A DNA stretch of 64,000 nucleotides, taken from Reichenbachiella sp. 5M10. GTDB lineage: Bacteria; Bacteroidota; Bacteroidia; Cytophagales; Cyclobacteriaceae. Made by a program: the position numbers and the translations under genes. The notes under the pieces are model-generated. The model was not told the DNA's origin. It saw nothing but the letters and a program-made list of their open reading frames with translations, and searched no databases. Within the stretch, counting starts at the first letter, position 1; the number at the start of each line of letters is the position of its first letter. The stretch lies in NCBI RefSeq assembly GCF_002742335.1, contig NZ_MDGR01000007.1, positions 1,616,501-1,680,500 of the forward strand. Reading direction: 5' to 3'. Shown one piece after another: positions 1 to 64,000 of the stretch.

Positions 1-3000
1 GACATAGTGCAATTTGATTTGGTGCCAAATGAGGGGGTGGCTATGATCGATCATAGCAATTTTACTGTACAGATTATTCAAGACAATTTGATAGAGGACA
101 TTACGCCAGATATCCAATTGTCTCCAGGTGCGTCCGTTTTTCCGGCGATAGGAGAGACGATCAGTTTGACGGGTAGTGATGTCATCGAATACACCGTGAC
201 AGCCGAGGATGGGGTTACCCAGCAAGTGTGGCAGGTGAGCCGATTAGATTTTTTGCCATTTGTTAGCAGTTGGGAGGTAGAGGATGAGCCTATTACACTG
301 CTTTTAGATGATGCGTATGCATATGATTTTGTGTACCTCTGGTATGAGGGTGGGAGTTTGGTGAAGAAGGGGCGACATAGTAGCGAGAGTGGAGATTTTG
401 TTTCAGACTTACCTCCTGGAGACTATCGTTTACAGATTTACCAAGAATTTCCTCACTTGATCGTAGAAGCTGATGCGATGGACTATTTGCTAGATGTATC
501 TAGTTGGGGAGATGTCGTGTGGGGAAGTATGCGTGGGAGTTTTGAAAGCTGGGGTGGAGAGCGTTTCACGGCAACCGATGTGCCAGATCTAAGCCTCGTT
601 TCGGATATGACAGAGATGTTCAAGGATGCCAGAAATTTCAATCAGGATTTGGCCATTTGGAGTATTGGTCATGTGAGCGATATGACAGGTTTGTTTAGTC
701 AATCAGGGATGTCTTTGTTCAATTTTGATAAGACCCTAATCGGCTGGTCCGAACAGGAGGTTCAAGCGAATGTGAATTTAGGAGCAGCTGGATTGGTCTA
801 CTGCCGTGGGGAAGAGGCTCTTGCCAAACTGCAAACTGATTTTGGATGGGCAATTGTTACGGAGGGGCAGTTATGCCACGATTTTTGCTCTGGAGCCATC
901 ACCGTTTCTATTGGAGAGACAGTATCTGGTAATACGACGTTTGCCACCAATGACTCAAATGTAGCTTCCGATTGCGGATCCAATATTGTAGAAGATGGTG
1001 ACGATGAAGACAGGTCAGTCGGTGTCTGGTATCGCATAGTAGGTAATGGAGAGACTATTACACTAAACACTTGCAACGGAGGGTTGTATGATTTTGATGA
1101 TACGAGTTTGAGCGTATATACTGGGTCGTGTAGTGCAGGGCTACAGTGTTTTGCAGGCAATGAAGATGGAGAGCAAGAGGGTTGTGGTGCTAGTGGGTAT
1201 TTGGCTAAACTAAGTTTCAACTCGCTAGTAGATGAGGAATATTTTGTTTTAGTAGATGGCTATGGGTCGAGTAGGGGAGAGTTCGATCTTGCGGTATCAA
1301 GCCAGCCTACCAGCCCTCCCCCCGCCAATGACAACTGCGAGGGAGCAGAAGTGCTGACGGTATTTGCAGAGGGAACAGGGACTCCTACAAATGGAACCAA
1401 TACGCATGCGACAACAGCTCCTGAACCTCAAGGATGTGATCAGTACGGGACTGTCAATGATGTATGGTACCGATTCAATTCGGGAACTAATGTAGAGGTG
1501 TCCGTTACGGTTGCATTGACGGATACTGATGTTGACGGGCCACTGGTAGTGGCAGAATCAATCCAAATTGACGGATATGAAACATGTGGTGGAGAGTCCT
1601 TAGATATATGCGAGAGTGAAGGAACTTTCTCTATGGAGGTAGTGCCTAATACCGACTATCTGCTGCAGTTATGGAACGGGATTGATAGAGAAGGCACATT
1701 TACCATTCAAATCAATGACGGCCCCAATACCGCTGCTACGATCGATGATGTTGAGGTGTCGTTGAGTCGCTTTGCTACCAATGGCAGTGTAGTAGAAACG
1801 GTCATCGCGAGTGATGAGGAAGGGCATGACCAGCTATATAGTATCACTCAAGGGAACGATGAAGGTGTTTTTGCCATTGACCCAAATACAGGAGAGATTA
1901 CGATAGCCAATGCTTCGGCACTGCAGGCATCTGCGAGTACCAGCTTTGTACTGACTGTGGGTGCCGCTGATCAAGGCCCAGGGGCATTGACTTCTGCAGG
2001 TAGTGTCACTATAAATATAGTAGACAATGAGTTTCCTGCAGTAGCGGATCAGCAGATCTCACTGGATGAAAACTCAGAGAATGGTACCGTAGTAATACAA
2101 GTAATCGCCACCGATGATGGCGAGGTAGATTTTACGATAGTAGGTGGAAATACTGGTCAGACTTTTGAGATGAGCTCGACGGGAGAAATCACTGTCCATG
2201 CGTCAGAGCATTTGAATTTTGAGCAACTACCAGTTTTTGTCCTAGAGATAGAAGTCACAGACCAAGATCTAGAATTACCTCTCACGAGTACTGCGAGGAT
2301 TACCATCAACCTAAAGGATATCAATGAGTCACCAGTAGTTCACGATGCGCAATTTAACATTGGTCAGAGCAGCCCCAATGGGTTTGTGGTAGGGGACATT
2401 GATTTCGATGATGAAGACACGGATCAGTCACATGTGTTTTCTATTGTTGCAGGGAATGATGCTTCTATTTTTGGAATAGACGAAACCTCAGGTGTGTTGA
2501 CGATTGCAGACAATAGCAATCTTGTGGCGGATGTAGACTTTGTACTGACGGTAGCAGTTGCCGACAATGGTAGCCCAGCCCTCTCTGGGACTGCTACAGT
2601 GGAGGTCACATCATTTTCCAATACAGTCCCTGTCATTTCTCCACAGTTTTTTGGTTTGGAAGAAAATGCTCCAAATGGCACAGTGGTAGCTACAGTAGAG
2701 GCTACTGATGATGACGGAGATGGACTTACATTCTCAATCGTCGGAGGTAGTGGCATGGGGATATTCTCGATAGACACAGATGGGGAGTTGCAAGTGACTG
2801 ATCAAGATGAATTAGACTTTGAAGCCCAGTCATCTTTTGACCTTCGAGTGAGAGTGACAGATGATGGGCTCGGAGGGTTGTTTGCCGAAGAAATCATTAC
2901 GATCAATTTGACAGATGTCAATGAAGCACCTGTTGGCTATGATATTAGTTCAAACATGAGTGCATTTGTAGAAAATGGGTATGTGTTAGGTGCTTTGTCT

Positions 3001-5148
3001 GTCACGGATCCTGAGAATGATGCTCTCACCTATACTTTCGTTTCGGGAAACGAAGATGGGGTTTTTGCCTTGGACGCGAGCACAGGGATAGGGACAGTGG
3101 TGGATGCGAGTAAGATTGATAGTGAGAGTACACCGTATTATGACTTGCGAATAGAGGTGAGTGATGGGGTCTATGTGATACAAGTAAGAGTAGTGATCCG
3201 TGTGTTTACCAATGCATATCCAAGTCTGCTTGTTACAGAGTTTGATATTGACGAAACTTCAGCGTTGGGCTCTATCGTTGCAACTTTGAGTTCGGATGAT
3301 GTAGACGGGATATCAGCGTATGATATAGTTTCGGGCAATGAAGAGGAACTTTTCTTTATGAATAGTGAGACGGGAGCTATTATGATTGACAAGGCTCTAG
3401 ATTTTGAAGCTATACAGCAAGTTGTCTTGGGAGTCCGAATTACCGACAATGGCTTGGGTTCTTTGGAAACCATTGAGAATGTGACAATTTCGATCAATGA
3501 TGTAAATGAGTTTGCTCCTCAGGTTACTAATGTCGCACTAAATGTGCTGAATGAAAACTCGGTATCTGGTACGCAAGTAGGTACTGTCACGTGTACAGAT
3601 GACGATATTTTTCAAACCTTGAGTTATGCCATTATTGCAGGAAACACCGACGAAGCATTTGCAATAAATAGCGATGGGCTGATAACCGTAAATACTCCAT
3701 TGGCATTGGATTTTGAAACCAACCCTACATTCACCTTGACAGTTGAGGTGAGTGATGATGTAGATCCAGTCAGAACCATTGAGACAGAGGTGGTTGTTAG
3801 TCTTGGAGATGTCAATGACGCACCAGTATTGGCAGCTATTGGAGAGCGTTCAGGTATTGTAGGAGGTGTTTTGAGTTTTACAGTGACGGCCACAGATAGT
3901 GACGTGCCGGCCAATACGTTGACCTACTCTATAGATTCAGGTTCTGAAACCAAAGGGATGAGCATAAACCCAGCTACAGGAGTGTTCAATTGGACCCCTG
4001 TGTCCACCGATGTAGGCGTACATATGCTGCAAGTCACCGCAAGCGATGGTGTACTTGCTGATACAGAATTGATATCTATTGTAGTATTGAACAATGAGAC
4101 AAATATTCTTTCATTCACTATGAATGAAGAGACAGGGACCTCCACCCTCAATACAACAGAGCATACAGTGACAATTGAGGTAGAGACAGGGACAGATGTG
4201 AGTGCACTGACTCCTTCGTTTACTTTGTCTGCAGGCGCGACGAGTGACCCCGCCAGTGGTACAGTGGTTGATTTTGGCAGTGCGGTGACCTATACCGTGA
4301 CAGCCGAAGATGGTACTACTACTCAAGATTGGGTCGTGACCGTGACCGAAGCAGCAGAGTTGAGTCAGGAGGCAGCTATTTTGAGCTTTGCGTTGACGGA
4401 GCAAACAGGTGCTGCAGTTATTGATGCTACGAATCACACGGTTGATGTCGAAGTTGCCATTGGTACAGACGTGAGTGCACTGACTCCTTCGTTTACTTTG
4501 TCTGCAGGCGCGACGAGTGACCCTGCCAGTGGTACAGCGGTTGGTTTTGGCAGTGCGGTGACCTATACCGTGACAGCCGAAGATGGTACTACTACTCAAG
4601 ATTGGGTCGTGACCGTGACCGAAGCAGCAGAGTTGAGTCAGGAGGCAGCTATTTTGAGCTTTGCGTTGACCGAGCAAACAGATGCTGCAGTTATTGATGC
4701 TACGAATCACACGGTTGATGTCGAAGTTGCCATTGGTACAGACGTGAGTGGATTGACTCCTTCGTTTACTTTGTCCGCAGGTGCGACGAGTGATCCTGCC
4801 AGTGGTACAGCGGTTGACTTTAGCAGTGCAGTGACCTACACCGTGACAGCAGAGGACGGAGTGACTGCATCGGACTGGGTAGTGCGAGTGACTCAGACTG
4901 AAGTACTAGGCATGGGGGAAGACCTAGGTTGGAGTTTTTTCCCGAATCCAGTTCACAACATCCTCCAAGTGAAAGCCGATGAAGTCGTTACGGTTTACAT
5001 GATGAGTTTGAGTGGTCGTAGGGTCCTTTCTGAGCAGAAAGGGACTGATATTGAACTTGATGTGAGTGGATTAGAAATGGGAGTGTACTTTTTGATGATC
5101 CAAAATGAGAAGAGAACCGTTGCGCATAAGATACTCAAGGGTAAATAG
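1..5148 (+). CDS. Giant multidomain cadherin-repeat surface protein, T9SS cargo (5' truncated)
   Basis: The frame is open to the first base of the window, so the N-terminus and signal peptide lie outside; the first possible internal start is a GTG at 7. Counting from there, a DUF5018-like segment (about 30-80) is followed by a BspA-like DUF285 stretch (about 195-250, motif VSDMTEMFKDARNFNQDL), two pre-peptidase-like Cys-containing domains (about 290-570), about seven cadherin-like repeats (about 575-1290, each with xENxxNGTVV and a TDDD-type calcium motif), a He_PIG Ig-like domain, and three 91-residue repeats. The last about 75 residues are a type A T9SS sorting domain (FFPNPVHNILQVKADE, then GVYFLMIQNEKR). 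It is probably secreted through the T9SS and anchored on the surface, for adhesion or glycan contact; the precise role is unknown. Confidence 0.88.
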   Translation, partial: DIVQFDLVPNEGVAMIDHSNFTVQIIQDNLIEDITPDIQLSPGASVFPAIGETISLTGSDVIEYTVTAEDGVTQQVWQVSRLDFLPFVSSWEVEDEPITLLLDDAYAYDFVYLWYEGGSLVKKGRHSSESGDFVSDLPPGDYRLQIYQEFPHLIVEADAMDYLLDVSSWGDVVWGSMRGSFESWGGERFTATDVPDLSLVSDMTEMFKDARNFNQDLAIWSIGHVSDMTGLFSQSGMSLFNFDKTLIGWSEQEVQANVNLGAAGLVYCRGEEALAKLQTDFGWAIVTEGQLCHDFCSGAITVSIGETVSGNTTFATNDSNVASDCGSNIVEDGDDEDRSVGVWYRIVGNGETITLNTCNGGLYDFDDTSLSVYTGSCSAGLQCFAGNEDGEQEGCGASGYLAKLSFNSLVDEEYFVLVDGYGSSRGEFDLAVSSQPTSPPPANDNCEGAEVLTVFAEGTGTPTNGTNTHATTAPEPQGCDQYGTVNDVWYRFNSGTNVEVSVTVALTDTDVDGPLVVAESIQIDGYETCGGESLDICESEGTFSMEVVPNTDYLLQLWNGIDREGTFTIQINDGPNTAATIDDVEVSLSRFATNGSVVETVIASDEEGHDQLYSITQGNDEGVFAIDPNTGEITIANASALQASASTSFVLTVGAADQGPGALTSAGSVTINIVDNEFPAVADQQISLDENSENGTVVIQVIATDDGEVDFTIVGGNTGQTFEMSSTGEITVHASEHLNFEQLPVFVLEIEVTDQDLELPLTSTARITINLKDINESPVVHDAQFNIGQSSPNGFVVGDIDFDDEDTDQSHVFSIVAGNDASIFGIDETSGVLTIADNSNLVADVDFVLTVAVADNGSPALSGTATVEVTSFSNTVPVISPQFFGLEENAPNGTVVATVEATDDDGDGLTFSIVGGSGMGIFSIDTDGELQVTDQDELDFEAQSSFDLRVRVTDDGLGGLFAEEIITINLTDVNEAPVGYDISSNMSAFVENGYVLGALSVTDPENDALTYTFVSGNEDGVFALDASTGIGTVVDASKIDSESTPYYDLRIEVSDGVYVIQVRVVIRVFTNAYPSLLVTEFDIDETSALGSIVATLSSDDVDGISAYDIVSGNEEELFFMNSETGAIMIDKALDFEAIQQVVLGVRITDNGLGSLETIENVTISINDVNEFAPQVTNVALNVLNENSVSGTQVGTVTCTDDDIFQTLSYAIIAGNTDEAFAINSDGLITVNTPLALDFETNPTFTLTVEVSDDVDPVRTIETEVVVSLGDVNDAPVLAAIGERSGIVGGVLSFTVTATDSDVPANTLTYSIDSGSETKGMSINPATGVFNWTPVSTDVGVHMLQVTASDGVLADTELISIVVLNNETNILSFTMNEETGTSTLNTTEHTVTIEVETGTDVSALTPSFTLSAGATSDPASGTVVDFGSAVTYTVTAEDGTTTQDWVVTVTEAAELSQEAAILSFALTEQTGAAVIDATNHTVDVEVAIGTDVSALTPSFTLSAGATSDPASGTAVGFGSAVTYTVTAEDGTTTQDWVVTVTEAAELSQEAAILSFALTEQTDAAVIDATNHTVDVEVAIGTDVSGLTPSFTLSAGATSDPASGTAVDFSSAVTYTVTAEDGVTASDWVVRVTQTEVLGMGEDLGWSFFPNPVHNILQVKADEVVTVYMMSLSGRRVLSEQKGTDIELDVSGLEMGVYFLMIQNEKRTVAHKILKGK
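4201..4893 (+). repeat. Three-copy 273-bp coding tandem repeat
   Basis: Near-identical in-frame copies recur with a period of exactly 273 bp (91 codons): the phrase AGTGCACTGACTCCTTCG starts at 4201 and 4474, and a variant at 4747. Copies 1 and 2 differ at only a few bases over the shared core, copy 3 diverges towards its end. The repeats encode the DUF5018-like domains just before the T9SS signal. Nucleotide identity this high points to recent duplication or ongoing gene conversion. Confidence 0.9.
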
Positions 5149-5196
5149 GGTTTTGTAAGGGACGTTGTACAACCGTCTAATGCATATTTCGAGAAT

Positions 5197-5225
5197 AAGC
5201 GTGGCTTTTTAGTCACGCTTTTTTT
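5197..5225 (+). terminator. Rho-independent terminator after the cadherin-repeat gene
   Basis: AAGCGTG at 5197-5203 pairs with CACGCTT at 5214-5220 around a 10-nt loop, followed by a T run. It lies about 50 bp after the stop codon. Confidence 0.8.
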
Positions 5226-5328
5226 GTGTTTCACTAGGAAAGTGTCATGCCGTTGTTTCGTGCCGTATTATGTGCCACCTTAAATTGCCAAAATCACTGT
5301 ATGTATTTATAAGATAGTAGAGTATGAT

Positions 5329-5336
5329 TAATTTTG
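5329..5336 (+). promoter_or_regulatory. Bacteroidota -7 box (TAATTTTG)
   Basis: TAATTTTG matches the TAnnTTTG -7 consensus of Bacteroidota housekeeping promoters and lies 28 bp before the ATG of the TPR gene. No clear -33 TTG is seen at the usual distance. Confidence 0.45.
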
Positions 5337-5364
5337 TTTTCATACCTAAGTAAATGCTATCTAG

Positions 5365-7284
5365 ATGAAAAAGAAGTTGTTCCTCTTTTGGGTGATTGTA
5401 CTTGGGCCGTTTGGGATTGCCATGGCTCAGGTCAATATGACCAAATACATAACGAATGACATGTTTGATACACAGCCAGTCTTTGATTTGGAAGACTTGG
5501 AGGAGGAAGAAACTGAGTCAAAGTCTTTTATTCAGTTGGAGATAGATAAGGGTATGAAGCTGTGGGAAGAAGGAGAGTTGGACGATGCGATTGCTTTATT
5601 TGAGGCGATGACTGAGTCGTACTCAAACTTTTCGCAGGGGTATTATTGGATAGGATCTATATATCTGGACAAGGAGGATTGGGTCGAGGCACGCCAAAAT
5701 TTCAACTTGGCTATCAAAGAAGATCCTTTGTTTTACGAAGCCCGTTATATGCTAGGGCTGATTTCGGTGTATGAAGGGGATTATAAAGAAGCCAAAAAAG
5801 AAATGGAAGTGTTGGTCAATATCCCAGCCTATGCCGCTCAGGGCTACCACGGTTTGGCTATGATCGCTACGGATCAACGAGAGTACACTAGGGCATGGAG
5901 TATGTACAACAAATGTTTGAAAGAGGATTCGTTGTTTAGGGAAGCCTATTTGCCGATGGCATCTTTGGATCTTCAGTACTTTGGCAATTGGAAGCGTGCA
6001 CTCAAGCGACTGAACCAAGCAGTATCCATCGATTCGATGTGGCAAGAAGCACGTATCTCGAGAGGACTACTGTCTCTCATGACTAAGGGCGGCATAGATC
6101 AGTTTACTAAGGACCTAGAGGTGCTCATCCGACAAGCACCTGACAACTATCACTACAGGTCCATCAAAGGGTATCTGAATATAGAGCTGGAGCAGTACTC
6201 CGAGGCGGTTCACAGTTTCTATCAAGCTCTGAGTATGGAAGTTGATTCTCTGAATACAGGGAAGTACAAGTTCAATACAGCGTTGAAGAAAAATCAGAAT
6301 CTACAATCCGCTCTGAGTTATTACTTTCGTGAAAACGTGGAGTTGAGCGATTCGACACGGAGGTATATCGATCGGGGTATTTGTGAATTCATCGAAGGTA
6401 ATCACAAACAAGCTCAGGTTTATTACGCGACCGCAGCAGGTCGGCAGCCACATGCGGTGATAGATATGCTCAAGGCGATTCAGTTCCAGTCCATGTGGGG
6501 CAAAGACAAGGAGGCTATCTTGAGCTATACCGCAGCGATCGAAAAGGACTCGACGATCTATGCTTGTTATTTCAACCGGGGAGGGCTTTACCTCAGCCTA
6601 CAGCAGGACAGTCTCGCGATGGCTGATTTCAACCAACTGATTCGGTTGGACCCTCGGGCAAAAGTAGGGTACAAGAATCGAGCGAACCTCAGGATGCGAC
6701 GAGGGTTCAGTGCCAAGGCTTACCAAGACTATACGGTAGCGATCATGTTGGATTCTACAGATAGTGATTTGTTTTACAACCGAGGGTATTGTTTGTTTAC
6801 TCACGCGGAGTTTGATCGCGCCATAGATGATTTCAAAATGGCGATTTCTTTCAATGAGAAAGACGCAGATAGCTATTATTGGTGGGCGATGTGCAAATAT
6901 AATCAGCAGGATACGTTGAGCACATTGGTGCTTTTGGACAGTGCTTCCAAAATTGGGAAGTACAACGACGACTATCACAAATACTTGCTGCAGTTGTCGA
7001 TTGATTTGGAGAAGAAGGATTCGCAAGAGGAGGCTTTGAATCGACTGGTGAAGTACAACGGATGGAAGTCAGAGTATCGCTACGATAGAGCCAAATTTTA
7101 TTACCATGAGGGAGAGCTGGACAAGGCCCTCAAGGATTTGGAATATTTAATCAGAAGAGACAAAGGACAAGGCGGATACCACTATTACAAAGGAATGATC
7201 CTCTCTGAACAAGGAAATCAAAAAGGAGCAGAACGAGCCCTGATGAAGTCTCAAAAACTAGGGTATAAAGAAGAGAAGGAGTGA
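5365..7284 (+). CDS. Secreted tetratricopeptide-repeat (TPR) protein
   Basis: A 639-residue protein with an N-terminal signal peptide (MKKKLFLFWVIVLGPFGIAMA) and TPR units along almost all of the remaining length, for example around 70-240 and 375-500, with the typical xxAxxxFxxAIxxDP helix-turn-helix pattern. It is probably periplasmic or outer-membrane associated and works as a protein-protein scaffold. It sits alone between a terminator and a non-overlapping downstream gene. The substrate or partner cannot be told from sequence; no catalytic domain is visible. Confidence 0.85.
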   Translation: MKKKLFLFWVIVLGPFGIAMAQVNMTKYITNDMFDTQPVFDLEDLEEEETESKSFIQLEIDKGMKLWEEGELDDAIALFEAMTESYSNFSQGYYWIGSIYLDKEDWVEARQNFNLAIKEDPLFYEARYMLGLISVYEGDYKEAKKEMEVLVNIPAYAAQGYHGLAMIATDQREYTRAWSMYNKCLKEDSLFREAYLPMASLDLQYFGNWKRALKRLNQAVSIDSMWQEARISRGLLSLMTKGGIDQFTKDLEVLIRQAPDNYHYRSIKGYLNIELEQYSEAVHSFYQALSMEVDSLNTGKYKFNTALKKNQNLQSALSYYFRENVELSDSTRRYIDRGICEFIEGNHKQAQVYYATAAGRQPHAVIDMLKAIQFQSMWGKDKEAILSYTAAIEKDSTIYACYFNRGGLYLSLQQDSLAMADFNQLIRLDPRAKVGYKNRANLRMRRGFSAKAYQDYTVAIMLDSTDSDLFYNRGYCLFTHAEFDRAIDDFKMAISFNEKDADSYYWWAMCKYNQQDTLSTLVLLDSASKIGKYNDDYHKYLLQLSIDLEKKDSQEEALNRLVKYNGWKSEYRYDRAKFYYHEGELDKALKDLEYLIRRDKGQGGYHYYKGMILSEQGNQKGAERALMKSQKLGYKEEKE

Positions 7285-7394
7285 ATGGAGGATGATTTGG
7301 TCCTAAACCTGTCTTTTTGGGCAGCTCTTGATCGATCCATGACTATTTGGAAGGATTCGGGGTTAATATTGTGTTATAACTACTACTACAAGAT

Positions 7395-8552
7395 ATGAAA
7401 AATGTATTTGCATGGATGACCGTATGTGCTAGCTTGCTTGCAACAGTAGCGTGCTCTTCAACCGAGGACAACAAAGAACCAGAAACTAACGAAGAAATAG
7501 AAGAACCGACAGGGCTCCTTGCTAGTCTGCGATTGCCTGAGGGGTTCCAAATATCGGTTTATGCCGATGATGTCAAAAATGCTCGATCAATGGCGATGAG
7601 TCCAAGTGGCGTGCTCTATGTAGGCACACGGGACGAGGGGAGTGTCTATGCTCTCGTTGATACGGATGATGATGGAGAGGTCGATCAGAAGTATGTCCTT
7701 GCAGAGGGACTCAATATGCCCAACGGAGTGGCCTTTCGAGACGGAAGTCTCTATGTGGCGGAGGTCAATCGCCTCACTCGTTTCGATGGGATCGATGCGA
7801 AGCTAGACAACCCCGGGCCGGGCGTGGTGATCTACGATGACTACCCTACGGACCAGCATCACGGATGGAAGTACATCGCGTTTGGTCCTGATGGCAAGCT
7901 CTACGTTCCCGTCGGAGCGCCTTGCAATATCTGCGAAAGCAAAGACGAAATCTACGCCTCCATCACCCGCATGAATCCCGACGGGAGTGATCGTGAGATC
8001 TATGCTTCTGGCGTACGCAACTCGGTCGGTATCACTTGGGATGCAGAAGGTGCCCTATGGTTTACAGACAATGGTCGTGACCTGCTCGGGGATGATATGC
8101 CTCCCTGTGAGCTCAACAAGGCAACCCAAGCAGGGCAGCACTTTGGCTATCCCTATTGTCATGGAGGTGATATCGGAGATCCGGACTTTGGGTCGAGGTT
8201 TCCATGTTCGGATTTTGTCGTACCTGCACGCAAGCTCGGCCCACACGTAGCACCATTGGGATTGAAATTCTACACGGGAGACTTGTTTCCTACTGATTAT
8301 CAAGGATCGATCATCATCGCCGAGCATGGCTCATGGAACCGCAGCAAGAAAATAGGCTATAGACTCATGCAGGTCAAGGTAGAAAATGGCAAAGCCGTAT
8401 CCTACGACGTATTCGTCGACGGCTGGCTCGATGAAGAGGAGCAGGAAGCCTGGGGTCGCCCTGTAGATGTCCTCGTGCTAGAGGACGGGTCGATACTCGT
8501 CTCTGATGACAAGGCTGGTCAGATCTACCGCATCACCTACACAGCGCCATGA
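7395..8552 (+). CDS. Sorbosone dehydrogenase-like PQQ-type beta-propeller lipoprotein
   Basis: A 385-residue lipoprotein (signal with lipobox ATVAC at about residue 20) of the soluble glucose/sorbosone dehydrogenase family. Visible family motifs are LPEGFQISVYADD at the domain start, HHGWKYIAFGPDGKLYVPVG in the middle, FTDNGRDLLGDD, HFGYPYCHGG and IIAEHGSWNR. Family members oxidise aldoses or related sugars with PQQ, in the periplasm. The four-base overlap with the next gene (ATGA) shows translational coupling to an alpha/beta hydrolase. The true substrate is unknown. Confidence 0.85.
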   Translation: MKNVFAWMTVCASLLATVACSSTEDNKEPETNEEIEEPTGLLASLRLPEGFQISVYADDVKNARSMAMSPSGVLYVGTRDEGSVYALVDTDDDGEVDQKYVLAEGLNMPNGVAFRDGSLYVAEVNRLTRFDGIDAKLDNPGPGVVIYDDYPTDQHHGWKYIAFGPDGKLYVPVGAPCNICESKDEIYASITRMNPDGSDREIYASGVRNSVGITWDAEGALWFTDNGRDLLGDDMPPCELNKATQAGQHFGYPYCHGGDIGDPDFGSRFPCSDFVVPARKLGPHVAPLGLKFYTGDLFPTDYQGSIIIAEHGSWNRSKKIGYRLMQVKVENGKAVSYDVFVDGWLDEEEQEAWGRPVDVLVLEDGSILVSDDKAGQIYRITYTAP

Positions 8553-9202
8553 TTGGTACACGTCAGGTGTCATTCGAGACGACAGCTCCCTATCATACGC
8601 TTTATGAGCTGACAGAGGATACACAGTATGTATGGATCGTATGTCATGGCTATGGGCAGTTGTCGGAGCGTTTCGTGAGGCAGTTTCAGGTGCTTGACGC
8701 AAAAACAAACTTCGTGATCAGTCTACAGGGCTTGTCTCGATTTTATCTGCCTGGACATCAAAAGGTAGGGGCTAGCTGGATGACCAAGGAAGGGAGAGAG
8801 GAAGAACTCTTGAATCAGTCGCAGTATTTTGCGGCGGTGCTCAAGGATTGTTTGGATGGGCAGGATTGGATGGATTATAAGGTCAATCTCCTAGGTTTTT
8901 CGCAGGGAGCTTCTGCGATATGTCGTTTGGCGGCTCATTCACGACTGGACTTTGCTCATTTGATATTGTGGGCGGGGAGTTTTCCATCCGAACTGAGCCC
9001 AGAGAGTTTTGCACACCTCTCCGAGGGCGCACGTGTCTATGGGGTACTTGGAAGCGAGGATAGTTACTATACGCGGGAGTTGTTTGGGACAGAGGTGTCT
9101 CGTCTTTCTGCCGCTACGGGTTGTATACCTGTAGAGGTGACTTATGATGGAGGGCATGAGTTGCGACGGGATGTGCTGAGTACTCTTGTTTCCAAATTTT
9201 AA
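8549..9202 (+). CDS. Alpha/beta hydrolase (phospholipase/carboxylesterase-like)
   Basis: A 217-residue cytoplasmic hydrolase without signal peptide. The nucleophile elbow is GFSQGAS at about residue 115, an Asp candidate lies in GVLGSEDSYY, and the catalytic His is in GGHELRR near the C-terminus, so the triad looks complete. Size and motifs resemble the phospholipase/carboxylesterase (YpfH-like) family. It overlaps the upstream dehydrogenase gene by four bases, which implies joint expression. Substrate not recognisable. Confidence 0.8.
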   Translation: MIGTRQVSFETTAPYHTLYELTEDTQYVWIVCHGYGQLSERFVRQFQVLDAKTNFVISLQGLSRFYLPGHQKVGASWMTKEGREEELLNQSQYFAAVLKDCLDGQDWMDYKVNLLGFSQGASAICRLAAHSRLDFAHLILWAGSFPSELSPESFAHLSEGARVYGVLGSEDSYYTRELFGTEVSRLSAATGCIPVEVTYDGGHELRRDVLSTLVSKF

Positions 9203-9277
9203 ATTTACCGTCCATCAAAATCTCATGGGTAGGCCTACCTGTAGGTGTTATTTTGCCGAAGCATTAAAAAAAAATCA

Positions 9278-11122
9278 ATGATGAGGATTCTAAAAATATG
9301 GATGATGGTGTTCTTGCCAACCCTAGCGATGGCACAGGATAGATGGCAACAGCGTGTAGAGTACAAGATGGAAATTGAGATGGATGCAGAAGCCAATCGC
9401 TTTACGGGCGTGCAAGAGCTCAAGTATTTCAACAATTCTCCAGACACACTTGACAGAGTATATTATCATTTGTATTTCAATGCCTTTCAGCCAGGCAGTA
9501 TGATGGATGTGAGGAGCAGGACACTGCCAGACCCAGATCGCCGTGTGAAGGATCGTATTTATCACCTCGATGAGGAGGAGATTGGCTTCCACCACATCCA
9601 GTCTCTCAAGCAGGACGGAAAAAAACTCGACTATACTATTGATGGTACAATCATGATTGTCTACTTGCGCAAACCAATACTGCCAGGAGCTACGACGGTG
9701 TTTGATATGACGTTTGACAGTCAAGTACCGTTGCAGATACGTCGTACCGGTCGTGACAACAGCGAAGGGGTTCGTCTCTCGATGGCACAGTGGTATCCTA
9801 AAATGGCGGAATACGACCGTAGTGGATGGCACACGCATCCCTACATCGCCCGTGAGTTTTATGCCCCATGGGGAGATTTTGATGTCAAGATATCTATAGA
9901 CAGTGCCTATACTGTAGCAGCCACAGGCTTGCTCCAAAATGCCGGCCAGATCGGCAAGGGCTACAGCGATGCGACGCCTTCAAGCTCGCGATTGACCTAT
10001 CATTTCAAAGCGGACAATGTACATGACTTTGTCTGGGCAGCTGATCAAGACTATGCGCACGATATCGTACAGATGAGAGAGGGGTTGGTGTTCCATTATT
10101 TCTACCAAAAGGATACGTTGGTCGATACCTGGAAGGGGATGCAGACATACATCAAAAAGGCCATGCCGTTCATAGAGGAGCATTTTGGAGCATACGGTTA
10201 TTCGAGCTACTCGGTCATCCAAGGAGGAGACGGGGGGATGGAGTACCCGATGGCGACTCTCATTACAGGACACAGAAATCTCGGTAGTCTGGTCGGGGTG
10301 ACAATCCACGAAATGATGCACAGTTGGTACCAGATGATGATGGCGACCAACGAGAGCTACTATGCATGGATGGACGAAGGGTTCACGACGTATGCGTCTA
10401 ATTTGACAATGGACTACTTGTTTAACCCAAACTACCCCAAAATGAACCCGCATGCTGCCAATATGCGAGGCTATCGCCGATTGGTTGAGTCAGGAGCCGA
10501 AGAGCCTTTGACGACACACTCAGATATGTTTAGTACCAATGCTGCGTATAGTACGGCTGCCTATTCCAAGGGAGCGATCACTGTGCGTCAGTTGGAGTAC
10601 ATCGTAGGTACTGAAAACCTCCAAGCAGGTTTGCTACAGTATTATAAGCAGTGGAGATTCAAACATCCAGATATGCTTGACTTCCAAAAAGTCATAGAAA
10701 AACAAAGCGACATTGAACTGGATTGGTATTTTGATTTTTGGGTAAAAACTACCAAGACAATTGACTATAGTATCAACCAAGTCTATGCACAGGACCGCAA
10801 GACACACATACAATTGGAGCGCATTGGAGAGATGCCGATGCCTGTAGATATCAAAGTGACTACTCAGTCAGGAGACGAAAAGTGGTACCACATTTCTCTC
10901 GGACTGATGCGTGGGGCCAAACCGATAGCCAAGGGAGCAGAGCAGTTGACCAATTGGCCGTGGGTGTATCCCTATTATTCGTTTGAGATAGACATGCCTT
11001 TGTCCGAGATTGCCAAAATCGAGGTAGACCCTTATCAATATACCGCAGATATGAATACCGAAAATAATGTTTATCCCCTCAAATCATCAACTGTAGAATT
11101 AAAAGGTGTAATTCAAGAATAA
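9278..11122 (+). CDS. M1 family zinc metallopeptidase
   Basis: I place the start at the ATG at 9278; the frame opens further upstream but only the later start gives a clean signal peptide (MMRILKIWMMVFLPTLAMAQ). In this numbering the zinc site is HEMMH at 344-348 with the third ligand Glu367 in WMDEGF, exactly the HEXXH-X18-E spacing of gluzincins, and the substrate-binding GGMEYP motif lies about 30 residues before. Length 615 residues fits Bacteroidota secreted M1 aminopeptidase-like proteins. It probably trims peptides in the periplasm or outside the cell. Confidence 0.9.
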   Translation: MMRILKIWMMVFLPTLAMAQDRWQQRVEYKMEIEMDAEANRFTGVQELKYFNNSPDTLDRVYYHLYFNAFQPGSMMDVRSRTLPDPDRRVKDRIYHLDEEEIGFHHIQSLKQDGKKLDYTIDGTIMIVYLRKPILPGATTVFDMTFDSQVPLQIRRTGRDNSEGVRLSMAQWYPKMAEYDRSGWHTHPYIAREFYAPWGDFDVKISIDSAYTVAATGLLQNAGQIGKGYSDATPSSSRLTYHFKADNVHDFVWAADQDYAHDIVQMREGLVFHYFYQKDTLVDTWKGMQTYIKKAMPFIEEHFGAYGYSSYSVIQGGDGGMEYPMATLITGHRNLGSLVGVTIHEMMHSWYQMMMATNESYYAWMDEGFTTYASNLTMDYLFNPNYPKMNPHAANMRGYRRLVESGAEEPLTTHSDMFSTNAAYSTAAYSKGAITVRQLEYIVGTENLQAGLLQYYKQWRFKHPDMLDFQKVIEKQSDIELDWYFDFWVKTTKTIDYSINQVYAQDRKTHIQLERIGEMPMPVDIKVTTQSGDEKWYHISLGLMRGAKPIAKGAEQLTNWPWVYPYYSFEIDMPLSEIAKIEVDPYQYTADMNTENNVYPLKSSTVELKGVIQE

Positions 11123-11126
11123 GACG

Positions 11127-11134
11127 TAGATTTG
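11127..11134 (+). promoter_or_regulatory. -7 box (TAGATTTG) before the helicase gene
   Basis: TAGATTTG matches TAnnTTTG and lies directly after the peptidase stop and 25 bp before the helicase start. No convincing -33 element. Confidence 0.4.
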
Positions 11135-11159
11135 ACATTTACCAAATCATTGAGATAAA

Positions 11160-12383
11160 TTGAAATTTAAAGAAGTTGGCATCCAGAGCCCTGTCCTAGA
11201 GGGGATTGAGGCAATGGGTTTTGAGAACACGACGCCCATTCAAGAGAAGGCGATCCCAGTCATATTGGAAGGAAAGGATTTGATTGCCTGTGCACAGACA
11301 GGGACAGGGAAGACCGCAGCGTTCCTTTTGCCGACCATTCAGCAGATTCAGAACCAGCAGAGTCACGGATCTATCGACGCATTGATCATCGTACCGACGC
11401 GTGAGTTGGCTATTCAGATCGATCAGCAGATGCAAGGACTGGGGTATTTCGTAGACATCAGCTCGCTTGCCATCTATGGCGGAGGAGATGGCGCGTCATG
11501 GGATGTGCAGAAAAAAGCATTGGTCAATGGAGCCAATATTATCATTGCTACGCCAGGTCGATTGATTGCTCACCTCAATCAAGAGTATGTAGATCTATCC
11601 AAGGTCAGACACTTTATCCTCGATGAAGCTGATCGTATGCTTGATATGGGGTTTTATGATGACATTAAGAAAATCATGGAAGGCTTGCCTGTCAAAAGAC
11701 AGAACTTGATGTTTTCGGCAACTATGCCTCCCAAAATGCGGAAATTGGCCAAAGAAGTACTCAACGAAAACCCTGAGGAGATCAATATTGCAATATCCAA
11801 GCCGAGTGAAGCAATCGTACAGGCAGCATTCATGACATACGATGGGCAGAAACTGGACTTGATCAAACACTTGCTTACCGCAAAACCTTTGGATAGTGTC
11901 TTTGTCTTTTTGTCCAAGAAAACAGAGGTCGATAGAGCAGCAGCAGAAATACGAAAACTTGGTATCAATGCTGCACCAATACACTCTGGATTGGAGCAAT
12001 CCAAAAGGGAGACCGTCTTGCAGGATTTTATCAACAAGAAAATCAACGTCCTTGTAGCAACTGATGTAATGAGCCGTGGAATTGACATCAAAGGTATCGA
12101 CATGGTGATCAACTACAATGTCCCTGGTGATGCAGAGGACTATGTGCACCGTATCGGACGGACAGGTAGAGCTGAATCCAAAGGGATCGCCTTTACATTC
12201 GTCAATGAAGACGATATGTTCAAGTTTAGTAAAATAGAGGAATTGATAGAAAAGGAGATTCTCAAAGTGCCCCTGCCACAACACATAGGAGAGGGCCCCG
12301 TGTACAATCCCCAATCGAGTGCTAAAAATAAAGGCAACGGAGGGCGTCCAAAGCGTGGGTTTTCAAATAGAAAAAAGAGATAA
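11160..12383 (+). CDS. rhlE: DEAD-box ATP-dependent RNA helicase (RhlE type)
   Basis: A 407-residue helicase. The start is a TTG at 11160, chosen because it gives the usual MKF-type N-terminus of RhlE proteins. Motifs in order: Q motif around residue 27 (TTPIQEKAIP), Walker A AQTGTGKT with Lys51, PTRELAIQ, TPGRL, DEAD in FILDEADRMLDMGF, SAT, and the C-terminal helicase motifs DVMSRGIDIKG and HRIGRTGR. A short basic tail (KRGFSNRKKR) may bind RNA. It probably unwinds structured RNA in ribosome assembly or at low temperature. An autonomous -7 box lies in the short upstream gap. Confidence 0.93.
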   Translation: MKFKEVGIQSPVLEGIEAMGFENTTPIQEKAIPVILEGKDLIACAQTGTGKTAAFLLPTIQQIQNQQSHGSIDALIIVPTRELAIQIDQQMQGLGYFVDISSLAIYGGGDGASWDVQKKALVNGANIIIATPGRLIAHLNQEYVDLSKVRHFILDEADRMLDMGFYDDIKKIMEGLPVKRQNLMFSATMPPKMRKLAKEVLNENPEEINIAISKPSEAIVQAAFMTYDGQKLDLIKHLLTAKPLDSVFVFLSKKTEVDRAAAEIRKLGINAAPIHSGLEQSKRETVLQDFINKKINVLVATDVMSRGIDIKGIDMVINYNVPGDAEDYVHRIGRTGRAESKGIAFTFVNEDDMFKFSKIEELIEKEILKVPLPQHIGEGPVYNPQSSAKNKGNGGRPKRGFSNRKKR

Positions 12384-12495
12384 GCTAAAATAATTAGTAT
12401 TACTTTTTGTTTGCTAAAATTTATAGTCTAATTTTATTGTCATTATTAGCTGATAATACCTTTTGTGTATCATTAATTGACAAAAAAAATTAGCA

Positions 12496-12777
12496 ATGGA
12501 AGAATATCACGTAGGAGGAGACTATAAGTTGAGGTTGTCCTCCAAAAAATTGAAGTCAGGGAAATGTCAAGTGAAGTTTCATGCTTCGCTGGAAACGAAA
12601 AAGAACATGTATGGGTATGTATTGGCAGATTCAGGTGAGACTTTGCGCAATGTGGTAGAAAAAATCTACTTGCGTTTGGATCAGTTCAAGAACAAACGAA
12701 ACGCCCATCATATCAATTTGTATTCTATTGGTCAGCACTGCAGCAAAGACAATGGAATCATTATGTTTGATGCTTGA
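12496..12777 (+). CDS. Small conserved-looking hypothetical protein
   Basis: A 93-residue soluble protein with no signal peptide, membrane segment or recognised domain. It is fairly basic in the first half (KLRLSSKKLKSGK) with His and Cys near the end. The 16-bp gap to the XRE/S24 regulator gene suggests co-transcription. I do not recognise the family. Confidence 0.6.
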   Translation: MEEYHVGGDYKLRLSSKKLKSGKCQVKFHASLETKKNMYGYVLADSGETLRNVVEKIYLRLDQFKNKRNAHHINLYSIGQHCSKDNGIIMFDA

Positions 12778-12793
12778 TCCTAAGAGATAGAAT

Positions 12794-13585
12794 ATGGAAG
12801 TGGCTAAACTGAACGAGAATATCAAATACCTAAGAAAGAAGTTTGGGTATACGCAGGAGACATTCGCTGTAGCGATAGGAATCAAGCGGTCACTCGTAGG
12901 AGCGTATGAGGAGGGTAGAGCTGATCCTCGCCTTGCTAATCTGCTGAGAATGTCAGAACTTTTTAATGTAAGTGTGGACACGTTGATTAGTCAAGATGTG
13001 TCCAGTCTGCCAGAGGATGAGTTGTATATCCGCAATCAAGAAGCGAAGGTGTTGTCCATCACTGTAGACAGTGAGGATAATGAGAATATCGAATTGATTC
13101 CTCAAAAAGCATCGGCGGGATACTTGAATGGCTATGCTGATCCCGAGTATATCGAAAATTTACCGAAGTTTCAGTTGCCTATGTTGCCTCAGAATGCTAC
13201 GTATCGAGCTTTTGAGATCTCAGGGGATTCGATGCTGCCATTGTTGCCTGGTACGATTATTATCGGAAAGTATATTGAGCGTGTCTCGGATATTAAGAAT
13301 GGTAAAACCTATGTCTTGCTGAGCAAAGAAGAGGGTGTGGTGTATAAGCGAGTGTTCAACTATGTGGATGAGAATGGGATGCTGTTTTTGGTCTCAGACA
13401 ACAAGACATACTCTCCCTACCAAGTAGAAGCCAAAAACATCATTGAGGTGTGGGAGTCCAAGGCCTTTATTAGTATTGATTTTCCGGACCCATCTACAGC
13501 CGTGCCAGAGATGAATATCAGTGAGCTCACGGGTATTGTCGCCAATCTTCAAAATGAAATTGTAAAGCTGAAGGAAGGGAAATAA
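12794..13585 (+). CDS. XRE-family transcriptional regulator with S24 (LexA/CI-like) peptidase domain
   Basis: A 263-residue protein. Residues about 7-65 form an XRE/Cro-CI helix-turn-helix (YTQETFAVAIGIKRSLVGAY). The C-terminal half is an S24 domain with the catalytic serine in SGDSM (Ser146) and the general-base lysine in VVYKRV (Lys185). An Ala-Gly pair at 108-109 (KASAGY) is a candidate self-cleavage site. The family acts as repressors released by autoproteolysis or uses the S24 fold for dimerisation. No prophage genes are nearby, so a phage repressor is unlikely. Confidence 0.87.
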   Translation: MEVAKLNENIKYLRKKFGYTQETFAVAIGIKRSLVGAYEEGRADPRLANLLRMSELFNVSVDTLISQDVSSLPEDELYIRNQEAKVLSITVDSEDNENIELIPQKASAGYLNGYADPEYIENLPKFQLPMLPQNATYRAFEISGDSMLPLLPGTIIIGKYIERVSDIKNGKTYVLLSKEEGVVYKRVFNYVDENGMLFLVSDNKTYSPYQVEAKNIIEVWESKAFISIDFPDPSTAVPEMNISELTGIVANLQNEIVKLKEGK

Positions 13586-13599
13586 GAAAGGGTGTTGGG

Positions 13600-14766
13600 T
13601 TAGAATCCTATTTCTGCCTGGCACATGAATAACAATTCATTTGCTCCTCCATGGTTTTGGATATAAGAAGCACTGCTTTGCAATTTTAGTGTATGACCTG
13701 AGATATACTTGGAGAGATTGAGTGTGATGATTTCTGAATCTGGGGATATATCTACACTTTTGGGTCTATTGATGACGTATCTTCCTGCAATCTCTATGTT
13801 GTTTTTGAACAAGTAGCCTGTGGAGAAGTTGAAAGCCTCACCCATGTAGAAGTAACGTTGACTACCTAGCTCATCTAGACCAAAGGCAGGCCCGTTGGCT
13901 ATGCGTCTATTGGCATACTCTGACATGATACTGAAGCCATGATACTTGAACATCAGGTCTGCATACCAACTGCTGATGTCTACATGTGTATCAAGGAATC
14001 GTCCCAATTGTCCTCTTTCTCTGTTGTTGTTGTCATTGAAGTCATAAGTGATGCCCACGGATAGTTTTGGTTTGGGCTCTCTCATCAAATCTCCTCCAAA
14101 ATAATCTCCTTTCTTCTTGAACTTTCCAAAGGGTAGGAACTCTATTCGTGCCGTGTAATCATATCCTTGGATATTGGAAGCGGTGACGTTTCTTCCTTCT
14201 CCCATGGAGATAGAACCAATCTCTCGAACTACCCAGTCACCTATCTCGTGTTCGTGGTGGAGTTGTAGGCCCATGTCCCTATCTAGGTTATAAAAGGCGT
14301 TGAGTTCACTACGCTCGGTGAACTGCATGGCTCCCGAAGAAATAACCCTTTCGCGGTTGCCGGGGAGTTTGGTTTGTCCTGCCCAGAGTACCCAGCCTTC
14401 TTTGAACTCCCATTTTAGTACAGCATCCAATACTATATTGGCCGCACCACTGTTCTCATTGTAGAAGTTTCCTTGGTCTCTATTGGATAATCCAAGCTCA
14501 ATTTTATATTGGATCGTAGGATCGTAGATGAATCCTTTGAACTTGATTCGGTACCGTCTGATGAGAAAGTTGTCGGTGTAGGAGTTGTCATCCAAGTTGA
14601 CTACTCCAGAGTAGCGCGACTGAAACCGTAGGTTTATTTGTGTACTAAAAGATGAATCTGCAGCAGTGAAACGCAAGCCATTGCCGAGTTTGCTACCTAA
14701 AAAAGTTTGTGCATGTGTAGACATAGTGATGCCAAGAAACACCACTCCCAAAACTAATAATCTCAT
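13600..14766 (-). CDS. Phosphate-selective porin (OprP/OprO-like)
   Basis: A 388-residue outer-membrane beta-barrel with signal peptide (cleavage near STHAQ). The N-terminal GLRFTAADSSFSTQINLRFQ and FLIRRYRIKFKGFIYD segments are typical of the phosphate-selective porin O/P family, and the chain ends in F as outer-membrane barrels do. It follows a Na/Pi cotransporter gene on the same strand with a 96-bp gap, and a second Na/Pi gene is divergent, so a role in phosphate passage across the outer membrane is supported by context. The 3' end lies 14 bp from the convergent regulator gene. Confidence 0.85.
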   Translation of the reverse strand: MRLLVLGVVFLGITMSTHAQTFLGSKLGNGLRFTAADSSFSTQINLRFQSRYSGVVNLDDNSYTDNFLIRRYRIKFKGFIYDPTIQYKIELGLSNRDQGNFYNENSGAANIVLDAVLKWEFKEGWVLWAGQTKLPGNRERVISSGAMQFTERSELNAFYNLDRDMGLQLHHEHEIGDWVVREIGSISMGEGRNVTASNIQGYDYTARIEFLPFGKFKKKGDYFGGDLMREPKPKLSVGITYDFNDNNNRERGQLGRFLDTHVDISSWYADLMFKYHGFSIMSEYANRRIANGPAFGLDELGSQRYFYMGEAFNFSTGYLFKNNIEIAGRYVINRPKSVDISPDSEIITLNLSKYISGHTLKLQSSASYIQNHGGANELLFMCQAEIGF

Positions 14767-14862
14767 TTTCTGAATATGAATTAAGCTGCAAGATTACATA
14801 TTTCTATTCACAATGAGGTAATGATTACTTAACCTAAAAGAAACATAAGAGATAAGAAGAGC

Positions 14863-15984
14863 CTATTGGAAGGTCACGATCTTGTCTAAGAAGATCAAAG
14901 AGAGTGGCAAAACGAAGAAGATAAATAAGATGTAAAAGAAGCCAACTACTTTGTATTGCATGGTCATCATGCCGAATTTACGTGCATAAAGTATGGGTAG
15001 GGTTTTGAGTATGGGGATGATCAGGAATATGATAGCGCCTATGGCATTGAATAAGAAATGTACCAATGCGATATTCATAGCAGCTTCAGATTTGTTGAGC
15101 GCGGCTATGAGTGCAGTGATGGTTGTTCCTACATTGGCCCCAACGATGTAGGGGAAAAGTTTGGCTATTTTGATTTTTTCGGTAGCGCCTAGCGGGACGA
15201 TGATAGTGGTTGTGATTGAGCTAGATTGTATCACAGCTGTCAGCACAGCCCCTAAGCTGAAAGCATTGAAGTTGTTTTTGAAAAACACCTCTTCAAATTT
15301 TTCTTGAGCCGTGCCAATGAGCCTGTTGCTAATGGTCTTGGATATTATTTTGATCGAGAGCAATAGGCTGAGCGTAGAGAGGATGATTAGGATGGACTTG
15401 TATTCTATGATTTGTATGAGGTAGTTGTTGATAGTGTCAAATAACCCGAGGTTTTTGGTCGTAGTGATATATTGCTGTGAGGTGTGAATACCTAGCAGTG
15501 AGGTGATGTGTAGAGATAGGTTGGATAGAATTTGATATTTCCACTCCAGTGGGAATAGGATGATCACAGTCATGATGTTGAAAAAATCATGCATGACACC
15601 TGTAGCTATGGCATTTTTAAATTGTTTGTTGTTGGTAATGTAGGAGAGTGAGACAATGGTGCTAGTCAAGGTTGTTCCGATATTGGCTCCCATGATCATG
15701 GGGACGGCATTTTGTATAGAGAGACTACCAGATGCTACGATTGCTACGATCAGCGAAGTGCTTGTCGAACTGCTTTGGATGACTGCCGTGATGAAGATGC
15801 CAATGAATAGGCTGACAAAAGGATTGGCAATGACTTTGAGTAAGCTAGAGACAGTGTCGCTACTGATGATGTGAAAAGCTTCAGTCATCAGGTCTAGAGA
15901 CCAAAGAAATATAAACAGAGCAATTGCTATACTGAATACGAATTTTAGAATGCTGGCTGTTTTGATTTCTTGTTTTTTGTCCAT
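14863..15984 (-). CDS. Na/Pi cotransporter family protein without PhoU tail
   Basis: A polytopic membrane protein of about 373 residues (start taken at the ATG at 15984 rather than a TTG at 15996). It carries the two inverted QSSS repeats of the Na/Pi (NptA, YjbB) family: VIQSSSTSTS with MGANIGTT in the first half, and VIQSSSITTT with VGANVGTT in the second. It lacks the cytoplasmic PhoU-like domain found in the divergent neighbour. It probably moves phosphate with sodium across the inner membrane and is likely co-transcribed with the downstream porin. Confidence 0.9.
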   Translation of the reverse strand: MDKKQEIKTASILKFVFSIAIALFIFLWSLDLMTEAFHIISSDTVSSLLKVIANPFVSLFIGIFITAVIQSSSTSTSLIVAIVASGSLSIQNAVPMIMGANIGTTLTSTIVSLSYITNNKQFKNAIATGVMHDFFNIMTVIILFPLEWKYQILSNLSLHITSLLGIHTSQQYITTTKNLGLFDTINNYLIQIIEYKSILIILSTLSLLLSIKIISKTISNRLIGTAQEKFEEVFFKNNFNAFSLGAVLTAVIQSSSITTTIIVPLGATEKIKIAKLFPYIVGANVGTTITALIAALNKSEAAMNIALVHFLFNAIGAIIFLIIPILKTLPILYARKFGMMTMQYKVVGFFYILFIFFVLPLSLIFLDKIVTFQ

Positions 15985-16092
15985 AAAGAAGCGCAAAATT
16001 ATACTAAATAGACGGTATGAATATTACGTAATTGTTAACAATGAAAGAGTATTCGAAGGAAGGTAAGGGGATATATTAATATTTACTTAAAA

Positions 16093-16120
16093 TTGAGCAA
16101 GTGAATTATCAATACATTTG
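16093..16120 (+). promoter_or_regulatory. Promoter: TTG -33 and TACATTTG -7
   Basis: TTG at 16093-16095, a 17-bp spacer, and a perfect TAnnTTTG -7 box at 16113-16120, 40 bp before the GTG start of the Na/Pi gene, in a divergent intergenic region. Confidence 0.6.
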
Positions 16121-16160
16121 CAGCATTTATAAATCGAACATAGAATTTAACTAGAGCAAG

Positions 16161-17861
16161 GTGGAATACGGTTTTTTTGATATTTTGGAATTGATTGGAG
16201 CACTTGGGTTTTTCATTTATGGAATGAAGGTCATGAGTGAGTCAATTCAAAAAGTGGCGGGAGATAAGTTGAGGGGTGTCATGAGCTTGATTACTTCCAA
16301 TCGTGTCAGTGGTGTTTTGACGGGTTTTCTAACCACAGCGATCATTCAATCTTCGTCTGCTACCACAGTGATGGTAGTCAGTTTTGTCAATGCAGGTTTG
16401 CTCAAATTGCGTCAAGCGATCAGTGTTATAATGGGAGCCAATATTGGAACTACTGTGACTGCCATTTTGATCTTATTTTTGGGTTTTTCTAAATTTAGTA
16501 TTGCGCATTACACTTTGCCGATAATTGCGTTTGGCTTTCCCTTGTTGTTTGCCAAGAAGTCAGAGTATAAGTATTGGGGTGAGTTTTTGATTGGGTTTGC
16601 CTTGTTGTTTATGGGACTTGATGCGCTCAAAGGTGCCGTGCCTGACCTCAAGAGTAGTCCTGAGGTTTTGGATTGGATTACTTATGTCAATTCGTGGGGT
16701 TTTTTCTCGATCGTGATAGCGGTGCTAATTGGTACGATGCTTACCGTAGTGGTGCAGTCGTCCAGTGCAGCGATGGCGATTACACTGATATTGTGTGACA
16801 AGGGGTTGATTCCTTTTGATATGGCTGCAGGTATAGTATTGGGAGAGAATATAGGGACGACCATTACTGCCAATCTGGCGGCTCTGGTTGGAAATATACA
16901 TGCTAAGCGAGCAGCGAGAGCTCACTTGCTTTTCAATGTTTTAGGAGTGCTTTGGATGTTGATTGTTTTTGGGTTTTATATCAATAGCATCAGTTGGATC
17001 ATGGTGGCTATGGGACAAGGTGATCCGCTCGCAGATTCTCAGGCGGTGAAGTGGGGATTGACCTACTTTCACATTAGTTTCAATATCATCAATACCTTGC
17101 TGATGATTTGGTTTGTGCCACAGATAGAGAAGGCAGTGATCAAGATGGTACCGAGTAAAGATGATGAAGATGAAGAGTTTCATTTGGAATACATTGGAAG
17201 CAACTTGATGCGTACCGCAGAGTTGTCTCTGTTGGAGGCAAAGAAAGAGCTTTCTGTTTTTGGCAAGATTATCAAGAAAATGCATAATTACTCTGTAGAA
17301 CTACTAGAGACAGATAGCCAAAAGAAAATAGAGAAACTACTGGTAAAGATCGAGAAGTACGAGCAGCATACTGATGATCTCGAAATTGAGATTGATGATT
17401 ATTTGGTCAAAGTAGCTGAAGGTAGGCTGTCGGCGAGTTCTTCTGAAGAAATCAGAGCCTTTCTGAGCATCACCAGTGATTTGGAACGTGTGGCGGATAT
17501 CATCATGAGAATGTCTAAAGACGCGAGCAAGAACGCCAAGAAGAAGTTCGAATTTACGAAGGATCAGAGTGCCAACCTGCACAAGTTGACGGAGCTGGTA
17601 GAGAAGGCTATCGCGATGATGCTGACTAACTTGAACAAACCGTATGCTGATGTGACGATGGAAGGAGCAAAAGAATTGGAGCATGCCATCAATGCAAAGA
17701 CGAAGGAGCTCAATAAAGAGTATTTCAAGAAAATAAAAGAGAAGAATTACGACGTGAAAAATGGGGTGGCTTACCGCGATTTGATTTTCTCTTGTGAGAA
17801 AATCGGAGACCATTTGATCAACGTTACAGAAAGTCTATATGATTTGAAGGGACATCACTAA
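16161..17861 (+). CDS. Na/Pi cotransporter family protein with C-terminal PhoU-like domain
   Basis: A 566-residue protein starting at GTG 16161, preceded by a purine-rich GAGCAAG. The membrane part (about 1-320) has both QSSS repeats (IIQSSSATT with MGANIGTT; VVQSSSAA with LGENIGTT). Residues about 340-550 are helical with the PhoU-like pattern (LERVADIIMRMS; CEKIGDHLINV). The PhoU part probably controls transport activity in response to phosphate. With the porin and second cotransporter it makes a phosphate uptake block. Confidence 0.92.
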   Translation: MEYGFFDILELIGALGFFIYGMKVMSESIQKVAGDKLRGVMSLITSNRVSGVLTGFLTTAIIQSSSATTVMVVSFVNAGLLKLRQAISVIMGANIGTTVTAILILFLGFSKFSIAHYTLPIIAFGFPLLFAKKSEYKYWGEFLIGFALLFMGLDALKGAVPDLKSSPEVLDWITYVNSWGFFSIVIAVLIGTMLTVVVQSSSAAMAITLILCDKGLIPFDMAAGIVLGENIGTTITANLAALVGNIHAKRAARAHLLFNVLGVLWMLIVFGFYINSISWIMVAMGQGDPLADSQAVKWGLTYFHISFNIINTLLMIWFVPQIEKAVIKMVPSKDDEDEEFHLEYIGSNLMRTAELSLLEAKKELSVFGKIIKKMHNYSVELLETDSQKKIEKLLVKIEKYEQHTDDLEIEIDDYLVKVAEGRLSASSSEEIRAFLSITSDLERVADIIMRMSKDASKNAKKKFEFTKDQSANLHKLTELVEKAIAMMLTNLNKPYADVTMEGAKELEHAINAKTKELNKEYFKKIKEKNYDVKNGVAYRDLIFSCEKIGDHLINVTESLYDLKGHH

Positions 17862-17884
17862 GGTCTGTTTTTGGACGAGAAGAA

Positions 17885-17918
17885 TATAAAAGCCAATCGA
17901 TTTTGATTGGCTTTTATA
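17885..17918. terminator. Bidirectional terminator between convergent genes
   Basis: TATAAAAGCCAATC (17885-17898) and its perfect complement GATTGGCTTTTATA (17905-17918) around a 6-nt loop, flanked by A and T runs for both strands. It overlaps the stop codon of the minus-strand gene. Confidence 0.9.
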
Positions 17919-19986
17919 GTTTGTAGCGGATTTGAAATTTGATTTCGGATTGGGTGTTTCCAATGATTTGTTCGTTGGACGAACCGATAGAGGTAGTTTG
18001 ATTATCGTAAAGGTAGCGACCGTATTTGGCCCATAGGGTAATCTTGCGTACAGGGGAGTATTGTAGCAAGATATATGTACGCGTACCTTGACCTGTGTAG
18101 GCAGGAATCGAAAAGGCATAGAGTAGGTCCTTTTCGTAGACATACTGTCGGTTTTCGTAATCCTCTGTGTCGAAGACGGCAAAACGGGTGCTGACCTTAA
18201 GTTTGGCAATTTGGATTGTCAGATCTTGCATGATGCTCACTCCTGTGCTTTGTTGTCCATCTTGGTCGAATGTACTGAATTGGACTCTAGACTTGAGGCC
18301 TATGTTGGGATGAACCTGAAAATCCAGATTGCCTGCTACAGATCGTTTGACTCCAGAGACGATTTTTTTGACATTCATGTTTTCCTGAGAGACAGTTCGC
18401 TCTTTGGATTGCTGACGATACTGGAGATAAAGCTTGGTGCTGCGCGAGGGGGAATAGGAAATTTTGGTGAGAAATTCATAGCCACTAGTAGGGGCCTCAG
18501 CACGGTACTTGAGCCAGGGGAATAGAAACCAGTCATAATAGGCAGTGATTAGCCAGCGTCTGGAAGGCGTGTATTTGAGTCCCCAATAAATTCCTTTTTC
18601 GTTGATGGTTCGTGCACCTTCGCCAAAACCATTGCCATAGAAGGTGTGGTAATCCTTGGCATAATCTCGATAGACTAGGCTGAGGGAGAGTTCGGGAGTG
18701 AGGCTGGACATGAGGCCTGCGATATAGGCTTGTCCTCCCGATCTGGATAGAGCGGCCTCCCCAAATAGTAGCATGTTGTGCCAATTGTAGTTCGCGAATA
18801 TGCCGAGGTTATAATTGTGTTTTCCGTTGAATTCGAATTGGTTGTACAGCGTGGGGGTACGTTGTATGGGGATCGAGTAGTGGGAAGCGAGGTAGGTAAG
18901 TCCTCCTTGGAAATTTCGACCCGGTGCATTGTATGTGAGATTGATGCCGTAGGTAGTTTCGGTGATTTGTTTGCGTTTGTTCCATTCTGTACGGGTCCTG
19001 TGCAAGCCTGTAGAGAGTATGCTCGAGATGTACTCTTCGGGTTCATCTGTATCTGTAACGGAGACCGTGTTTGCGTCTTGGCGCATGCGCGAAATGAAGG
19101 GACTGATATCTATCTGTCTGGAGATAGCGTAGGTGAAAGCCGCACCGCGCATGAAGCCCGTTTCTAGTACAGAGCTGTAGGGCCTAATTCCTGAGTTGCC
19201 TCGTTTGACTGTAGTGATGGTTTCTGCACCTTTGCCTGGGTTGAAGCCTGCACCGAGGATGAGCCCTTGGCCAAATTGTGCCTGATAGTCTCCTAAACTG
19301 ATGCGTTTGAATTTCCCTTTGTTTTCTAAAAATAAGTGGTAGGAATAGTAATCAAAGCCATAGCTGTGTTGTTGGTGGTTCCAATAGATTTTTTCGCCAG
19401 GATCCTTTTCGAACGTTAGACCAAGGCTATAGTCTTTGGAATGTCGACTCAGAAAACGCCCGTAGATTTGATATGGAGATCCCATGTATCTACCTGGATC
19501 GACTCGTTGATAGCCTTTTTTGTTTTCGACAGTGCGTCGGGCTCGGAGCAGTAGGTAGGTATTTTCGTTCTTTGCTACGCGCTGGACAAGACGTCCTTGC
19601 ATGTGGTAGTCCCCAGGAGAGCGGACGACTACAAATGGGCGTATGTTGTTGATGGTTCGTTTGTCAAACCCATCAATTACTTGCAGTTCGTAGAGGGAGA
19701 GCATCGGGCCGTGTCGGTTTAGATAGTTCATCAATTCATTGATTTGACGAAGGTCCAACTGGTACAATCTGCTGAGTTCTGTTTTGGTGGCGCGGTTGAG
19801 ATCGATAGGGTCAAGATAGAGTTGATAGAGCGATTCGTAGAGGTCTTCGTAGTTGATGTCTTGGTCCGGGACTTGAAACATCGTCTCGATGAAATTTTGG
19901 ATGTCAATTTCAGGGCGTTTGGGTTCTTGCCCCGCCAGAGTGTGACCGACAAAACACAAGGAGCCGATGAAAAACCAGCGGATCAT
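17914..19986 (-). CDS. Helix-hairpin-helix outer-membrane beta-barrel protein
   Basis: A 690-residue protein with signal peptide (SLCFVGHTLAGQ). Residues about 50-125 contain tandem ComEA-like helix-hairpin-helix units (DLNRATKTELSRLYQLD; SLYELQVIDGFDKRTI). The remaining about 550 residues show alternating beta strands ending in an aromatic-rich C-terminus, as in an outer-membrane barrel. This HHH plus barrel architecture occurs in Bacteroidota; its function is not known to me. It overlaps the upstream PorV-like gene by four bases, so the two are translationally coupled. Confidence 0.82.
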   Translation of the reverse strand: MIRWFFIGSLCFVGHTLAGQEPKRPEIDIQNFIETMFQVPDQDINYEDLYESLYQLYLDPIDLNRATKTELSRLYQLDLRQINELMNYLNRHGPMLSLYELQVIDGFDKRTINNIRPFVVVRSPGDYHMQGRLVQRVAKNENTYLLLRARRTVENKKGYQRVDPGRYMGSPYQIYGRFLSRHSKDYSLGLTFEKDPGEKIYWNHQQHSYGFDYYSYHLFLENKGKFKRISLGDYQAQFGQGLILGAGFNPGKGAETITTVKRGNSGIRPYSSVLETGFMRGAAFTYAISRQIDISPFISRMRQDANTVSVTDTDEPEEYISSILSTGLHRTRTEWNKRKQITETTYGINLTYNAPGRNFQGGLTYLASHYSIPIQRTPTLYNQFEFNGKHNYNLGIFANYNWHNMLLFGEAALSRSGGQAYIAGLMSSLTPELSLSLVYRDYAKDYHTFYGNGFGEGARTINEKGIYWGLKYTPSRRWLITAYYDWFLFPWLKYRAEAPTSGYEFLTKISYSPSRSTKLYLQYRQQSKERTVSQENMNVKKIVSGVKRSVAGNLDFQVHPNIGLKSRVQFSTFDQDGQQSTGVSIMQDLTIQIAKLKVSTRFAVFDTEDYENRQYVYEKDLLYAFSIPAYTGQGTRTYILLQYSPVRKITLWAKYGRYLYDNQTTSIGSSNEQIIGNTQSEIKFQIRYKL

Positions 19987-20798
19987 GGAGAACGACGGAT
20001 GAGGTAGGCAAATGAGATTTGATGAATGTCTCCTAAATCAGGATGGATGCCAAAGGCATAATCAATTTTGAGCCTTTTGGGGCTAAAGCCCAGCCCAAAG
20101 TTGCTGACAAAAGGTTCTGTTTTGAATCCCATACGTAGGGAGAGCATTTCAATGACTTGGTATTCAACGCCAATTTTGAATACGAGAGGGTCGTCGAGGT
20201 TTTTTTGAACTTCTGTATTGAGCATGAGACTTTCATTGGGACGGTAGCTAAGTCCTGTTTTCATGTAAGTAGGTACTCGTTCGTTGACGTTGATCGATGC
20301 TTGGTTGATGTTGGAGATGTGTGCCCCGAAGTAGAGTTGTTTGGAGATCTCAGCTATGCCTCCAAAGTCAACCATGTAGTGATGTCGTGTACCGTTGGAT
20401 TCCAAACTGAGCTGGTAGTAGCTGAGGTTGAGTCCCAAACTGACTATTCCCAAGCGATAGCTGTACCCAAGGTTGACTCGCTGTTCGTGTAGTGATTGAT
20501 TGCCATAGCGGTATGCACCCACCCCAAGAGTTCCATGCCAAAGAGGTGAGCAGAGACCCGCAGCAATACTGGAGAGTTCTGACAAACCGTAGAGGTTGCG
20601 ATATGTGCCGAAGACGGTCAAGTCATGAGTACCTGTCAGTGCTCCAATGTTGTTGAAAAGAGCCCATTCGTCTTCGATGGTGACACTGGATTCGGCGAGG
20701 GCTGCTGATCTTGCGCCGATGGCGTAGTTTCCGCTTTGCGCCAAACAAGGTTGTGCAAGTGTATAAAACACGAGCAGGGCAAGGTGGTTGGTTTTCAT
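19983..20798 (-). CDS. PorV/PorQ-like outer-membrane protein
   Basis: A 271-residue protein with signal peptide and the N-terminal signature GARSAALAESSVTIEDEWALF of the PorV/PorQ (FadL-fold) family, followed by beta-strand repeats and a C-terminal FAYLIRR. Members include T9SS shuttle components, but this is shorter than PorV and could be a structural relative. It is the first gene of a two-gene unit with the helix-hairpin-helix barrel protein. Confidence 0.75.
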   Translation of the reverse strand: MKTNHLALLVFYTLAQPCLAQSGNYAIGARSAALAESSVTIEDEWALFNNIGALTGTHDLTVFGTYRNLYGLSELSSIAAGLCSPLWHGTLGVGAYRYGNQSLHEQRVNLGYSYRLGIVSLGLNLSYYQLSLESNGTRHHYMVDFGGIAEISKQLYFGAHISNINQASINVNERVPTYMKTGLSYRPNESLMLNTEVQKNLDDPLVFKIGVEYQVIEMLSLRMGFKTEPFVSNFGLGFSPKRLKIDYAFGIHPDLGDIHQISFAYLIRRSP

Positions 20799-20883
20799 GG
20801 TTATCTAAAATAGTCGATATTCTCAACTTTTTCAAAGATCAATGTCTCGAATATTGTTAATATTTGCCCCTAAACACTAGTAT

Positions 20884-21084
20884 ATGAGTATTGCCTTGAA
20901 TAACCTTAGGACACACAAAGAGTACGTTTTGATCAACTACGGGGAGAAATTCGAGTTTAGCGTAGTGGAGATCCTCTATGGAGAGGAGTTTGTTCTAAAG
21001 GACGTTCATACCCTCGAAAACTATAAGATGTCAGAATTGATTGGCAAAGGACGAGGCAAGGATTTTAGCATATGGGAGAGGTGA
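20884..21084 (+). CDS. Small conserved hypothetical protein
   Basis: A 66-residue soluble protein (MSIALNNLRTHKEYVLINYG). The composition and clean ATG start after an intergenic gap support a real gene; similar short proteins occur in Bacteroidota, but no function is known to me. It converges on the gamma-glutamylcyclotransferase gene with a 10-bp gap. Confidence 0.6.
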   Translation: MSIALNNLRTHKEYVLINYGEKFEFSVVEILYGEEFVLKDVHTLENYKMSELIGKGRGKDFSIWER

Positions 21085-21094
21085 TTGGTTGGGC

Positions 21095-21493
21095 CTAGAT
21101 GAAGCGCCCAGAAGCAATCCATTGGTGCTCTGCTACTCGACGATTGTAGAGATACACCCAGCAGGTGTAGGTCTTTTCACCACAGTGAATGGATGCCGAT
21201 TCGCGGACATACTCATGTGGCCATGAGAAGTCTGGTCCTATCCCTTCGTATGCGTCCAATTGAATCAGTACCTGGTCTGCATTGGCCTTGTCAAACTCGT
21301 AGACTTGGCCATGTACTTGATGGGAGGGGTCTGCTGAGCTGAGGACGCCGGGATAGACGTCTACTTGATAGAGTTTGCCTTGGAATATCCCGTCTGCCAA
21401 ATAACGTGCATTGGCACGGAGCAGCCGAGCATAGGGGTTGTCATGAGACTGTAGTAGTGTACCATAAACAAACAATCGTTGGGTTGTATTCAT
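21095..21493 (-). CDS. Gamma-glutamylcyclotransferase family (AIG2-like) protein
   Basis: A 132-residue protein with the N-terminal FVYGTLL substrate loop and the catalytic-type Glu in IQLDAYEG, the hallmarks of the AIG2/GGCT fold. The family releases 5-oxoproline from gamma-glutamyl compounds. No pathway partner is adjacent. Confidence 0.85.
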   Translation of the reverse strand: MNTTQRLFVYGTLLQSHDNPYARLLRANARYLADGIFQGKLYQVDVYPGVLSSADPSHQVHGQVYEFDKANADQVLIQLDAYEGIGPDFSWPHEYVRESASIHCGEKTYTCWVYLYNRRVAEHQWIASGRFI

Positions 21494-21650
21494 GCCGATA
21501 GATATTCGTAGACAAAGTAAAAATATTGTATTTGGTCAAATAGAATAGAATTTTTCTATTTGATAATTTTACTTATTTTAGATTCTTCTTTTGAATCGAT
21601 AGATTCAGAAAAGCAGCATTTGAGAGCATACTTTTGAAACTAAAGACAAA

Positions 21651-22202
21651 ATGGAGGTAAGAGGATCGGTATTGATTAGTATAGATGAATTCATGAAAAG
21701 TGAACATGCGGATCAATACGCTGTATGGAAAAAGAAACTCTCAAAAAACACGTTGAACTTGCTAGAAACGACTGGTCCACAGAAATGGTGCCCAGTAGAG
21801 GATGGGGTGATAGATCCGACGGTACAGTTGTGCAAGTTGTGCTACACAGATGCTAAAAAGGGAGCTTGGGAATCGGGTAGGTATAGTGCCAAAGTATCAC
21901 TTTCGGGGATATATAAGATATTCGTATTGGTGAGTACCCCGGCTTTCATGCTGAAGCGATCGAGTCGTGTCATGACGACATTCTACAATCCGACGAATAT
22001 CGAAGTAGCCAATGCTACAGATAAATCCATGTTGCTTCACCTGACAGAGCTACCTGTCAACAACGAACTGCTTGAGTACCGCATAGGTGGATGGATGGAA
22101 AAGGCTCTAGAGATATGTGGGTGTAAAAACTTGCAGTTCAAGATCACGAGCTCACTGTCCAAAGGGGATTCATTCACTGCCTATGATATCAGTTGGGATT
22201 GA
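21651..22202 (+). CDS. 183-residue hypothetical protein, paralog A
   Basis: A soluble protein clearly paralogous to the product at 40419-40970: same length, same start (MEVRG), same landmarks GRYSA, GIYKxFVxVSTPxFxLKR, TTFYNP, LPVNxEL, GWxExAxEICGC and the C-terminal SWD. The overall layout (about 180 residues, a C-terminal small-molecule-binding-like segment with a GC turn) reminds me of the DUF2378 / V4R / heme-NO-binding superfamily, but no heme ligand is apparent, so this is a weak suggestion. It is a single gene followed by a terminator. Confidence 0.7.
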   Translation: MEVRGSVLISIDEFMKSEHADQYAVWKKKLSKNTLNLLETTGPQKWCPVEDGVIDPTVQLCKLCYTDAKKGAWESGRYSAKVSLSGIYKIFVLVSTPAFMLKRSSRVMTTFYNPTNIEVANATDKSMLLHLTELPVNNELLEYRIGGWMEKALEICGCKNLQFKITSSLSKGDSFTAYDISWD

Positions 22203-22229
22203 CTGTCTTTGATTTATAATAGGAAATGG

Positions 22230-22260
22230 AAATCTAATGCACACCGCGTTAGATTTTTTT
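22230..22260 (+). terminator. Terminator after paralog A
   Basis: AAATCTAATGC (22230-22240) pairs with GCGTTAGATTT (22246-22256, one G-T pair) and is followed by a T run. Confidence 0.85.
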
Positions 22261-22306
22261 TTATCCCTGAACTCCTGCTAGTTTTGCGCTCGAAAAAAAT
22301 AAAACT

Positions 22307-23848
22307 ATGGCTGAGTCAGACAAGGGGATAGATAGGGAGGAACTGGAGCGTTCGATCAAGATGCTCGAGACATTGAGTGAGCGAGGAGAGCTACTGGATG
22401 CCTTGCCAGAGGCGTTGCGCGTAGATTTGCTCAAAGCTGCAGGCAAACTGTCCCGCCCTGATCGCAACGAATATCGTCTGAGAAAGAAACAAGCTAAGAA
22501 AGAAAAGCGCAAGCAGGTCGTAACCAACGACCGAAAAGCCAGGGCTCTATCAGGTATTCGCTCTGCACGTGAGACGCCAGTGTTTGAGGCGCCCAAACAA
22601 CTGCTCTTACAGAATATCCCCACGACAGATGATCGGGTCTTGTCCTCTCCGCGCAATTGCTACGTCTGCAAGAAGGAATATACCAAGCTCCACCATTTCT
22701 ATGATGCGATGTGTGAGGAGTGTGGGGATCTTAACTACATGAAGCGCTTCCAACGTGCCGATATGACAGGGCAGGTGGTACTGATCACGGGATCACGACT
22801 GAAAATCGGTTACCACATCTGTCTGATGATGCTGCGTTCTGGCGCTACGGTGATCGCGACGACTCGCTTTCCTGTGGATTCGGCCAACCGATTTGCTAGG
22901 GAAGAGGACTACCACGACTGGAAGGAGAGGCTGCATATCCACGGGCTGGACTTGCGTCATATTCCTAGTGTAGAATTGTTCGCGAGCTACGTCGAGCAGA
23001 ATTTTGACCGATTGGATGTCATCATCAACAATGCCGCGCAGACGGTACGACGACCGCCAGGGTTCTATAGCCATATGATGGAGAAGGAATTGCTGCCCTA
23101 CGAACAACAGTCTAAAGAGGCCCAAGTGCTACTCAAAGATCATCATGCCTGCGTGCGGGATTTGACGGACTATGGCAAGGCACTCGAAAACAACGATGGC
23201 GCCATGCCAGTGACATGGCATGGACAGGAACCTGGTGTAGGGATCCGTGCCTCAGCAAAGTTGTCACAGATACCGTACCGTTTTGACAATTCGCTCGAAG
23301 CAGCGGAGATATTCCCAGAAGGGGAACTGGATGCTGACCTCCAACAGGTCGATCTTCGCAAGACCAATAGCTGGCGCTTGCGACTAGGAGAGGTGCAGAC
23401 CGCCGAGATGCTCGAAGTACAGCTCGTCAATTCGGTAGCGCCTTTCGTACTGATCAATAACCTCATTGGCCTGATGCGCAAAGACTACACTGGACAAAAA
23501 CACATCATCAATGTCTCGGCGATGGAGGGTAAGTTTCATCGGTTCAAGAAAGAAGATAGACACCCGCATACCAACATGGCCAAGGCAGCACTCAACATGA
23601 TGACACATACGTCGGCGAGTGATTTTGCGAAAGATGGTATCTATATGAATGCTGTGGATACGGGTTGGGTGACCGATGAGGATCCTGTCGAGCTGGCGAA
23701 GAAGAAAGAGGAACTGCATGACTTTCAACCACCGCTAGATATCGTCGATGGTGCAGCACGTGTGGTGGATCCCTTGCTCGACGGTATCAACTCTGGCAAG
23801 CACTGGTGTGGCAAGTTTCTCAAGGATTATTTTCCGATTGACTGGTGA
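22307..23848 (+). CDS. Zinc-ribbon SDR-family oxidoreductase lacking the usual catalytic Tyr
   Basis: A 513-residue protein. The first about 110 residues are charged and helical. A CxxC...CxxC zinc-ribbon-like segment lies around 120-145 (CYVCKKEY and CEECGD). It is followed by a Rossmann domain with a modified nucleotide loop ([11 protein letters not shown]) and NNAAQT. The serine of the active site is present (INVSAMEG), but where YxxxK is expected the sequence is [10 protein letters not shown], that is Thr in the Tyr position. An about 80-residue insertion separates NNAAQT from the later motifs. The stop overlaps the truA start (TGATG). Confidence 0.8.
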
Positions 23849-24624
23849 TGCAAGGCCAACGCTACTACTACTTGATCGAACTCCAATATCTGGGGTTTCG
23901 CTACCATGGCTTCCAAAAGCAACCCAACGTCAAAACGGTGCAGTTGGTGCTAGAGAGGACGCTCAACTATGTCCTTGGACACAAAGATCACAAAGTCCTC
24001 CCTTCTGGACGTACCGACGCGATGGTGTCTGCCAACCAAGCTTATATAGAGCTGTTTGTCAAGGAAGAACTCGACGAGCAAGTATTTCTCAAAGACTTCA
24101 ATCATAACCTACCATCTGATGTACGCGCGATGAGTATCGAACAGGTCGATGCGAAGTTCAATGTGATCCTCAATCCGAAAATCAAGGAGTACCTGTACTT
24201 GTTTTCCTTTGGAGAAAAGAACCACCCTTTTGCCGCGCCTTATATCTGTCACATCAATGATCACCTAGATATTGAGCAGATGAAAAAGGGGGCACAGTTG
24301 TTTCAGGGACGTCACAACTTCCAAAACTATGTCTACAAACCCTCTGAGATGACCGTGCTAGAGCGAGAGGTGGTGCAGTGTGAATTAGTCAACAACGACA
24401 TCTATACCGCGAGTTTCTTTCCAAAGCAGAGCTATATGCTGCGTGTATGTGGGCCTGGGTTTATGCGTCATCAGGTGCGGCTGATGGCGGGCGCACTGAT
24501 CAATCTGGGACGAGGTGTCCATACAATGGAGGAGTTGGAATTATCATTGACACAAAAAAGAGAAGAACCCTTTACATTCATTGCACCAGCTTCTGGTCTG
24601 ATATTGAATTCAATTAATTTTTGA
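23848..24624 (+). CDS. truA: tRNA pseudouridine synthase A
   Basis: 258 residues when started at the ATG that overlaps the preceding stop. The catalytic Asp57 sits in PSGRTDAMVSA, the TruA signature, and RHQVRLMAGALINLGRG is the conserved C-terminal motif. It converts uridines 38-40 of tRNA anticodon arms to pseudouridine in the cytoplasm. Translational coupling with the SDR gene is evident. Confidence 0.93.
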   Translation: MQGQRYYYLIELQYLGFRYHGFQKQPNVKTVQLVLERTLNYVLGHKDHKVLPSGRTDAMVSANQAYIELFVKEELDEQVFLKDFNHNLPSDVRAMSIEQVDAKFNVILNPKIKEYLYLFSFGEKNHPFAAPYICHINDHLDIEQMKKGAQLFQGRHNFQNYVYKPSEMTVLEREVVQCELVNNDIYTASFFPKQSYMLRVCGPGFMRHQVRLMAGALINLGRGVHTMEELELSLTQKREEPFTFIAPASGLILNSINF

Positions 24625-24767
24625 ATAGGGCGTCAATTGTGAGTTTTTTTGCGACAAGCTGGGGAGATGTATCAACAATTGTGCAATTCACCCACCGAGG
24701 TATTGGGAGATAGTCCGTTGATTTGTGTTGTTGAAATCGAGGATAAAAGTAAACCAAAATATATAGC

Positions 24768-25745
24768 ATGAAAAGTACAATACTAGCAGTAGGCCTATTG
24801 GCAATGGCATCTTGTACCGCACCAAAGACCTCCGAAGGAGAGGTTCAAACACCACAAGACGATATCCAACGATGGGAAGCCGTATTGTTTTATGAAGACA
24901 AAAACGAGTTAGGAGAAGGGGCCATTTGGAACCACGAGACGAACGAGCTCTGGTCGGTAGATATTGAAGGCAAGAAGTGGTTTCAGCTTGATGTATCCAA
25001 CAAATCTCAGCTGGTGCATCAGTTGGATCAGCGCATCGGAACCATCGTACCAGCGGCAGATGGGCGTGCTGTCATTGCGTTAGAGGATGGGGTGTACTAC
25101 TACGACCCTGAGACTGGACAGCAGGAGTTGATTGTCAGACCCAAGCAGCATGGTGAGAAGATTCGCTTCAACGACGGCAAGTGCGACCCTTCTGGGAGGC
25201 TTTGGGTCGGCTCGATGCATCAAGATCAGATCAGTGATGCAGCGAAACTCTATAAGATCAGTGGAGACGGAACCGCTGAGCAGATGCTCGACAGTGTGAC
25301 CATCTCCAACGGGATCGTTTGGTCATCTGACCAAAAGACGATGTACTATATCGATACACCAGATGGCAAAGTACGGGTATTCGATTATGATGACGAGACG
25401 GGTACGATCTCAAACGAGCGTAGTTTGATGGATTTTACGGCATACGGCTATCCCGATGGCAGCACAATTGATGCTGAGAACAATCTGTGGGTGTGCCTAT
25501 GGAATGGCAACAAAGTGTTGCAGATCGATACCGAGTCAGGAGAGATCATTGGTGAAGTGCATATTCCTGCACACAACATCACGTCTTGTGCTTTTGGGGG
25601 AGAGAACTTGGACTCGCTATTCATTACTTCTGCTAGAGTGGATATGAGTGAGGCGGAATTGGACTCTCTACCACACGCTGGAAGTATATTCGTAGCAGTC
25701 CCGGGAGTCAAAGGGGTTAAAGCCAATTTCTTCGGTCAAGAGTAG
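24768..25745 (+). CDS. SMP-30/gluconolactonase-like lipoprotein
   Basis: A 325-residue lipoprotein (lipobox MASC at about residue 16) with the SMP-30/regucalcin beta-propeller. Metal-site motifs are visible: LGEGAIWN (first-blade Glu), RFNDGKCDPSGRLWVGSMH (Asn and Asp), SNGIVWS and GYPDGSTIDAENNLWV. The family hydrolyses sugar lactones, so periplasmic lactonase activity is plausible. It might supply or follow the PQQ-type sugar dehydrogenase elsewhere in the window, but they are not adjacent. Confidence 0.87.
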   Translation: MKSTILAVGLLAMASCTAPKTSEGEVQTPQDDIQRWEAVLFYEDKNELGEGAIWNHETNELWSVDIEGKKWFQLDVSNKSQLVHQLDQRIGTIVPAADGRAVIALEDGVYYYDPETGQQELIVRPKQHGEKIRFNDGKCDPSGRLWVGSMHQDQISDAAKLYKISGDGTAEQMLDSVTISNGIVWSSDQKTMYYIDTPDGKVRVFDYDDETGTISNERSLMDFTAYGYPDGSTIDAENNLWVCLWNGNKVLQIDTESGEIIGEVHIPAHNITSCAFGGENLDSLFITSARVDMSEAELDSLPHAGSIFVAVPGVKGVKANFFGQE

Positions 25746-25854
25746 CTAGGGCTTTTCTCTTGCGGATAGTACAGGTTGCTCCTTGGAGTTTTGGAGGATT
25801 ATTTGCTGATGAATGAGATTCCCTATTTAACTTAGAATGGAAGAAATGCAACGT

Positions 25855-26292
25855 ATGAAATTAGAAATATCTATCCTGTTTGTCTTGCTGTGGTTTGCTG
25901 CGGCATGCGGAGGAGCCAACCCAAGTACGAATATGGGAACAGGGGAGACGGTTGCCTCACAAGATCCGATGTTGAAGAAGGGGCAGAAAGTCTATCGCGC
26001 CCATTGCATGGCATGTCATCAAAAGGAAGGTACAGGGGTTTTACGGATGAATCCACCTTTGATTCAGACAGAGTGGGTACTAGGAGACAAAGCGCGCCTC
26101 ATTGGGATCATTCTCAATGGATTTGAAGGTGAGATCGAAGTAGATGGAGTGACGTACAACAGCATTATGAATTCCTTTTCTTACTTGTCAGACGAGGAAA
26201 TATCGGCGCTGTTGACCTATGTTAGGCAGAGTTTTGGTAATGACGCTTCACCTGTCACGAGCGATGAGGTGGCGGCAGTGCGCAAACCATAG
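25855..26292 (+). CDS. Class I c-type cytochrome lipoprotein
   Basis: About 145 residues; I prefer the second ATG (25855) because it starts a standard lipoprotein signal (lipobox AAAC); an ATG at 25837 is also possible. The heme site is CMACHQ and the distal Met is probably in NSIMNSFSYLSDEE. It is a soluble-type monoheme cytochrome anchored in a membrane, fit to accept electrons from a periplasmic dehydrogenase. It follows the SMP-30 lipoprotein gene by about 110 bp and is closed by a strong terminator. Confidence 0.88.
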   Translation: MKLEISILFVLLWFAAACGGANPSTNMGTGETVASQDPMLKKGQKVYRAHCMACHQKEGTGVLRMNPPLIQTEWVLGDKARLIGIILNGFEGEIEVDGVTYNSIMNSFSYLSDEEISALLTYVRQSFGNDASPVTSDEVAAVRKP

Positions 26293-26314
26293 TTGGAAGG
26301 CAAGTGTGACCTAT

Positions 26315-26348
26315 AAAAGCCCAACTGATACGATTCAGTTGGGCTTTT
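26315..26348. terminator. Bidirectional terminator
   Basis: AAAAGCCCAACTGA (26315-26328) and TCAGTTGGGCTTTT (26335-26348) form a perfect 14-bp stem with a 6-nt loop between convergent genes. Confidence 0.92.
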
Positions 26349-26363
26349 CTAATTGGAGGGAAC

Positions 26364-26783
26364 TTAGTAGAATAAAATGCTAGCCGCAATCACCCATGCT
26401 CCTACACATACGCCGATTAGACCGAGGCGTCCTTGCATCGGAGCAAGCTTAGCGAGCAATTGCTCTCCTTTCTTTTTAGCTTCTTCGTTTTTAGAAAGGA
26501 TAAGTTGACTGATCATACCATACCCAAGAATGAATCCTAGCACTGCTTCGATAGCACTCGATGCGATCCATGTGATCCACCAGATCGGGTAGGTAGAGAG
26601 TAGTCCCATGTTGAGAAGGGCTTGAATCACTCCCCAAATGCCCCAAAAGCAAAAGCCAAGACCTATCCACCCTTGATAAGGTGTGATTTTGTCTAAAAGC
26701 TCTTGTGCATTAGGTTTCTTGGCCAGTAGCAAAGAAGGTGCTGCGAGAATTCCGAGGATGATTAATGTGATTCCGTATATCAT
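26364..26783 (-). CDS. Small four-helix membrane protein
   Basis: 139 residues when started at the ATG at 26783, which begins with a hydrophobic segment ([16 protein letters not shown]). About four membrane helices are visible, with two similar halves, each bearing a Gln-Gly motif ([10 protein letters not shown] and [10 protein letters not shown]), suggesting an internal repeat. I do not recognise a named family. The function is unknown. Confidence 0.72.
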
Positions 26784-26890
26784 AGTGTTTGTTTTTGATT
26801 GTGTTATTTGTTTGCGCAAAGATGGATTGCATGCTAGGACAAATACATCGCTACAATGTGGTAAAACCATAAATCCCTATTTTTAGTGAG

Positions 26891-26925
26891 TTCACGGCTT
26901 TGGACTGCAAGTCCAAAGCCGTGAA
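26891..26925. repeat. Perfect 15-bp inverted repeat hairpin
   Basis: TTCACGGCTTTGGAC (26891-26905) and its exact complement GTCCAAAGCCGTGAA (26911-26925) with a 5-nt loop. No T run follows on either strand. It lies about 110 bp upstream of the small membrane protein start and could be a protein-binding site or RNA hairpin. Confidence 0.75.
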
Positions 26926-27030
26926 ATGCCTAGAGGTGAAGGGAAAGAATCTAGGAATAGTCCAATATATATTGGGTCAGCGAATGAGGGTGAAAGGAGG
27001 GGTAGTGGCAGAATAAAACATAAAGTGTAA

Positions 27031-27061
27031 TTTGTACACGTTATATTTTATTCTATATTTG
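27031..27061 (+). promoter_or_regulatory. Consensus promoter TTTG-N19-TATATTTG far upstream of transketolase
   Basis: TTTG at 27031-27034, exactly 19 bp, and TATATTTG at 27054-27061 fit the Bacteroidota -33/-7 consensus without mismatch. The start of tkt lies about 280 bp downstream, so the transcript has a long leader or is a separate small RNA. The rest of the 472-bp gap (26871-27342) contains no convincing gene. Confidence 0.6.
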
Positions 27062-27068
27062 AAGAAGG

Positions 27069-27222
27069 AATTCAAGCCTTGAAGCAACGAATGGAGAAGA
27101 TGAAGTGGGATAATCAAGGTGTAGGCCACGTATGGTGTGTTTTTCGGAGGTTGGATTTCTTTTGAAGTATTGGTGACATGGATTTGAAGGGGGCTTGCAG
27201 TAGTACAATACATGCTTGAATT
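27069..27222 (+). ncRNA. Candidate structured leader or small RNA
   Basis: AATTCAAGC at 27069-27077, close to the start expected from the upstream promoter, is perfectly complementary to GCTTGAATT at 27214-27222, which would close an about 154-nt domain. No open reading frame or known RNA family was recognised. Support is only the promoter, the end pairing, and the terminator-like hairpin further down at 27285. Confidence 0.25.
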
Positions 27223-27268
27223 GGGATTAATATCCACCTTTGAGGTTATAAATAATAGATTTTTAAAT

Positions 27269-27276
27269 TAGTTTTG
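27269..27276 (+). promoter_or_regulatory. Second -7 box (TAGTTTTG) close to tkt
   Basis: TAGTTTTG is a perfect TAnnTTTG match. A TTTG at 27239-27242 is the nearest -33 candidate, but the 26-bp spacer is longer than usual. Confidence 0.4.
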
Positions 27277-27284
27277 GGTTTAGT

Positions 27285-27327
27285 AAATGCCTTGGATTTA
27301 AAAGATTTCCGAGGCATTTTTTAATTT
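27285..27327 (+). terminator. Terminator-like hairpin in the tkt leader (possible attenuator)
   Basis: AAATGCCTTGG (27285-27295) pairs with CCGAGGCATTT (27309-27319), 11 bp with one G-U, 13-nt loop, followed by TTTAATTT. It lies between the two promoter candidates and the tkt start codon at 27343, so it would end most leader transcripts unless read through. Confidence 0.6.
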
Positions 27328-27342
27328 CTAGAAACAGTACAA

Positions 27343-29376
27343 ATGAAGACAGTAGACTTACAGGCAGCAGACAACATTAGAGCATTAGCCGTTTCGATGG
27401 TAGAGAAGGCAAAATCTGGTCACCCGGGAGGGCCCATGGGTGGGGCAGATTTCATGCACATTTTATACTCAGAGTTTTTAAGATTCGATCCGGACAACAT
27501 GAGCTGGCATGCAAGAGACAGGTTCTTCATGGACGCAGGCCATTTGTCTTCACTGATGTATGCGCAGTATAGCCTGTTGGGCAAGTTCTCGATGGAAGAC
27601 CTCTCCAACTTCAGACAGTGGGGATCAGTCACTCCAGGTCATCCAGAAGTAGACGTAGAACGTGCGATAGAAAACACCTCAGGGCCACTTGGTCAAGGAC
27701 ATGCCATGGGAGTAGGAGCGGCGATCGCTGCGAAGTTTCTCCAGGCCAAGTTTGGCAACTGGATGGACCAAAAAATATACGGATTCATATCTGACGGAGG
27801 TATCCAAGAAGAAATCTCTCAAGGGGTAGGACGTATCGCGGGTCACTTGGGATTGAACAACTTCATCATGTTCTTTGATAGCAACGACGTGCAGCTCTCT
27901 ACGATGACTGACGAGGTGACTACTGAGGATACTGCGATGAAATACGAGTCATGGGGATGGAAAGTCGTCACAATCGACGCACACAACCACGACGAAATCA
28001 GAAAAGCACTCAAAGATGCAAACGCTGAGACGGAGAAGCCAGTACTCATCATTGGTAAGACCATCATGGGCAAAGGCTGTGTGACAGCTGAAGGCAAGAT
28101 GTTCGAAGGACACTGCGAACTACACGGTCAGCCAATCGGCGCGACAGGTGCGGATTACGAAAAGACATTGGAGAACCTAGGATCGGATCCTAAGGACCCA
28201 TTCAAAATATACCCTGAGGTAGCTGCACACTATGCACAAGTACTGAAGGATAAAACGGCTGCTGCTCAAGAAGCTTACGCGAAAGAAGAAGCGTGGAGAA
28301 AAGACAATGCAGCACTCGCAGCGAAACTAGATCAGTTCTTGACAGGTAAGATGCCAGAAGGAATTGATTTTAGTGAGATCGTTCAAAAAGAGGGAGTAGC
28401 GTCAAGAGCAGCAGGGTCTGCGGTATTGGCTTACCTCGCGGACAAAGTAGAAAACATGATCGTGTCTTCTGCGGATTTGTCTAATTCAGACAAGACGGAC
28501 GGTTTCTTGAAGAAAACAAGATCCATCCAGAAAAATGATTTTGGTGGCGCATTCTTGCAGTCAGGTGTGGCTGAGCTGTCTATGGCGGCTATCGCCAATG
28601 GGATGGCACTGCACGGTGGTGTGATTCCAGTGGTGGGTACGTTCTTCGTATTCTCTGACTACATGAAGCCCGCGATTAGACTTGGAGCGATCCAAGAGCT
28701 ACCGGTGAAATATGTATGGACACACGATGCGTTTAGAGTAGGAGAGGATGGACCGACTCACCAGCCGATCGAGCAAGAGGCACAGATCAGATTGATGGAG
28801 AAAGTTCAAAACCACAGCCACAAAAATAGCTTCCTTGCACTCAGACCTGCAGATGCTGCAGAGACAACCGTAGCGTGGAAAATGGCTATGGAAAACACAG
28901 ACGTCTCGACAGGTTTGATCCTGTCGAGACAAGGAATCAAAGATCTACCTGCTCAGGGAGCTTCGAGATACGAAGATGCGCTCCAAGCGGAGAAAGGTGG
29001 ATACCTCGTGCAAAAAGTAGAAAACCCAGACGTGGTGTTGATCGCCAATGGTTCGGAAGTAGCGACTTTGTTTGCGGGAGCAGCTTTGCTTGAAGAGAAG
29101 AAAGGATTGAAAATCAACATTGCTTCGATTCCTTCTGAGGGACTATTCAGAAGCCAAGACAAAGCTTATCAGGAATCAGTAATCCCTACAGACAAGCCTA
29201 TCTTCGGTATGACGGCTGGATTGCCTGTCAACTTGGAAGGACTCGCGGGACCAAACGGTAAAGTCTTTGGGTTGGGACATTTCGGATATTCTGCTCCTGC
29301 TGGAGTATTGGATGAGAAATTCGGATTCACTGGCGAAAACGTGTACAACCAAGTGGTTGAATTGTTGGGACTTTAA
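27343..29376 (+). CDS. tkt: Transketolase
   Basis: A full-length, unsplit transketolase of 677 residues. The N-terminal TPP domain has KSGHPGGPMGGADFMHIL, the GPLGQGHAMGVG loop and SDGGIQEEISQG; the pyrimidine-binding domain includes WTHDAFRVGEDGPTHQPIEQ, and a transketolase C-domain closes the chain. It transfers two-carbon units from xylulose-5-phosphate and so links pentose breakdown to glycolysis in the cytoplasm. Transaldolase follows 86 bp downstream, forming a non-oxidative pentose phosphate unit that is preceded by a long structured leader. Confidence 0.96.
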   Translation: MKTVDLQAADNIRALAVSMVEKAKSGHPGGPMGGADFMHILYSEFLRFDPDNMSWHARDRFFMDAGHLSSLMYAQYSLLGKFSMEDLSNFRQWGSVTPGHPEVDVERAIENTSGPLGQGHAMGVGAAIAAKFLQAKFGNWMDQKIYGFISDGGIQEEISQGVGRIAGHLGLNNFIMFFDSNDVQLSTMTDEVTTEDTAMKYESWGWKVVTIDAHNHDEIRKALKDANAETEKPVLIIGKTIMGKGCVTAEGKMFEGHCELHGQPIGATGADYEKTLENLGSDPKDPFKIYPEVAAHYAQVLKDKTAAAQEAYAKEEAWRKDNAALAAKLDQFLTGKMPEGIDFSEIVQKEGVASRAAGSAVLAYLADKVENMIVSSADLSNSDKTDGFLKKTRSIQKNDFGGAFLQSGVAELSMAAIANGMALHGGVIPVVGTFFVFSDYMKPAIRLGAIQELPVKYVWTHDAFRVGEDGPTHQPIEQEAQIRLMEKVQNHSHKNSFLALRPADAAETTVAWKMAMENTDVSTGLILSRQGIKDLPAQGASRYEDALQAEKGGYLVQKVENPDVVLIANGSEVATLFAGAALLEEKKGLKINIASIPSEGLFRSQDKAYQESVIPTDKPIFGMTAGLPVNLEGLAGPNGKVFGLGHFGYSAPAGVLDEKFGFTGENVYNQVVELLGL

Positions 29377-29462
29377 TTCCGATGGTCTTCTTGGTTTGTT
29401 TTTGACGAGCCAAGAAGATCGGATACATAGAATAAAACTTTGACTATAAACAGACAATAGAC

Positions 29463-30119
29463 ATGCAATTTTTCATCGATACCGCCAATCTTGATCACAT
29501 CAAGGAGGCATATGACTTAGGAGTATTAGACGGTGTGACCACCAACCCATCGTTGATGGCCAAAGAAGGCATCACTGGCGAGGAGAACATCAGAGCACAC
29601 TACAAGAAAATCTGTGATATCGTAGATGACAAGGTAAGTGCAGAGGTAATCTCTACCGAATTTGATGCGATGCTCAAAGAAGGATTGGAACTAGCAGCGA
29701 TCGATCCAAAGATCGTCGTGAAAATCCCAATGATCAAAGACGGTATCAAGACCATCAAGGCGTTGAGTGACAAAGGGATCAGAACCAACTGTACGTTGAT
29801 CTTTAGCCCAGGACAAGCAATCCTTGCTGCGAAAGCGGGTGCGAGCTATATCTCTCCATTCATCGGGAGATTGGACGATATCGGGTTTGACGGGATGAAC
29901 CTCATCGAGCAGATCGTGGGTATCTACGATAACTTCGGTTTCGAAACTGAAATCCTAGCGGCATCTGTGCGCAACCCACTACACTTGATCAAGTGTGCTG
30001 AGGTAGGTGCAGACGTAGTGACCTGTCCATTGAGTGCGATCATGGGCTTGTTGAAACACCCATTGACCGACAGTGGATTGGCGACTTTCCTAGCGGATTA
30101 CGCCAAAGGAAACAAGTAA
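29463..30119 (+). CDS. tal: Transaldolase (short FSA/TalC-like type)
   Basis: A 218-residue class I aldolase of the short transaldolase / fructose-6-phosphate aldolase family. The Schiff-base lysine is Lys87 in VVKIPM, and TTNPSLMAKEG and SPFIGRLDD are conserved. Phe133 in SPF, where fructose-6-phosphate aldolases carry Tyr, argues for transaldolase activity. It continues the pentose phosphate step started by the adjacent transketolase and is closed by a strong terminator. Confidence 0.93.
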   Translation: MQFFIDTANLDHIKEAYDLGVLDGVTTNPSLMAKEGITGEENIRAHYKKICDIVDDKVSAEVISTEFDAMLKEGLELAAIDPKIVVKIPMIKDGIKTIKALSDKGIRTNCTLIFSPGQAILAAKAGASYISPFIGRLDDIGFDGMNLIEQIVGIYDNFGFETEILAASVRNPLHLIKCAEVGADVVTCPLSAIMGLLKHPLTDSGLATFLADYAKGNK

Positions 30120-30142
30120 GGGGGTTACTTTCTAGAAATTTG

Positions 30143-30175
30143 AAAGGGATACATCTGTGATGTATCCCTTTTTTG
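30143..30175 (+). terminator. Terminator after transaldolase
   Basis: AAAGGGATACATC (30143-30155) and GATGTATCCCTTT (30159-30171), a perfect 13-bp stem with a 3-nt loop, followed by T residues. Confidence 0.95.
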
Positions 30176-30342
30176 ATAAATACATGTGGGTAGATGATGT
30201 CAATAGGGGGTCTATCCCGTTGGTCCAATCATTAGGAGGCAGTTGTCGTGCAGTCTTTGTGAGCACAGGTGCTAAAGTCCAACCTTTGTTAGTATCCCAG
30301 TCTAGTCATTCCTAATTTCGCCCGATACAAAATGAAATCAAT

Positions 30343-31239
30343 ATGTGGGTGATTCTGGGAGTGTTGTCTTTGCTGGCTTTGGGAGTGTATGATCTACTCA
30401 AGAAGGTCTCGCTCAATGACAATGCAGTTTTGCCCGTGTTGTTTTTCTCGACCTTAGCTTCTGCCTTGCTTTTCGTGCCGCCGTTGGTGTTGTCTCATAC
30501 AGTAGAGGGGTTTGAGCAGTACGACAATTTCTATATCCCCTCAGTAGGCCTCAAGGTACATTTGTTAATCCTGATCAAGGCTTTGATCGTCGTGTCATCG
30601 TGGATTCTATCCTTCATGGCACTCAAAAACTTGCCAATCAGCATTGTCTCACCGATTCGTAGTACAGGGCCAGTATGGACATTGCTAGGTGCGATTCTAA
30701 TGTATGGTGAGACACTGACACTCCTGCAGTGGATGGGGATGATTGTTGCCCTCGTTTTCTTTTATTTCTTCTCCATTGCTGGCAACAAGGAGGGCGTCAA
30801 TTTCAAAACCAACAAATGGGTTTGGTTCATTTTTTTAGCGACCATCATTGGGACTTTTAGTACACTGTATGACAAGTACCTCATTGCACATTACAATCGC
30901 CTAGCGATTCAGGCCTATTTCTCTTTCTACCAAGTGCCTATTATGCTCTTGGTCCTGTGTTTTTTTTGGTATCCCAAACGAAAGGAGTTGACTCCTTTTC
31001 AATGGAGAAACACGATTCCGTTGATAGGTATCGTGCTTGTCTTGGGTGATTTTGCTTACTTCTATGCGTTGACCTTTGAGGATTCTCTGGTGTCAATCCT
31101 GTCTTTGCTCAGAAGGAGCAGCGTGATCATCTCATTTGGAGTGGGGGCCATCCTTTTTAAGGAAAAGAATATCCTTTACAAGTCACTGATTCTGTTGGGG
31201 ATCATAGCAGGGATTGTTCTCATCATGTTTGGCAGTTAG
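30343..31239 (+). CDS. EamA-like DMT-family transporter
   Basis: A 298-residue membrane protein with about ten helices in two homologous halves, typical of drug/metabolite transporters (SFMALKNLPISIVSPIRSTGPVWTLLGAI; second half DSLVSILSLLRRSSVI). The substrate is unknown. Its place between the transaldolase terminator and the kinase-regulator gene suggests, without proof, a sugar or sugar-derived substrate. Confidence 0.85.
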   Translation: MWVILGVLSLLALGVYDLLKKVSLNDNAVLPVLFFSTLASALLFVPPLVLSHTVEGFEQYDNFYIPSVGLKVHLLILIKALIVVSSWILSFMALKNLPISIVSPIRSTGPVWTLLGAILMYGETLTLLQWMGMIVALVFFYFFSIAGNKEGVNFKTNKWVWFIFLATIIGTFSTLYDKYLIAHYNRLAIQAYFSFYQVPIMLLVLCFFWYPKRKELTPFQWRNTIPLIGIVLVLGDFAYFYALTFEDSLVSILSLLRRSSVIISFGVGAILFKEKNILYKSLILLGIIAGIVLIMFGS

Positions 31240-31258
31240 TGGGCCCAAAGTTTATAGT

Positions 31259-31290
31259 TCACGAAGTGAAAAGCATCGATGCACTTGTGA
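31259..31290. promoter_or_regulatory. Inverted repeat upstream of the kinase-regulator gene
   Basis: TCACgAAGTG (31259-31268) and CACTTGTGA (31282-31290) are complementary apart from one bulged base, with a GCATCGATGC palindrome between them. The site lies 57 bp before the -7 box of the fusion gene and could be an operator for autoregulation. Confidence 0.35.
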
Positions 31291-31346
31291 TTCCAAAATG
31301 CTGGATGTAAATGTGAAGATTGTTAGGCTAGTCTGCTCAAGTGACG

Positions 31347-31354
31347 TAACTTTG
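31347..31354 (+). promoter_or_regulatory. -7 box (TAACTTTG) of the kinase-regulator gene
   Basis: Perfect TAnnTTTG match 83 bp before the ATG at 31437. A TTG at 31320-31322 is a possible -33 element, with a long 24-bp spacer. Confidence 0.45.
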
Positions 31355-31436
31355 GCGTAGTTAAGGGGTGAATAGAGGCGTTTTCGCTACATGTAGAGCC
31401 TATTCACTCTTAAGGAGCAGATTCACGGAAAGAAGG

Positions 31437-33419
31437 ATGTATTTATTAGGTTACGAAGTAGGCAGTACGACCGTCAAAATTGCACTGATTCGATCAGAGG
31501 ACAACAAAGTCATCGGAGTAGGACAATACCCGGAGCATGACTCGACGATACTGTCTCGTCACAGTGGATGGGCAGAGCAGCATCCTGAGTCTTGGTGGCA
31601 GGATCTCTGTACCGCTACTCGAAATATCCTGTCCCAAAATCATATCAATCCTCGAGAGATCAGCGGGATAGGGATTGCCTATCAGATGCACGGTCTCGTG
31701 CTCATCGACGAAAACAAGAAAGTATTGCGTCCTTCCATCATCTGGAGTGATAGCCGTGCGGTGACGATAGGCAAAAAGGCCTTCAAGGATCTGGGAGAAA
31801 AAGAATGTCTAGAGAATTTCCTCAATTCGCCGGGCAATTTCACCGCATCTAAACTACGCTGGGTTAGAGACAATGAACCAGATATCTATGATCGTATCGA
31901 TAAGATCCTGTTGCCAGGAGACTACATCGCGATGAAATTCACAGGTGAGGTGCAAACCACAATTTCAGGTTTGTCGGAGGCTATACTTTGGGATTTCAAA
32001 AAGAAGAAGACAGCCAAGCAAGTCTTAGACTACTACGACATCAGCGAAGACTTGATTCCCGAGATCGTACCGACTTTTGCGAGGCAAGGAGAGGTGACTG
32101 CCGAGGCGGCAGAGATGAGTGGGTTAGCTGCAGGGATACCGGTGACCTATCGAGCTGGTGATCAGCCCAACAATGCCCTGTCTCTCAACGTGCTCAACCC
32201 CGGAGAGATCGCTGCGACCAGTGCTGAATCAGGGGTGGTCTACGGGATAGTCGATAGACCCAAGTACGACATACGCTCACGTGTCAATCCTTTTGCACAT
32301 GTCAACTACGAAGACAACTACGACCGCATCGGTGTACTGCTGTGCCTCAACGGAGCAGGTACGCAATATGGATGGATGAAAAGCCAGATTGCACTCAGTG
32401 GTCGTCACTACGACGACATGGAGCGCATGGCTTCTACTGTACCGATAGGGTCAGATGAGCTATGTATTTTGCCTTTTGGCAATGGAGCCGAGCGGATGTT
32501 GGACGAAAAAAGCATCAACTCCCACATCATGAATCTGGAGTTTAGCAGACATTCTAGAGGGCATCTCTACCGGGCAGCTTTGGAAGGAGTGGCCTTTTCG
32601 TTCGTTTATGGGGTGAATCTGCTCAAAGAGCTCGGGTTGGAGGTGGATGTGCTTCGTGTGACCAACGACAACATGTTTCAATCTGAGGTGTTTTCGATGA
32701 CAATCGCGACGCTGCTTGATTGTCATATCGAGGTAGTGGAGACTACAGGAGCCATCGGTGCTGCACGTGCTGCGGGTGTCGCCAATGGAGTGTACTCATC
32801 GCTGGAGGATGCTCTGTCTCATGTGACGCCTAGTATCATCCACGAACCACGACTCAATCAGTCGCGTTGCAACCAGGCCTACAACCTTTGGTTGTCTTAC
32901 CTAGACAAGGCACTGTTTGATATGCCTTCCAAGTCCAACAGGCCCGAAGTGCTTCGGGCCAAAAACGATACGTTGAAGGCAACCATTGACGAAAAGAACA
33001 AGGAGCTTGCCGCGCTAGCCATGCAGTTGCACAACAAGGATGAGTTTTTGATGGATATCAAGAATACTCTCCAAGAATTGGGGACGGCACTTTCCACAGA
33101 AGATCAAAAGAAGGCCTTGCAACGGCTCGTCGGTAAGATTGAAAGCAAGACAGATAGTGACAAAGATTGGGAAAGCTTCGAGGATCAGTTCAATCTGCTG
33201 CACTCGGACTTCTTCAAAAAACTCAAGAGCGATTTTCCTAAGCTATCAGTACCCGAAGCGAAACTCTGCATGCTCCTCAAGATGAAGCTATCCACCAAGG
33301 AGATCGCCAATCAACTCAATCTCTCCGTACGTGGTGTAGAGACCCGCCGCTACCGCCTCCGCAAAAAACTGCAAATCAACAAAGAACTGGATCTGGAAGA
33401 GTTTTTGGATAGGGTTTAA
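31437..33419 (+). CDS. Xylulokinase-like (FGGY) domain fused to coiled coil and LuxR-type HTH; putative pentulose-sensing regulator
   Basis: The start is the ATG at 31437, preceded by AAAGAAGG and giving the same MYLLGY N-terminus as XylB. Residues 1-485 align without gaps to the XylB at 47559, keeping MHG 84-86 and the base Asp242 ([10 protein letters not shown]). The nucleotide motifs differ: Glu7 replaces Asp7 in phosphate motif 1, SAE 262-264 replaces GGT in phosphate motif 2, and Thr409 replaces Gly409 in the adenosine motif. Residues about 500-565 are a coiled coil (DEKNKELAALAMQLHNKDEF). Residues about 580-660 are a LuxR/GerE-type DNA-binding domain (LSTKEIANQLNLSVRGVE, then RYRLRKKL), the output module known from Bacteroidota Y_Y_Y regulators. 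No signal peptide or membrane helix. I infer a cytoplasmic one-component sensor of xylulose or a similar ketose; residual kinase activity is not excluded. Confidence 0.9.
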   Translation: MYLLGYEVGSTTVKIALIRSEDNKVIGVGQYPEHDSTILSRHSGWAEQHPESWWQDLCTATRNILSQNHINPREISGIGIAYQMHGLVLIDENKKVLRPSIIWSDSRAVTIGKKAFKDLGEKECLENFLNSPGNFTASKLRWVRDNEPDIYDRIDKILLPGDYIAMKFTGEVQTTISGLSEAILWDFKKKKTAKQVLDYYDISEDLIPEIVPTFARQGEVTAEAAEMSGLAAGIPVTYRAGDQPNNALSLNVLNPGEIAATSAESGVVYGIVDRPKYDIRSRVNPFAHVNYEDNYDRIGVLLCLNGAGTQYGWMKSQIALSGRHYDDMERMASTVPIGSDELCILPFGNGAERMLDEKSINSHIMNLEFSRHSRGHLYRAALEGVAFSFVYGVNLLKELGLEVDVLRVTNDNMFQSEVFSMTIATLLDCHIEVVETTGAIGAARAAGVANGVYSSLEDALSHVTPSIIHEPRLNQSRCNQAYNLWLSYLDKALFDMPSKSNRPEVLRAKNDTLKATIDEKNKELAALAMQLHNKDEFLMDIKNTLQELGTALSTEDQKKALQRLVGKIESKTDSDKDWESFEDQFNLLHSDFFKKLKSDFPKLSVPEAKLCMLLKMKLSTKEIANQLNLSVRGVETRRYRLRKKLQINKELDLEEFLDRV

Positions 33420-33420
33420 T

Positions 33421-33472
33421 CTACTGCCCAGCGAAATCACTATTTGATCAGTTCGCTGGGCAGTAGACCGTA
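33421..33472. terminator. Long hairpin terminator between convergent genes
   Basis: CTACTGCCCAGCGAA (33421-33435) and its perfect complement TTCGCTGGGCAGTAG (33452-33466) with a 16-nt loop, followed by a T-rich stretch on the plus strand. It starts directly after the fusion gene stop and includes the last codons of the AraC gene. Confidence 0.8.
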
Positions 33473-34444
33473 TATTTTTTTGAAGGCAACAGTGAAGTGC
33501 TGTGGGTTCTTGTAACCTACACGATAAGATGCCTCGGTGATGTTGCAGACACGCTCCTCGATGAGGGATTTGGCGGATTTCATCCGTTGTTCGGTGATGT
33601 ACTTGAATAGCGTCGTGCCATGAGTCACCTTGAAACTCTCTTTGAGTTTGGAGGCATTCATTCCTACCAATGCTGCCAAGGACGCAATGGATAGCGGGTC
33701 GTTGAGATGAGTTGAGATGTGCTGCACGACTCGTTCCAGCTTTTCGTGGGTGCTAGGGGATAGCTGGGTAGTAGTGGAGCGAGACGAACGTTGGTCCCAG
33801 GAGGCGAAAATCATCACCAAGAGTTCCAATACCTTGGCTTCCAAAAAAGGCTTTTTGAGCGAGTCGGCATATTGACAGTCGAGGATGTCCTGGATGTGTC
33901 GTTTGAGGACAGGGGTGATTTTCTGACTTCTATTCCAAAACAGGAAAGGTCGCTTGCTCTCAATAGCCGTCCCAAATTCTTTCAGTACCTCCTTGAAGTT
34001 TTGACCAATAGCTTTCTTGATAAAAGCCTTGGTAAACTGTATCTCTAGGGTCTGACGATGGGGTGGGATGAAATGCAAAACACCATTGACTCTGGGGAAA
34101 TAAAACAAATTGAACTGACCAGATTGAATTTCGACAGGCATGCTGTATTCGTCTTGGGGTTCGTAGTGATTGTAGCCTTCGATCTCAAAATGCAGTTTGA
34201 ACAAAGGGAAATCATGAGACACCTCCACCTCATAGGGTGACTTGACGGTGACGTTTCGATTGACCAAAATGATCCCATCTACTTGTACCTCATGCACTTG
34301 TCCCGTCACGCCATTTTGATCAATACTCGTGTTCTCCTCCTTGATGGATTGTGTGGTGAAGTTTTTAGAGTACTGCTTGGTTTGCGTACCACCTTCGAAT
34401 ATCTGGCTTTTGAGAATTGTTTTCATTTCATCTTTTTGCGGCAT
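33440..34444 (-). CDS. AraC-family transcriptional regulator of the siderophore cluster
   Basis: A 334-residue regulator. The last about 100 residues form the paired AraC helix-turn-helix (ASLAALVGMNASKLKESFK; YRVGYKNPQHFTVAFKKIYG). The N-terminal 220 residues resemble the PchR-type sensing domain seen in siderophore regulators. It is divergent from the TonB receptor gene across a 102-bp gap with an inverted repeat. I infer activation of the uptake cluster by iron-siderophore, as in PchR systems; the ligand is not determined. Confidence 0.88.
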   Translation of the reverse strand: MPQKDEMKTILKSQIFEGGTQTKQYSKNFTTQSIKEENTSIDQNGVTGQVHEVQVDGIILVNRNVTVKSPYEVEVSHDFPLFKLHFEIEGYNHYEPQDEYSMPVEIQSGQFNLFYFPRVNGVLHFIPPHRQTLEIQFTKAFIKKAIGQNFKEVLKEFGTAIESKRPFLFWNRSQKITPVLKRHIQDILDCQYADSLKKPFLEAKVLELLVMIFASWDQRSSRSTTTQLSPSTHEKLERVVQHISTHLNDPLSIASLAALVGMNASKLKESFKVTHGTTLFKYITEQRMKSAKSLIEERVCNITEASYRVGYKNPQHFTVAFKKIYGLLPSELIK

Positions 34445-34461
34445 TTAAAAAACCTTTTGCG

Positions 34462-34504
34462 TTGGTGCAAATGATGGCTTCTATACCACATTTGCACAAA
34501 AATA
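34462..34504. promoter_or_regulatory. Inverted repeat operator and minus-strand -7 box between araC-type gene and TonB receptor
   Basis: GTGCAAATGATGG (34465-34477) and CCACATTTGCAC (34486-34497) are complementary except for one bulged base, with 8 bp between. On the minus strand TATTTTTG (34504 to 34497) matches the -7 consensus for the regulator, overlapping the repeat. This fits a shared, autoregulated control region. Confidence 0.5.
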
Positions 34505-34546
34505 CACTATTTAGAACTGGTCTTAATAAATGCAGCTTTTTTTCTC

Positions 34547-36943
34547 TTGAGAATAATCTACTTCCATATTCTATCCTTGTCTCTAGCACTATGCCTGTGC
34601 CTCAGCGCAACACTCGCTATGTCACAGCGACAGGAGACTGGGGGGATTTCTGGTGCAGTATCGTCCTCGGATGGAGAAGCCCTCCCTATGGTGCCTATTC
34701 GGATTCTAGAGACAGGCGTAGGAGTAGTAGCCGATGATCAAGGACATTTTGTGTTTTCAGACTTGCCTTTTGGGGAGTATCGGCTCAGTGTTACCTTCCT
34801 CGGGTTTGAGGATCGCCAAATTACCGTCACACTGGATGACCAACACCCTCACGTATCGCTAAACCTTACCTTGACTCACGATAGCGAAATGCTAGAGGAG
34901 GTGACGATCTCTCACGATGCAGAAAAGGAACAGCAAACCCAAGGGTTTGCGGTAGAGGCTGTGGGAACCAAGCAGTTTCAAGCCCAATCGATCGAAATCA
35001 ATCAAGTATTGGATCAAACTGCGGGGGTCAAGGTACGTCAATCCGGAGGACTGGGCTCTAGAGTCAACTATAGCATGAACGGCCTGAGTGGTCAATCCAT
35101 TCGTTTCTTTATGGATGGGGTGCCCATGGATTATTTTGGGTCGTCCTACTCGATCAATACCATCCCTATTTCGCTCGTAGACCGTGTGGAAGTCTACAAG
35201 GGCGTAGTGCCTGTCGAACTAGGCAATGATGCATTAGGTGGCGCAATCAACCTCGTGACCAAATCCAGTTTCAACGAGTTCGTAGAGGCTTCTTATTCCT
35301 ACGGATCATTCAATACTCATCGAGCAGCGATACAAGGCAGCTGGCGAGCGAAGCAATCCGGCTTGACGATGAAGCTGTCTGCATTCTACAATTACTCGGA
35401 CAACAACTACTACGTATGGGGCGAAGATGTACCTGTCACCGATGTGAATACCGCCAATGTCACCCGTGGGGAGAAAGTCAGGCGTTTTCATGACGGGTAT
35501 GAATCCAAGTCTGTCAAAGCTGACTTTGGCTTTACGCAAAAAAAATGGGCAGATAAGTTACTCCTTGGTGTTCTGTACTCTGAGATGGACAAAGATATCC
35601 AGCACGGTCCTACGATGGAGGTGGTGTTTGGGGAAGCTCGATATCACCAACGTGTGGTGATGCCCAACATGACTTATCAGAAGTTTGATTTCTTAGCCAA
35701 AGGGCTGGATGTGAATTGGTTTGCATCGTACTCGTACCTAGTGCGTGACCGCATCGACACGACAACCAACATGTACAATTGGGATGGAAGTATTCTGGAT
35801 GCAAATTCAGATCGAGGGGAGCAGCTTTGGACGTTGAATACGCTGGATCAGAAAGTCTGGCTCAACCGTCTCAACCTCGTCTATCAGCTCAATCCTCACC
35901 ACAAACTGGGCTACAACTATGTCTTCAGTGACCTGACACGAACAGATAGTGATCCAGTCGTGACACAAAAGACCGACGGCTATTGGGCGCCACAGACGTT
36001 TCGAAGGCACAGCATGGGATGGGTGTTGCAGAGTCAGTTCTTGGAGCAAAGACTCCATACTTCGCTGTTTGTCAAATGGTTTGGCTACCGTGCTGCGATC
36101 AAAACAGCTACCACCGAAAACAGCGTCACCAGTTACCAGACCGAACAAGCCAGTGCATCGGATTGGGGCTATGGGGTGGCGGGTTCGTATCAGCTCAGAC
36201 CTAGCGTGATGTTGAGTCTGTCGGTAGAGCAAGCCTATCGACTACCAGCCGCCAACGAAGTGCTAGGGGACGGTCTCAATGTTGTCAGCACTACTGCGCT
36301 TCGTTCTGAGTCCAGTCTCAATGCCAATTTGGGTTTTAGGGTCACTACTGCGATGGAGCGCAAAAACCGATTCACCTTTTCAGGCAATGTCTTCTATCGG
36401 GATGTCACAGATTTGATCCAGCAGTACTCGTACGATCCTGGAGCCTTTGTCAACATCAATTTTGATCAGGTAAGAATGCAGGGAGTGGATGGCAAAATCA
36501 AATTCGCGCATAGTCATTGGTTGACCGTCAATCAGACGGTGTCCTATTTGAGTCCTATCGTCAAGTCGGATACCGATGAGTTGGGCAACAACAATGTGAC
36601 AAAAAATTCGCGACTAGCCAATACGCCCTTTTTCCAAACCAATACCGAGCTACGAACTCAATTCAAGAATCTGATCCAGGAAGGTGCTGTTACCTTCTTC
36701 TATTGGAGTGTATCGTATGTGGGTGAATTTCATCGTCACTCAGAGATCATAGGTCGGTACAACAAGGACGTGATTCCTGCTCAGTTGGTCAATAGCTGCG
36801 GGATAGGTTATACGTTTCCCAAAGAAAAACTCAGCCTCAGCGTGGACGTGAGCAACCTGTTCGATGAGCAGGTATTCGATAATTATGCGATTCAAAAACC
36901 CGGTAGAGCGGCCTATATCAAAGCCACCTATCGATTATTATAA
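34547..36943 (+). CDS. xusA: TonB-dependent siderophore receptor (XusA-like)
   Basis: A 798-residue outer-membrane receptor, probably starting at TTG 34547 (no in-frame ATG gives a full signal peptide). After the signal (LCLCLSATLAMSQ) comes a carboxypeptidase-regulatory-like domain (about 30-115), a plug domain (about 130-235, GGLGSRVNYSMNGLSGQSIR; VEVYKGVVPVELGNDALGGA) and a 22-strand-type barrel ending in aromatic-rich strands. Followed by a DUF4374 lipoprotein and a PepSY membrane protein, this matches the XusABC xenosiderophore uptake arrangement known from Bacteroides. The cognate siderophore is not identifiable. Confidence 0.88.
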   Translation: MRIIYFHILSLSLALCLCLSATLAMSQRQETGGISGAVSSSDGEALPMVPIRILETGVGVVADDQGHFVFSDLPFGEYRLSVTFLGFEDRQITVTLDDQHPHVSLNLTLTHDSEMLEEVTISHDAEKEQQTQGFAVEAVGTKQFQAQSIEINQVLDQTAGVKVRQSGGLGSRVNYSMNGLSGQSIRFFMDGVPMDYFGSSYSINTIPISLVDRVEVYKGVVPVELGNDALGGAINLVTKSSFNEFVEASYSYGSFNTHRAAIQGSWRAKQSGLTMKLSAFYNYSDNNYYVWGEDVPVTDVNTANVTRGEKVRRFHDGYESKSVKADFGFTQKKWADKLLLGVLYSEMDKDIQHGPTMEVVFGEARYHQRVVMPNMTYQKFDFLAKGLDVNWFASYSYLVRDRIDTTTNMYNWDGSILDANSDRGEQLWTLNTLDQKVWLNRLNLVYQLNPHHKLGYNYVFSDLTRTDSDPVVTQKTDGYWAPQTFRRHSMGWVLQSQFLEQRLHTSLFVKWFGYRAAIKTATTENSVTSYQTEQASASDWGYGVAGSYQLRPSVMLSLSVEQAYRLPAANEVLGDGLNVVSTTALRSESSLNANLGFRVTTAMERKNRFTFSGNVFYRDVTDLIQQYSYDPGAFVNINFDQVRMQGVDGKIKFAHSHWLTVNQTVSYLSPIVKSDTDELGNNNVTKNSRLANTPFFQTNTELRTQFKNLIQEGAVTFFYWSVSYVGEFHRHSEIIGRYNKDVIPAQLVNSCGIGYTFPKEKLSLSVDVSNLFDEQVFDNYAIQKPGRAAYIKATYRLL

Positions 36944-36982
36944 AACCATTTAACATTCAAAATCATACAAATTAAGAAGTAT

Positions 36983-38275
36983 ATGAAACAGATTTTTAAA
37001 ATAGCAATGGCCATGTACATGGCGATGTTCTTGATCGCTTGTAGCGAAGACGATGACTCTAATGAAGATGTCATCGCTGCAGATGGTATCTACAACTTCC
37101 TAGGAACTATCGACGGTGCTTACTACCTAGCAGCCTCCGAAACGCTCACCGAAGGTAGCCTGACTTTTGTCAACAATGGTACGCAGATCGATGCAGACCA
37201 AGCGGCCCGTATCATCGCTTCTGGTGATTACTTGTATTCGTTGGATTACGGGACGGGGTTGTTGTCTCAGTTGCAGCCTACAGCTACAGGGGAGTATGTC
37301 AAGATCAAAGAAATCAACGCAGGGCTGTCAGTCGGGACCAATACGCCACGCTATGCACTAGCAGACGAAAGCACCATCATCGTGATGAACGTGGAGACGA
37401 CTCCCGTGACTGATGATGCAGGTGACGTGACAGACTACATTTGTACACTGAGGTTGTCTTCTGTGGCTATTCCAGAGATGACCATTGGCAATTTGACGGA
37501 GTTTGTGATCCCACAAACAGAGAATGCCAAAAAAGGAGCAACCATTGGGTACCATCCTATGAGAGCGAGTTCTCCGGTGATTTCAGGAGACAAGATCTAT
37601 TTTGGTTTGATGCACACAGATATTTTTGATCCGACTGTACCTCCTCCATTCAGAGCACCTAAGCAGTCTGGTTTAGAGACTTTGGTGTTTGACTACCCAT
37701 CGATGACCAATGGGACAATCACCGAATCGAGTGCTGCGACGGGACACACGGGTGGATACCGCGCACCTGCGATGCATGTGGACGAAAACGGTGACGTATA
37801 CCAAAACAACTGGTTCATGAGTGCCACTGGATTTGATCTATCGAATGGGGACAAAACAGTCATCATGAGGTTGAGAGATGGAGCGTATGATTCGAGCTAC
37901 GAGTTTGACGTGTCGGCAGCTTTAGGGCTGGAAAGCAATGTCGCTGCAGTAGGTTGGTTCTATGTAGGCAATGGGATCGGATACATGCCTATCCAGCTCG
38001 AAGACGAGGGCAACTACTATACAGACAACTCATGGAGTGTAGCTAGAATCGACATCTACAACCAAACGGCTGTCAAGCTTGATGTACCGCTATCTCAGCT
38101 ATTCACCTACGAAAACGGCATCACAGTAGACGACAATTTCTACATGGCTATCAGTCCAACGGGTGGTGATGCAGCTGTTTACGAGTTTGACGCGAGCTCT
38201 GCTGCTGCTGACGCAGTGACTGAGGGGCTTGGCTTGGATGGCAACAACATCCACGTAGAAGGTATCTATCACTAA
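36983..38275 (+). CDS. xusB: DUF4374 surface lipoprotein (XusB-like)
   Basis: A 430-residue lipoprotein (lipobox LIAC at about residue 20, followed by an acidic SEDDDSNEDV stretch of the kind that helps surface export in Bacteroidota). The rest is a beta-propeller of the DUF4374 family. In Bacteroides the homolog binds ferric siderophores at the cell surface. It lies 39 bp after the receptor gene, clearly in one operon. Confidence 0.85.
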   Translation: MKQIFKIAMAMYMAMFLIACSEDDDSNEDVIAADGIYNFLGTIDGAYYLAASETLTEGSLTFVNNGTQIDADQAARIIASGDYLYSLDYGTGLLSQLQPTATGEYVKIKEINAGLSVGTNTPRYALADESTIIVMNVETTPVTDDAGDVTDYICTLRLSSVAIPEMTIGNLTEFVIPQTENAKKGATIGYHPMRASSPVISGDKIYFGLMHTDIFDPTVPPPFRAPKQSGLETLVFDYPSMTNGTITESSAATGHTGGYRAPAMHVDENGDVYQNNWFMSATGFDLSNGDKTVIMRLRDGAYDSSYEFDVSAALGLESNVAAVGWFYVGNGIGYMPIQLEDEGNYYTDNSWSVARIDIYNQTAVKLDVPLSQLFTYENGITVDDNFYMAISPTGGDAAVYEFDASSAAADAVTEGLGLDGNNIHVEGIYH

Positions 38276-38296
38276 TCCAGATCAATCAAAATACGG

Positions 38297-38347
38297 AAAC
38301 AGACCTTGTTGTTATTTTCGACTAGAAAAAAACAACAAGGTCTGTTT
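38297..38347 (+). terminator. Perfect 17-bp hairpin after the DUF4374 gene
   Basis: AAACAGACCTTGTTGTT (38297-38313) and AACAACAAGGTCTGTTT (38331-38347) are exact complements around a 17-nt loop. There is no T run beyond the stem, so it may act as partial terminator or as mRNA 3'-end protector within the cluster. Confidence 0.75.
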
Positions 38348-38368
38348 ACATACAAAACCCAAACAACT

Positions 38369-38965
38369 ATGAAAGTAAATATCCTATCGGTATTCGTGTT
38401 GGCACTCGTGCTGTCGCTGCTTGCGAGCTGTGGTCATCAAGAGGAGCGGTTCAATTATACTTTGGTCAAGTCAAAACTAAGCTTGACAGAGGAGCAAACC
38501 CGTCAGTTTGACCTCATCAAAGATGATTACAGCACCAAAGCCAGAGCGGCCTATGAAGCCAGCAAGCCAGACCGTCAAAAAGTAAAAGAAGCTGTAGGGG
38601 AAGTATTTGCGCAGCAAGACGCAGCGATGCAGGATATCCTATCTCCTGAGCAATTCGATATCTACGTGGCGGAGATGAAAATCGAGCGCGATGGACGCGA
38701 AAAACACAACATGCAATTGATCAAGTCTGAGCTGGCCCTAGACAGTGCCCAAAGCGTACAATATGATCTCGCCAATGAGGCTTTCTACAAGACACTGATT
38801 GACAACCATGACAACTACCATGGCAAGCCCGATGTATACCTACAATACTATCAGGAGCTAGACCTGAGCAGAAGACAAGCCTTTGAGGGATTCATGTCTC
38901 CTGCCCAATACACGCAGTATGTGGAATTGGCGACCGAATACAACATCGGCAAGTCCGAACATTAA
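38369..38965 (+). CDS. Helical lipoprotein inserted in the siderophore cluster
   Basis: 198 residues when started at the ATG at 38369, which begins a lipoprotein signal with lipobox LASC; an upstream TTG start would include part of the hairpin. The mature part is helical and charged, with two similar halves (KLSLTEEQTRQFDLIKDDY and ELALDSAQSVQYDLANEAF) and LSPEQF / MSPAQY motifs that recall Spy/CpxP-type LTxxQ proteins. A role as periplasmic metal or stress-related accessory protein is only a guess. It is not part of the minimal XusABC set. Confidence 0.72.
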   Translation: MKVNILSVFVLALVLSLLASCGHQEERFNYTLVKSKLSLTEEQTRQFDLIKDDYSTKARAAYEASKPDRQKVKEAVGEVFAQQDAAMQDILSPEQFDIYVAEMKIERDGREKHNMQLIKSELALDSAQSVQYDLANEAFYKTLIDNHDNYHGKPDVYLQYYQELDLSRRQAFEGFMSPAQYTQYVELATEYNIGKSEH

Positions 38966-38994
38966 AAGAACCAGGTCCACCTGTTGCAATACAA

Positions 38995-39047
38995 GCCCTA
39001 AGGTTTGGGACGAAAAAGGTGTTCTTTTTCATCCCAAACCTCAGGGC
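38995..39047 (+). terminator. 22-bp near-perfect hairpin before the PepSY gene
   Basis: Segments GCCCT, AGGTTTGGGA and GAAAAAG pair with CTTTTTC, TCCCAAACCT and AGGGC, interrupted by two single mismatches, with a 5-nt loop. Together with the hairpin at 38297 it brackets the helical lipoprotein gene. It lacks a U tail. Confidence 0.7.
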
Positions 39048-39092
39048 CATTAACCCAATACCGATAAAACGTTTTGCCCATCTGGGAAACAA

Positions 39093-40286
39093 ATGATTCA
39101 AAAAAGAAATCCACTACTGAGGAAACGAAGAAAAAAGGAGAGCGTTTTCAAGTACAGCATGGCACTACTGCACCTGTGGTTGGGGCTTTTGTCTTCTGTC
39201 GTGGTTTTTATCGTTTGTCTATCGGGCAGTATCTACGCATTCAAACAACAGATCGAAGATTGGATCAATAGCGAGTCTCTCCATGTTGCCCATCCGTATG
39301 AGGACCGGGTCATCAGCAGCGATACATTACTGCTCAGGTTCGAGAAGCGCTTTGGTCGTCCGACGACTATGTGGGTCTATCCTGAGTCAGACCGAACTGT
39401 CCTCATCTCCTCTTTGAGTCGAGAGGGCGCAGGAGTATCAGCCTATTTCGATCCCTATACGGGCAATCTCGTGGGAGTGAAAAACCAAAACGCATCGGCT
39501 TTCTTTGCTTGGGTATTGGATCTGCACCGCTTCTTATTGGCAGGGGATGTTGGCAAGTTCGTCAACGGTACAGCGTTACTGATGATGGTGCTCATGTTGG
39601 TGTCTGGCTTGGTGCTTTGGATACCCAAAAACCTCAAACAACTCAAGAAAAGCCTGCTGATCAAGTGGCGTGCAAAGCTACTGCGTGTCAACTATGATCT
39701 TCACAAGGTATTAGGATTCTATGCCGCGCTATTGCTGTTGTTCATGGCGATTACAGGGCTGTATGTATCTTTCACATGGGTGAAAAATGCAGTGATAGTG
39801 GGGTTGGGAGGTGATTCTATCATTATCTCTGAGAGCAACCTGGCTATCAAAACACAACTGGCGCAATCTTTTGAATCCGCGATGGGGTCACTCGTCACCG
39901 AACAGCAATCCGCAGGGGACTCAGCAGCCTCGCTGTCTCAGGTGCTCACCCAAGCCCAGAGCCACTTCTCCAGTACCGGTCTACTCACTATCAACCTCCC
40001 CAACGAAAACATCAACAACTATACCCTCACACACCTGAGTGCGGAGGGGGTATTGGGCTTTTACACACCTGATGTGTTAGAATTTTCCCCAAGTGGGAAC
40101 TTGAGGAAGCTTGTCCATTTTAGCGATCTGCCTCTGCATGAGCAGTTCAAGGCCATCGCCAAACCCCTCCACACGGGAGAGATCATGGGACTACCCAGTA
40201 TCATATTCTACTTCATAGCCAGTTTGATTGGGTGCTCACTACCTGTCACAGGCTTCATCATTTGGTGGAAAAGAGTAGTGAGTTGA
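39093..40286 (+). CDS. xusC: PepSY-associated membrane protein (XusC-like, putative siderophore reductase)
   Basis: A 397-residue inner-membrane protein with four predicted helices: about 28-50, 140-165, 200-225 and 365-390, and a large periplasmic PepSY region between the first two. Motifs LHRFLL and DLHKVLGFYAAL place histidines in helices, as in iron-uptake reductase-type PepSY proteins. In Xus-like systems this component is proposed to free iron by reduction. It closes the cluster after two hairpin-bearing gaps. Confidence 0.85.
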   Translation: MIQKRNPLLRKRRKKESVFKYSMALLHLWLGLLSSVVVFIVCLSGSIYAFKQQIEDWINSESLHVAHPYEDRVISSDTLLLRFEKRFGRPTTMWVYPESDRTVLISSLSREGAGVSAYFDPYTGNLVGVKNQNASAFFAWVLDLHRFLLAGDVGKFVNGTALLMMVLMLVSGLVLWIPKNLKQLKKSLLIKWRAKLLRVNYDLHKVLGFYAALLLLFMAITGLYVSFTWVKNAVIVGLGGDSIIISESNLAIKTQLAQSFESAMGSLVTEQQSAGDSAASLSQVLTQAQSHFSSTGLLTINLPNENINNYTLTHLSAEGVLGFYTPDVLEFSPSGNLRKLVHFSDLPLHEQFKAIAKPLHTGEIMGLPSIIFYFIASLIGCSLPVTGFIIWWKRVVS

Positions 40287-40418
40287 TGCGCGCAATTCTC
40301 CACCAATAGTATGTGGCAGGGATACTTGAGAAAACTAGAGGTAAAGTACTGTAAGATGACTTTTATTTATTCCATTCTTTGTACAAATTGCGGCCTTTAC
40401 ACAACGTAACAATACGAC

Positions 40419-40970
40419 ATGGAGGTAAGAGGAATAATGCTGAGAGGGATCGATGATTTTGTATCGAGCAAGCATGAAGGAAAATACGAGCAGTGGGTGT
40501 CTAAGTTGCCTCAACAAACATCTGAGCTTTTGGGTAACGTGTCCAATTCGTCATGGTACAATATCGAAGATGCACTACTCAAACCACTCGAAGCGTTGTG
40601 CAACTTGGCATATTCAGATCCCCTGAGAGGTTCGTGGGAGGTAGGTCGATACAGTGCTGAGACAGGCTTGACAGGGATATACAAAGTCTTCGTGATGGTG
40701 AGTACACCGAGTTTTATTCTCAAGCGTGCCCCCAGAATACTGACGACTTTTTACAACCCTAGCCAACTGGAGATCAAGGAGAGTTCGAACAACGGCATCT
40801 TGGTGAGATGTACCAAACTGCCCGTCAATAGTGAGTTGATCGAGCACCGTATCGCAGGATGGATCGAGCGAGCAGGCGAGATCTGTGGCTGTGTCAATAT
40901 GAAAGTCGAAATTCTAAGCTCGATGGCCAAAGGTGACGCCGTCTTTGATCTAAAAGCAAGCTGGGATTGA
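40419..40970 (+). CDS. 183-residue hypothetical protein, paralog B
   Basis: Paralog of the product at 21651-22202, same length and collinear motifs (GRYSAETGLTGIYKVFVMVS; TTFYNP; GWIERAGEICGCV). No signal peptide or membrane helix. Like paralog A, it is a monocistronic gene with its own terminator. A small-molecule or gas sensor of the DUF2378/V4R type is possible but unproven. Confidence 0.7.
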   Translation: MEVRGIMLRGIDDFVSSKHEGKYEQWVSKLPQQTSELLGNVSNSSWYNIEDALLKPLEALCNLAYSDPLRGSWEVGRYSAETGLTGIYKVFVMVSTPSFILKRAPRILTTFYNPSQLEIKESSNNGILVRCTKLPVNSELIEHRIAGWIERAGEICGCVNMKVEILSSMAKGDAVFDLKASWD

Positions 40971-40984
40971 TCACCCTGTACAAA

Positions 40985-41020
40985 AAAGAGGTTTCAAGTC
41001 CACGGACTCAAAACCTCTTT
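40985..41020. terminator. Bidirectional terminator
   Basis: AAAGAGGTTT (40985-40994) pairs with AAACCTCTTT (41011-41020); an inner AGTCC/GGACT pair extends the stem. It separates convergent genes and has A and T runs on both sides. Confidence 0.88.
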
Positions 41021-41032
41021 GCGTTACATTTC

Positions 41033-41752
41033 TTATACTGCTTTTGCAATCGATGAATGCGGAAAGACCAAGCCTCTTTTTTGTAGCAGAGAGACGATCA
41101 TGTCTGTGATTTCGTCTACAGTGGCTGTCTCCATATTGAAGGTCAAATCAAAGATGCTGTTGTCTATCTCGTGCTCCACGAGATGCTCCGCCCAGGCTTT
41201 TCTGTCTTTGTCCATACGCTGGATGAGCTCTTTTGCCTCGGTAGCGTTGATTTTCTTGACTTTCGAAACGATCGCTATGCGATGCTCCAGCGGAGCAGTC
41301 AGCTTGATATGTAGACTGTTCTTCATGGATCGTGTTACACCTATTCCACCACGCCCGACGATGATGACGTTGCCTTTTTGGGCATAAGTTGTGATGATTT
41401 CTTTGACCTTATTGATGATCACTTGATCAGGCAATCGGTAGTGATGAGTAAACCCCGCTAGCAATTCATTGACAATGGCCGAATGATGCAAGCGTACCCG
41501 GTGATCTACATCTATGGCTTTGATGCCTAGTTCTTGGGCAGATTCCTCTAGGATTTCTTTGTCGATGTATTGCCAGGGATGAGGCTTGAGTCCTTCACCT
41601 TGGAGCTGGTTCAGCTTGGTGATGAGTGACTGGATGACAGCCTCTTCGTCACAACCAAAGTTTCTAGAGAGGGTGATGGTTGGACCCTCTACGGATTGAA
41701 AAGCTTGCATACGGTCACGCTCTTCTAAGTAGTTCTTCAAATTTATTTTCAT
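41033..41752 (-). CDS. Cytidylate kinase-like family protein
   Basis: A 239-residue P-loop-type protein of the cytidylate kinase-like family (distinct from CMP kinase). ITLSRNFGCDEEAVIQSL at the N-terminus replaces the standard Walker A, and NVIIVGRGG and LTAPLEHRIAIV are family motifs. The function of the family is unclear. It is a single gene facing a terminator shared with paralog B. Confidence 0.82.
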   Translation of the reverse strand: MKINLKNYLEERDRMQAFQSVEGPTITLSRNFGCDEEAVIQSLITKLNQLQGEGLKPHPWQYIDKEILEESAQELGIKAIDVDHRVRLHHSAIVNELLAGFTHHYRLPDQVIINKVKEIITTYAQKGNVIIVGRGGIGVTRSMKNSLHIKLTAPLEHRIAIVSKVKKINATEAKELIQRMDKDRKAWAEHLVEHEIDNSIFDLTFNMETATVDEITDMIVSLLQKRGLVFPHSSIAKAV

Positions 41753-42106
41753 GATGTATTGTTGTTAACTCAAAAAAAGAATCAACCAGCAGTACGTGCA
41801 GGTACAGCTGCATGGCTCGTTTTTCAAAATGATTAATATTCCGTTTGGGTTTAGGTATCTAAGTTGGGTTGAGTGGTGTACTCAGTGGATCTCTACCAAA
41901 CCTTACAAGATGTGTAGGGGTCATCGGGTACGCTACGCTTCGCACGATTCTATATACGAATTGGGAACAAAAAAGTGTTGTTTTCGAGGGGGAAATATAA
42001 AGAGGGTTGGTTGTGCGGGGTCTCATTGTCGCACCGACCTGTGGTAGGGGGGTAGTGAGACAAGTCGCCTTGAGTGGTCTTGATGGGCATGCCTCGCGTC
42101 ACTTGT
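41753..42106. other. Intergenic stretch, no gene seen
   Basis: These 354 bp form the 5' flank of the cytidylate kinase-like gene. I see no coding potential, RNA or strong hairpin; only a weak GTGCG/CGCAC pair near 42012-42035. Confidence 0.5.
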
Positions 42107-42472
42107 TCAACTGCTGCGCAAGATTTTTTCCATTTTTCTGCCCTTGGCCAGTTCGTCCACCAACTTATCTAGGTACCGCACCTTCTGTGTCAATGGATTT
42201 TCGATTTCTTCGATGCGGTATCCACAGATCATGCCCGTGATGAGATATGCATTGGGATGGAGAGTGGCTTGCTGAAAAAAGGTTTCAAATGTCACCTTCT
42301 CTTGTATCAGTTCATTTATTTGATGGGGACGATAGCCTGTCAGCCATTCGATGACTTGATCGAGTTCTTCTTTGGTTCTGCCTTTCTTCTCCACTTTGGT
42401 GAGATAATGTGGGTAGACAGAGGCAAAGGTCATGGAAGCCATGCGTTGATTGTGCGTGTCGGTTGTGTTCAT
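42107..42472 (-). CDS. DUF2200 family protein
   Basis: A 121-residue soluble protein with the characteristic DUF2200 opening (MTFASVYPHYLTKVEKKGRT) and VIEWLTGYRPHQINELI. Widespread in bacteria, function unknown; no informative neighbour. Confidence 0.85.
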   Translation of the reverse strand: MNTTDTHNQRMASMTFASVYPHYLTKVEKKGRTKEELDQVIEWLTGYRPHQINELIQEKVTFETFFQQATLHPNAYLITGMICGYRIEEIENPLTQKVRYLDKLVDELAKGRKMEKILRSS

Positions 42473-42576
42473 GATCAGTGCGTTTTTATTCTCTCCTTGT
42501 CGATGGGTTGTCGCCAGGTTCTATTTCATATGTTGTAGCCCAAGGCTGCACGGTCTGCGCTAGGTTGACCATGGAT

Positions 42577-42987
42577 CTAAAAAGTTAGGACAGCTTTACC
42601 AGATTCGCAAATGACACTGGAAGGTGCTGGTGTGATGGCACAGTCAGAGGCGATACTCCACTGGCGATTGTATGCAGCAGTAGCGGTCGTATAGGATGCT
42701 ACTTTTAGCAAAAACTCGGAGACATCGATGCTGTGGGAGTAGGCGATATAACTACTCGGACCACCACATGCTTTTGAGCCGAGGGGAGTGAAGCTCCATT
42801 GATCTGCATCCTGGCAAGTCACACTTTCGGCTAGTTCGGTGATTGCCGCCAGTTGTTCTTCCAGGTAAGCTTGCTGTTCTTCTTGAGAATCAGGTAAGCG
42901 ATTTTCTTTTGTTACGTCTTCTGTGCTACATGCGCTCAATAGTCCGGTAGCCAACAGAATGACGAATAGTTTTGGATGTATTTTCAT
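42577..42987 (-). CDS. Hypothetical lipoprotein
   Basis: 136 residues from the ATG at 42987, with a lipoprotein signal (lipobox LSAC). The mature part has a helical acidic N-terminal half and several cysteines (SVTCQD, SKACGG, SDCAITP, SVICESG) that could form two disulfides. I do not recognise the family. Confidence 0.7.
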   Translation of the reverse strand: MKIHPKLFVILLATGLLSACSTEDVTKENRLPDSQEEQQAYLEEQLAAITELAESVTCQDADQWSFTPLGSKACGGPSSYIAYSHSIDVSEFLLKVASYTTATAAYNRQWSIASDCAITPAPSSVICESGKAVLTF

Positions 42988-43094
42988 GTGCATCAACTTT
43001 TATTGGTTTGTAGCTAAAGACACCAGGAGTGAGGAAATGGTTGGGAAGTAAAGGGAAGTATGTTGATAGTGAGATGCCTTGTCACATGAAAGTC

Positions 43095-43562
43095 CTATAC
43101 GGTAAGCTGACTCGTCTTTTGGTCCAACACGGTCAGTAGCTTCAAAAGTGTAGCTCTGAACTCTTTGATTTCATGTGGTGTCGTGGCATGATGCTGTAAG
43201 TTGTCCATCAATTGACCTGGGATGCAAGTGGCCTCCTTTTTTTGCGCTGCACCATGGGGTGTTAGAGAAATAATCACCGTTCGTTCGTCTGCTTCAGAGC
43301 GTTTTCTAGTGATCAAGTTCTTTTGTTCCAACCTCTTGAGTAGAGGTGTGAGCGTATTGGATTCTAGGTACAAGAGTTTACTGATCGCACTGACGCTTTG
43401 GTGGTCCTGCTGCCAAAGAACCAGCAATACGAGATACTGTGGATAGGTCACATCTAGGGTTTTGAGCAAGGGACCATAGAGCTTAGTCGTCAGTCGCGAT
43501 GCAGCATACAATGGAAAGCAGAGTTGGTTTTCCAACCACAATACATCATTCTTATTTTCCAT
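43095..43562 (-). CDS. ohrR: OhrR-type MarR-family peroxide-sensing repressor
   Basis: 155 residues from the ATG at 43562. LENQLCFPLYAASR places the redox-sensing Cys at position 15, as in Bacillus subtilis OhrR; a second Cys at 113 allows a two-cysteine mechanism. The winged HTH (SKLLYLESNTLTPLLKRLEQ; RKRSEADERTVIISLT) is typical. It follows the glutathione peroxidase gene by one base, so it probably controls that operon, and a matching operator lies upstream of gpx. Confidence 0.92.
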   Translation of the reverse strand: MENKNDVLWLENQLCFPLYAASRLTTKLYGPLLKTLDVTYPQYLVLLVLWQQDHQSVSAISKLLYLESNTLTPLLKRLEQKNLITRKRSEADERTVIISLTPHGAAQKKEATCIPGQLMDNLQHHATTPHEIKEFRATLLKLLTVLDQKTSQLTV

Positions 43563-43563
43563 G

Positions 43564-44046
43564 TTAGAGTAGTTTTTTGATGGCCGATGCGATCTTTTCT
43601 GGCTTGGTGATCGGAGCAAAGCGTTTGACGGGTTTCCCATTTTGATCGATCAGGAATTTGGTGAAGTTCCATTTGATTTTGCTACCAAAGATGCTGCCCA
43701 GGTTGGATTTCAAGTATTTGAAAATCGGATGCGCAGACTCGCCGTTTACCTCTACTTTGGCAAACATAGGAAAGCTCACACCATAGTTGATTTGGCAAAA
43801 TTCTTCGATCTCGTTGGCGTTTCCAGGTTCTTGTTGACCGAATTGATTGCATGGGAATCCCAAAATAACGAGTCCTTGATCTTTGTAGGATTGATACAAA
43901 TTTTCCAAGCCTTCAAACTGTGGAGTCAAACCGCATTGGCTGGCTGTATTGACAACCAAGACAGGTTTGCCCTTGTAAGCACTCATATCGATTGATTGTC
44001 CTTTGATATTGTCTGCTGAGAAATTGTGAAATGTATTGGAACTCAT
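43564..44046 (-). CDS. gpx: Glutathione peroxidase (cysteine type, thioredoxin-dependent probable)
   Basis: A 160-residue GPx with peroxidatic Cys38 in NTASQCGLTPQF, Gln in GFPCNQFGQQEPG and Trp-Asn in WNFTKFL, the catalytic tetrad. The extra Cys in GFPCNQ is the resolving Cys of thioredoxin-using enzymes. It reduces organic hydroperoxides in the cytoplasm, in an operon with ohrR. Confidence 0.93.
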   Translation of the reverse strand: MSSNTFHNFSADNIKGQSIDMSAYKGKPVLVVNTASQCGLTPQFEGLENLYQSYKDQGLVILGFPCNQFGQQEPGNANEIEEFCQINYGVSFPMFAKVEVNGESAHPIFKYLKSNLGSIFGSKIKWNFTKFLIDQNGKPVKRFAPITKPEKIASAIKKLL

Positions 44047-44068
44047 GGGGTAAATGTTTATTGTTTGA

Positions 44069-44097
44069 ACGATTAAATCGTGTACGATGCAATTGTA
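44069..44097. promoter_or_regulatory. OhrR-like operator upstream of gpx-ohrR
   Basis: ACGATTAAATCG, TGTACGATG and CAATTGTA run together over 29 bp. By memory they match the Bacillus subtilis ohrA operator (AATTAAATTGTATACAATT repeat) at about 23 of 29 positions, with the central ATCGT-gt-ACGAT palindrome. The site lies just upstream of the gpx start, as expected for autorepression. Confidence 0.6.
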
Positions 44098-44244
44098 ATA
44101 AAGTTTGATTGAATATCAAATCAAAGCAGGTCGCATTTTGATAGAACAAAGGAAATGTGTTGGTCGATTTGATGGAGTGAGGGCCTACACTTTGTGTTCG
44201 GGGGGGGAGTAATACTGCGAATCTCTGCAGTTGTTTATAGGTTC

Positions 44245-44335
44245 GCTTTCACGTAAGCTTACTTGAAAGCTTTATGTTGTACCCTGCTTGCCCGATGACT
44301 GAGTCGTGCGCGATGCTTAGATGATCTAAGGATCG
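44245..44335. repeat. Two near-perfect palindromes
   Basis: 44245-44270: GCTTTCA-C-GTAAGCTTAC-T-TGAAAGC, a 26-bp palindrome with one mismatch pair. 44311-44335: CGAT-g-CTTAGAT-g-ATCTAAG-g-ATCG, a 25-bp imperfect palindrome. The surrounding 44.1-45.0 kb has no convincing gene. Confidence 0.7.
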
Positions 44336-44602
44336 TTTCGCTGGGCCTTACTTTCTTCCTCGACGAAGAACATAAACAGAGAAATCAAGAGCTGCATTCA
44401 TTTCTTAAGGCTTTTTCGAAAGCCAAAATCGGGAAACAAAAGAAACTCGCTCTGTCGTCTGCTGCATGATGGTTGTCTTTTGTGCCAGGGATCAAACAGC
44501 TTATGTTTCTGATCTGATTTCCCGTTCTCAAAGCTAACTCCATCGAGGTATAAACAAGCCGTGTAGCAGGGGCGGACTGATGGTTTTGTGGATAGGGGAG
44601 AG

Positions 44603-44632
44603 TAGTCACGCATTGCGTCGAAAAGGGCCAAA
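44603..44632. repeat. Dispersed 30-bp repeat, copy 1
   Basis: Begins TAGTCACGCATTGC and matches the segment at 47315-47344 at about 25 of 30 positions. The two copies flank the AT-richer island with the orphan lipoprotein and kinase. Confidence 0.6.
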
Positions 44633-44671
44633 TGTGTGCTTTTGGTGGTGCCAGTGCAACATGACCTCTTG

Positions 44672-44781
44672 CCTTGCCCAAGCACGGGCTTCACCTTGCG
44701 CAACCAGAGTCCTGAGCTTGTGCAAGCATGGGGTTGACCTTGCGCAACCAGAGTACTCACCTTGCGCAAGCATGGCGTTGA
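44672..44781. repeat. Five 22-bp tandem units in alternating two-type order
   Basis: Units begin at 44672, 44694, 44716, 44738 and 44760. Odd units end in CAAGCATGGnGTTGA (unit 1 diverged), even units in CAACCAGAGTnCTnA; all start with CCTTGCGC or a variant. The alternation makes a 44-bp higher-order repeat. 22 is not a multiple of three and no frame looks coding, so it is probably non-coding. Confidence 0.88.
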
Positions 44782-44991
44782 CCTTGCCTTACATGAACCC
44801 TTGCTTCGAGACTGAACCAAAGACAGCTAAACAGCGGAAGTATGAATCATATTGCTTTGGCAATGACCTCATGCCTATCTGTGGTTTGATTGGCTATACC
44901 TAGTTCTCGGTATTATTCACAGTTTGGTTATCATTTGGCAAATAGATGTTTGTCGCAATGACAGGAAAGAGGTATTCTTGAGGAAATCAAT

Positions 44992-45036
44992 CATAACAAG
45001 TATAAACTGCGGAGTGAACTTTACTCGGTTGTTATG
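44992..45036. repeat. attC-like 45-bp inverted repeat before the orphan lipoprotein
   Basis: CATAACAA (44992-44999) and its exact complement TTGTTATG (45029-45036) bracket an inner GAGT/ACTC pair. The outer boxes resemble the R boxes of integron attC sites, and an ORF starts 16 bp later. No integrase gene is in the window. Confidence 0.45.
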
Positions 45037-45051
45037 CTTCAAAATCGACTT

Positions 45052-45633
45052 ATGAGAACACTTATAGCTATATTTTTTATTGTAACTCTAAATTCCTGTT
45101 CTTCATCCAGCAGTTATAAGTTTGAACATAAATCTCTGTCTGCTCCAATCACATTTCCTGAGAAACCAACCATTACAACATCCTCTCGAGGTCTCATTAA
45201 CGCCTTCTTAACTAAAGATAATATTACATACTGCCTTGAACTAGAACCTTTTGATTCGGTAGTATCTATTCAATCCTTATGGTCATCAAATTTGAGATTG
45301 AACGCATATGACTCGAAAACCAGAACAAGTTGTTTCGATGCTCCTAACACAACGTACGGGATTGATACCTTAACGTCAGAATTCATGGCAGCTGTAGTTA
45401 ACTTTAAAAACGAAGAAACCGAATCAGCTTCAACTGCAGCATTCATTATCACACCAACATACCGACTAAGCCTCGAAGTTGGATTTAACGATTTAACAAC
45501 TTCATTAGACCACCGAACTGAAGAAAAGCGCAGATACTTCTCAACAAAAGATACAGAACCTGCTTTTAGTGATCTCTTCAGCAGACTCCAATCTGGTCTT
45601 GAATCTTGGAGCGTAGATGAACGCTGGAAATAA
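45052..45633 (+). CDS. Orphan lipoprotein of the AT-richer island
   Basis: 193 residues from the ATG at 45052, with lipobox LNSC and a Ser-rich linker. The mature part has no domain I recognise; it looks globular with mixed beta content. Codon use is more AT-rich than in neighbouring genes. It stands between two inverted-repeat elements, which suggests gain by horizontal transfer. Confidence 0.7.
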   Translation: MRTLIAIFFIVTLNSCSSSSSYKFEHKSLSAPITFPEKPTITTSSRGLINAFLTKDNITYCLELEPFDSVVSIQSLWSSNLRLNAYDSKTRTSCFDAPNTTYGIDTLTSEFMAAVVNFKNEETESASTAAFIITPTYRLSLEVGFNDLTTSLDHRTEEKRRYFSTKDTEPAFSDLFSRLQSGLESWSVDERWK

Positions 45634-45636
45634 GAA

Positions 45637-45867
45637 GCATAACAATGCATATAGCGAATGCCCATAGCTGTGTGACCGAATCAATGCCATAAAATGCTCT
45701 GCCGATTCACTCGGAAAGCGGTAGAATGCCGAGGAATGGTCATTCGTATGCCGATAGGCGCCTGATCAAACTGAACGACCAGACAAGCTTTGGTGGTTTA
45801 GAGCGAATCGGCTACTTTAGTGCCTTTAGATACCGTATGGGCACATCGTCATATGCGGTCGTTAAGC
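45637..45867. repeat. 231-bp imperfect inverted-repeat element
   Basis: The left end GCATAACAATGCATAT and the right end ATATGCGGTCGTTAAGC are complementary with a few bulges, and the pairing continues inward: GCCCATA near 45663 with TATGGGC near 45836, and GCCGATTC near 45703 with GAATCGGC near 45804. An inner CTCGG/CCGAG hairpin exists too. The terminal boxes resemble integron R boxes (GTTAAGC fits GTTRRRY), but the element is longer than usual attC sites; a MITE-like element is the alternative. Confidence 0.55.
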
Positions 45868-45894
45868 ATAAGAACCATTCCTTATTCATCATTC

Positions 45895-47016
45895 ATGTAC
45901 GACCTAAGAGATGTTAAAAATATTAACCTAGAAGGTGCAACCTGCCTTAAAGAAGATACAGCCTATAAATTCATAGACCAAACAACAGGAAAGACCTTGG
46001 TCGCTAAATTTATTTCTGGATATTCCGAACAAGAGGATGAGCATCTCATAGCAGAATTTAAAAAACTCGTACTGTTATCTGGTCAACCTGAAATTGCAAC
46101 AGCATATTCTATAAGAAAGGCAGAAGTTGAAGGTCTTGTTAAACCTTGTTATATAATGGACTGGGTAGATGGTCAATCGCTGCAGACTTTTATGAACAAA
46201 AGAGAGAAGCTTATCTATGAGGTGGTTCTAGATGTAATTCTACAATTATCCTCTGGATTAGAAAAATCTCATTCCCACGAAATCCATCATGGAGACTTAC
46301 ACAACGAAAACATTATCATAGATCAAAATGGATATTTGAAAATAATCGACTTCTTATGGTTCGACTCCAAAAAAGATCCTGCTCTCAACTCACAAAGTGA
46401 CATTCAAAATTTTATGCGAATCGTAAATGAATTATATGAGAAGTGTGATGATGTCGATAAAAGAAGGTTGAGTTTAATTCGTAAACACTGTCAGCAGATT
46501 ACAACATTCAAGGGGTTGAAAAAAGAGATTCAATTACTCGATGAAATTAGCTTTGATTTTGCGCTTTTAGATGACAAACCTTTAACAACACCTCTCACCC
46601 TATTCAAAAATATGGATGGCATTCATAATTTGAGAAACCCAATTCAAACTCGTGATTTAGAAATTCCGAATAAAGTTATACCTGAATTTAACGAACAAGA
46701 ACTAGACTATTTAGAAAAACAGAAAAATCCGAACCAAAGCGGAATAACACTAAGACACCTCGATACCCTAATAGATAGAATTAAAGCTAATGCTCATCAA
46801 TTACTGAGCTCCAAATTGTATCCTCTTGAGCAAATCGGACTAATTGATTGGCAAATTACTATTAACAATCCTGGAGATATGTTCACAGGAAGATACGATT
46901 TAAACTTTGATATTTGGTTTACCAGCAAATTTTTTAAGTGGAAAAGAGTTTTTGAGCTTTTACCTCTTTTAAAGTTTGACGATGTTGATTTAAACTCCTA
47001 TTTGTTAGACGAATAA
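45895..47016 (+). CDS. Orphan Ser/Thr-protein-kinase-like protein
   Basis: 373 residues from the ATG at 45895, 28 bp after the inverted-repeat element. The kinase fold is visible: Lys38 in LVAKFISG, a helix-C Glu54 candidate, the catalytic loop HHGDLHNENIII (Asp134, Asn139) and the metal-binding Asp152 in IIDF, where DFG is replaced by DFL. The C-terminal about 170 residues are not recognised. No phosphatase, regulator or defence gene is adjacent. AT-richer codon use than the flanking genes suggests acquisition. Confidence 0.78.
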   Translation: MYDLRDVKNINLEGATCLKEDTAYKFIDQTTGKTLVAKFISGYSEQEDEHLIAEFKKLVLLSGQPEIATAYSIRKAEVEGLVKPCYIMDWVDGQSLQTFMNKREKLIYEVVLDVILQLSSGLEKSHSHEIHHGDLHNENIIIDQNGYLKIIDFLWFDSKKDPALNSQSDIQNFMRIVNELYEKCDDVDKRRLSLIRKHCQQITTFKGLKKEIQLLDEISFDFALLDDKPLTTPLTLFKNMDGIHNLRNPIQTRDLEIPNKVIPEFNEQELDYLEKQKNPNQSGITLRHLDTLIDRIKANAHQLLSSKLYPLEQIGLIDWQITINNPGDMFTGRYDLNFDIWFTSKFFKWKRVFELLPLLKFDDVDLNSYLLDE

Positions 47017-47128
47017 AATATGCACACACATGCTGTGATGAAATCATGCTTGTACAATGATAGAAGAGAGTTTTCTGCATTCTGGAAGTCCCGCCATATC
47101 TCAGATTAGCACTATGGAATCAAAAAGG

Positions 47129-47207
47129 GATAGCGCAAATCAGAGATTTGGCTATCTTGTAACCGAAACTTAAACTAAACCACACGCCACGATTCATACA
47201 GTGGCGT
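47129..47207. repeat. Hairpins and repeat tract in the 47.0-47.55 kb gap
   Basis: In this 542-bp gene-free gap, GATAGC-g-CAAATC (47129-47141) pairs with GATTTG-GCTATC (47145-47156), and ACGCCAC (47184-47190) with GTGGCGT (47201-47207). No perfect -7 box for xylB was found here. Confidence 0.65.
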
Positions 47208-47314
47208 TGAAAGACACTTAAGTAGTTTAAGATATTTTACTCCTCCTCCTATGAAAAAGAGCATGTTGCCTGTTGAGTAGATTTTACTCGGTGAGTATTG
47301 TATATCCTCTGCAA

Positions 47315-47344
47315 TAGTCACGCATTGCATCAAAAAAGCCTAAA
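47315..47344. repeat. Dispersed 30-bp repeat, copy 2
   Basis: Second copy of the segment at 44603-44632 (TAGTCACGCATTGC core, about 25 of 30 identical), downstream of the orphan kinase. Confidence 0.6.
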
Positions 47345-47558
47345 CACGCTCCACAGTGTGACATGATTGATGCGCACAAAGCCATACTTTTTATCTCCAT
47401 CTTATTCTCTCCCTGACGTAGTATTGAAGTGAATTGAAGAGTCGTTGAAGTAGCTGTTTTTTATCATCCCGATACAAACAAGTCTTTCTTTGTTGTCTAG
47501 TTGGGCCAATGTATGAGCACAGCTCGACTTTTTCAATGACAAAGACTAAATAGACGCG

Positions 47559-49043
47559 ATGTATTTATTAGGATATGACTTGGGTAGTTCTTCGGTAAAG
47601 GCCGCCTTGGTAGAAGTGGATAGTGGCAAGACGGTAGCGTTGACGCAGTATCCAGAGGTGGAGATGGATATCATTTCGCACGAGGCGGGCTGGGCGGAGC
47701 AAGAGCCCCTCGTCTGGTGGGACAACATCCAGAAGGTCACCCAAAAGCTCTTGGCCTCCAACTCCATCGATACTACTCAAATCAAAGGAATAGGCATCTC
47801 TTATCAGATGCATGGGCTCGTGCTCGTGGACGAAAACGATACACCACTGCGACCCTCCATCATCTGGTGTGACAGCCGTGCGGTAGAGATAGGCAATCAA
47901 GCCTACCAAGAGATCGGAGAGAGCAAGTGTCTAGAGCGATTGCTCAACTCACCGGGCAACTTCACCGCGTCCAAACTCAAATGGGTCAAGGACAACGAGC
48001 CAGAGATATTTGCCAAAGTGCACAAGATGATGCTCCCAGGAGACTTCATCGCACTCAAGATGACGGGCCAGGCGACCACTACAGTTTCGGGCTTGTCGGA
48101 GGGGATGCTTTGGGACTTCAAAGAAGAAAAAATAGCAGGCTTCCTATTGGATCACTACGGCATAGACGCCAGTGTGATCCCAGAGATTGTACCTTCTATA
48201 GGCGATCAAGGGCAGCTCACGGAGGCAGCAGCGGCATTCTTAGGATTGACGGCTGGGATACCTGTCGGGTACAGAGCAGGCGATCAGCCCAACAATGCTT
48301 TGTCCCTCAATGTATTCAACCCCGGAGAGGTAGCTGCGACAGGAGGGACGTCTGGCGTGGTGTACGGTGTGGTAGACAAGCCAGCCATCGATCCACAGAC
48401 GAGAGTTAATTCATTTGCGCACGTGAATCACACCCAAGACAACCCACGCGTGGGCGTCTTGCTGTGTATCAACGGGGCAGGGATACAATACAGCTATGTG
48501 AAGCAGATGATTGCTACCAACGGCATCTCGTATCCACAGATGGAAGAGAGGGCAGCTGAGATCGCGATCAATTCGGACGGCTTGCGTATCATTCCTTTCG
48601 GCAATGGCGCAGAGCGTGTCTTGGAAAATCAAAATCCGGGTGCACACATATCCAACCTACAGTTCAACCGTCACGGGCAGGCACACTTTTTCAGAGCGGC
48701 CTTGGAGGGGATTGCTTATTCGTTCATCTACGGGATGGAAGTGATGCAGGACATGGGCATGGATGTGCGTGTGATGAAGGTCGGCAATGACAACTTGTTT
48801 CAGTCCGAAATCTTCTCTACGACGATTGCGAGTGTCCTAGACTGTGAGATACAGATGCTGGAAGCGACAGGTGCTGTGGGTGCTGCCAAGGCATCAGGAG
48901 TAGCGGCGGGCGTGTATGAGAATGTCGAGGTGGCATTCGCCAAAATGGATACGATCAAAACCTACAAAGCGGCACAAGATCCTGCACCATATAAGGCAGG
49001 GTACAAGATTTGGAAAGAAGAATTACAGAAATTACTAAAATAG
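47559..49043 (+). CDS. xylB: Xylulokinase
   Basis: A 494-residue FGGY kinase with intact motifs: Asp7 in YDLGSSSVK (phosphate 1), MHG 84-86 at the sugar site, catalytic base Asp242 in [15 protein letters not shown] 262-266 (phosphate 2) and Gly409 in [11 protein letters not shown] (adenosine). It phosphorylates D-xylulose to xylulose-5-phosphate in the cytoplasm. xylA follows after 16 bp and a sugar porter further on. It is the catalytic counterpart of the fusion protein at 31437. Confidence 0.96.
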
Positions 49044-49059
49044 AAAAACAGATACAGAC

Positions 49060-50403
49060 ATGGCAGATGACGCAAAAATCGTGACTGGAGACAAGGAGTA
49101 CTTCAGCGGAATAGGCAAAATAAAATATGAAGGCAGGGATTCTGACAATCCGATGGCATTCAAATACTATGACGAAAACAAAGTCGTAGCAGGCAAAACC
49201 ATGAAGGAGCACTTCAGGTTTGCGATCGCTTACTGGCACACGTTCTGCGGGACGGGTGGAGATCCGTTTGGCCCGGGGACGAAAGTATTCCCTTGGGATG
49301 CGAAAGCTGATGCAGTAGAGAGAGCAAAGGACAAAATGGATGCTGCTTTCGAATTCTTCACGAAGATCGGTGCGCCATACTACTGTTTTCACGATGTGGA
49401 TTTGGTAGACGAGGGAGCCTCTTTGAAGGAGTCGGGTGAGCGTCTAGATGCGATCACAGATTATGCGAAGTTGAAGCAAGCTGAGTCAGGGGTGAAGTTG
49501 CTGTGGGGTACTGCGAACGCATTCTCAAACCCACGTTACATGAACGGAGCCTCTACCAATCCGGATTTTGATATCGTAGCGTACGCTGGAGCACAAGTCA
49601 AAAATGCCATCGATGCGACCATCAAGTTGGGCGGTGAAAACTACGTGTTCTGGGGAGGTAGAGAAGGCTACATGTCGCTACTCAATACCAACATGAAGAA
49701 GGAACTTGACCATATGGGGCAGTTCTTAGGCATGGCGAGAGACTATGCACGCAAGCAAGGCTTCAAAGGAAACTTCTTCATCGAGCCTAAGCCCGCTGAG
49801 CCTTCTAAGCATCAGTATGATTTTGACTCTGCGACAGTGATTGGCTTCTTGAAGGAGCACGGCCTGGAAAATGATTTCAAATTGAATCTCGAAGTGAACC
49901 ACGCGACACTTGCTCAGCACACGTTCACACACGAACTACAGACTGCTGCAGATGCAGGGATGCTCGGTAGTATTGATGCGAACAGAGGAGATTACCAAAA
50001 CGGATGGGATACGGATCAGTTTCCTAACGACATCACAGAAGTGACCGAAGCGATGCTGATCATTTTGGAAAATGGTGGCTTGTCAGGTGGGGGAGTCAAC
50101 TTCGACGCGAAGACGCGTAGAAACTCTACTGATCTAGAGGACATATTCTATGCGCACATTGGTGGTATGGACATTTTTGCCAGGGCACTGATGATCGCAG
50201 ACGATATCTTGACCAACTCACAGTACACAAATTTGAGAAAAGCGAGATACAGCTCATTCAACACGATCCAGGGCAAGGAGTTCGAATCAGGTAAGATGGA
50301 TTTCGAGACGTTGGCCAAGATCGCACACGAAGGTGGTGAGCCTAAGTTGAGAAGTGGTCAGCAGGAGCTCTTCGAAAACATCATCAATCAGTACATTAGA
50401 TAA
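49060..50403 (+). CDS. xylA: Xylose isomerase
   Basis: A 447-residue class II-length xylose isomerase. Metal and active-site signatures are seen: [56 protein letters not shown] and [20 protein letters not shown]. It interconverts D-xylose and D-xylulose in the cytoplasm. In an operon with xylB; a hairpin after the stop partly separates it from the porter gene. Confidence 0.97.
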
Positions 50404-50420
50404 TCTTGGTACAAATACCC

Positions 50421-50453
50421 GGGGTAGATTTAGCATAAGTCTACCCCTTTTTT
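50421..50453 (+). terminator. Terminator between xylA and the porter gene
   Basis: GGGGTAGATTTA (50421-50432) pairs with TAAGTCTACCCC (50436-50447, one G-U), 3-nt loop, followed by T6. It would lower porter expression relative to xylBA unless a further promoter acts. Confidence 0.88.
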
Positions 50454-50510
50454 GTGCTTCATTTTGTAGCATTGCAGCAACAATTACTAAAGACTAAAAC
50501 TATAACAATT

Positions 50511-51932
50511 TTGAAAACAGAAGAAAAAGTAAACAATCTCTATGTGATAGGGATTACGCTAGTAGCGACTCTAGGAGGCTTCCTCTTTGGGTTCGATAGC
50601 GGAGTGATCAACGGTACCGTACATGGGCTGGAGGTTGCTTTTGAGGCAGAGGATATTGGCAGTGGATTCAATGTAGCTTCTATGCTGCTGGGCTGTGCAG
50701 TGGGGGCCTTTTTTGCAGGCAAGCTGGCAGATGCCTATGGTCGACGTACGATGCTTATCGTGGCGGCTGTGTTTTTTATCATCTCTGCGTGGGGATCGGG
50801 GATTGCGACAGCTTCACCGGAGTTTATTGTATACCGTATCATCGGTGGTCTGGCAGTCGGGGCGGCGTCTGTGATGGCACCTGCTTACATTGCGGAGATT
50901 GCACCGGCACGTTTCAGAGGGGCCTTGGCGACCGTGCAGCAAGTGGCGATTATTACAGGTCTCTTTTTGTCTTTTTTGAGCAATTATATTTTGGCAGATC
51001 TGTCTGGATCCGCAGTGAACATCCTTTGGTTGGACTTTGAAACTTGGAGATGGATGTTTTGGATGGAGTTGTTTCCCGCAGGGATTTTCTTGATCTCTTT
51101 GTTCTTCATCCCAGAGAGTCCACGTTATCTCGTGGCAAAGCAAAAGAATGAGAAAGCGCTCAAGGTCATGGATACGCTCTATGGTGCAGGTATGGGACAG
51201 CCAAAAGTGGACGAAATAGAGTCTTCTTTGTCGAAAGATCATCACAAGCCCCGTTTGTCTGATTTGTATGACAAGACATTGGGTAGAATCAAGCCTATCG
51301 TATGGATAGGGATTGGGCTCGCCAGTTTTCAGCAGTTCGTCGGGATCAACGTGGTATTCTACTACGGATCTATCCTATGGCAGGCCGTTGGTTTTGGAGA
51401 GAACGATGCGCTATTGATCAACGTGGTATCTGGCGCACTCAGTATCGGTGCGGTAGTGGCTTCCTTGTTGCTCGTAGACAAGATGGGTAGAAAGCCTATC
51501 CTTGTGATCGGTTCGGTAGGGATGAGTATCACGCTGATTTTGGTCGTGGTGGCATTTGCATCAGGATCATTGGTAGCTGATCCAGTGACCGGTAAGGAGA
51601 CTTTGGCGTTGAGTGATTCGATGGGCGTATTGGCATTGATAGCTGCCAATCTCTACGTGATCTTCTTCAACTTCTCATGGGGACCTGTGATGTGGGTGAT
51701 GCTTGGCGAGATGTTTCCGAACCAAATCCGTGGATTGGGTCTGGCGATTGCAGGCATCGCGCAGTGGGTGTCCAACTTCCTCGTGACGTTGACCTTCCCG
51801 ATGATCTTGGGATCAGCCGGATTGGCTTTTGCGTATAGCTTGTACACGCTCGGAGCGATCATATCGATCTTCTTTGTGATCAAGTATGTGAAAGAGACCA
51901 AAGGGAAAGAACTCGAAGAAATGGAAGGCTAG
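50511..51932 (+). CDS. xylE: MFS sugar porter, probable D-xylose/H+ symporter
   Basis: 473 residues with the likely start at TTG 50511 (the frame opens upstream inside the terminator tail). Twelve helices with sugar-porter motifs: GFLFGFDSGVINGT, LADAYGRRTML, PESPRYLV, QQFVGINVVFYYG, DKMGRKPILVIG and a cytoplasmic VKETKGKELEE tail. Context with xylBA makes D-xylose the likely substrate. Confidence 0.9.
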   Translation: MKTEEKVNNLYVIGITLVATLGGFLFGFDSGVINGTVHGLEVAFEAEDIGSGFNVASMLLGCAVGAFFAGKLADAYGRRTMLIVAAVFFIISAWGSGIATASPEFIVYRIIGGLAVGAASVMAPAYIAEIAPARFRGALATVQQVAIITGLFLSFLSNYILADLSGSAVNILWLDFETWRWMFWMELFPAGIFLISLFFIPESPRYLVAKQKNEKALKVMDTLYGAGMGQPKVDEIESSLSKDHHKPRLSDLYDKTLGRIKPIVWIGIGLASFQQFVGINVVFYYGSILWQAVGFGENDALLINVVSGALSIGAVVASLLLVDKMGRKPILVIGSVGMSITLILVVVAFASGSLVADPVTGKETLALSDSMGVLALIAANLYVIFFNFSWGPVMWVMLGEMFPNQIRGLGLAIAGIAQWVSNFLVTLTFPMILGSAGLAFAYSLYTLGAIISIFFVIKYVKETKGKELEEMEG

Positions 51933-51954
51933 TACTGGCCGAAAGAAATCGAAG

Positions 51955-51992
51955 AAGCACCTGATTCGGCAAGAGTCAGGTGCTTTTTTTTT
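51955..51992 (+). terminator. Terminator after the xyl cluster
   Basis: AAGCACCTGA (51955-51964) and TCAGGTGCTT (51976-51985), perfect stem followed by T7. Confidence 0.92.
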
Positions 51993-52082
51993 ACCCTTTA
52001 GGGGAAATACCTAAAGATACAAATTGGGTAAAAGACGCTTATGTTTCATCTTGGAATAATCTAGTTTTGTCTTTAACCAGTT

Positions 52083-52574
52083 ATGAAAAATGTATTGTTG
52101 GTGCTTTCCCTGATCGTGAGTTTTCAGGCCAATGCACAACTGAAAATGGTGGATAGCTACTACCAGTTTCAGAAGATTACGAATGTACAGCGTACCCATG
52201 CTGAACTATTCGATACAGGAGTGGAATGGGCAAAGCAGTTGGCTGAGGATACTCAGCAGGAGATTCGTTTGGATCAGAAAAGCGTAATCATGTGGGTAGA
52301 GGTTCCTTATCATTTCGATACCAAGCATAGCAAGTTTTTGTTCGAGTATACACTCGAGTTTGGCGAGGGATGGTACCAAGAGAAGGTGAGTCAGATTCAA
52401 TTCCAAACGGAGGGAAAGGCCTACGGCTTGGGAGATGAAGCTTTGCCTGAGAAGAAGCGCGTCATCAGTGAAGCGAGTTTTTCCATCAATATGCTCTCAG
52501 ACAGTCTGCTATCGAAGATGTATGATACAGTCTATAGTCAGGAGTGCAATCAAGTGCATTTGGAGGCGAAATAG
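52083..52574 (+). CDS. Hypothetical secreted protein
   Basis: 163 residues with a signal peptide (cleavage after SFQANA). The mature chain has alternating strands and one conserved-looking segment (SVIMWVEVPYHFD). No domain recognised. It is monocistronic, with its own terminator. Confidence 0.65.
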   Translation: MKNVLLVLSLIVSFQANAQLKMVDSYYQFQKITNVQRTHAELFDTGVEWAKQLAEDTQQEIRLDQKSVIMWVEVPYHFDTKHSKFLFEYTLEFGEGWYQEKVSQIQFQTEGKAYGLGDEALPEKKRVISEASFSINMLSDSLLSKMYDTVYSQECNQVHLEAK

Positions 52575-52625
52575 TCCTTACTCAATATAGTATTTCTGCA
52601 AGAGCAGGCTCAATAATGATCAAGC

Positions 52626-52659
52626 AAAAGCCACTGATGAATCTCATCAGTGGCTTTTT
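52626..52659 (+). terminator. Terminator after the secreted hypothetical gene
   Basis: AAAAGCCACTGATGA (52626-52640) and TCATCAGTGGCTTTT (52644-52658), perfect 15-bp stem, 3-nt loop, T run. Confidence 0.93.
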
Positions 52660-52701
52660 GTTTGTGTCCGAAACTAAATGTATAAATCTAGTTTTGGGCT
52701 G

Positions 52702-55700
52702 TTACTGTTTGATAAAGCGATGTGTATAGCTCTTTTGTGCCGTATGCAGTCTGAGCATGTAGACTCCATTGGGCAGGTGGCTCAGGTCAAGAGTGATCCC
52801 ATTGCTGGCAGGGCCCCACTGTAGCTGTTGGTAGCTTTTGCCTGTCAAGTCCAAGATTTCCATCCACTCTATGTCCATACCTGATTGGTTCACTTGTAGG
52901 TGATGGGTGGTAGGATTAGGGTATAGTGTGAACGCCTGTTTTTCCTGAGTTAGAGCAGGGGAGTTAACCGTTCTGGCACCAGAGCAGCTACTGCCTACTA
53001 CGAAACTGTGTGGGTTGGCGGCTGTGTTCCTTTCGCCCCCTTCGGGTACACTGTATGTGTAGTAGAAGTAGACCGTTTGCCCTTCGCTCACATTGGATAG
53101 CGTCAGAGGCGTATTGGGAGATACACCATAGCCAGGGTAGGGACCCGTTGGGTTTGTGCCGTAGTAGAGGATCACCAGTGAGGCACCGACTCCCGCATAC
53201 CCAGGTTCAAAAGTTAAAGCGGGTGTATTGCCACCTGTGATATTATAGGTGTAATCCCCATTGCTAGGTCCTCCTGTACACCCAGTGGCTGTACTATTGA
53301 CCGTGAGGTTGGTGCTGGCACTGATGCTGGCACTGGTGGCTGTGATGACATAGTTGCCCGCGCTGCTGGGCGTATACAGCCCACTGCTGTTGATGTTGCC
53401 GCCTGAGGTAGACCATGTATAGCTAGTAGCGATAGGGTCACCGTTTTGATCATATCCTTGTGCACTGTACTGCTGTGTCTGTCCTTCGTCTATTGTCGCA
53501 TTGTTTGGTGAGACGGTGATAGTGGTCAGTACAGGAGCTTCGTCCAGGCTAAAATCCATTCTGTTGATGTTGAAACCACTTGAAGTCGCTGCTAAGCGCA
53601 GTGTTTGACTCCCCGCCGAAAGACTGACTGATGAAGTCACGGTCGTCCATGCTTGCCATCCTCCTGTGGCGGTGAAGGTGACGTTGGTGAGGGTGGCGCC
53701 ATTGGATTGTATGTCAAAGGTTTTTTGCCCAGCGCCAGCTGCGGCCAACCTAAATGCAACGGTGTAGCTGCCTGATGTGGTCACGTTGACCTCATAGTCT
53801 AGCCAGTCTCCTGCATCGATATAGCCGACGTTGATGCCGCCTCCTGCGTCAGTGGTTGTCTCGGTTTGAATACCTGATGCATCGTTGTAATCTTCAGCTT
53901 CGATACTGCCTGGTATCGCCAGGCCTGTACTGCTTGGTGTGACCAGTACAGGAGCAGTGGTTGTGATTGACCCTGCCTGTGCACTAATGGTGAAGTTGCC
54001 CGCGGCTGTCGCGGTGTAGGTGCCATTTTGATCGATAGTGCCACCGTTTGCGGACCAAGTGATGTTGGCAGACATGGCATCACCGTTTTGGTCAAAAGCT
54101 TGTGCTGTGTAGACCTGTGTTTGTCCTACGACTAGGTTGGTACTGGATGGAGACACGGAGAGGCTGGTCACTACAGGCGTGAAAACATCTGCCTGTATGT
54201 CGATCCAGTTGATGTTAAATCCGCCAGTCGCTGCGGAGAGTCTGAGTGTGTGACATCCTGCATTGAGCGTGATCGTACTGTTCACAGTGGTCCAGTTTTG
54301 CCATCCACCTGTACCATTAAAGTTGACAGTCGCAGTACTGTTGCCATCGATCAGTAGGTCGATAGATTTAGCCGCTGTGCCATCACCAGCGATACGTAGG
54401 TCGATACTGTAATTACCCGCATTCGGGACATCTAGGGTATAGTCCATCCAATCGCCTTGGTCTATCCATCCGACATTGAGTCCACCGTCGGTGTCAGATG
54501 TAGCCTCTGTGTCTGTACCACTGGTTGAGTTGTAGTCCTCTGCTTGTATCAGCGCAGGCAGAGGCGTACTGCCAGCGCAGACAGAGGCTTCTGTGACGGT
54601 GAGCTCTACCGATGCGGTATGGGTCAAGCTGCCGTCTGAGACTGTCAGGCTGGCGGTATAGCTGCCGGTAGCTGTGTAGGTGTGAGAAGTAGAAGCTGTA
54701 GTTGCGCCATTTCCATCTCCAAAATCCCAAGAGTAGCTCAATGGGTCTCCATCGGGATCAGTCGATCCTGCTCCGCTGAACTGTACAGTCAATGGGGCAT
54801 TGCCTGAGGTTTGATTTGTGGATATTACAGCGGTAGGAGCGGTGTTCGATCCATCATATTTGTAGTACACATCTGCAATGGCAATATCGCTGATGTTGCC
54901 CGCGCCACTGATACTGAGTAGTTGTAGGACGTTGGCGAAGTTGACACTTTCGAAATCCGCCAATGGAATCTCCATTTCGTGCCACTGCCCATCTCTGGCA
55001 AATCCATAGGGATCACTGCCCGCTTCGAAATAGATCACGTCTTCCTGTAGTCCGACATTGATTCTCATTTCCAGCGTTTCGGTGGCAGAGGATTTCATGG
55101 CGAGGTGCAAGTAGCCTCCCTGAAATGCCGACAAGTCGTGCAGTTCGTTGGCGGTAAATGCAAAGCCAAACCAGCCCTTGTTGTTGTGTGTGTAGCTGAG
55201 CGCTGCTTGCCCATCGAATGTCTGAGGAGTCCCTGCGATGAGTGTTTCGCCCCAAACGAACAGCTCACCTTCGGTACCTAGGTCGAGCTCGTCCGCTACG
55301 GCTGATTCGGTAAACAAACCATAGTCTCCTAAGGCAGGTACGACTTTGTTGACTTGGGTGGAGGGCTCAGAGGAGTAGTGGATCTCGTCGATTTCTATCG
55401 TGAGGTCCGTACTTGGCTCGTTGAACTCCACATTGCCAATGATCAGCGGCATGTAGACTTGTTGGAAGTTGGTGATCAGCAGGGAAAGTGGAATCTCCAC
55501 ATCGTGCCACTGGCCATCACGGACCAATCCATATTTTTCTTCGCCACTGAGAAAGTCAATGCCTGCACTTCCACTGGCACTTTCCGCAGAGATGCGAAAG
55601 GGCTCTTGTGATGAAGTTTTGAATTTGAATCGCAGCGAGCCGTTGCTATAGTTGGCGAAGTTGAGCACATCGGAGCTGTTGAATCCCAGTCCTGCCCACT

Positions 55701-56835
55701 GATTGGCAGGGAAGGTGATACTATAAGCAGAATCTCCGTAGATACTGGCGACCGTCTGGATAGTGAGCGATGGCGCTACTTCGGCTTCCCAAGTGAATAT
55801 CTCCGAGTCTACCCCGAAACCAAGCGAGCGAGGTGTACTGTGCGTCTCGTCATAAATGCCAAAGCCCTGAGCAGGGAGTAGGTCAGCCTCTACGTTGCCT
55901 AGCGTAACCTGACCCTGTCCAGAAATGTCATAGACGCGGACATAGTCGATTTGCATGCTGGACTCTGAGCCAGGGTTGGGGAGGGCGCTGACATTGGCGG
56001 CAGTGTTTTCTCCGTTGCTAGGGTCAAAAGGTAGCCATCCGCCGACGGCTAGATTGAGCAGTATGTAGAAGTTGTCCCCCGAGAAGAACTCGTTTTGGAA
56101 GGTAGGTGTATTGGGGATACTGAATATGACTTTGGCTGTAGACTCTATCGGTTCACCTTGAGCATCCGTTTGGAGGATGAGTGTAGTGAGAGAGTCAGGT
56201 GTCCAATGCGCTCGGTAGACGAAAAAATCGTCGTTTAGTTGCTTGCCCGCTTCGATGCTCGCGTCATATTTGAATGCCTCTTCATTGCCGTATTGAAGGT
56301 TTCCTGTCACTCCAGCGTCTTCTGCTCTCCAGAACACGTTGGCTTTTGCTACGTCATTGCAGTCTGTAGAGAGCGCATTGAAGCCCGCTTCCATGATGTC
56401 AATCTCTCCCGTGAAGGGCCAGCGATTGGCATCTCCGAGCATCCAAAAGGCAGGCCATAGCCCGTTGTTCATGTCGGGCAGTTTGATACTTGCTTCGATC
56501 ATTCCGTATTTGACGCTTAGCTTGTCTTTGGTGAGTAGTCGTGCGGACGTGAATTCTTTGCCGTTGACGTTTTCGCGTCTCGCAGTAATCGAGAGGATTC
56601 CGTTGGATACACTGGTGTTTTGATCAGTGTAGGTCTGTAGCTCTTGGTTGCCCCATCCGGGGATGCCTTCCGCTGATCCATCACCGATGGCGTAGCTCCA
56701 GATGTTTGGGTCTAGCGTCGTCCCGTCGAACTCGTCCGACCAGAGTAGGTTCTGTGCCTTCACGGTAGTAAAACTCACCAGTAGACACAGGTAGGTGAGA
56801 TAGTGTTTGACTTTAGTCTTAGTACTGTCTTTCAT
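52702..56835 (-). CDS. Modular GH16 endo-glucanase (laminarinase-like) with CBM6 domains, T9SS cargo
   Basis: A 1377-residue secreted enzyme. Signal peptide to about 27; GH16 domain about 30-300 with the catalytic EIDIME (nucleophile Glu144, Asp146, acid/base Glu149), WPAFWMLGD and GGWLPFDPSNG; two galactose-binding-like segments about 310-650 (DGQWHDVEIPL and DGQWHEMEIPL); a PKD domain about 660-745; CBM6 units about 755-885 and 975-1100 (AEDYN, GDWMDY, GFNINWID); Ig-like spacers; and a T9SS type A sorting domain at the end (YPNPTTHHLQV; GVYMLRLHT). It most resembles beta-1,3-glucanases (laminarinases); the two CBM6 and PKD units suggest binding of insoluble glucan. Confidence 0.92.
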   Translation of the reverse strand: MKDSTKTKVKHYLTYLCLLVSFTTVKAQNLLWSDEFDGTTLDPNIWSYAIGDGSAEGIPGWGNQELQTYTDQNTSVSNGILSITARRENVNGKEFTSARLLTKDKLSVKYGMIEASIKLPDMNNGLWPAFWMLGDANRWPFTGEIDIMEAGFNALSTDCNDVAKANVFWRAEDAGVTGNLQYGNEEAFKYDASIEAGKQLNDDFFVYRAHWTPDSLTTLILQTDAQGEPIESTAKVIFSIPNTPTFQNEFFSGDNFYILLNLAVGGWLPFDPSNGENTAANVSALPNPGSESSMQIDYVRVYDISGQGQVTLGNVEADLLPAQGFGIYDETHSTPRSLGFGVDSEIFTWEAEVAPSLTIQTVASIYGDSAYSITFPANQWAGLGFNSSDVLNFANYSNGSLRFKFKTSSQEPFRISAESASGSAGIDFLSGEEKYGLVRDGQWHDVEIPLSLLITNFQQVYMPLIIGNVEFNEPSTDLTIEIDEIHYSSEPSTQVNKVVPALGDYGLFTESAVADELDLGTEGELFVWGETLIAGTPQTFDGQAALSYTHNNKGWFGFAFTANELHDLSAFQGGYLHLAMKSSATETLEMRINVGLQEDVIYFEAGSDPYGFARDGQWHEMEIPLADFESVNFANVLQLLSISGAGNISDIAIADVYYKYDGSNTAPTAVISTNQTSGNAPLTVQFSGAGSTDPDGDPLSYSWDFGDGNGATTASTSHTYTATGSYTASLTVSDGSLTHTASVELTVTEASVCAGSTPLPALIQAEDYNSTSGTDTEATSDTDGGLNVGWIDQGDWMDYTLDVPNAGNYSIDLRIAGDGTAAKSIDLLIDGNSTATVNFNGTGGWQNWTTVNSTITLNAGCHTLRLSAATGGFNINWIDIQADVFTPVVTSLSVSPSSTNLVVGQTQVYTAQAFDQNGDAMSANITWSANGGTIDQNGTYTATAAGNFTISAQAGSITTTAPVLVTPSSTGLAIPGSIEAEDYNDASGIQTETTTDAGGGINVGYIDAGDWLDYEVNVTTSGSYTVAFRLAAAGAGQKTFDIQSNGATLTNVTFTATGGWQAWTTVTSSVSLSAGSQTLRLAATSSGFNINRMDFSLDEAPVLTTITVSPNNATIDEGQTQQYSAQGYDQNGDPIATSYTWSTSGGNINSSGLYTPSSAGNYVITATSASISASTNLTVNSTATGCTGGPSNGDYTYNITGGNTPALTFEPGYAGVGASLVILYYGTNPTGPYPGYGVSPNTPLTLSNVSEGQTVYFYYTYSVPEGGERNTAANPHSFVVGSSCSGARTVNSPALTQEKQAFTLYPNPTTHHLQVNQSGMDIEWMEILDLTGKSYQQLQWGPASNGITLDLSHLPNGVYMLRLHTAQKSYTHRFIKQ

Positions 56836-56856
56836 AATTTGATGTTTTAGTAATTA

Positions 56857-56885
56857 GTTATGGGTTCATGCTGTAAACCCATAAC
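56857..56885 (-). promoter_or_regulatory. Hairpin in the 5' leader of the GH16 gene
   Basis: GTTATGGGTT (56857-56866) and AACCCATAAC (56876-56885) are exact complements, 9-nt loop, 22 bp upstream of the GH16 start. It may be an operator or an mRNA-stability element. Confidence 0.5.
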
Positions 56886-57179
56886 CAATGTTTATTTATC
56901 CGAGTACTATTCAAAAGAAATCACCACTACAAAAATTCATCACCTCATTGATATTGAGCAGATTATAGTTTCGTGCTTCTTGTGGAAATGCGTCTGTTTT
57001 ATCGTGTGACGTATTTTTGCTACATCATTACTACATCATGTCTAGTAAGATTTTTTCACCAAAAGAAACCGGAGACAAAGGTCATCCTCAGTAGAAGATT
57101 AACATCGGAAGATAAATGCCGTAAAGCATCAAAAGAAAAAGAACGATCAGCAGCTAGCCAGCTTTTATATATTTGTGCA

Positions 57180-59549
57180 TTGAAAAGGTCACTCTTCCCA
57201 TATTTCCTAAGTACATCCTTGTTGCTGCTTACCTTAGGAGCATCCGTGATTGGTTATTTTGCATACCGCAACCTCAACCATATCGTGAGCACCCTGGAGG
57301 ATGAGGTCAAACCCAACTTGGACTTGATCATCTTGGGGCAGGTATCCATCGAACTAGGTCGGATGGAAGATGCCATCGAAGGGTATGTGTTCAATCAAGA
57401 TACAGCCTACATGTCGGATTTCAAGGAGCGGACCCAACGAGCGATTGCGCATCTCGACGAACTCCGTGAGAGAAATACCGACCCTTCGTTTGGGCAATCC
57501 ATTGATTCTCTCGAAAATCTGATTCTCAATAAAGTGACGGTGCTCAACCAAGCGGCTCATTTGGATATCTTATCGGTCGAAGAGACCCTATCAGCAATAC
57601 CGCGCTTGGAAGGTGTCCAAGGGCAGCAATCCAAACCAAATACGATACCCGACACTTCCAAGCAAAAGAAAATAGGTTTTCTCCAGAAGCTGCTTGGCAA
57701 AAAAGAGAAACCCCTAGTGACAGATAGCACAGCTGTCCGTGCAGAAAAGCAACTCGTCCAGATCAATGCACAGCTCGACTCGCTCGCTCGAAGAGCACAA
57801 AAGAAAGTATACAATCAGAAGATTCGGGAATTTACCCTGTATCAGGATCATCAAGATATCGATGGTGATATCATCGCACTCATCAAGGACATGGAGGCCT
57901 GGCAAATCAGTCGAATCAAGTTTATGACGATGCAGACTCAAGATCGTGTACGCTATACCAATAGATACATTACGATATTTAGTGTGATGGCGTCTGTGAT
58001 TCTACTTATCACGTTGACCGTACTGATTATCTATGTGCTACGTACGAGAAGTCACCAGATGGTGCTAGATCATGGACGAAAAAATGCCCTAAAGATGGCC
58101 AAAGAGAAGGAGGAGTTTCTCGCGAATATGAGTCATGAGATTCGTACACCTATGAACGCCATAGCTGGGTTTTCAAAAGTACTGCTGCAATCTAAACTTA
58201 GTACTGTACAAAAAGAACAGGTCAGTATCATTGACAAGTCGTCCAACCATCTTATCCATATCCTCAATGACGTGTTGGATTTTTCTCGCTTGCAATCGGG
58301 TAAGATCAGATTGGATGTGTCACTTTTTGACCCTTCGCAGGTGATCGAAGAAGCAGTACAGCTGCTCAGTCAAAAAGCCAAAGAAAAGCAACTGGAGCTG
58401 GGGTTTGAATTGCAAGGGATGCCCGCGCGCGTTTCTGGAGATGCCTTTCGTTTGCGTCAGATCCTACTCAATTTGATCTTCAATAGCATCAAGTTTACCG
58501 AGGAGGGAAGTGTCCAGGTCCATGCGAGTTTTGCGAGTGACACCCTGCGTATAGCTGTCCGTGATACCGGGGTTGGGATACCTGTGGATATGCAGCAGAA
58601 GATTTTTGATGAGTTTGAACAAGTCAATAAGAGTGACAAGCAAGTAGGGACTGGGTTGGGTTTGTCTATCACCAAGAAACTAGTGGATATCCATGAAGGA
58701 AGTATCCGTCTGGAGAGTGAATTAGGGCGTGGCACGACTTTCACGATAGCGCTGCCCTATGTCGTGGTAGAGCAAGAGGTAGAAGAGGCGAGTGAGTCAC
58801 AGCTTCGGTTTGATTTGACGGGTATGCATGTACTCCTTGCCGATGACGAACCTTTCAATGTGCAGTTGCTGCAGACGATTCTGGATGCTCAGTCGATCAC
58901 GTATGATGTGGGGAGAGATGGGCAGCAAACATATGACCTCTTGTGTCAAAACGTTTACGACGTATTGCTTTTGGATTTTCGAATGCCCAAAATGAGCGGG
59001 CCTGAGGTAGCAACACGCTTGAGGCAAGGGAGCGGGCCAAATGCGAATATTCCGATAGTGGGATTGACTGCTACTGTCTCGGATCATGATCAAAAAACGG
59101 CACAAGAATCCGGCATCAATCATGTGATTCGCAAGCCTTTCGAACCGGAAGAGTTGTTTCGACTTATGGCCAAGTATACCATAAGAAAGAAGGGCCAAGG
59201 GATCAAACATAACGTATCGGTACCCTATTCTATGGAAGGGCTGAGCAAAATGGGAGATACAAAATTCGTGGTAGATATGACGGAGACCTTCATACATAGC
59301 ACGCAGGAGAATATCCAGCAGTTTGAAGCGATGGTGTCTCAGGAGGACGGGGTAGGAGCGGCGGATGCATTGCACAAGATCATAGCACCAGCCAGACATT
59401 TCAAGTTGATGGATCTGGTTGGTTTACTAAAAGAGACAGAATTGTCTGCCCGATCTGGAGAGACGATTTCTTCGAAGCGTGTGGCGCAAATCAAAGAAGA
59501 AACTCATTCGGTGATTGAAGCGCTTCAGTTATATTTACAAGAAAGATAA
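57180..59549 (+). CDS. Hybrid histidine kinase with receiver and Hpt domains
   Basis: I choose the TTG at 57180, since the about 69 in-frame codons before it look non-coding; 789 residues. Helix one about 8-30, periplasmic sensor region to about 255 (CHASE3-like start), helix two about 260-285. Then HisKA with SHEIRTPMNA (His codon at 58134), HATPase (NLIFNSIKFTEEGS, DTGVGIP, GTGLGLSI), a receiver (LLADDEPFNVQLL; LLDFRMPKMSGPE) and a C-terminal Hpt-like domain (ALHKIIAPARHF). The sigma-54 response regulator follows after 7 bp and is its likely partner. Confidence 0.88.
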   Translation: MKRSLFPYFLSTSLLLLTLGASVIGYFAYRNLNHIVSTLEDEVKPNLDLIILGQVSIELGRMEDAIEGYVFNQDTAYMSDFKERTQRAIAHLDELRERNTDPSFGQSIDSLENLILNKVTVLNQAAHLDILSVEETLSAIPRLEGVQGQQSKPNTIPDTSKQKKIGFLQKLLGKKEKPLVTDSTAVRAEKQLVQINAQLDSLARRAQKKVYNQKIREFTLYQDHQDIDGDIIALIKDMEAWQISRIKFMTMQTQDRVRYTNRYITIFSVMASVILLITLTVLIIYVLRTRSHQMVLDHGRKNALKMAKEKEEFLANMSHEIRTPMNAIAGFSKVLLQSKLSTVQKEQVSIIDKSSNHLIHILNDVLDFSRLQSGKIRLDVSLFDPSQVIEEAVQLLSQKAKEKQLELGFELQGMPARVSGDAFRLRQILLNLIFNSIKFTEEGSVQVHASFASDTLRIAVRDTGVGIPVDMQQKIFDEFEQVNKSDKQVGTGLGLSITKKLVDIHEGSIRLESELGRGTTFTIALPYVVVEQEVEEASESQLRFDLTGMHVLLADDEPFNVQLLQTILDAQSITYDVGRDGQQTYDLLCQNVYDVLLLDFRMPKMSGPEVATRLRQGSGPNANIPIVGLTATVSDHDQKTAQESGINHVIRKPFEPEELFRLMAKYTIRKKGQGIKHNVSVPYSMEGLSKMGDTKFVVDMTETFIHSTQENIQQFEAMVSQEDGVGAADALHKIIAPARHFKLMDLVGLLKETELSARSGETISSKRVAQIKEETHSVIEALQLYLQER

Positions 59550-59556
59550 GTCAGAG

Positions 59557-60912
59557 ATGAGCAAGAAATCGTGGAGGGTGTTTGTAGTAGAGGATGACGA
59601 ATGGTATAGAAAGCTGTTGGTACATACTCTGAGTCTCAATCCAGATTATGAAGTGACGACTTATCAAGATGGCGCTTCGTTACTTGCAGACCTCCATAAA
59701 AAACCGGATTTGGTGACGCTTGATTTTCGCTTGCCTGACTATTCGGGTGACCACCTTTTTGATAAAATCAAGGCCTTTGATGCCAGCATAGAGATTGTGA
59801 TCATCTCAGAGCAGCAAGATGTAGAAACAGCCGTCAGTTTACTCAAAAAGGGCGCATACGACTATCTGACCAAAAGTGAGGACATTCGAGATCGCTTGAT
59901 TCATGTACTCAACAAGCTTGGGCAAAACAAAGAGCTCGTCGAACGTGTCGAAACCCTGCAAGAAGAGGTCGAAAGAAAGTATGATTTTCAAGCCAGTATT
60001 GTCGGGCAGAGTGCAGGCATCAAGAAGGTGTTTCGGATGATTGAAAAGGCCGTGACCACCAACCTCACTGTGATGATCACGGGGGAGACTGGGACAGGCA
60101 AAGAGGTGGTCGCCAAGGCTATACACTACAACAGTCCGCTCAAAAGCAAAACGTTCGTCCCAGTCAATATGAGTGCCATTCCTCGTGAGTTGATCGAGAG
60201 CGAGTTGTTTGGACACGAGAAGGGAGCTTTCACTGGAGCGACTAGCCAGCGAATCGGCAAGTTCGAACAGGCGCACGGAGGCACGCTGTTTTTGGATGAA
60301 ATTGGAGAAATGGAGATTTCGCTTCAAGCGAAACTATTGCGTGCTCTGCAGGAAAAGGAAATCACGCGCGTTGGGGGTACCACTGTAGTGAAGGTGGATT
60401 GTCGGGTGATTGTTGCTACTCACCGCAACTTACTCGACGAAATGAAAAAAGGGAATTTTAGAGAAGATCTCTACTATAGGTTGTTTGGCATGCCTGTCGA
60501 ACTACCACCATTGCGTGAGCGAGACAAAGATATTTTGCTGTTGGCGAAACATTTTGCAGAGGCATTTGCTCTGGACAGTGATTTGCCCAGCAAGGCTTTC
60601 TCTAAAGATGCTTTGCAGAAACTGATGAACTACAGTTATCCTGGCAACATCAGAGAGCTCAAAGCTATCGTAGAGCTGGCGATGGTGATGGCCGACGGGA
60701 CAGAGATCGGAGCAGACGATATTACCTTTGCCCAAAAGGATGTCGTGACAGAAGTCCTCTCCGAGGAGCTCACAATGAAGGAGTACCAACTCAAAATCAT
60801 CAAACTCTATCTCAAGCGCTACGATGACAACATCAAAACTGTAGCAGACAAATTGGATATTGGTCAATCGACGATATACCGCTTACTCAAGGAGGAGTCT
60901 TTCTCTCAATGA
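59557..60912 (+). CDS. NtrC-family sigma-54-dependent response regulator
   Basis: 451 residues from the ATG at 59557 (an upstream in-frame TTG overlaps the kinase gene). Receiver with the phospho-acceptor Asp in [16 protein letters not shown]+ domain with Walker A GETGTGKE, the sigma-54 contact loop GAFTGA and Walker [13 protein letters not shown], and a Fis-type HTH ([16 protein letters not shown]). It activates RpoN promoters after phosphorylation by the upstream hybrid kinase. Confidence 0.94.
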
Positions 60913-60919
60913 TCGCCAG

Positions 60920-60936
60920 TTTCTCAATATGAGAAA
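60920..60936. promoter_or_regulatory. Candidate enhancer site TTTCTCA-ata-TGAGAAA
   Basis: A perfect 7+7 inverted repeat with a 3-bp centre directly after the response regulator gene, about 55 bp upstream of a sigma-54-like promoter. The layout suits an NtrC-type activator binding site. Confidence 0.45.
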
Positions 60937-60988
60937 AATAATTCTAATCTAATAATTGTAATCTACTGATAGTCAGTGATTAAGTCTT

Positions 60989-61005
60989 TTGGCATGTGGC
61001 TTGGA
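60989..61005 (+). promoter_or_regulatory. Sigma-54-like promoter before the 48-residue ORF (weak)
   Basis: TTGGCATGTGGCTTGGA resembles TTGGCACG-N4-TTGCA, with C to T in the -24 element and GC to GG in the -12 element. The -12 change is a serious weakness. Confidence 0.35.
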
Positions 61006-61028
61006 TCAGTATGTTCAAATCTTAGATC

Positions 61029-61175
61029 ATGAAACGATTCATACTGATTATAATTTCCATTGCATGGATCATATTGGCAAGCTCAGAGAAGCAAACAATA
61101 CAAAATAGTGAGGTCAGTTCGGAGAGCAATACCTCTTCCCAAACCATCGGGAAGAAGGGAAAATCATGGTACTAG
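61029..61175 (+). CDS. Small membrane or secreted peptide (48 residues)
   Basis: ATG at 61029, TAG at 61173-61175. The product starts MKRFILIIISIAWIILASS, a hydrophobic segment, followed by a Ser/Thr/Gln-rich polar tail ending GKKGKSWY. It lies between a sigma-54 response regulator gene and a coiled-coil protein gene, with sigma-54-like sites on both sides. Too short for a family assignment. Confidence 0.5.
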   Translation: MKRFILIIISIAWIILASSEKQTIQNSEVSSESNTSSQTIGKKGKSWY

Positions 61176-61181
61176 GAATGC
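61167..61181 (+). promoter_or_regulatory. Sigma-54-like promoter (GG-N10-GC) for the coiled-coil gene
   Basis: TGGTACTAGGAATGC keeps the invariant GG and GC with exactly 10 bp between; other positions deviate from TGGCACG-N4-TTGC. It lies 62 bp before the coiled-coil gene start and overlaps the end of the small ORF. Confidence 0.45.
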
Positions 61182-61242
61182 GTAAGAATAACCCTTTTAA
61201 TCACCGTATATATCCTAATAAGTAACCCTAAAATTATTTGTC

Positions 61243-62145
61243 ATGAAAGATAGAACCATAAAAATTACCGTATTTCTCGTCGCTTTGATCGTGACTGTGG
61301 GGCTTGTGGCCTTGTTTCTCACTATGGAAGAAGAGAAAGAGAAGTTGTCTGCTAAATCCGTGGAACTCGAGCAGCAACTCGTCTCCAGAGATTCTGCGTA
61401 CAATGAGATCATTGACATCATGTACAGCGTGGAATCCAAGATTGAAAGCATCAAGGATCGTGAGAGTTTGATCTCTGACATGTCTATGGGAGAAGTCAAT
61501 AAGCAGGATAAGCTGCAGATGATCCAAGACATGAGTATGATAGATAGCCTAATCATAGAGACGAACGATCGCGTAGCAAACCTGTCAAATAAGTTGGAAG
61601 ACGCAAACATCAATCTGAAGTCTTTTCAGACACGAGTGAGCAACCTGACAGCAGAGCTCAAGGAAAGAAAAGAAGCCTTGCTGGCCCTCCAGGAGGATTT
61701 GAAATCGAAAGATATCCAAATCATCGATTTGTCGACGGACTTGGCCTCATTGGAGACTAAAGTAGATAATCAAGATTCGACAATCATGGATCAAAAGAAA
61801 ATGCTCACGCATCAGGACGACAAGCTTCACAAGGCTTACATGGCTATAGGTACAAGGAAAATCCTTGAAGAAGAAGGCCTGGTAGCCAAAGAAGGAGGTT
61901 TTTTGGGATTGGGTAAGACGACAGCCTTGAAAAATGACGCTTCTGAAGACAAATTCGAAGAGATTGACATTCGTACTACGCAGAATCTACAAATCGACGC
62001 AGAAGAAGCTGATATCATCACAGAGCATCCGACGAGTTCGTATGTGATTGTCAAGGAAGATGGTCTTGTGAAATCAATCAAAATTACCGACCCGGAGGAG
62101 TTTTGGAAGATCTCAAAATTTCTCGTAGTGGCAGTCAATAGCTAA
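61243..62145 (+). CDS. Membrane-anchored coiled-coil protein
   Basis: A 300-residue protein with an N-terminal membrane helix (about 7-27) followed by a long coiled coil (about 30-205, heptads rich in Leu, Ile, Glu, Lys), a GGFLGLGKTTALKND linker, and a C-terminal globular part with SYVIVKEDGLVKSIKITDPEEFW. No enzyme motif. Likely a structural or envelope-stress component controlled by the adjacent two-component system; I do not recognise a named family. Confidence 0.75.
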   Translation: MKDRTIKITVFLVALIVTVGLVALFLTMEEEKEKLSAKSVELEQQLVSRDSAYNEIIDIMYSVESKIESIKDRESLISDMSMGEVNKQDKLQMIQDMSMIDSLIIETNDRVANLSNKLEDANINLKSFQTRVSNLTAELKERKEALLALQEDLKSKDIQIIDLSTDLASLETKVDNQDSTIMDQKKMLTHQDDKLHKAYMAIGTRKILEEEGLVAKEGGFLGLGKTTALKNDASEDKFEEIDIRTTQNLQIDAEEADIITEHPTSSYVIVKEDGLVKSIKITDPEEFWKISKFLVVAVNS

Positions 62146-62348
62146 AATAGATGATGAAATGAAGGGGAAGTTGGATGTCGGTAGATAGACAGTGGAGGAT
62201 TGCTCCGGTTACTTTTCAACCAGAATCAATGCTTTCGCCTGTGCAAGACGGAGACATCACTCGCTGTGTTAGTACTGGTGCCAGCTTCCTTATTCAACGA
62301 CCATAGCAAAATAGGTTTTGTCACAGATGCTGCTATCTGTATCCCACA

Positions 62349-62378
62349 AGAGGCTCACGTACGGTGAGTCTCTTTTTT
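62349..62378 (+). terminator. Terminator between convergent genes
   Basis: AGAGGCTCAC (62349-62358) pairs with GTGAGTCTCT (62364-62373, one G-T), followed by T residues. Confidence 0.85.
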
Positions 62379-62421
62379 TGCTAGACAATCAAGACCAAAA
62401 GTATGGGTGTGGGATGCTGGT

Positions 62422-63432
62422 TCAAATCCGTCGTTGCAATTCCTTCATGTCCTGGTCGTTAAAGTCGAGGTGCGTCACCAGACGGATATGCCCTTTGCCG
62501 AATGGCACGGCCAGTATGCCTTTTTCTTTCCATTGAAGAAGCAACTGTTCTTCATTTATCTCTGGGTTCAATTTGAGGATAACGATGTTGGTGCCCGCAT
62601 AGACGATTTCTTTTACATAAGGCTTGTGTCCAAGCCAATGTGCCAATTGCTCGGCACGACGGTGATCATCTGAGAGTCTATCGATGTGATGATCGAGAGC
62701 GTAGAGTCCCGCAGCTGCGAGGTATCCAATCTGACGCATGGCTCCTCCAAATATTTTTCGGACACGTTTGGCCCGTTGGATGGACTCTTGACTGCCCAAT
62801 AGTACGGATCCTGCAGGTGCACCGAGCCCTTTGGAGAGACAGATCGATAGCGTATTGAAGTATTTGCCCAATATAAGGGGGTCGTCTTTGGTCTCAGTGA
62901 GCGCATGGAAGATTCGTGCGCCATCGAGATGCATGCGCAACTGGTTGAGTGTGGCAGTTTGAGCGATGCGTTTGATTTCGTCGATGGACCAAATACTGCC
63001 TCCTCCCTTGTTTGAAGTGTTTTCGATGCAGACTAGTGCTGTTTTTGGGAAATGAATGTCGTTTGCGTTGATGTTTTGGAGCACGTCTTCGGCGGTGAAG
63101 CGCCCGTGATCTCCTGCGATCATGCGCAGCGATACACCCGAGTTGAAGGCTGCACCACCTCCTTCATAGTGGTAGATGTGTGAACTTTGGTCACAGATCA
63201 GCTGGTCCCCAGGTTGAGTATTGATTTTGATGGCGATTTGGTTGGCCATAGTCCCCGATGGACAAAAGAGTCCAGCTTCTTTGCCGAAGTACTCAGCGAG
63301 ACGATTTTCGAGACGAATGACGGTAGGGTCTTCTCCAAATACATCGTCACCAACTTGAGCTGAGAGCATGGCTTCTAGCATAGCAGGGGTGGGGCGTGTG
63401 ACGGTATCGCTGCGGAGGTCTATCAATGTCAA
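62422..63432 (-). CDS. ltaE: Low-specificity L-threonine aldolase
   Basis: A 336-residue PLP enzyme of fold type I. DLRSDTVTRPTPAMLEAM and GDDVFGEDP are the N-terminal signatures, CPSGTMANQIA and HLDGARIFHA bind the cofactor, and the PLP lysine is in SICLSKGLGAPAGSVLLG. It cleaves L-threonine or allo-threonine to glycine and acetaldehyde. The start overlaps the upstream acyltransferase stop by four bases (ATGA). Confidence 0.93.
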   Translation of the reverse strand: MTLIDLRSDTVTRPTPAMLEAMLSAQVGDDVFGEDPTVIRLENRLAEYFGKEAGLFCPSGTMANQIAIKINTQPGDQLICDQSSHIYHYEGGGAAFNSGVSLRMIAGDHGRFTAEDVLQNINANDIHFPKTALVCIENTSNKGGGSIWSIDEIKRIAQTATLNQLRMHLDGARIFHALTETKDDPLILGKYFNTLSICLSKGLGAPAGSVLLGSQESIQRAKRVRKIFGGAMRQIGYLAAAGLYALDHHIDRLSDDHRRAEQLAHWLGHKPYVKEIVYAGTNIVILKLNPEINEEQLLLQWKEKGILAVPFGKGHIRLVTHLDFNDQDMKELQRRI

Positions 63433-64000
63433 TGTGCTGGCTGAGGCTCTAAATTTTGTGCCAATGGATGGAGTGTATTCAATTCGTTTTGGATCAAGTT
63501 GTAGACGTCATTTTGAAAGTCCTTGAGATTATCCAGTGTGTATTTGCGTGGGTCGATCGGTTCATGAATGATAACCCTGCATTTGCGTCTTCTGAAAAAG
63601 TATTTTCCATCGGTGGGAAATATGTGCCAGTTGTCGGCTAAAGTGACCGGTACTATACTGACTCCTGTCTCTACGGCCATGCGAAACGCGCCTTCTTTGA
63701 ATGCGTGCATCGTAGGAGGAGAGACACTTTTGATTCCTCCTTCGGGAAAAACGGCCAATGAAAATCCGTGCGTGAGCGCATCGATGCTCTGCTGGTACGA
63801 AGCATAACGCTGACGCATTTTGGAGCGATCGACAGTGATGTGAAACTTCTTGAACATGTACCCAAATAGAGGGACTTTGGAGATTGATATTTTACCTACA
63901 AATTTGAATGGGATGGGTACGAAGGGGAGAATTGCCACGTCCAAATAGGAGAAATGGTTGGGGCAGAGAATGTAACTAGCGGATTTATCTAACTTTTCTT
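63429..64000 (-). CDS. plsC: 1-acylglycerol-3-phosphate acyltransferase, PlsC family (5' truncated)
   Basis: The frame stays open to the end of the window, so the N-terminus is missing. The catalytic motif NHFSYLD (NHX4D) lies just inside the window at about 63946-63966, followed by VFPEGGIK (substrate motif FPEG) and VSIVPVTLADNW. It acylates lysophosphatidate or a related lyso-lipid at the inner membrane. Coupled by overlap to threonine aldolase. Confidence 0.9.
   Translation of the reverse strand, partial: EKLDKSASYILCPNHFSYLDVAILPFVPIPFKFVGKISISKVPLFGYMFKKFHITVDRSKMRQRYASYQQSIDALTHGFSLAVFPEGGIKSVSPPTMHAFKEGAFRMAVETGVSIVPVTLADNWHIFPTDGKYFFRRRKCRVIIHEPIDPRKYTLDNLKDFQNDVYNLIQNELNTLHPLAQNLEPQPAH

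Follow-up and report, generated by a model that had tools for sequence, protein, structure and literature searches.

What is a LuxR-type DNA-binding domain doing at the end of a xylulokinase? In the window analysed here, a 64,000-nucleotide stretch of the Reichenbachiella sp. 5M10 genome, one gene appears to encode both. A preliminary description had read it as a one-component, soluble regulator of pentose metabolism in which an FGGY kinase serves as the sensor.

Architecture and distribution of the fusion protein

The gene and its parts are the following.

31437-33419, + strand: FGGY-LuxR fusion gene, 660 aa, a single open reading frame
31437-32906, + strand: xylulokinase-like FGGY domain, residues 1-490 (Pfam, NCBIfam, PDB and Foldseek matches)
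32943-33083, + strand: predicted long linker helix, residues 503-549 (AlphaFold2, pLDDT about 64-75)
33207-33416, + strand: NarL/LuxR-type HTH, residues 591-660 (Pfam GerE, EsrB/SsrB profile match, AlphaFold2 pLDDT 74-85)

The frame runs uninterrupted from ATG 31437 to the stop at 33419. The mechanical open reading frame begins at GTG 31368; the start is set at ATG 31437, and relatives open at the methionine of MYLLGY. In Pfam, FGGY_N matches residues 2-245 (E 5e-53) and FGGY_C residues 275-449 (E 2e-9). The NCBIfam XylB model spans residues 4-466 (2e-86), with 290 bits against an equivalog cut-off of 380. GerE matches residues 618-650 (E 8e-5) with 22.6 bits, slightly below the cut-off of 23.5, and a match to Sigma70_r4_2 likewise falls slightly short. 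ROK, Y_Y_Y and Nudix-like domains are absent from the protein in the Pfam search (ROK at E ≤ 0.01). A profile built from 14 fusion tails finds NarL-type EsrB (5e-5) and SsrB (0.002) as its sole matches in the PDB. The HTH flank had been likened to the output part of Y_Y_Y/LuxR regulators, and residues 487-659 indeed share 38% identity with another protein encoded in this genome, one with Y_Y_Y and a sub-cut-off GerE match.

The AlphaFold2 model, computed from a 68-sequence alignment, has a mean pLDDT of 86.1 and supersedes a poor earlier model from 17 sequences (pLDDT 68.7). It shows a xylulokinase fold with pLDDT of 77-98 in the kinase blocks, the helix 503-549 and HTH helices at residues 591-659 of 660, with a gap of pLDDT below 50 at residues 573-585. 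Foldseek gives target-normalised TM scores of 0.89 with xylulose kinase 3ifr and 0.88 with E. coli XylB 2itm (0.88-0.90 including 5vm1). The kinase begins at residue 2 and the HTH lies C-terminal, behind the sensor domain. Reading frame, Pfam, NCBIfam and Foldseek thus confirm what had been read from the letters, a predicted single chain in which a xylulokinase-fold FGGY kinase is followed by a long helix and then by an HTH of NarL/LuxR type.

Full-length fusions occur in at least 17 of 390 genomes sampled from the family. The order sample (341 genomes) holds three, the window's own and two already in the family set, and the phylum sample (296 genomes) holds the window's own only. The class sample (395 genomes) adds that of G872, a genome outside the family, and 13 genomes of G872's family add that of G1053. 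A scan of genome contigs for fusion-type motifs returned 18 stretches, 12 of them with a fusion, including three new ones in Saprospiraceae MAGs. In total at least 22 genomes carry the fusion, and the concern raised earlier, that no other genome might have it, falls away. The window genome (4.6 Mb) belongs to the same genus as G007, whose orthologue shares 95% identity with the window fusion. At least six of the eight genomes of this genus have the fusion, while the other two show no match at E ≤ 1e-60 among the matches listed. A standalone XylB-like match is also present in at least 20 of the 22 fusion genomes, and is partial in G312 and G1056.

The 22 fusions group with the kinase of G307 in a single clade (support 99) of a FastTree phylogeny built from 69 kinase domains, and the standalone XylB-like proteins fall outside it. 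The tree includes as controls 26 kinases that read more than 400 aa from the match start. The fusion of G1056 is cut by the contig end and is omitted from the residue counts below. In G307, a Roseivirga MAG, the fusion-type kinase stops at 509 aa (L075:8600-9140). Beyond the stop, tblastn detects remnants of both linker and C-terminus, but the HTH core is gone. The locus shows synteny with that of the intact fusion in G312. From these remnants, G307 is read as a former fusion that has lost its HTH.

Neighbouring genes and a tandem operator-like motif

The genes and sites of the window that bear on the function of the fusion are listed below.

27343-30119, + strand: transketolase and fructose-6-phosphate aldolase/transaldolase genes
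31342-31359, + strand: two-copy operator-like site TGACGTA-N4-TGGCGTA, starting 95 bp 5' of the fusion start codon, 24.0 bits
47414-47452, + strand: array of four half-sites before xylB, with steps of 11, 10 and 11 bp
47559-49043, + strand: standalone xylulokinase xylB, 54% identical to the fusion kinase domain
49060-50403, + strand: xylose isomerase xylA, named from sequence and place
50454-51932, + strand: sugar MFS transporter, with a blast-cluster relative that is Pfam Sugar_tr

The preliminary description had suggested looking for pentose genes beside other fusions. Homologues of xylB or xylA lie within 16.5 kb of the fusion in 14 of 22 neighbourhoods, nine of these within 1.2 kb, and the neighbourhood of one more genome, G872, holds GH3, GH10 and SusC/D genes. 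Those of G002 and G009 have a SusC gene only, and those of G001, G007, G014, G312 and G1056 (a 3.2-kb contig) have none of the gene types tested. Pfam families among the neighbours include GH43 beta-xylosidase, GH10, GH3, GH26, a sodium:solute symporter and a sugar MFS transporter. GH26 and GH43 occur near xylB at the G065, G273 and G100 loci. Loci for beta-1,3-xylan resemble these three; the part of the source paper available to us names several regulator families and no FGGY-LuxR protein (PMC12125979). Of the loci compared, only those of G001 and G004 also have the EamA-type gene that precedes the fusion, and Rfam has no match in 31000-50500. Adjoining the fusion, window positions 33440-38275 encode an AraC-type regulator, a TonB-dependent receptor and a DUF4374 protein, which may make up an uptake locus that has a regulator of its own.

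Upstream regions contain direct repeats of TGACGTA in 11-bp steps, a pair at fusion genes and as many as four at xylB. For the window site, 0 of 1.18 million shuffled positions reach 17 bits, in shuffles that, like those used below, preserve base composition only. The window sites at 11122-11139 (15.2 bits) and 57021-57038 (16.1 bits) are close to the null level. Of the 21 fusion genes, 16 have a two-copy site with at most two mismatches in the 300 bp upstream, a count that is partly circular because the consensus was read by eye from the same promoters. Such a site also precedes 13 of 18 standalone xylB genes in fusion genomes (the other five promoters have three or more mismatches) and 0 of 66 in genomes without the fusion. 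These gene sets are without G307, G016, G1056 and G312b; the G016 locus re-enters as control L016. The controls exclude L036, L048, L051 and L055 (contig edges), and the 66 include at least three duplicate-locus pairs (L121/L132, L122/L131 and L123/L144). With an array score that takes half-site steps of about 11 or 22 bp, a score of at least 5 is reached by 14 of 21 fusion genes and, in fusion genomes, by 15 of 18 xylB genes, but by 0 of 66 controls and at most 0.5% of shuffles.

A held-out matrix, built from fusion promoters only, gives a similar picture. With a threshold of 16 bits, 13 of 18 fusion genomes have a site within 1.5 kb of xylB, against none of 68 controls and none of 68 shuffled controls; a threshold of 14 bits leaves the first two counts unchanged and brings in 4 shuffled controls. 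Masking hid the region upstream of xylB in L070 and L071, which were counted as misses (the L070 site has 19.8 bits by the other matrix). Genome-wide, 17 family fusion genomes have 36 matches with at most one mismatch, 14 at the fusion, 11 in the xylB intergenic region, one before a fusion-adjacent susC and 10 elsewhere (six in G065). Of the 12 perfect matches, 10 belong to the fusion or to xylB. In the 11 fusion-less genomes there are three matches, none perfect. The backward pattern is about as frequent, with 22 matches in the 17 fusion genomes and 17 in the 11 fusion-less ones, so total numbers are near chance and only the placement of the motif carries evidence. In G065, five non-xyl matches (G065:C1:85118, 4364954, 5442854, 5444664 and 6479130) share the longer word ACGTACCAATGACGTA and look like a repeated element rather than operators.

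In G001, where about 208 kb separate the two genes, and in G002, G007, G009 and G014, xylB is remote from the fusion or sits on a separate contig and yet keeps the site, which suggests control in trans. In some genomes arrays also face GH43, MFS or susC genes. No clear two-copy site lies within 300 bp upstream of five of the 21 fusions (G006, G872, G1053, G1057 and G1058). Of these, G006 carries a 20.8-bit variant at its start codon; in G872 a perfect site follows the fusion gene, between it and susC, and in G1053 a variant stands before xylB. The Saprospiraceae have no strong site; G1058 has a weak one before susC (15.8 bits). In G273, a strong motif (L072:8461-8478, 22.3 bits) precedes a PhyH-type dioxygenase gene adjoining the fusion, whose blast cluster has members in four loci.

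The preliminary description had also proposed control of both xyl and tkt genes. The xyl half of this proposal is supported by the predicted tandem motif common to fusion and xylB promoters, even unlinked ones. The tkt half is dropped, as no motif of at least 15 bits precedes the adjacent transketolase/transaldolase genes.

It may be asked whether these arrays are owned by another xylose regulator, with the fusion merely accompanying the same gene sets. Protein and motif are linked by co-occurrence alone and some fusion promoters are without a site, both of which fit such a regulator. However, the motif stands directly before most fusion genes and, in those genomes, also marks xylB genes unlinked to the fusion, and near-identical kinases of fusion-less genomes, for example G211 and G169 (the G169 kinase lies outside the tree), are without it. 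The other regulator would also need the patchy distribution of the fusion. We regard this alternative as unlikely. The TGACGTA arrays are likely the operator of the fusion, as predicted from their placement.

Kinase active site and evolutionary constraint

Two phosphate motifs of the kinase domain are marked in the window.

31455-31457, + strand: codon of residue 7 (phosphate motif 1), Glu in the fusion, Asp in 47 of 47 non-fusion kinases
32220-32234, + strand: residues 262-266, SAESG (phosphate motif 2), with GT at 263-264 in 47 of 47 non-fusion kinases

The alignment compares 21 fusions with 47 other kinases, G307 among the latter. Residues Q83, M84, H85, W103, D105, R107, D242 and Q243 are kept in all 21 fusions, and the catalytic Asp D242 (D233 in E. 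coli) and the substrate-site residues are also present in all 47 others. The phosphate motifs differ from this pattern. In five fusions (the window, G001, G004, G006 and G007) D7 is replaced by E or Q and G263-T264 by AE, changes that none of the 47 other kinases shows. At residue 262 all 21 fusions carry S or C, and 46 of the 47 others, all but G307, carry G or A. Kept substrate residues together with changed phosphate motifs are the pattern expected of a kinase-derived sensor. The window fusion is probably a pseudokinase sensor, with catalysis left to the standalone XylB.

A different view is that the fusion is bifunctional throughout, the window included, a working xylulokinase with DNA binding set by substrate turnover. 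D7 and T264 are intact in 16 of 21 fusions, as expected of working enzymes. In the Saprospiraceae MAGs G1057 and G1058 the fusion sits between GH3 and xylA, in the position expected of xylB in a xylan operon, and there is no second match at E ≤ 1e-100; in G307 the HTH-less fusion-type kinase is the sole match at E ≤ 1e-60 among the matches listed. Against this, the window fusion and four relatives carry E or Q at 7 and AE at 263-264, unlike all 47 others, and the window genome has its standalone XylB. In the portion of the SePSK paper available, mutation of D8, T11 or D221 reduces activity (PMC4880283); D8 and D221 are equated with residues 7 and 242 of the fusion by motif, not by alignment, and on this matching SePSK needs the equivalent Asp and Thr. 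A bifunctional protein in every lineage is therefore held to be very unlikely. The earlier claim of a kinase domain acting as the sensor stands on the kept substrate residues and the altered phosphate motifs of five species, but a role as sensor only may hold for this lineage alone, since the motifs are mostly intact elsewhere.

The C-terminal part shows a strong signature of constraint. Between the window genome (G000) and G007, the only pair that is clearly unsaturated, dN/dS of the kinase part is 0.017, and in the HTH dN is about 0 at a dS of 0.93. The 14 fusion tails have 21 invariant columns, mostly within the last 40 of 163. Judged by these substitutions, the HTH is the most constrained part of the fusion. 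The HTH could instead serve some purpose without DNA binding, leaving the protein a kinase paralogue only, and the GerE and Sigma70_r4_2 matches slightly under their cut-offs would agree with that; given this constraint on the HTH, such a reading is highly improbable. An artefact, whether a frameshift, chance read-through or a false join in assembly, had no evidence in its favour and is practically negligible: a run-on, sequencing error or lone fusion is ruled out because the same fusion recurs in at least 21 other genomes from several assemblies, as one clade under strong constraint. As a separate observation, the window xylB and that of G007 (L080:8653-10137) differ by a dS of only 0.08, and their fusion genes by about 1.1; a recent exchange of the xyl operon from one species to another, or codon constraint on it, may account for this.

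Proposed mechanism and relation to known regulators

We place the probability at about 80% that the fusion is a soluble, cytoplasmic, xylulose-sensing one-component regulator of xylose and xylan genes and of itself. The proposal of such a regulator with an FGGY kinase as sensor gains support from the occurrence in at least 22 genomes, the shared motif and the kept substrate residues, all of it comparative sequence evidence. In this mechanism D-xylulose made by XylA would bind in the kinase cleft and close it. The closure would be relayed through the linker helix to HTH dimers or oligomers, which would align along the half-sites of an array on one face of the DNA. The array-bound fusion would then activate the xylB-xylA-transporter genes and the xylan genes. 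Activation is suggested because the arrays mostly begin 120-180 bp before xylB. The two-copy site before the fusion gene would provide feedback on the fusion itself, perhaps repression, because 13 of the 16 genomes that have a clear site have it starting 20-39 bp 5' of the start codon (the window and two close relatives have it at 95-149 bp). In 10 of 21 fusion promoters an exact copy of the promoter consensus TAnnTTTG overlaps or directly adjoins the site, which is no more than suggestive of self-repression because the motif itself supplies part of the word. In the window genome the kinase domain, probably dead, would sense and XylB would do the catalysis.

The closest known counterparts are regulators of the ROK family (XylR of Firmicutes, NagC and Mlc), which are likewise sugar kinase relatives turned sugar-responsive regulators and in which the HTH is N-terminal. 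The fusion differs from them in its FGGY kinase, its C-terminal NarL/LuxR-type HTH and its predicted operator of direct repeats at 11 bp in place of inverted repeats. What the fusion has in common with ROK is the regulatory principle, not the kinase family, the HTH, the order of the domains or the predicted operator. The ROK family includes both sugar kinases and repressors, according to an excerpt of PMC2580772. Bacteroidota Y_Y_Y/LuxR regulators share the output part, as in the same-genome protein matched over 173 residues, whereas the fusion has no Y_Y_Y or propeller and uses a cytoplasmic kinase domain as the sensor. XylB has the fold and the substrate-site residues in common with the fusion, but the fusion has an extra helix and HTH and, in the window species, changed phosphate motifs. 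The Bacteroides XylR is an NrtR-type one-component xylose regulator whose gene is clustered with xylose genes, as stated in the accessible parts of PMC3878776 and PMC4666351. It resembles the fusion as a one-component xylose regulator of Bacteroidota with an enzyme-like sensor domain, and differs in its Nudix-like sensor and in having another DNA-binding domain.

The preliminary description had known of no FGGY-LuxR regulator class, and we found none described in a literature search that covered open-licence PMC papers, a scope that makes the absence weak. A paper on the FGGY family is restricted to two-domain proteins in the part available (PMC3245297), and the term 'LuxR' is absent from the available part of a review of hemicellulase regulation (PMC10766802).

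The history of the fusion can be sketched tentatively, at somewhat less than even odds. A xylulokinase would have gained the LuxR part once, and its descendants would now be an enzyme and regulator in the place of xylB in a xylan operon of Saprospiraceae, a dedicated sensor with a broken phosphate site in Reichenbachiella, which keeps a separate xylB, and, by loss of the HTH, a plain kinase again in one Roseivirga lineage. In this tentative reading the Glu that replaces the phosphate-loop Thr may mimic bound phosphate, letting xylulose alone close the cleft. If the regulator reading is true, a second kinase family besides ROK has been converted to a bacterial regulator, with apparent intermediates still living, and genes annotated as xylulokinase can be regulators. 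The predicted operator is open to immediate testing. The fusion is a candidate answer to the question of how these marine Bacteroidota sense xylose during xylan use.
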